A stretch of DNA of 21,717 nucleotides from a virus. Positions 1 to 21,717 of the stretch are shown here, piece by piece (the first letter of the stretch is position 1; each line of letters starts with the position of its first letter). The position numbers and the translations under genes are program-made. The stretch is from positions 1 to 21,717 of IMG/VR virus record IMGVR_UViG_3300024520_000545; one strand, given 5' to 3'. Under the pieces are notes generated by a model that had not been told where the DNA came from, made no database searches, and was given only the letters and a program-made list of their open reading frames with translations.

Positions 1-224
1 TATGCGGCCATGTCTGCGTCTTTGTTTTTTTCATTACGTTTCGTTGCCCCTAAATCAATGTTGCTTCGCGAAGGAGTAGCCGACGGAGCGAACTGGATGT
101 TGCCAAAGTATTTGCGGACCACACCTTCACAACCCTCACAACTCTCATCGTGGGTTTCATCCATACCATGACGCACATCGAGAGTGAGTCCACAGTCAAG
201 GCAACGGTAAGTGTAAACAGGCAT
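1..224 (-). CDS. FmdB-type zinc-ribbon protein, 3' end beyond window
   Basis: The frame opens with ATG at 224-222 and stays open to the left edge, giving 74 residues of an incomplete gene. The N-terminus MPVYTYRCLDCG, with Cys8-x2-Cys11 and Cys29-x2-Cys32, matches the FmdB/CxxC regulatory zinc-ribbon family (PF09723), in which four cysteines bind one zinc. Beyond residue 45 the sequence becomes polar and low in complexity (PSATPSRSN and lysine/asparagine-rich), as is usual for the tail of these small proteins. The start overlaps the stop of the 287-residue gene by one base (TGATG), so it looks translationally coupled to the structural and lysis operon. Family members are called putative regulators, but their targets in phages are not established; a DNA- or protein-binding role is only inferred. 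The fold assignment is fairly sure, the function is not. Confidence 0.75.
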   Translation of the reverse strand, partial: MPVYTYRCLDCGLTLDVRHGMDETHDESCEGCEGVVRKYFGNIQFAPSATPSRSNIDLGATKRNEKNKDADMAA

Positions 225-1087
225 CAGACTCCGGCTCCGACATCAATCGAGTATCCGTCGGCAATTAGTAACGCTATTTCTGTGGACGTAAAATCCGTTG
301 GGGACGCGTGTCCCCCATATATCCATCTTGTCACAGTGCTCCAATCGGAGGGGGGGAACGTCTGAATGGAAGTGTTGTTGATAATTATCAGGTTCGTTCC
401 CTTTCTCTCCATTGCGTAATGCCGTCGCAACCCATACGCCAGACGGCTCGCTTCCTCCGGTACCCCTACTGGGGGGAGAGTCATTGTGTACGGCATTTCG
501 AGGAGGGTGTACACGGGTTCTTCACCCATTGTGGTGGTGCAAGCAATAGTGCCTGGGAGGACATGCCATTCCCGTGTCGGATCTGGGACAGCGCCGGTGC
601 CTCCAACGTGGTTGGCAATCACTGTCACTTCGCCTGTAGGCGCAGGTAACGCTGCGAGTCCAGCAATCGTGGCGGGGGTCATTAACGCCCCGGTCAGAAT
701 CGTTGGGGCAGGTACAGCACATATGGCCGCTATGCCCGCATCGACATGAACATAGTTGGCATCAATATCGACAGCAGGTACAGCCGCCAAAGCAGCAATA
801 GTTGAAACAGATACCGTGATCGGTATTCCACCCGTAGCTGTGATCGAAGTAGTGACAGCGACCGCAGCCGGGGTAGCGACAACCAGATAGGAGTTGCCTG
901 TTATGAGTCCTTGACGGTAATCGAAACTGTTTCTGTACGCTTGCCCAGACTGGCGGTACTCGAACTGGAAATCGGTGGGGATGGTTGCTGTGGCCGCAAT
1001 GGTGGCAGGGGTAATAGTTGTAGGCGTCGCATACGCCACGCCTGATGCCCTATATACAACTCCTGATTGACGATATTGCGTTGCCAC
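224..1087 (-). CDS. repeat-rich phage structural protein (fibre or appendage-like)
   Basis: 287 residues. The start is GTG at 1087, preceded by GGGAG seven bases upstream and eleven bases after the holin stop; no in-frame ATG lies nearby. The N-terminus carries tyrosine repeats of the form YRQSG (residues 5-9, 44-48, with YRAS and YRNS variants). The middle has degenerate repeats of about a dozen residues resembling PATIAxxAAxPA, at roughly 25-37, 93-105, 117-128 and 137-150. Such Thr/Ala/Val/Pro beta-prone repeats are typical of phage fibres and surface appendages. The C-terminal part (about 213-287) looks globular, with DWSTVTRWIYGGH near 248-260. There is no signal peptide or clear membrane segment. 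A virion role is inferred from composition and operon position; I cannot name a family with certainty. Confidence 0.7.
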   Translation of the reverse strand: MATQYRQSGVVYRASGVAYATPTTITPATIAATATIPTDFQFEYRQSGQAYRNSFDYRQGLITGNSYLVVATPAAVAVTTSITATGGIPITVSVSTIAALAAVPAVDIDANYVHVDAGIAAICAVPAPTILTGALMTPATIAGLAALPAPTGEVTVIANHVGGTGAVPDPTREWHVLPGTIACTTTMGEEPVYTLLEMPYTMTLPPVGVPEEASRLAYGLRRHYAMERKGTNLIIINNTSIQTFPPSDWSTVTRWIYGGHASPTDFTSTEIALLIADGYSIDVGAGV

Positions 1088-1098
1088 AACCCATCTCC

Positions 1099-1302
1099 CT
1101 AACCGCTAAGTGATGCCGATTCGGAGTCCCCTACCCGCGTAGCAGCCACAGCTTTAGCGATACTAATAAGGGCAGCAACTCCCGCAATTTTTAGGGAGTC
1201 ACCCCAGTCAGGGCCGGGGATTGCCATAGCGGCAGCCCAGGCTTGAGCGAACGTGGATATTCCACGCTCTAAAGAGTCTTTAATAAAACGCTGGTTGAAC
1301 AA
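1099..1302 (-). CDS. holin, small two-helix membrane protein
   Basis: 67 residues if translation starts at TTG 1302-1300. Helix 1 spans about residues 15-29 and helix 2 about 37-54, separated by a short GPDWGD turn. The ends are polar, with a charged N-terminus (MFNQRFIKDSLERG) and a hydrophilic tail (VGDSESASL). This pattern fits the r1t-type/actinophage holin family, in which the protein opens the inner membrane so that the endolysin can reach the wall. A longer frame opens with GTG at 1344, but the TTG has AAGGA six bases upstream, and starting there gives the usual family N-terminus. With this start the gene overlaps the endolysin end by 23 bases, a normal lysis-cassette arrangement. Family assignment is by recognition, not by search. 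Confidence 0.8.
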   Translation of the reverse strand: MFNQRFIKDSLERGISTFAQAWAAAMAIPGPDWGDSLKIAGVAALISIAKAVAATRVGDSESASLSG

Positions 1303-2092
1303 TGTCGTTCCTTTTAAGTTGAAGGCGACCCCATGTGGAGACACCGCATACTCCGTCTGGAGTAAGTCCTCTGGCTCGCTGCCAGCGGACTAGTCGAGCT
1401 TTCGTGTTACGTCCAAAAATACCATCTGGGAACGCACCAATGCGTTCCTGCATAAACTTTACAGCAACCGAACGTGACCCCTTCCGAAGTGTCCCAGGGA
1501 ACGGCACCAAACCGTCGTCAGGTTCTTTCGGTAAAACCATTGTGGGAATATCTGTGACCATGCGCCGATGAATCATCCCCCTCAGCTCAGGCATAGAGAA
1601 CGAGGGATCAACTTTCCTAGAGGTCCATTCTTTGTGACCCAGCACTGTGGCGTCGGGGTTCCATTGGTGTCCGTCGCACAGAAAAGCGCACAGATCAATC
1701 AATGCGTCCATCTGAGCCTCGGGCACATCTTCACCCAACCCGTCGTTAATAAGAGATACTCCTACAAAACGGGCGTTAGCTGTAATCTTTCCTGCGCTCT
1801 TAGCGTTTCCCAAAACAGGAAGGTTTTTTTGGGTGCGAGTCAACACCGACTGGAGCCCTCGACCAGCGTGGTTAGCTTTCACGTTCTCAGCAGTCAACTT
1901 GACAATGGTACCATCACGTTTAATGAGGTAGTTGTATAAAGGTCCGGGTACTTTGTTGACACCACGCACACACATTGCGACCACATTGTCGGGGTCGGCG
2001 TTGCGGTTGGAGGCGGTGTGGTGTACGACTATGCCGAATGGTTTGAGTGGCCGTCCGGTGTTGATTTTGCCGGGGGCATCAACGATGTCCAT
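1280..2092 (-). CDS. endolysin: N-acetylmuramoyl-L-alanine amidase with peptidoglycan-binding domain
   Basis: 270 residues from ATG 2092, which has GGAG five bases upstream. An earlier in-frame ATG at 2119 lacks such a site and lies deeper in the upstream gene. The N-terminal domain (about residues 10-175) is Amidase_2/PGRP-like (PF01510), which cleaves the bond between N-acetylmuramic acid and L-alanine in the wall. Visible elements are VVHHTAS (His24, His25), NHAGRG, and GHKEW followed by RKVDP (His153, Lys160, Asp162). His24, His153 and Asp162 are the expected zinc ligands by analogy with T7 lysozyme. The C-terminal part (about 202-257) is a PG_binding_1 repeat with PDGIFGRNT and TPDGVCGVSTW. 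There is no signal peptide, so export depends on the holin encoded next. The start overlaps the oxygenase stop by 14 bases. Confidence 0.93.
   Translation of the reverse strand: MDIVDAPGKINTGRPLKPFGIVVHHTASNRNADPDNVVAMCVRGVNKVPGPLYNYLIKRDGTIVKLTAENVKANHAGRGLQSVLTRTQKNLPVLGNAKSAGKITANARFVGVSLINDGLGEDVPEAQMDALIDLCAFLCDGHQWNPDATVLGHKEWTSRKVDPSFSMPELRGMIHRRMVTDIPTMVLPKEPDDGLVPFPGTLRKGSRSVAVKFMQERIGAFPDGIFGRNTKARLVRWQRARGLTPDGVCGVSTWGRLQLKRNDIVQPAFY
1309..1313 (-). promoter_or_regulatory. ribosome binding site deciding the holin TTG start
   Basis: AAGGA on the minus strand, six bases before TTG 1302-1300 and lying inside the end of the endolysin gene. It supports the 67-residue form of the holin over the longer GTG form at 1344. 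Confidence 0.6.
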
Positions 2093-2681
2093 CGAAACTC
2101 CACCAAAGCTGGAACACATAGCGAGGACTGTCGGTTGGTTTCGTGTAGTGGGCGTGAGTCCAGCCCGCTGGAAAGATCACGGCCCGACCCGCAGTCGGTG
2201 TGACCTGCACGCCCTGACGGACGAAGCAAAGCTCGCCGCCGCTCTCAGGTGTGTTGAGGTACATGCAGAACGTCAGGTGCCGATTCGGAAAAATATGAGG
2301 ATGGATGTCGGCGTGGACCTGGTGATAGGCGTCGCCCTTTTGGTACTTGATTATCTGAGGAGGTTCCCGAACCTCGAAGCCAGGGAACCCCATGCTCGCT
2401 TCTGGATAGCTCAACAGGTAATCGAACAGGCACGACCCTGCGAAGTTGAGCGCCGCCAAGTCGTCGATCTGTTGCTGGTTGAGTCCGAGTTGAGGAAGGT
2501 TGATTTGGGTTGACCTCCGCACCTCTGGTTTGACCTCTTGTTTGCCGACTGTTGAGTCTCCCCAGGCGTTGATCGTTTCGCTGTGTTGGATGAGGTCTTG
2601 CAGTGGACTGGTGTCCGGCATTTTGTAGCTGACCACGAACGGAGCTATCTCGACTCCTGTGACCGGGATGGTTTGGATCAC
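2079..2681 (-). CDS. 2-oxoglutarate/Fe(II)-dependent oxygenase, prolyl-4-hydroxylase-like
   Basis: 200 residues. It starts at GTG 2681, overlapping the upstream stop by four bases (GTGA); no strong ribosome site is visible, and the next in-frame ATG would remove 20 residues. The core has the family order of metal and cosubstrate residues: HAD (His123, Asp125), a distal histidine in FPAGWTHAHY (His176 or His178), and Arg187 in SPRYVFQLWW, which should bind 2-oxoglutarate. TFCMYLNTPESGGEL is the typical double-stranded beta-helix strand pattern. The family uses O2 and 2-oxoglutarate to hydroxylate proteins, nucleobases or small molecules; the substrate cannot be read here. Such genes are frequent in aquatic phages. 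Its place directly behind the fibre genes allows, but does not prove, a role in modifying a virion protein. Confidence 0.85.
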   Translation of the reverse strand: MIQTIPVTGVEIAPFVVSYKMPDTSPLQDLIQHSETINAWGDSTVGKQEVKPEVRRSTQINLPQLGLNQQQIDDLAALNFAGSCLFDYLLSYPEASMGFPGFEVREPPQIIKYQKGDAYHQVHADIHPHIFPNRHLTFCMYLNTPESGGELCFVRQGVQVTPTAGRAVIFPAGWTHAHYTKPTDSPRYVFQLWWSFDGHR

Positions 2682-3064
2682 GTTAGGAGTCCGGCGTCAA
2701 CAAGTCCTTCTCGTGCATCGTCGGGCACACGCTCGTAGATCCAACTCGTAGTTGCCTCATCCCAATGGTATTCTAAAGCGTTTTCTGTTGGCCGAGGCGT
2801 TGGTGGCTTCCAGTCGTGATTCTCGTCTAGTACCCATGATGGAAATGGCTGCGGGTCAAGAAATTCGTCGAAGTCTGGATCGTAGACAGACCCAATCCCT
2901 GCAAACTGTTTCCTGACGTTGTTGTTGTACGACGTCTGAATCCACGTGCCGCCGAGGCCGAGATCGTCAGCGCAAAACTCTGCGCCTCTGTGCTCTTGTT
3001 CGTCGGGCACGACGATGACGTTCGTCACGTTGTTGTTGTCGTCTATGTGTGCAAAGTGAGCCAT
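2678..3064 (-). CDS. fibre-associated protein of a family common in aquatic phages
   Basis: 128 residues, ATG at 3064, one base after the TGA of the glycine-rich fibre gene. The opening MAHFAHIDDNNNVTNVIVV, then DLGLGGTWIQTSYN (about 34-47) and the FPSWVLDE segment, match a protein I recognise from many marine and freshwater phage genomes, usually beside tail-fibre genes and annotated only as hypothetical. It is acidic, rich in Trp, Pro and Asn, and has no membrane segment or signal peptide. The C-terminal part (WDEATTSWIYERVPDD) resembles short beta-hairpin tips. A structural or receptor-facing role is inferred from neighbours. The gene call is sure, the function open. Confidence 0.8.
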   Translation of the reverse strand: MAHFAHIDDNNNVTNVIVVPDEQEHRGAEFCADDLGLGGTWIQTSYNNNVRKQFAGIGSVYDPDFDEFLDPQPFPSWVLDENHDWKPPTPRPTENALEYHWDEATTSWIYERVPDDAREGLVDAGLLT

Positions 3065-3065
3065 A

Positions 3066-3968
3066 TCATCCGTCCGTTAAGTAGCGCAGGATCACGATGC
3101 CTGAGCCGCCCGAGCCGCCAGACGAAGCGGCATTGCCCATGCCGCCGCCGCCGCCTCCGAGGTTCGTTGTGCCTGGTTGAGCGGAGAATGATGGTGGGTT
3201 TGCTCCGCCGTATCCGCCACCACCGGTTCCGCCTGGTGTGCCTTGTGGGCCTGAGCCACCGTCAGCGCCACCGCCGCCGCCACCTGCGTAGGTAACCGAC
3301 GCTCCACTGATCGAGGATGCTGTGCCGTTGCCGCCGAGTCCGCCGCCGTAGTTAGAAGGAACTGCGGTCGGGGTTTGGCCGCTAGCTCCGCCACCGCCAC
3401 CGCCACCGCCACCGTAGGCGTTTAATCCTGGGTTGATGTTTAAGCCACCGGTAGCGCCTTCAGAAGGTGAGTAGCCACCTTCGTTGCCGGTGCCTGCTGG
3501 GCCAGTACTAGATGGGTACCAGTTATAAGCACCGCCAGCGCCAGCACCGCCAGGACCGCCCGCTGTAACAGTCTTTTTCGCTCCATAGCCGCCGCCTGTT
3601 GATGATTCGCCGAAGCCGTTGGAACTTGTGCCACCTTTGCCAGGTGTCGCGCCGCTGTCACCAGTTCGTCCTGCGCCGCCTGCGCCGACGACCACCGAAT
3701 AGCTGCCGGTCCCGGCTCCGCTCTCAGTGCCAGTTCGCATTCCGCCACCGCCTGCACCTGAGCCGATGTAGCTACGGGCACCGCCGCCACCTGCGACGAT
3801 GAGCCACTCGACATCTCCCGAACCGCCAGTGATCTCGAACGTGCCGCTGCTGTTGAAGGTGTGGATCGTGTAGTCGCCTGAAGTTGTTATGGTGCCACCA
3901 GTAGCTTCAATCGCACCGCCAGCACCAGCAGCACCCAACAACGCAGCTTTTTCAACCCCGAAAGGCAT
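3066..3968 (-). CDS. glycine-rich tail-fibre or tip protein
   Basis: 300 residues. I place the start at ATG 3968, which overlaps the TAA of the previous gene by one base (TAATG); an upstream extension to 4004 would lie inside that gene. After a short hydrophobic N-terminus (residues 1-20), a beta-rich stretch ends in GDVEWLIVAGGGG (51-63). About 220 residues dominated by glycine with Ala, Ser, Thr and Pro follow, closing with GSGIVILRYLTDG. This start/end pair (LIVAGGGG ... GGSGIVILRY) is the signature of a glycine-rich domain seen in phage fibres and adhesins, where Gly-rich segments may pack as polyglycine-II sheets at a receptor-binding tip. It follows the fibre gene and precedes the 128-residue protein. 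The repeats make high-frequency recombination plausible. Confidence 0.82.
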   Translation of the reverse strand: MPFGVEKAALLGAAGAGGAIEATGGTITTSGDYTIHTFNSSGTFEITGGSGDVEWLIVAGGGGARSYIGSGAGGGGMRTGTESGAGTGSYSVVVGAGGAGRTGDSGATPGKGGTSSNGFGESSTGGGYGAKKTVTAGGPGGAGAGGAYNWYPSSTGPAGTGNEGGYSPSEGATGGLNINPGLNAYGGGGGGGGGASGQTPTAVPSNYGGGLGGNGTASSISGASVTYAGGGGGGADGGSGPQGTPGGTGGGGYGGANPPSFSAQPGTTNLGGGGGGMGNAASSGGSGGSGIVILRYLTDG

Positions 3969-4681
3969 TAGCTCATATCCTGCCCAGCGACAAACCCATA
4001 CCAAGTAGGTGTAGCGCCGCCATCAATGGTCATAAACGTAATAATATCTATGTCGGTAGCACCCGTACTTAATGTCGGTGCAGTACCACCAGCCCATTTC
4101 ACGAGAGTAGTAGCACCACTCACCTGAAACACTCCAGCACGAGAACCTGAAGCGTCCTGAGTTAAAATCAGGGTAAGGCTCGTACCGGCTTGAAGACCCG
4201 CAGCGGCAGGTAACGCAAAGGTCACCGTCGCAGTATCCAACGTATGTGTTTGGACGTTGCCGTTAGTTTCAGCAATCGCCGGTGCAGCACCAGTGTTCCC
4301 ACCGGCGTACACGGTTTCGGAATAATCCTTGTGAGTAACAGCCGATGCTATTTGATCGGCACCGGTAATAGCACCCGACAAAGTGACACCGTTAAGAGTC
4401 CCAGTGGTAAGAGTTATTGACGTAAGCGTCGAACCCCACGCAGTAGTCGAAGCACCAGTCCCTACAAGAACCTGATTCGTCGCAGCATTAGAGTCAGTAA
4501 TACCCAACTTCGTTTGCAACGCCACAATCGCCAACGAACCGTTGCTGTGCAATATATCGTGTTCAATATTTGTTGCATCTAAATCACTTGAAGAAGCCGG
4601 TTGAGGAAACTCAATCGTTAAGCCGGGTGACGCACTCGTGTCGTCAAGGGTGGTGGGATAACCTGAGGGGGGGATCGCCAT
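3968..4681 (-). CDS. tail-fibre-like virion protein
   Basis: 237 residues, ATG at 4681 with AGGA eight bases upstream. The N-terminal part (MAIPPSGYPTTLDDT, then about 38-62 IEHDILHSNGSLAIVALQTK followed by LGI) is a segment I recognise from many phage fibre proteins, probably the virion-attachment and coiled part. Next come short repeats (VLVGTGASTTAWGSTLTSI, LTTGTLNGVTLSGAITGA) typical of beta-helical shafts. The C-terminal domain (about 150-237) is beta-rich and ends TPTWYGFVAGQDMS, as in other aquatic phage fibres. There is no cysteine and no membrane segment. Its position after the capsid block and before the glycine-rich tip protein supports assembly of a host-recognition fibre from these neighbouring products. 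Family naming is from memory of similar proteins. Confidence 0.8.
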   Translation of the reverse strand: MAIPPSGYPTTLDDTSASPGLTIEFPQPASSSDLDATNIEHDILHSNGSLAIVALQTKLGITDSNAATNQVLVGTGASTTAWGSTLTSITLTTGTLNGVTLSGAITGADQIASAVTHKDYSETVYAGGNTGAAPAIAETNGNVQTHTLDTATVTFALPAAAGLQAGTSLTLILTQDASGSRAGVFQVSGATTLVKWAGGTAPTLSTGATDIDIITFMTIDGGATPTWYGFVAGQDMS

Positions 4682-4690
4682 TATTTATTC

Positions 4691-5134
4691 CTATGGGGTG
4701 AGGTCAAGCGTAAAGATTCCGCTTGCGTTCCAAGTAATTTTGAATGTGCCTGAAGTGGTAGAGAAATCTCCACCGAAGTCGATAGCACAAATGAGGGGAT
4801 CATTAGTGAGCGTGTCATCATAAATAGCGGCATAACGGGCACTCGTAATCGTGCTCGAAGTCCACTCGACATCACCAGCGTCCCAAGTAATCGTTCCCCC
4901 ACTCGTAGCGAACGTGATAGAAGTCAACGACTCCCCACCAGCGGTATACCCAGCTCCAGACACCTCGTTAGTGACCTCAGACTTGACAGACATAGTGCTG
5001 TAGTTCGGTGTCCACGAGCTGGTCGTCAACATACATTTGAAACGATCAGCAGTCGTATCATTAAAATCAATATTAAAGTTAGCTGTCTGCTCCAAGTTGT
5101 ATTCCATTGGCAGACAAAAAAGGCCACTAGCCAC
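4691..5134 (-). CDS. phage virion structural protein (small beta-rich family)
   Basis: 147 residues. The start is GTG 5134 because a strong GGAGG sits eight bases upstream and the next ATG (codon 10) has none. The pattern DRFKCMLTTSSWTPNYST, VTNEVSGAGYTAGGESL, DVEWTSSTITSARYAAIYDD and SGTFKITWNASGIFTL matches a widely distributed phage structural protein of about 130-150 residues that usually lies near capsid and fibre genes. It is predicted to be nearly all beta strand. Its exact place in the virion (head fibre, decoration or tail appendage) is not known to me. The stop (4691) lies ten bases before the fibre start. The gene is certain, its placement in the virion inferred. Confidence 0.8.
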   Translation of the reverse strand: MASGLFCLPMEYNLEQTANFNIDFNDTTADRFKCMLTTSSWTPNYSTMSVKSEVTNEVSGAGYTAGGESLTSITFATSGGTITWDAGDVEWTSSTITSARYAAIYDDTLTNDPLICAIDFGGDFSTTSGTFKITWNASGIFTLDLTP

Positions 5135-5210
5135 GGTTAGATCCTCCGGTCCCAGTTATGGGTTTGGGCCGAATTGTCACATTACCGTCGGTTTGACTGT
5201 TACCGGCCAT
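5127..5210 (-). CDS. possible 27-residue peptide gene
   Basis: ATG at 5210 overlaps the TGA of the 41-residue gene by four bases (ATGA), and the frame ends in TAG at 5127-5129, eight bases inside the following gene. The product MAGNSQTDGNVTIRPKPITG... is short, hydrophilic and rich in Gly, Asn and Thr, with no domain I recognise. A GGAG lies about nine to ten bases upstream. The coupled start and stop argue for translation, but a frame of this length can occur by chance, and it may just be leader sequence for the 147-residue gene, whose ribosome site lies within it. Confidence 0.4.
   Translation of the reverse strand: MAGNSQTDGNVTIRPKPITGTGGSNRG
5143..5147 (-). promoter_or_regulatory. strong ribosome binding site for the 147-residue gene
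   Basis: GGAGG on the minus strand, eight bases before GTG 5134-5132. It is the best Shine-Dalgarno match I saw in the window and fixes the non-ATG start. Confidence 0.75.
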
Positions 5211-5335
5211 CACTTCGTACTCCGCTTTTTCTTTTTAGTGTTCGTAACCCTTTTACCAGTCTTCGACGCATACGCACGAGCGGCCTTGCGGCCAGCCGTG
5301 GAGTAACTGAAATGTCTTGAACCGACTTTAGGCAT
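5210..5335 (-). CDS. 41-residue strongly basic phage protein
   Basis: ATG at 5335, TGA at 5210-5212. The product begins MPKVGSRHFSYSTAGRKAA and ends in a lysine run (residues 34-37) plus Arg38 and Lys41. It has nine lysines, five arginines and no acidic residue. Small proteins beginning MPKVGxxxF with alternating Lys/Ala/Gly occur near capsid genes in many aquatic phages, which is why I trust this short frame. GAGGA lies three bases before the ATG, a tight but usable spacing; an in-frame GTG five codons upstream has no visible site. The charge suggests binding to packaged DNA or to an acidic virion surface (inference). It follows the capsid gene after a hairpin-bearing gap. Confidence 0.72.
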   Translation of the reverse strand: MPKVGSRHFSYSTAGRKAARAYASKTGKRVTNTKKKKRSTK

Positions 5336-5362
5336 AAATCCTCGCTTCACAGCAAGAGTAGC

Positions 5363-5412
5363 AGGCTTGAATGGGGGAGCCGGGGAAAGGGGAACCCGAC
5401 CCCCCCAAGCCT
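5363..5412 (-). terminator. strong RNA hairpin behind the major capsid gene (no U-tract)
   Basis: In minus-strand RNA, 5412-5407 (AGGCUU) pairs with 5368-5363 (AAGCCU), and 5406-5395 pairs with 5384-5373. That gives six plus twelve base pairs, including two G-U wobbles, a four-base bulge (5372-5369) and a ten-base loop (5394-5385). It begins twelve bases after the capsid stop. No run of U follows, so it is not a classical intrinsic terminator. It could be a partial terminator, a processing site or a 3'-end stabiliser for the capsid message. Confidence 0.5.
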
Positions 5413-5424
5413 ACGCAACAACTA

Positions 5425-6384
5425 TCAGGTGTTGTCGCCTATGGATGAGGATGACTCAATCCGCTGCAATGCTGCTTGACGGAAGATGGCATGACCCACC
5501 AGGTGGTACCAGCCCACAGGGTGGAACCGGCGCAAAGTATCGGTCACAGGACCGAACACTACGCTTGGGTCTTCCCCGAAGCCAGGAGCACGACTGAACG
5601 CTTTAGCTAGCGCCTGCCTACCAGCAACAAGAGTCTGGTAAACGTTAGTGGTGCCAGTAGCGCCAGCGTCATCCAATATGGGGGCACGAGGGTTTTCAAT
5701 CCACTCGATACCACCAAACACGCCAATGGAGCCGTTGCGAACAGCGGCACCTTCTTGACGGATTTGGTATTGAATAACGTCAGTTACTGCGGTCTGCTCG
5801 CGCAGATCGTAGGAAACGTCCGGGTGGACGAGGCCAATGTAGTTGCCGTTTTCAAACCCTGGAGCTGAAGCTGTACGCAACTCCGCTACCGCTTGACGCC
5901 CTTCCTGAGCACCAAATGTGTTGGCGTCAGAAACAGTGACACGGGACGTTGGGCGTGAGCCCGCTGATCCCTGAGCGTAAATGACGTTAGTGCCAGCGTT
6001 AGCGACATTGGAAACAAGTTTGTCAACAGAGTCAACCATGTTGTAACCAATAATGTTCGCAGCGTCAGCATCAACATTCAAGAATGATGTGCCACGCAGC
6101 TTCGCTGTAGTAATAACCGCATTACCGTATTCGGCAAGTGTCACGACCACAGTCGAGTCGCCCAAGGCGACGGCTGTAACGTCAGACGTTTCAGTCAAAG
6201 CTGAAGTGGCCTGAGCCATATTGTCATAGATGTTGAACTGGACTGATGCCCCGTTATGGGTTTGCGCCGTTGAGCGCACATCAGCGATCATTTCATACAT
6301 CGGTTGGGAACGGAAAGCGAAATAAGCAAGTTGCTGAAACGCCGCCGTATCAGAGGAAACGTCCCCTGTGCCTGTATAGGCCAT
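5425..6384 (-). CDS. major capsid protein, N4-gp56 family, HK97 fold
   Basis: 319 residues, ATG at 6384 with AAGGA seven bases upstream, one of the better ribosome sites here, fitting a highly expressed protein. The layout matches the N4-gp56 major capsid family: a short N-arm, a beta-rich segment (VQFNIYDNMAQATSALTE, about 48-66; TVVVTLAEYGNAV, 78-90), and a helix with NMVDSVDKLVSNVANAGTN (115-133). The peptidase-free P-domain region NGNYIGLVHPDVSYDLRE (179-196) and IGVFGGIEWIENPRAP (220-235) are very characteristic. There is no fused protease or delta domain and no cysteine. It forms the icosahedral shell, guided by the scaffold encoded just upstream. Family members occur in podoviruses and in other tailed phages, so the family alone does not fix the morphotype. 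Confidence 0.92.
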   Translation of the reverse strand: MAYTGTGDVSSDTAAFQQLAYFAFRSQPMYEMIADVRSTAQTHNGASVQFNIYDNMAQATSALTETSDVTAVALGDSTVVVTLAEYGNAVITTAKLRGTSFLNVDADAANIIGYNMVDSVDKLVSNVANAGTNVIYAQGSAGSRPTSRVTVSDANTFGAQEGRQAVAELRTASAPGFENGNYIGLVHPDVSYDLREQTAVTDVIQYQIRQEGAAVRNGSIGVFGGIEWIENPRAPILDDAGATGTTNVYQTLVAGRQALAKAFSRAPGFGEDPSVVFGPVTDTLRRFHPVGWYHLVGHAIFRQAALQRIESSSSIGDNT

Positions 6385-6429
6385 TGTGAAGTCCTTAAAG
6401 GGTGAGGGACTCCACTGTTAGCTAGCCGG

Positions 6430-6906
6430 TTACTGGGCAGCACCCCACAGGTAACCTTCATTCTCCATCAACGCCCGAAGTTCTGCCTCGGTATTCGTTG
6501 CCGCTATACGAGAATTAAGATCGGCTTGTGACACCGGGTCACCACCTTCACCCGCCACAGCAATACGCTGTTCGGCGTCAAGTGCGTCACGTTTTATCGG
6601 TGAAGAACTAGATGCTGAAGCATTTCGTCCAACGAATCCAGCAGCTTCCGCTTCTGCACGGATAACTTCTGCATCCATTTCACCATCGTAAGCCTTTACA
6701 AAATAACTTACTTGTCGATCCTCAAGATCAAGTCCTGCGGATCTAAAAACGTCACGCCGCTCATAGCCACTCAATCTCTCTTGTGTTTCCGCAAGCTGGG
6801 TTTCAGCTTCCTTCGCACGTTTTTCGAGATCTCGTCGCCAGTTCGGTTTCGACTCGGTTGGGCTGTCAGAACCTTCTTCACCGAAAGTGGAGTCGGAATC
6901 TGTCAT
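6430..6906 (-). CDS. capsid scaffolding protein
   Basis: 158 residues, ATG at 6906 with GGTGA about seven bases upstream. The N-terminus is disordered and acidic (SDSTFGEEGSDSPTES). It is followed by a predicted coiled coil (about 23-50, RRDLEKRAKEAETQLAETQE) and the RDVFRSAGLD segment (51-60) often seen in phage scaffolds. The rest is acidic and helical. Size, composition and position directly before the capsid gene are those of a typical scaffold, which binds the inner face of the procapsid and leaves before packaging. There is no protease signature. The gap to the capsid gene is 45 bases with no clear structure. The candidate promoter lies about 90 bases upstream. Confidence 0.8.
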   Translation of the reverse strand: MTDSDSTFGEEGSDSPTESKPNWRRDLEKRAKEAETQLAETQERLSGYERRDVFRSAGLDLEDRQVSYFVKAYDGEMDAEVIRAEAEAAGFVGRNASASSSSPIKRDALDAEQRIAVAGEGGDPVSQADLNSRIAATNTEAELRALMENEGYLWGAAQ

Positions 6907-6991
6907 ATGTCACTCACCTGTCCTATTGCGCATCCCAGCGGTGGAACCGAGAATGGAGGGGTGTTGGCAGCTCGCCCATCATGGGGCCGAT

Positions 6992-7008
6992 CAACACAAC
7001 TCACTATA
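6992..7008 (+). promoter_or_regulatory. T7-promoter-like sequence on the opposite strand (weak)
   Basis: The 17 plus-strand bases match the -17 to -1 part of the T7 late promoter at 14 positions, including the ten-base core ACTCACTATA. The next base is C instead of the G that T7 RNA polymerase needs at +1. The direction is antisense to every gene here, and no T7-type polymerase gene is in the window. It may be chance. Confidence 0.12.
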
Positions 7009-7032
7009 CAGACTTTCGGGAAGCTCACGCAA
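7003..7032 (-). promoter_or_regulatory. candidate sigma70-type promoter for scaffold and capsid genes
   Basis: On the minus strand, TTGCGT (7032-7027) and TATAGT (7008-7003) are separated by 18 bases. The -10 box matches TATAAT at five of six positions; the -35 box is weaker (TTG kept). Transcription would begin near 6996, leaving a leader of about 90 bases before the scaffold ATG. The site directly follows the stop of the 374-residue gene, where an extra promoter for abundant capsid proteins makes sense. Confidence 0.5.
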
Positions 7033-8157
7033 CTAGGTGGCTTTCCCCATTCCCCGTATGCCACTTCGATCCATGAAAGGCCCCCCAGCTTGCCGGAAAG
7101 CAGCGCTGCGGGCTTCCCCGGTTCGCCTTAAAGCGGTGGTGGCTTCCAAATCGGTACCGAATTCGCCGGCAGCTAACACATCGGCGGTTAAAGCTTCGCT
7201 GCCTATGAGTTCTCCTGTGAGCCCAGCCCGACGACTTAAACGTTGTTCCACTTCTCGAGTCTGAACTCCTGACTCTCGGAGAGCTTCAGCCGTTCCCATC
7301 GTCAAAGCCGCTCCGGTTGCTCTCACACTGGCAGCAGAAATTCCGGCTGCTTCTAGTTGGAGGCGAGCCTCAAAAATGTCTTTTGCTTTCGCAGGGTTCA
7401 GGTAGTAGGCCAGCAGATCGGTGTCAGTAATGTTGTAGAAGTCTGCGAGTTGTTGCCGGGTTTCAATGTTCGCGGTTCTGACTGCGGCGTCGGCTACACC
7501 GATCCGGGTTTGGAGTTCTGCTTCGGATACGTCTCCTACGAGCCATGCAGTGAAGTCTGATGCTTCGTCGTAATATTCTTCTCCTAAGCCTGCTTGGCGG
7601 AGGGTGGATCGGTAGGCTCGTTCGAGTTTTAAGACTTCGCCTTCGCTGAGGCGAGGCAATTTGAGGTCTGCTCGTTCAGCCATGACGGGGAACCGGTCTT
7701 TGTATTCTTGTGTTTTTCTGATTTCTTGGGTGACTGCGAGGTCGGAAGCGCCGTCGATAAGCATTTGTTCTACGTCGTCCACGAGGCTTACGGGGAGGCC
7801 GAGTTGGACTACGAACAGGTCGTACACGAGGTCGTATGCGGATTCGGCGTTAAGTTGTTTCAGGTCTTCTTGATCTGCGAGAAGATTTTGGAAGCGCGTC
7901 GACAGACTTTCGTAGTCGTTACGGATCTGCCTTAATGCTGCGCTGTCCTCTTCTTCAACCTCTTCTTCAACCTCTTCTTCAACCTCTTCTTCAACCTCTT
8001 CTTCATCGTCAACACATTGCTGTAACCCTTCGTCCCAATGCTGACCCACCGGACAACTTTTATCGACTTCCTCAACCTCTTCTTCAAGATCTTCATAGTA
8101 AGTAACGCCTTCACTGCCGCGAGGTTCAAACGCTGCAGGATCATCAATAAAAGCCAT
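7033..8157 (-). CDS. putative internal virion protein with acidic EEEV repeat
   Basis: 374 residues, ATG at 8157 overlapping the previous TAA (TAATG). The N-terminal 70 residues are very acidic: EEEVEEVD, then a two-cysteine motif CPVGQHWDEGLQQC (Cys35, Cys48), then a run of EEEV repeats (about 52-71). The remainder is helical. Segments such as QEIRKTQEYKDRFPVM, GEVLKLERAYRSTLRQAGL, DFTAWLVGDVSEAEL and LNPAKAKDIFEARL resemble a helical protein I recall from phages of Actinobacteria, where it accompanies large virion proteins. No enzymatic motif is visible. It is the last gene of the internal-protein set and is followed by the candidate promoter. A role inside the capsid or in DNA ejection is inferred from context. 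Confidence 0.65.
   Translation of the reverse strand: MAFIDDPAAFEPRGSEGVTYYEDLEEEVEEVDKSCPVGQHWDEGLQQCVDDEEEVEEEVEEEVEEEVEEEDSAALRQIRNDYESLSTRFQNLLADQEDLKQLNAESAYDLVYDLFVVQLGLPVSLVDDVEQMLIDGASDLAVTQEIRKTQEYKDRFPVMAERADLKLPRLSEGEVLKLERAYRSTLRQAGLGEEYYDEASDFTAWLVGDVSEAELQTRIGVADAAVRTANIETRQQLADFYNITDTDLLAYYLNPAKAKDIFEARLQLEAAGISAASVRATGAALTMGTAEALRESGVQTREVEQRLSRRAGLTGELIGSEALTADVLAAGEFGTDLEATTALRRTGEARSAAFRQAGGPFMDRSGIRGMGKAT
7947..8006. repeat. five tandem 12-base repeats, unit CCTCTTCTTCAA
   Basis: Units lie at 7947, 7959, 7971, 7983 and 7995; the last ends in T instead of A. A separate copy is at 8076-8087. On the minus strand each encodes Leu/Val-Glu-Glu-Glu-type units of the acidic N-terminal run in the 374-residue protein. 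The in-frame length means copy-number change by slippage would keep the frame. Confidence 0.95.
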
Positions 8158-9776
8158 TACGCCACCACACCCATCATACGACCCACATTATCAACCATCC
8201 GCCGAGCCGAATTCCTGGCATTCTGCGTGAACTGCCACTCAGGAAGATTACGCACAAACGTTTGCGTCTGAGACAAACTCATCGGCCCCTCCCCCGGACC
8301 AGGAGACAGAATCGGTTGGAACCGAGGATCGTTCATCAAATCCACATCAGATAACTCGAGGAGTTGCCCGATGCGTTGCTTGTACGGAGAGAAATAAGCC
8401 CGCATGGATACACCTTGATCAATGAGGCCGGCAAGAGAAGGAAATGCGCCTTTAGCTTGTTCCCGGTACATTGCTTCCAACGAACCCAAACTTTCCTCAC
8501 CCTTATAAATATTCCACGCATAATCGTAAGCATCTTCTGTGCCTAACGGTATGTAATATTTCGCGGCCATATCCTGAACGGATTGTTCGTTGGAAAGAAT
8601 CGTGCCTCGAGCGAGTTCTTCGGGACCGAGGTCGTTGACGCCTTGTAAAGCGCTGCGAATATCGTAAATGTCGTATCCGAAACGGGTAGCAGTGGTTGCT
8701 AAGTCATCGAGCAACGCCTGGTTGTCTCCTAACCAGTTCAACCCGATGAGTTGCGCTTCTCGGAGAATGAGGTCACGTTGACTGTCGATGAGAGCGTCGC
8801 GTCCTTCGGGGCCTTCTGCCCAGAAGTCCATGTCAAAGTTTCTGGCGGTTTCAGCGTTGTCGGCGAACCATTGGGTGCCTTGAATCCATCCCAACACTTC
8901 ATCATCCGACATCCCCTCGTTCTCCGGTAACGACAACCACTCCATAACATTCATTACCCCTTTAGGGGTTTCCACGTTGAACTTCTCAAGATCTTGTCGG
9001 AAGAACAGTGCAGCCGTAAACTTTTCGCGGATAACGGCAAGCGTGTCGTCGTCCAAAGCACCAATAAGCTGACCCGCTTCGCTACTGGGGGGCACCTCTT
9101 CAAGGGGATGTTCACCAACTGCGCCACCGAACGGACGCTGAGAAATTTGGGGGTGTTCACCAACTGCGGCAGCTCCCGACCCACGCTCTGGCGCTAATCC
9201 GGCTTCTGCTTCGTTTAACGCATTCCATTCGGGGCCACCGGGGGTGGATTCGTCTATGCGATCTGGAATTGTTTGCTCCCCCCGTTCTTCCTCTGGGTCA
9301 AGAAACTGAGGAACGGCGGCTTCACCCTCTATTTGTAAAGAATCCCAGTATTCTTGACTGGCTTCATCTAACTGGGCAGCGTCGCTAAGACCAGCGATTA
9401 TGGAAGCAGCACCTGGGACAGTGAACGAATTAGGCGCATTCTTGAACCATTGGATAGCAGCTAAACGTTCAGCTTCGTCTTTGGGATCTCCTGAAGGGTC
9501 TAAGGCTTCTGCGGGAGCGTTAGCTAGCCACGCTTCTAATTCTCTTACAGCTTCATCAGTGAGTTGGCGGTCAGCTTTTGCCCCGTCTTTCCCAAAAATT
9601 TCTGCTAATGCTTTTTCAACTTCGTAAGTGTCGCGTGCAGAAGCGCGCGCTATACCCGTTCTTGGTTGAAAATTGTTGATGCGGTCTACAACATCTTCTT
9701 GTGACGTATTCCGAAGATAATCAATAATGTCTTCAACCAAAGCAACAGCATTATCTTTAAGTTCCAAGATATTCAT
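8157..9776 (-). CDS. putative internal virion protein
   Basis: 539 residues, ATG at 9776 with a TAATG overlap to the previous gene. It is helical at the N-terminus (1-130). A low-complexity linker follows (about 165-235) that contains a duplicated AVGEHP element. The C-terminal half includes WLGDNQALLDDLATTATRFG, AAKYYIPLGTEDAYDYAWNI, SLEAMYREQAKGAFPSLAGL and YFSPYKQRIGQLLEL. This last pattern, ending in a basic helix (ARNSARRMVDNVGRMMG), resembles a repeated module of large virion proteins in actinophages as I remember them. It has no cysteine and no catalytic signature. It sits between two other unknown virion genes in a tightly coupled operon. Function is inferred from context only. Confidence 0.6.
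   Translation of the reverse strand: MNILELKDNAVALVEDIIDYLRNTSQEDVVDRINNFQPRTGIARASARDTYEVEKALAEIFGKDGAKADRQLTDEAVRELEAWLANAPAEALDPSGDPKDEAERLAAIQWFKNAPNSFTVPGAASIIAGLSDAAQLDEASQEYWDSLQIEGEAAVPQFLDPEEERGEQTIPDRIDESTPGGPEWNALNEAEAGLAPERGSGAAAVGEHPQISQRPFGGAVGEHPLEEVPPSSEAGQLIGALDDDTLAVIREKFTAALFFRQDLEKFNVETPKGVMNVMEWLSLPENEGMSDDEVLGWIQGTQWFADNAETARNFDMDFWAEGPEGRDALIDSQRDLILREAQLIGLNWLGDNQALLDDLATTATRFGYDIYDIRSALQGVNDLGPEELARGTILSNEQSVQDMAAKYYIPLGTEDAYDYAWNIYKGEESLGSLEAMYREQAKGAFPSLAGLIDQGVSMRAYFSPYKQRIGQLLELSDVDLMNDPRFQPILSPGPGEGPMSLSQTQTFVRNLPEWQFTQNARNSARRMVDNVGRMMGVVA
9109..9168. repeat. 15-base direct repeat, copies 45 bases apart
   Basis: TGTTCACCAACTGCG occurs at 9109-9123 and again at 9154-9168. 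The spacing is 15 codons, so both copies are in frame and encode AVGEHP twice in the linker of the 539-residue protein. Confidence 0.9.
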
Positions 9777-10507
9777 TACAGTTTCTCCAAGGCACGCATA
9801 ATTGACTGAGCCGCCTTATTCTCACGCGTCACCTGCACCCGCTCAGGATTCAAACCCCGAGCACTTTCCCTCGCCTGAGCCGAAACATTCGTAAGACTAA
9901 TAGTTTGACCTGCGTCTTGAGCTGCGTGGATGCCAGCAACAAAGCTTTGTAACTGTCCCTCAGAGGGCGTGCGTCCCACTTCGGTTCTGTAAGCCGTTGT
10001 ATACAAATTGTTGAGTGTCGCTCGATCCAGATAGGACACCGCATATTTTTCCATCAGATCTCCGGCTGCTTCGTTGAACGCTTCGTCGGTGAACCCCGAG
10101 AAACGTTCCTCCAACGTGGGTAACATTTCTGCTCCCCTTGCGGTGCCCATTTCAAAAGCCACTTCCGATTCGGTCATAGCATTCCCTAAAGCCCAAGCAA
10201 CGTGATAGGGATCATAAATCTCGTCTATTGCGGTGATCGCCAACCCGTTCATCAAACCTTCAGTGAACAATGCTTGCGCTAAACGTTCCTGCTCTTCAAC
10301 AGACAACCCCATGTATTCTTCAATGATTTGTGAACGCCCCACCGCAGCCCCAGGGCCGAAACGGAAAAGGCTTCCTTCTTCTTCGAGTCCTTCCCGCGAC
10401 GGGGGACGCCTACCCATAATGGCTTCACCACCGACGCCCCCCACAACCGCCGCATTCATCCCTCCAGCTTGGGCTGTGTTGAATCGTTGGTCAAATTCGG
10501 TTGTCAT
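9776..10507 (-). CDS. hypothetical virion-associated protein
   Basis: 243 residues, ATG at 10507 overlapping the stop of the giant gene by four bases (ATGA). The N-terminus (1-45) is Gly/Ala-rich and probably disordered (AAVVGGVGGEAIMG). After that it is predicted mostly helical, with LSVEEQERLAQALF, FTDEAFNEAAGDLMEKYAVSYL and a basic C-terminal part (NPERVQVTRENKAAQSIMRALEKL). It has no cysteine, no membrane segment and no recognised family. Tight coupling to the giant protein gene suggests stoichiometric co-production and possibly physical association inside the virion. The gene call is firm, the role inferred. Confidence 0.6.
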   Translation of the reverse strand: MTTEFDQRFNTAQAGGMNAAVVGGVGGEAIMGRRPPSREGLEEEGSLFRFGPGAAVGRSQIIEEYMGLSVEEQERLAQALFTEGLMNGLAITAIDEIYDPYHVAWALGNAMTESEVAFEMGTARGAEMLPTLEERFSGFTDEAFNEAAGDLMEKYAVSYLDRATLNNLYTTAYRTEVGRTPSEGQLQSFVAGIHAAQDAGQTISLTNVSAQARESARGLNPERVQVTRENKAAQSIMRALEKL

Positions 10508-13500
10508 ATTTGCGCCCTAAGCGTAAGTTCCCAAGTAAGGGGATCTAAATCGTCAAACTCCAAGAATCGGGTGAACACCGCCGAAAATTCGGGAATGTCC
10601 CGATATTGACGTTTAGTGAACTCCCACCATTCTGCAACATCTTCGTTGGCCCGTGCATCGAGAGAACCGGAACCCCCAGCGTTCTTACGTTCCGCCAGTT
10701 CCGCTACCGCTACTTTTCGGTCTGCTAAATAATCTACAAGAACATCAATTTCTGGGCGAAGACGCAACGTCTCGTTTCCAACAATGGCATAGAGCCCTTT
10801 GAAAAGTTTTTGATCTTTGGCTTTGTCTCTCACATTGAACGCATCCCACCACGCCGGGTGTGACGCAGCGAGTTGACTGATTTCCCATTGCATCCACTGC
10901 TGAACTTTTGGGTTGGCTCGAATAGAAGAGTTCCCTCCGGCTTGACCGATGGAGTCCAGTTCGGCGTCTCGAATGTCGTAAAGTTCAGACAGTTTCGTCC
11001 ATCCCTGCGACACATCTGCGCTTTCCATGTAGTCCGCTAACGGAACCCGTTCACGCATTTTTGTTTCCGCACCCGGTGTCACAGATTCCGATTGCTGGCG
11101 GCGGTACACAGCTTCATGGAACGCACCAGTAGTTTGCGACCCATACGAACCAGTGATCAACCCACCCAGCTCCGGGTGGTTGACGACAAGTTCAGCGAAT
11201 CCCGCTTTCTCAAATTCTTCCATGCTTTCCAAGGTTGGAGCCACACCGTTGTTGGTGCGAGTCATGCGTGAAGTCAAAGCCCAGAACTCGTCACCGTGCT
11301 GTTGGATAAACAACTCGGTGGCGTTCGCTGGGTCTTCTTCACGCAATCTGCGAAGGTTCTCAATATAAAACTGGTAAGGCGACGAAACTTGAAGGGTGGT
11401 CGGCATTGTGAATGATGCGAACGCTCGAGCGAACATGAGTGCTTTGGTTTCTTCCAACACTTCTTTTTGGAAAATTGCTTTGTCGGTGGCAAGAATTTCT
11501 GAGAACCGGTCAGGGTATTCACCTGACAGTGACGGTTGCTGACGTAACCGCACCTCTTTGCTTTGCGCCACCTGCAGCATCATTCGTTCACGTTCACCAC
11601 TCCCAGCGAACGTACCCACAAGACGTTTCGTCCACGCCGGGAACAACTGTCCCAAAGCACGATCAGTCATCGAGACGCCTTGAGGTAAACCGTAAGGAAA
11701 AGCCCACGACACTGCGTCATACAATTTGGGTTCGGCAACAGACATTTCGGACATGGGAATCAACCCGATAGGACCGAAACTTGGACCGCCGGCGGCAAGC
11801 ATTGACAACCCGTCTTTGCTGAACCGCATAGTGTTCCCAACGAAAGGTTCCGTTAACGCCCCAGCGCCGGGCCAGTCAGGACCAATGCTGGCGATACGTC
11901 CAATGGTTTGCGGTAAACGAAACACCATCCACCGGTTACCGTCATCATCTTCAGTGATAGGAATTGAATTGAAGTTGTCAAGAACCCGAGCCACATACAT
12001 GGGGTTCTCGGCGGCAATACCAGCCCATCGAGTGATCACTTCTTGCCATGCACCGAGGAACGGCATGAAAGTCGACATCACTTCTTGCAGGCGAGTTGCT
12101 TCCGTCAAATCGTACAGAAGGTAACGAACGTCCTCTAACGCTTTATTGCGAGCCTCGTTTTCAATGCGGTCAAGTTGTTTGGGTTCAATAAGGTACCGCT
12201 GTTCGTCGCTGTCCCAATAAGCGGAAAGGCGGCGAGTTACCTCAGTCTGGAACCGATGCCTGAAGTAAGGGTTACGAGTCAAATTGTCAGTGGGGAGTGT
12301 CGCCAAAATATTGAACCCGTTTTCGGCGTAACGTTTCAAACGGCCACTGACCATGTTGCGGGGAGAAACCCCAGCGGTTTGCCCCACCGTAGTATCCATA
12401 CCGCTACGTCCAAGAAGGCTAGCTGAACGTTCCGGTCCTATTTCGTCAAGAATTTCTGTGACGCTGGCCCAGCGAATATCGCGTCCTTGGCCGGTAGCCA
12501 TCTTCTCTCGCAGTTTCGTGAACTCGTCAACAACGTCGTAGCCTGCTCCAGTGCTGGGAAGTAAACGGGGAAGCATTTGGTTGCTGGTGTCATAAACTGC
12601 TTCCACAAGAGCTTTCACAGCTTCAGGAAGATTGGGGACACCCAAATCGTCAAGGACACGCAACCCGGCGCTCGTCCCCAAGAAATCCAAAAGATCTTGT
12701 TTGTAGGTACGAACGTCAGCGGTGTTTGCCCACACCAACCGCAAATACTGGTTGCCGGGTAGATCAGGGGCACCGGTTGCCCGCCACTGACGGTTCACCA
12801 CTCGTTCCCAAGCCTGAGCGAACTGGCGTTCACCAACGTCGCCGCGGACAAGAGGCATCCACTCGGTGGCTGCGTCAATGTCTGCTCGCACCCGTGAACT
12901 GCCTTGTTCAATAAGTCGGGACGCTGTCCGGTCAGCTGATACTCGACCCCGCCAAATTTCTTGGTTTGCTTTGGTGTCACCGAAAGCGTTACGAACCATG
13001 ACGCCACCCATGTAACTGGGGTTGCGGCCTGCTTTCTCCAACATGACACCGGCTTTGTCTAACATCTCTAAACCTTGTTCGGCTTCAGGAGTGACGGGGG
13101 CGTCTTTGTAGTGAAGTGCGATAGCGTCACGCAACGTTTTTTCTTGGGTGAGGAGAAGTTCGCCGGCTCGTCGCAACGATTCTTTCGCTGCTTCTAAATC
13201 CGGTCCCATTTCTTCTATCATTTTTTGTAACGCTATTTCGTTGTACGCCGTTTTGTCTTCAAGCCAAGCAGCGTGAGCCGTGGCGTAACTGCCGCTCACT
13301 GAACGGTCAGCACTTCTCAACGAGAGCATTCGCTCCCGTAACTCAAACAACCCCAAGCGCTCTACGTCATCAAAGTCGTGAATGTCTCGAAGACTTTCTA
13401 AAATATTGTTAAATACTTCTTCATCTCGCAAATAGCGTTCAAGTTCAAAGGGGTTTAACCCTTCAAAATACTCAACTATCTCCTCTTCAGTCATTCGGGA

Positions 13501-16500
13501 GAGAGTTTCTTCTAATTCAGCGTTAATAATTTCTCTATCCGCGCTACTGAACGGGGTGTCTTCGGCGATGCGGCGAGCAGTGGCCTCCAACTCGTCATCC
13601 AACTCCCCCATCTGACGACCAAAATCAGACATCTGATCTCGGTCCGCGAACTCGACACCTGCTCGACCCGCATAGAAATACGCGATGTCTTCATCCGCGT
13701 ATCCCTGCTCTTTCAAAATCTCATACAACGACTCTGTGCGTCGAGTCTCACGCGCATCAGGAAACGCACCGCCCTCCACATCGTATTCCCCTACGACAAA
13801 TTCATTCCCAAATTCATCAAAATCAGTTTCGTATGCCCGGCTGACATCGCTCGTAAATTCGTCCGAGCGGTACATTAGGTGTTCAATAAATTCTTGAGGG
13901 TCAGAGAACTGGAAAAGTTCGGCGTGAACCCCTTCGTATGCACCACCCTGAGCCAAACTTTGGAAATCGTCTAAATCTTCTACAGTAAGTTCGTCCAAAG
14001 TTTGAACAGTTTCGATGTAAGCCGCTTGGTCTAAAAGTTGGCGGCCTTCCATCACAAGATCATCAGAGAACCGTTCACCCAACGTGCGTTGCGCCAGTCG
14101 TTGCACCGTACGCCGTTGACTACCCAAAGCAAGAGCGTAACCGCCTACAGCTCCGACAGGTCCAAGAAGTCCGTAGCCTAGGAGGGTGCGGGCGGCGAGT
14201 CCTCGCTGGCGAGCAACTTTTCCCCATTCGTCGTAGATGAGGTCGCCTACGAGTGTTGTTGCAGCGTCGTCTCCGAATTGTTCTACGAATGATTGGTAAA
14301 CAAAGTAGTCGTCTGCGTCGATTTCGCTGATGGCTGCTTCGAGGGCTTCTCGTCCGAATTGGTTTTCGATAGCGTCCACAAGAACTTCGTTTAATGGTCC
14401 CCCAACGCCTTCTTTCCATTCTGGGTCCATGTGTTGACCTATGTCTGGTCCGACAGAAGCCAGTTCGTCCATGTCAATAAGACCGTCGGCTTCGTTCTGC
14501 GCCCAATATTGGGCAGAAAGGTCATCGAGGCTTGCCCCTAATTCGTCGGTGAGACGAAGAACCGATTCCATGTCGTTTGCGTCAATAGCGTCAGCGATCT
14601 GGTTAAGTAAATCGTCAACCATGTTGCCTACAGGCAAATTAAGCATTTGTTGTAGCGGCACAGATTGACCGCCCCCGGAACCTGGGGCTAAGAAGTTTCT
14701 GAGATCGTCAGTGGTAGCAATAGCCTCTAGCCCTCTTACGGCAGAGATACGCAACCCTTCCTGAGTTTCCCAAGCGTGACGTTCAGCGGTTATATTTTCA
14801 ACCGGTAAATTGTGACGGCGGGCTGATTGATTATCGTAAATGAGGTGGTAACGCTCAAGGTCTGTTGAAGTAATATCGTCTGGGTCTATACCTAATTCTG
14901 ATGCTATTGCGTTACGTTGGGCAGCAACTACTTCGTCTACTGAGCGCCCGCCACCAGTAATAACGTTGTCACGGGCGGCATCCTCACGAACTCTTTCAAA
15001 GAACCTTACAACGCTTAAAGTGCCGATGGTTTCATCAATACCGCCACGCAAGTCTGCTAGATCTTCAAGGTATTCTTCGTACCCGAGTTCTACATCTCCG
15101 CCTCGACGAGCAACATAGAAATGCGCTATGTCGTCTTCACTGTACCCGCTGCGACGACCTAGTTGAATTGAGTTAGTTGCATACAATGCGCGCCCTTGAT
15201 CATCAATTCCTATAGCTCTCTCCCCTGGAGGGATTGATGATCTTGCTTCTCGAAGTTCGTCAATAAATTCGTCGAAGAAAGTGTGAACTTCTGTTTCACG
15301 AATAATCTCAATTAACCGTACTGCAGGGTCGGTGAGGGGATCTGAATCAGCCTCTAACCTGTCGACAGCGTCCTCTAGGCGATTTACAACTTGTTCAAAT
15401 TGTTCATCACTTATGCGTAATAACCCTTCGTCTTGAATAGCTTCATAAAGGTCGTCGGTATCGTCATAAAAATATTCTAAAATTTCGTCTTGGAACTCAT
15501 CGAGATTAGTTCCAGAAGGAAGATCAGAAGGAAGATCTGGTTCCGCTTCGCGTAGTACGCCGCGCCCCGCCATTTCCTCAAACTCATCCAACGCCGGAGG
15601 AGCAGCAATATCTTCCAACACTCCCCGGTAAGCACCCAGGTCGTCGGCGTCGCGAATCACATCGGCAACAGCCGATGCCAGATATCGAACCGTTGGATCA
15701 TCAGGGTCATACATCGCCCTAAAGAAATTCTCAACGCTTTCCTCTATGGTGTCCCCATAACCCGGAATAATTTCACGATGATACGGGTCGTCAACTACAT
15801 GACGGTACACCGCAGGAAGAAGCCCCTCAATCACCTCATCGGAAAGCCCCAACTCGTCTTTCATTCGTTTAGCGATCAAATCTTCAACATCAATGCCTTT
15901 ACGTTTCAGCAACTCCACCCGGTAATTACCGAACCCGTGACGCATCGCTTTGAACTGCCCCAACGCCCCCACCACAGAAGCAACACGAAGCACTTCGTCA
16001 CCAACAACTCGCAGCGGCCACGCCGGACGCAACAACACTGCGGGACGCCAGACATTCATAATGGCGTCAGCAACATCGGTACTCAACCGGGCGGGGGTTT
16101 GAATAACAGACGAATTGCGGATAGCGCGAATCCCTCGAGCCGGAGCAGTTTTTCCGACTGTTCCTAACGTTTCCTCTACCCCAAGTTTCCGTAACTCGGA
16201 ATAAATCAGGTCGTAGCGGGGAACTATTTTGCTGGCGGCAAGCTGCCGGGTGGTGAGGGGAGTGGTGAGGCGTGTCCAAACCCCTGTCTCTGGATCTCTG
16301 AAATTAAGTTTGCTTCCTAAAACGTCAGCACCGAAACGACCCGCCCACGGTTTACCGGTCGCAAGCATTTTTTCTGCGCCAACTATCCGATCATTTAACG
16401 CATCTGCGAGAGCCGCTCGTGCTTGACCCAACGTTTTTCCTTGAGGGAAATCTTTTGTTTTTTCTGGGTAAATGGCTCTGGCGAGACGTTTGTTGAAATC

Positions 16501-18813
16501 ACGGGTGGTGTATTCAAAGAACTCTCGCCGAGAATCAGCGCCTTCCAAGCGAAGAAATCTGCCTTCTAAAACAGCGGCGTCGTCTGCGCTTAACAAGCGT
16601 TGCCCATTAATTTTGATGCGACCGTAGTCTCGAAGCATGCGTTGCACTTGCGCTGTGGATCGAGGAAGGTCATCAAAGTTGACGTAACGTTGAGCAACGT
16701 AGTCACTGACGACTTGGACCATTCGTCGTCCTTTGACAGCCCGTGCGGGACTAGCCAAAAGTTTTGTGGCTGATCCGGTGAGGGAGTCACCTGCGCGGAT
16801 GGCGAGGGGAGCATATATCTCACGCTCCATCGCCGCTCTGCTTCGCATCTCTTCTCGCACCACTCTGGCAGATACGGCGTCGTCTCCTAATCCTTGAAGT
16901 AACCCTCTCGCTCCGGCTTCTTCAATGAAAGCTCGCGGCCCTGCTACGGAGTCAGCTAACCATTGGTCTATGGCGGCGTCTGCGAGATCCATACTGTCTT
17001 GGTCGTTGGCTGCTATGAAACGTGCGACGGGGTTGCCGTATTCGCCGCCGACTCGGGGTGCGTAACTTTCCATTTGGCGTGCATCGAAACGGCTTTTGAT
17101 GTCGAAAACGAATCCGAAGTCCCATTCTTCGCTTGGGGCTAACGCTCCGTAGATGCCGTCCACGAGTTCGTCTCGTTTTGTAACTAGGTTTTCTAATTCT
17201 GGTGTCAACCTGCGTAGTTGACTCATTTCTATTGGGAAATCCTCAGACCCACTTACGAAACCGGTGTCACCTGTGAAATCGTCTGCGAACCAACGACGGA
17301 AAGCTGATTCTTCAAGGGGGAATGACATATAGGCTTCTTCTCGAGCCATGTCTAAAAGTCCTTGATTCCAAGCGTCGCCCGCATCGATGTTGCCGGTGAG
17401 AAGAAAACCAAGATCCTCTCCGGCTTCATACAGTTCGTTTATTTCTTCTGGCCCCAGTGTTTCTTCAAAATACTCTTGTAACCGGTTTTGGTCCCATGTC
17501 TGAATTTCGTCCCATCGGTCGTCCGGGGAATCAGCGGAGTCCCAGTCAACTAAACGGCGACGACGCTCAATAGCTTCAGGGGTTGTAGTAGCGTGCCTCC
17601 CTCTCGCCATTACGTTGTCGCGTAGGCGGTTGATCTGGTTATCTACATCTTCGAGTTCGTCAAACGCAGAAGCGAAAACACCTGGGGCTGGGTCGGGAGC
17701 TGACGCAATGTCGCCTAGTAACCCCCCCTGCATTTCTGATGCTGCTTCTTGCGCCGCTTTCACAGCGTTCTGATCACCAAGCATGTAAAGGTAATGGTTG
17801 CGACGCATCTCAGAGTTCGTTGCTCGAGCCAACGCCATCGCCACTTCAGGCTTCATGCGTTTACGTCCAACCATTTGTTGAATCTCAACGGCTCGCTGCC
17901 CCACCAAATCTTCCCACTCGGGACTGTTTTTGGTGGCTTGACGGATACGTTCCGAAACAGGTAACGCTTCTATCGCCGTATCCAGATTTGTCCAGTTTTT
18001 AGAATTGACGGCTTCTTGGGCACGAGACGAAGTGAAGTTTTGGATCTCGTCGCCGGTAAGTTTTCTGCCGTACAACGTGCGTGTGGGAGTCATCTCCCCT
18101 CGCCGTGTACGCCGCAACATTCGTGCAACGTCTGTTGTGCCTGTCGCCGCGAACCGTCCCGCCCGCGCCAGTTGCATGTATTTGCCGGGAATGAGTAACG
18201 GATCAAGGAACAAGGTTTCAGCGAAGTCCCATGCACCGGAATACAAGTTGAAGAACGAGCTTTGTGCGGCTTCGTCTACTGCTCGAGGATCTCTGGGGTC
18301 GACTCGCATTGTGGCGAGAGCCATTGCCCGTCCAAGACTTACCCCGCGCCCTCCGCCTTCTTCGTTGCCGTAAAGAGCGGCATCAATTTCGGAGGTGCCG
18401 CTAGCAATTTCCCACGCTGTTTCGTAACTGTCAAGGTCGAAGAATCCCCCTAAGCCTTCTTGGGTGGCAATGTTGAATCCGAGAAGCCCAGCGGAAATGG
18501 GGCGTTCTATCCACTGGTCTTGCCATGCGTCCACACGACCTAAAACTTCAGTTGTGAACGTGCCAACGGGTTTCCGAATTTCTTCGGGTATTGCCCCAAT
18601 GCTTTGACCGCCGATTCCTTCGGGACCGATAGCGGTCATCATGAGCCCACCGACAACGTCGTCTTGGATGATGCCGAGGAGAGTGTTTCCGAAACCTTCG
18701 TATTCGTCTTCGGTGAACGGGGCGCGGGCTATATCAAACGTAAGATCTTTCCATGCTTCACCGTGATCAACGAGCGCCCCCCCGATCTTCGACACTCGAT
18801 CCCAGAACCCCAT
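10504..18813 (-). CDS. giant cysteine-free putative internal (ejection) virion protein
   Basis: 2769 residues in one uninterrupted frame of 8310 bases, ATG at 18813 overlapping the upstream TAA (TAATG). I find no cysteine in it. The N-terminal third is helical. WRPAVLLRPAWPLRVVGDEVLR (near 920-940) is a basic aromatic segment I recall from large actinophage virion proteins. About 1080-1900 is very acidic and contains two related elements, GYSEDDIAHFYVARRGG (from 1223) and GYADEDIAYFYAGRAG (from 1704). A lone hydrophobic stretch, LLGYGLLGPVGAVGGYALALG, lies near 1545-1566 between basic residues. The C-terminal third has STFMPFLGAWQEVITRW (about 2245-2262) and resembles domains of large polyvalent proteins carried in phage heads. 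I looked for T7/N4-type RNA polymerase, HExxH peptidase and P-loop motifs and saw none. Storage in the head and ejection with DNA is inferred from size, context and the missing cysteine. Confidence 0.7.
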   Translation of the reverse strand: MGFWDRVSKIGGALVDHGEAWKDLTFDIARAPFTEDEYEGFGNTLLGIIQDDVVGGLMMTAIGPEGIGGQSIGAIPEEIRKPVGTFTTEVLGRVDAWQDQWIERPISAGLLGFNIATQEGLGGFFDLDSYETAWEIASGTSEIDAALYGNEEGGGRGVSLGRAMALATMRVDPRDPRAVDEAAQSSFFNLYSGAWDFAETLFLDPLLIPGKYMQLARAGRFAATGTTDVARMLRRTRRGEMTPTRTLYGRKLTGDEIQNFTSSRAQEAVNSKNWTNLDTAIEALPVSERIRQATKNSPEWEDLVGQRAVEIQQMVGRKRMKPEVAMALARATNSEMRRNHYLYMLGDQNAVKAAQEAASEMQGGLLGDIASAPDPAPGVFASAFDELEDVDNQINRLRDNVMARGRHATTTPEAIERRRRLVDWDSADSPDDRWDEIQTWDQNRLQEYFEETLGPEEINELYEAGEDLGFLLTGNIDAGDAWNQGLLDMAREEAYMSFPLEESAFRRWFADDFTGDTGFVSGSEDFPIEMSQLRRLTPELENLVTKRDELVDGIYGALAPSEEWDFGFVFDIKSRFDARQMESYAPRVGGEYGNPVARFIAANDQDSMDLADAAIDQWLADSVAGPRAFIEEAGARGLLQGLGDDAVSARVVREEMRSRAAMEREIYAPLAIRAGDSLTGSATKLLASPARAVKGRRMVQVVSDYVAQRYVNFDDLPRSTAQVQRMLRDYGRIKINGQRLLSADDAAVLEGRFLRLEGADSRREFFEYTTRDFNKRLARAIYPEKTKDFPQGKTLGQARAALADALNDRIVGAEKMLATGKPWAGRFGADVLGSKLNFRDPETGVWTRLTTPLTTRQLAASKIVPRYDLIYSELRKLGVEETLGTVGKTAPARGIRAIRNSSVIQTPARLSTDVADAIMNVWRPAVLLRPAWPLRVVGDEVLRVASVVGALGQFKAMRHGFGNYRVELLKRKGIDVEDLIAKRMKDELGLSDEVIEGLLPAVYRHVVDDPYHREIIPGYGDTIEESVENFFRAMYDPDDPTVRYLASAVADVIRDADDLGAYRGVLEDIAAPPALDEFEEMAGRGVLREAEPDLPSDLPSGTNLDEFQDEILEYFYDDTDDLYEAIQDEGLLRISDEQFEQVVNRLEDAVDRLEADSDPLTDPAVRLIEIIRETEVHTFFDEFIDELREARSSIPPGERAIGIDDQGRALYATNSIQLGRRSGYSEDDIAHFYVARRGGDVELGYEEYLEDLADLRGGIDETIGTLSVVRFFERVREDAARDNVITGGGRSVDEVVAAQRNAIASELGIDPDDITSTDLERYHLIYDNQSARRHNLPVENITAERHAWETQEGLRISAVRGLEAIATTDDLRNFLAPGSGGGQSVPLQQMLNLPVGNMVDDLLNQIADAIDANDMESVLRLTDELGASLDDLSAQYWAQNEADGLIDMDELASVGPDIGQHMDPEWKEGVGGPLNEVLVDAIENQFGREALEAAISEIDADDYFVYQSFVEQFGDDAATTLVGDLIYDEWGKVARQRGLAARTLLGYGLLGPVGAVGGYALALGSQRRTVQRLAQRTLGERFSDDLVMEGRQLLDQAAYIETVQTLDELTVEDLDDFQSLAQGGAYEGVHAELFQFSDPQEFIEHLMYRSDEFTSDVSRAYETDFDEFGNEFVVGEYDVEGGAFPDARETRRTESLYEILKEQGYADEDIAYFYAGRAGVEFADRDQMSDFGRQMGELDDELEATARRIAEDTPFSSADREIINAELEETLSRMTEEEIVEYFEGLNPFELERYLRDEEVFNNILESLRDIHDFDDVERLGLFELRERMLSLRSADRSVSGSYATAHAAWLEDKTAYNEIALQKMIEEMGPDLEAAKESLRRAGELLLTQEKTLRDAIALHYKDAPVTPEAEQGLEMLDKAGVMLEKAGRNPSYMGGVMVRNAFGDTKANQEIWRGRVSADRTASRLIEQGSSRVRADIDAATEWMPLVRGDVGERQFAQAWERVVNRQWRATGAPDLPGNQYLRLVWANTADVRTYKQDLLDFLGTSAGLRVLDDLGVPNLPEAVKALVEAVYDTSNQMLPRLLPSTGAGYDVVDEFTKLREKMATGQGRDIRWASVTEILDEIGPERSASLLGRSGMDTTVGQTAGVSPRNMVSGRLKRYAENGFNILATLPTDNLTRNPYFRHRFQTEVTRRLSAYWDSDEQRYLIEPKQLDRIENEARNKALEDVRYLLYDLTEATRLQEVMSTFMPFLGAWQEVITRWAGIAAENPMYVARVLDNFNSIPITEDDDGNRWMVFRLPQTIGRIASIGPDWPGAGALTEPFVGNTMRFSKDGLSMLAAGGPSFGPIGLIPMSEMSVAEPKLYDAVSWAFPYGLPQGVSMTDRALGQLFPAWTKRLVGTFAGSGERERMMLQVAQSKEVRLRQQPSLSGEYPDRFSEILATDKAIFQKEVLEETKALMFARAFASFTMPTTLQVSSPYQFYIENLRRLREEDPANATELFIQQHGDEFWALTSRMTRTNNGVAPTLESMEEFEKAGFAELVVNHPELGGLITGSYGSQTTGAFHEAVYRRQQSESVTPGAETKMRERVPLADYMESADVSQGWTKLSELYDIRDAELDSIGQAGGNSSIRANPKVQQWMQWEISQLAASHPAWWDAFNVRDKAKDQKLFKGLYAIVGNETLRLRPEIDVLVDYLADRKVAVAELAERKNAGGSGSLDARANEDVAEWWEFTKRQYRDIPEFSAVFTRFLEFDDLDPLTWELTLRAQI

Positions 18814-19163
18814 TACACAATGCCGTTGCGAGTATTAGCAACCCGCATTTGACGCAACAACTTTTTTGTTTCCCGTGAAGCAAAGGGTTGTGAGGCCACC
18901 ATTTCCAAGAGAGGTGTCATTGCCGCCATTGCTTCGTTTGAAACAACGGTGGGGGCGCGAGGGGGAAGTCCCACCCCTGGAGTCATAATGGATTCACCGG
19001 GTCGTTCCGTTGCGCGAGTGAATTCACCTACTGCACCGGGGGCAGGGAACTGCGCCATTTGAGGTAACGGCATTGCCCGTTGCGCTTCTTCTTGAGCTAC
19101 CACTTCACCATACGGCTGGTCTTTAGCGGTCTGAATTTTTTGTCCTGCACCTTTGCGTGGCAT
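18813..19163 (-). CDS. small hypothetical protein between portal and giant gene
   Basis: 116 residues, ATG at 19163 with a one-base overlap to the portal stop and another to the giant gene start at 18813. The N-terminus is basic (MPRKGAGQKIQTAKDQ). The middle is rich in Pro, Ala and Met and looks disordered (MPLPQMAQFPAPGAVGEF). The C-terminus forms a probable helix (NEAMAAMTPLLEMVASQ, ETKKLLRQMRVANTR). It has no cysteine and no family I recognise. Position suggests a head or portal-associated factor, for instance a small chaperone or adaptor for the internal protein, but nothing in the sequence proves it. Confidence 0.65.
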   Translation of the reverse strand: MPRKGAGQKIQTAKDQPYGEVVAQEEAQRAMPLPQMAQFPAPGAVGEFTRATERPGESIMTPGVGLPPRAPTVVSNEAMAAMTPLLEMVASQPFASRETKKLLRQMRVANTRNGIV

Positions 19164-20923
19164 TACAACGCCCCTAACAGTTGACCAAGATCAACTTCTT
19201 CTTCAGCGGCTCCCGCTGCTTCTACCATTGCTTCGGCTCCCATCCCAGGCATCGCCAACCCTGGTTGGGCTTCCGCTGCGCTGGCTTCCACCATTGTGGC
19301 TTGCCGCTCTTGTGCTTCTTTCTGCACTTTCTCTACAGCTTCAGCGAGTTCCAACTGGTTCGTGGAAACGAGTTCCATGATGCGAGCCAAATCGGCGGGC
19401 GGAATAGCGCCTTCCGATGCTTGCTGTTGAATGGAGTTAAGTAACGCTTGTTCCAGTTGTTCGGATACCACGGCGTCATGTTCAAATTCTGGGTCTTCGA
19501 CCAGCGGGTCGATAGCCATGAACGAACGCTTCGACATGGTACCCATCCCAACTCGCTGACCTCCACCAATAACAAGGTTGTTGATGTCCGTTCCCGCTTG
19601 GGAGTAGGTGACTACGTTGTCTGTGGAATCGAAGTTGGTGTTGGGGGTGTAATCCACTCGACCTTTAGCGTTCTTCGTGGTGACATAAAACGATTTGCCT
19701 TTGTTGCCGGCATACGTTTTTGCCATGTTGATAGCAATCTCGTTTTCTTCTTGAAGGGAACGCGCCATGATTCGTTGCGCTTCTTGCACGGGGAAGTCCA
19801 CAACAGCGGACAGTACGGCGTCGCCACGGCGACCGGTACGAATGTTGGTGGGTGACTCCCCACCGAACTCTGCGGGAATACCAGCAGTTAAACGCTGTGC
19901 ACGTTCCAAACGGTCGATTGCGGGGTTCGTCATATAACCGGGTTGCATTTGCATGTCATGCAGCTCACCGCCACGAATAACACCCACCTCGCCAGTGAGC
20001 CCGTCGGCGGGGTTCACAATTTGTGGGGTTTCTCCGGGTCGACCTATCAGCCAAGTATCAGGGAACACCCCTTTTTGTACGGCGATCACTTCGAGCGCCA
20101 TCAGGCGGGCTTGCATCTGATACATGCCGAGGATGCCATCGAACTGGCCTTGGCTTCCGTCAAGGTTGATGCGTTCGGCGCACACTACGGGGCATTCCCC
20201 CAGGGGGTTTGCTACCCGTTCCAACTCGACAACAATTCTTTCATCAGAATCGGGGGATGTTCCAAACAACCCCGTTTTGACTGGGCCTCGCATCGCTATC
20301 AACACCTGTTCTTCGGCGTCAACGTATTCAATTATTTCGATTGCCTGGTCGTCTCCGGCTCCACTGTCGCCTTGAAACATGCGGGCAGTGGAGGGATACA
20401 TGGAACGCAAATATCCGAGGGAGCGTTCATATGCGAACACCACATCTCGGGGACGCATGTCGTCCACACCGAGAAGCGTTGCCGGATACGCGGTCAACGG
20501 GTCACGCAAATGCCACTCGGGTACACCTTTCTCCGGGTTGAATCGGAGCTGGGTGATGGTGGTGGCGTAACCGATGAGTTGGCGGGCACGTTTCGCAACT
20601 TGCAAATCCATGCGACTGTTTTCCCACCAACCAAAAATGGCTTTACGTCGAATCTCGGCGTTATCTCTCGACCGTTTCCGGGCGGGGTCGGTGGGGGGAC
20701 AGTAAATGTCGGGACGCGTAGACGCTATTCGCATAGCGGTCTGATCCAACCCTTGTGCCAGCAGGTTCGCTACCGCTGATTGTTCATCCGAGTTCAACTC
20801 GGGGAGGGGAACAATTACGTCCCCGTTGTAGTAGTCACGCAGGTTACGCATGCGGGACTTCGCCCCATCGGACGCTTGATTGCGTGACCCATAGATGGCG
20901 ACGATTTCCTCAATAGTTTTCAC
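19163..20923 (-). CDS. portal protein
   Basis: 586 residues, GTG at 20923 directly after the terminase TAA, with AGG about ten bases upstream; no nearby ATG fits better. Portal-like features are MRNLRDYYNGDVIVPLPEL (25-43), VANLLAQGLDQTAMRIASTRPDIY, a wing/stem region with WHLRDPLTAYPA, and RAQRLTAGIPAEFGGESPTN (about 335-355). A long helix follows (PVQEAQRIMARSLQEENEIAIN). The C-terminus is Gln/Ala-rich and acidic, as in many portals whose tail contacts scaffold or internal proteins. The protein should form the twelve-fold ring at one vertex, docking the terminase and passing DNA. Terminase-then-portal order supports the call. The family looks SPP1-gp6-like, but I cannot confirm which Pfam group it falls in. 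Confidence 0.85.
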   Translation of the reverse strand: MKTIEEIVAIYGSRNQASDGAKSRMRNLRDYYNGDVIVPLPELNSDEQSAVANLLAQGLDQTAMRIASTRPDIYCPPTDPARKRSRDNAEIRRKAIFGWWENSRMDLQVAKRARQLIGYATTITQLRFNPEKGVPEWHLRDPLTAYPATLLGVDDMRPRDVVFAYERSLGYLRSMYPSTARMFQGDSGAGDDQAIEIIEYVDAEEQVLIAMRGPVKTGLFGTSPDSDERIVVELERVANPLGECPVVCAERINLDGSQGQFDGILGMYQMQARLMALEVIAVQKGVFPDTWLIGRPGETPQIVNPADGLTGEVGVIRGGELHDMQMQPGYMTNPAIDRLERAQRLTAGIPAEFGGESPTNIRTGRRGDAVLSAVVDFPVQEAQRIMARSLQEENEIAINMAKTYAGNKGKSFYVTTKNAKGRVDYTPNTNFDSTDNVVTYSQAGTDINNLVIGGGQRVGMGTMSKRSFMAIDPLVEDPEFEHDAVVSEQLEQALLNSIQQQASEGAIPPADLARIMELVSTNQLELAEAVEKVQKEAQERQATMVEASAAEAQPGLAMPGMGAEAMVEAAGAAEEEVDLGQLLGAL

Positions 20924-21717
20924 TTACAACCTGCCAGACGAAGCGTACTCACTATCTTGCCCTGAAATCCAAGTGGGTCGCCACTGTTTCACCCCAATAC
21001 CTTGGGGGACATATAGCTTTTCAAGATTGTGTTCTAGGAACCATTGTGCCATAACGCAGTCATCGGTGCGGGAACCGGTCCCCTCGGCGTTCCACCGGGT
21101 CACTTCGTTTATTAACAGAAGTGAGTGGGGGCGGGCTTCTGTGTTCTGTTTACCGGGTAAACGTATTCTTCCGACACGCCATAACGGAGCCAACATTTGT
21201 ACCCCATACTTCGGATCGCCTTTGTTTCGGGAATGCGTGTAATGGGGAACAAGTTCCACGCCACGCATCGCAGCCCACCGTTTGAAATGGTCGTACTGCA
21301 AAATGAATTTCTGTGCGGCGTTCGCTTCGATGATCCAATGTGTGAGAGGGCGACCCATGTCGTTGGTGATTTGCCACCAATCTTCAGCTACCCCAGTGAA
21401 CTTTTGTTCGTTATGGTTCCAGTCAAGGAAAGCGGGGGCATCCATTTTGCGGCGATACGATTCCAACAGATACCGGAACTGGGTTTCGGGGTTGTACGCC
21501 CAGCATTGCAACGCCCAAAACTTGGAGGGGGAAGGATCAGCAGTCGCTACGACGAACAGGTCACCGGAAACACCTGCCGGAATTTCCCACAGGTCACGGT
21601 CGTTGTCCCAACATCCCACATAATCCACACCGTCTGCGCCAACACCGCCACTTACCCACAACGGGTCAACGAGAACACTGGCAGGGTTTACGTCTGACTG
21701 CTGGTACAAGACCTCGA
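20924..21717 (-). CDS. large terminase subunit, C-terminal nuclease part (5' end beyond window)
   Basis: The frame is open through the right edge (codons for Glu-Val-Leu precede TyrGlnGln), so this is the distal part of a longer gene. Numbering from the TTG at 21709, about 261 residues are present. An RNase H-like nuclease domain is visible: VVATADPSPSKFWALQ (catalytic Asp58), HWIIEANAAQKFILQ (Glu128) and RTDDCVMAQWF (Asp216/217), the expected three acidic metal-binding positions. This domain cuts concatemeric DNA at the start and end of packaging. The ATPase half (Walker A and B) must lie to the right of the window. Stop and portal start are adjacent without spacing, so the two are one transcript. 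The TTG should not be taken as the true start. Confidence 0.88.
   Translation of the reverse strand, partial: EVLYQQSDVNPASVLVDPLWVSGGVGADGVDYVGCWDNDRDLWEIPAGVSGDLFVVATADPSPSKFWALQCWAYNPETQFRYLLESYRRKMDAPAFLDWNHNEQKFTGVAEDWWQITNDMGRPLTHWIIEANAAQKFILQYDHFKRWAAMRGVELVPHYTHSRNKGDPKYGVQMLAPLWRVGRIRLPGKQNTEARPHSLLLINEVTRWNAEGTGSRTDDCVMAQWFLEHNLEKLYVPQGIGVKQWRPTWISGQDSEYASSGRL

Follow-up and report, generated by a model that had tools for sequence, protein, structure and literature searches.

The question raised by this locus is why a viral protein of 2769 residues, together with three smaller proteins encoded beside it, contains no cysteine. The window analyzed here is a stretch of 21,717 nucleotides, corresponding to positions 1 to 21,717 of the IMG/VR record IMGVR_UViG_3300024520_000545. 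The genes of the block and the portal, terminase, scaffold, and capsid genes on either side of it are all located on the minus strand.

The cysteine-free block and its surroundings

The gene of the 2769-residue protein (10504..18813), here called the giant, encodes a 309 kDa product that matches phrog_10618 (E = 1.4e-41) and is proposed to be the largest ejection protein of this virus. A basic protein of 116 residues (18813..19163; pI 10.0) is encoded between the portal gene and the giant. The first gene after the giant (9776..10507) encodes 243 residues and the second (8157..9776; phrog_6654, E = 6e-15) encodes 539 residues. The four ORFs are coupled by start-to-stop overlaps of 1–4 nucleotides. 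Their products contain 0 cysteines in a total of 3667 residues, as the first-pass annotation of this DNA had claimed. The third gene after the giant (7033..8157; phrog_8424, E = 3e-42) encodes 374 residues and is the exception within the block, with two cysteines (Cys 35 and Cys 48) in an acidic run.

The same annotation had expected tens of cysteines in these products and had argued that their absence is not a codon ban. At the structural-protein rate of the family, 5.3 cysteines per 1000 residues, about 19 are expected in the four block proteins (P ~4e-9). The other 13 products of the window, among them a portal with three cysteines, contain 27 in 3364 residues, or 8.0 per 1000 (Fisher p = 2e-9 against the four-gene block). 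Within the 8.3 kb giant gene, TGY (TGT or TGC) never appears in frame, compared with 83 and 115 occurrences in the two remaining frames and approximately 47 in-frame copies predicted from base composition alone.

The block lies between the portal gene and the scaffold and capsid genes. The portal protein (19163..20923; 3 Cys) and the terminase large subunit (20924..21715; 3 Cys), which is cut by the end of the record, were assigned by position and by profiles built with their Beephvirinae counterparts. Both served as controls, as did the major capsid protein (5425..6384), a member of the N4-gp56 family (TIGR04387, 100.2 bits against a cut-off of 60; phrog_1357). The capsid gene is preceded by that of a putative scaffold of 158 residues (6430..6906; phrog_7813, E = 3e-13), which also has a weak scaffold match to phrog_3760. 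Cysteine is absent from the scaffold, the capsid protein, and a tail-like protein (3968–4681) as well, so a single genome would not single out the block. It is singled out by the relatives, because their capsid proteins do carry cysteine. No tail-tube protein was recognized in the general annotation of the window products, and a scan of genome contigs found no relative that could serve as a clue to the host.

The N-terminal region of the giant (residues 1–960; 15934..18813) is common to the relatives in alignments and includes an LDPL-GK motif. Residues 998–1851 (13261..15822), also without cysteine, consist largely of segments that are rare or absent in relatives; residues 998–1286, 1301–1343, 1355–1492, 1610–1697, and 1705–1851 are present in at most 3 of 72 sequences. 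The conserved C-terminal region (residues 2098–2769; 10507..12522) is predicted to be mainly helical. Within the part that could be modeled, the predicted structure of the giant matches no known fold. The AlphaFold2 model of the C-terminal region (mean pLDDT 69.8) had no fold match in the PDB, and its matches in BFVD were restricted to its own family. The model of the 539-residue protein is helical but poor (pLDDT 60), so the lack of a PDB match in its fold search carries little weight. Its C-terminal half is related to a Beephvirinae protein annotated as a glycosylase or minor tail protein. Profile searches of Pfam, NCBIfam, and the PDB found no domain in any of the four block proteins, and a simple scan found no hydrophobic segment of membrane-spanning strength.

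Cysteine in the relatives of the giant

A tblastn search with the giant gave matches in 29 records of Streptomyces phages, the best of them at E = 1e-29. The homologous giant of the Beephvirinae (Manuel and Dennebes) is 1635–1646 residues long with about 21–25% identity to the window giant, and it likewise lacks cysteine. The gene order of portal, small gene(s), giant, helper genes, scaffold, and capsid is common to the window and the Beephvirinae. The Beephvirinae differ in that the giant is approximately 1100 residues shorter, several small genes rather than a single 116-residue gene lie between the portal and the giant, and an extra NlpC/P60 gene follows the giant. The annotations of their block genes go no further than hypothetical protein, peptidase, glycosylase, or minor tail protein. 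Abafar, a member of the Beephvirinae, has been described as a podovirus (PMC11536984).

Scans of IMG/VR yielded 116 homologous giant ORFs, of which 76 were left after removal of those more than 90% alike. These 76 contain 9 cysteines in 119,385 residues. Five of the nine fall in over-extended N-termini, before a plausible later start, and the apparent cysteines of several homologues were discounted for this reason. About four credible cysteines remain in the ~119,000 dereplicated residues (two in L007 and one each in L034 and L081). The homologues therefore do not regularly contain cysteine, and the first-pass reading is not refuted on this point. Control proteins of the relatives contain 8.1 (terminase large subunit), 4.7 (portal), 2.9 (capsid), and 6.9 (post-capsid genes) cysteines per 1000 residues. 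Relative to the terminase, portal, and capsid proteins of the same contigs, cysteine is depleted approximately 80-fold in the giants (ratio 0.01), while the ratios of the other 19 residues range from 0.75 to 1.43. Tryptophan, phenylalanine, leucine, methionine, and histidine are near normal in the giant and its neighbor, and cysteine alone is missing. General avoidance of oxidation was rejected as the cause because methionine, tryptophan, and histidine are retained.

The depletion persists at greater depth. Across the relatives, TGY occurs 9 times in frame and 3415 and 6066 times out of frame. When the sequences are reduced to 25 clusters (less than 40% identity; 42,837 residues), 4 cysteines are found beyond the first 60 residues compared with 227 expected at the control rate. 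Only 4 of 1520 well-filled alignment columns ever show cysteine, while 267 show tryptophan. Approximately 865 residues of the window giant fall in columns held by 5% or fewer of the relatives, and these also contain 0 cysteines. Since lineage-specific residues are cysteine-free as well, the absence is not passively inherited.

The neighboring genes show related patterns. The first gene after the giant contains 0 cysteines in 14,710 residues of the dereplicated relatives, and the second and third genes contain 0.45 and 0.34 per 1000. At the position of the window gene 7033–8157, the marine relatives listed have 0 cysteines. Counterparts of the 116-residue gene with similar size and position (118 residues in L003 and 139 residues in Manuel gp08) have none. 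In the Streptomyces-type relatives, the second gene after the giant contains a single cysteine, Cys33, in the DCSG motif of its NlpC/P60 domain, where it is expected to be the nucleophile.

Ejected and channel proteins of other phages

Ejection has been reported for T7 gp15 and gp16, P22 gp20 and gp16, N4 gp50–52, and SU10 gp20–24 (PMC12633501, PMC9509320, PMC8954989, PMC10172136). The T7 gp15/gp16 orthologues contain 0 cysteines in 18,852 residues, P22 gp20/gp16 contain 0 in 18,954, and the N4 gp51 and gp52 orthologues together with N4 gp50 contain 0 in 7,439. SU10 gp20–24 contain two in 9,451 residues (positions 3 and 8). Structural proteins that are not ejected have 5.4 (T7), 11.5 (P22), 4.0 (N4), and 8.3 (SU10) cysteines per 1000, in control sets restricted to structural proteins from a small number of phages. 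The N4 virion RNA polymerase gp50, which the first-pass annotation named as likewise cysteine-free, indeed has 0 cysteines in 3500 residues. A 2025 preprint reports gp50, gp51, and gp52 as the N4 ejection proteins and describes gp53 as a tail plug that stays tethered to the tail (PMC12633501). In the N4 operon, cysteine starts at the retained gp53, and the ejected gp52 next door is free of it.

The absence of cysteine from N4-type polymerases is published, and passage through the tail or the periplasm has been suggested as the reason (PMC3715699, PMC2784036, PMC3915230). No statement that extends it to T7, P22, SU10, or Beephvirinae proteins was found in the open-licence literature. The main texts of an ejection-protein review, of the structure papers on N4 and DEV, and of the crAss001 atlas do not use the word "cysteine". 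Literature searches found neither proteomics of virions nor ejection data on the family of the giant.

The window block consists of cysteine-free large proteins encoded together in a structural module, as do podovirus ejection proteins, although such a cluster is a correlate found here and not an accepted criterion for them. A similar arrangement is N4 (Schitoviridae) gp50-gp51-gp52, where a cysteine-free giant and cysteine-free partners form a single operon. The N4 capsid protein also belongs to the same family as that of the window. N4 differs in its gene order and in that gp50 is an RNA polymerase without detectable homology to the window giant. T7 gp14-gp15-gp16 and P22 gp7-gp20-gp16 each comprise two large cysteine-free proteins encoded together with a smaller partner. 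Unlike the window block, these genes sit downstream of the tail genes, and the small partners (T7 gp14 and P22 gp7) can carry cysteine. Siphovirus tape measures are also large tail-channel proteins with 0 cysteines (lambda H, 853 residues; HK97 gp16, 1089; T5 pb2, 1219). They are length-determining proteins of long-tailed phages, however, and the window has no recognized tail-tube gene.

When ORFs were ranked by cysteine deficit, the largest deficit belonged to an ejected or tape-measure protein in T7, N4, P22, SU10, P-SSP7, lambda, and HK97, and gp15–17 ranked first in epsilon15. Because the answers were known and the regions were chosen to contain structural genes, this ranking checks consistency and is not blind.

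The rule has limits. P1 DarB, reported to be co-ejected, has 9 cysteines in 2255 residues, and T4 Alt has 2 within the 501 residues read; the rule is thus broken by at least two enzymes carried in the heads of myoviruses. P22 gp7 and T7 gp14 contain 4.4 and 5.1 per 1000 (in gp14, mostly Cys2), so small pore-type partners seem exempt. Cysteine is reduced but still present in epsilon15 gp13–17 (2.6 per 1000) and in the crAss001 cargo proteins gp45–50 (0.9 per 1000).

Explanations for the missing cysteines

The interpretation of the cysteine-free block as an ejected proteome is supported by these sequence comparisons. It is likely that the block at 8157–19163, probably with the gene at 7033–8157, is the ejection-protein operon of a short-tailed phage under counterselection against thiols, with threading as the presumed cause. 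The block is probably an ejection module that has so far gone unannotated, and we infer that its products are present in the virion. They would be stored in the head close to the portal and would leave through the portal and tail before the DNA, building or extending a channel into the cell. The chains would exit a channel of approximately 35 angstroms at least partly unfolded, and would refold in the envelope, outside the reducing cytoplasm. If a thiol became exposed in storage, on threading, or on refolding, it could react to give a disulfide or a mixed adduct and thereby jam or misfold a protein of low copy number. Strong purifying selection would then strip cysteine from ejection proteins, and a single irreplaceable thiol, such as the expected catalytic cysteine of the NlpC/P60 domain in the Streptomyces relatives, would be tolerated. 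Ejection channels are near 35 angstroms, and partial unfolding has been proposed for T7 gp16, N4 gp50, and crAss cargo (PMC8954989, PMC12633501, PMC10172136). Phage virions do contain disulfides, and these can lock movement, as Milano shows (PMC10811340). A thiol hazard is favored on the basis of this proposed unfolding and these known disulfides.

The proteins may also be ejected with the hazard residing in the oxidizing extracytoplasmic space, where periplasmic Dsb enzymes act, and not in the narrow channel. This is possible but doubtful. Extracytoplasmic oxidation is one of the two reasons proposed for N4-like RNA polymerases (PMC3715699), and the movement-blocking disulfides of Milano virion cysteines (PMC10811340) would fit it as well. 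Relatives infecting Gram-positive Streptomyces nevertheless exclude cysteine equally, the Bacillus phage phi29 terminal protein has 0 cysteines in 266 residues, and external virion proteins of the same phages, which are outside the cytoplasm, contain ~3–14 per 1000. Given the exclusion in Streptomyces phages and in the phi29 protein, the periplasm of Gram-negative hosts is unlikely to be the only cause.

It is unlikely that no functional exclusion exists and that virion proteins of a long helical, scaffold-like, or coiled kind just have a cysteine-poor composition. The window proteins are mainly helical in their modeled parts, and the T7 scaffold gp9 (0.3 per 1000) and the P22 tail needle (1.1 per 1000) are cysteine-poor though not known to enter the cell. 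Against this stand the near-normal levels of the other residues described above, the sharp difference in cysteine between N4 gp51/gp52 and the adjoining gp53/gp54, and the 0 cysteines in more than 37,000 residues of T7 and P22 ejection proteins, which is below scaffold levels.

Very improbable is an identity of the giant as an N4-type virion-packaged RNA polymerase, or another enzyme, that is cysteine-free for the published reason. The size, the N4-gp56-family capsid protein, and the absence of cysteine as in N4 gp50 would all suit such a protein. Profile comparison of the giant with gp50, however, detected no similarity (hhalign probability 0.1%, E 0.61) and homology was rejected; no polymerase family was matched in Pfam, PHROGs, or NCBIfam, and no PDB profile matched. 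Homology to T7 gp16 (hhalign E 0.6 over 20 columns) and to SU10 gp24 (no detectable similarity in profile comparison) was likewise rejected.

Shared descent from a cysteine-less ancestor, with too little time for gain, is hardly credible: the giants do all belong to one family, but it is contradicted by C-terminal-region identities down to 12–25% with most columns turned over, by lineage-specific inserts that are cysteine-free as well, and by the independent occurrence of the absence in families without detectable homology.

With thiol-counterselection on ejected proteins as the preferred reading, the exclusion of cysteine from large tail-ejected proteins is, more likely than not, a convergent rule that holds generally among short-tailed phages, and it may extend to tape measures. 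The ejected proteome of a new phage would then be readable from sequence alone, and the window would hold an unrecognized ejection system that includes the giant. The finding bears on the way in which N4, T7, and crAss-like phages pass proteins too large for the tail channel through it, as folded beads or unfolded. A sharp thiol-exclusion rule would favor the view that the chain is exposed as it passes through. It would also give a quick means of annotating ejection proteins that have no common sequence, and the natural cysteine-free backbones may serve for single-cysteine probes of the transit path.

The giant protein, its relatives, and the crAss001 cargo proteins

Credible internal cysteines among the giants, the homologues of the 2769-residue cysteine-free product of window 10504-18813 (minus strand), are present only in relatives L007, L034, and L081, and in L008, which has the same pair as L007. 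These are C1822 and C1830 (L007:780-6695), C1083 (L034:4758-9557), and C501 (L081:5-5053). Large segments of the window giant (13261-15822) are absent from nearly all relatives. Two lineage-specific segments contain the look-alike stretches EDDIAHFYVA (residue 1226) and DEDIAYFYAG (residue 1707). This likeness is perhaps a duplication; no repeat was reported when the giant was compared with itself by blastp.

The giant cargo proteins of crAss001 (L193), gp47, gp49, and gp50, contain few cysteines, mostly at the very ends of the chains (C2339 of 2341 residues, C5 of 1349, and C5 and C2404 of 2412, respectively).

Other window products and scaffold proteins

The product of window 7033-8157 contains two cysteines 13 residues apart (CPVGQHWDEGLQQC), both surrounded by a long acidic run. 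Its counterparts in the marine relatives listed contain none.

Scaffold proteins, which exit the procapsid in maturation, are likewise almost without cysteine: 0 of 158 residues in the putative window scaffold (6430-6906), 1 of 3118 across orthologues of T7 gp9 (L178:7951-8874), and 5 of 1822 for the P22 scaffold (L180:3893-4804).

A 2OG-Fe(II) oxygenase-like gene (window 2079-2681; phrog_61, E=7e-30) is located amid tail and lysis genes.

Cysteine at residue 2 of small internal virion proteins

The sole cysteine is residue 2 in T7 gp14 (L178:13729-14319), T7 gp6.7 (L178:4865-5131), P-SSP7 gp14 (L186:10956-11558), and epsilon15 gp14 (L182:11586-12128), all small internal virion proteins with an MC... 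or VC... N-terminus. Cys2 is present in 7 of the 10 T7 gp14 orthologues in the dereplicated set. A possible role for this residue is N-terminal modification or a membrane anchor.
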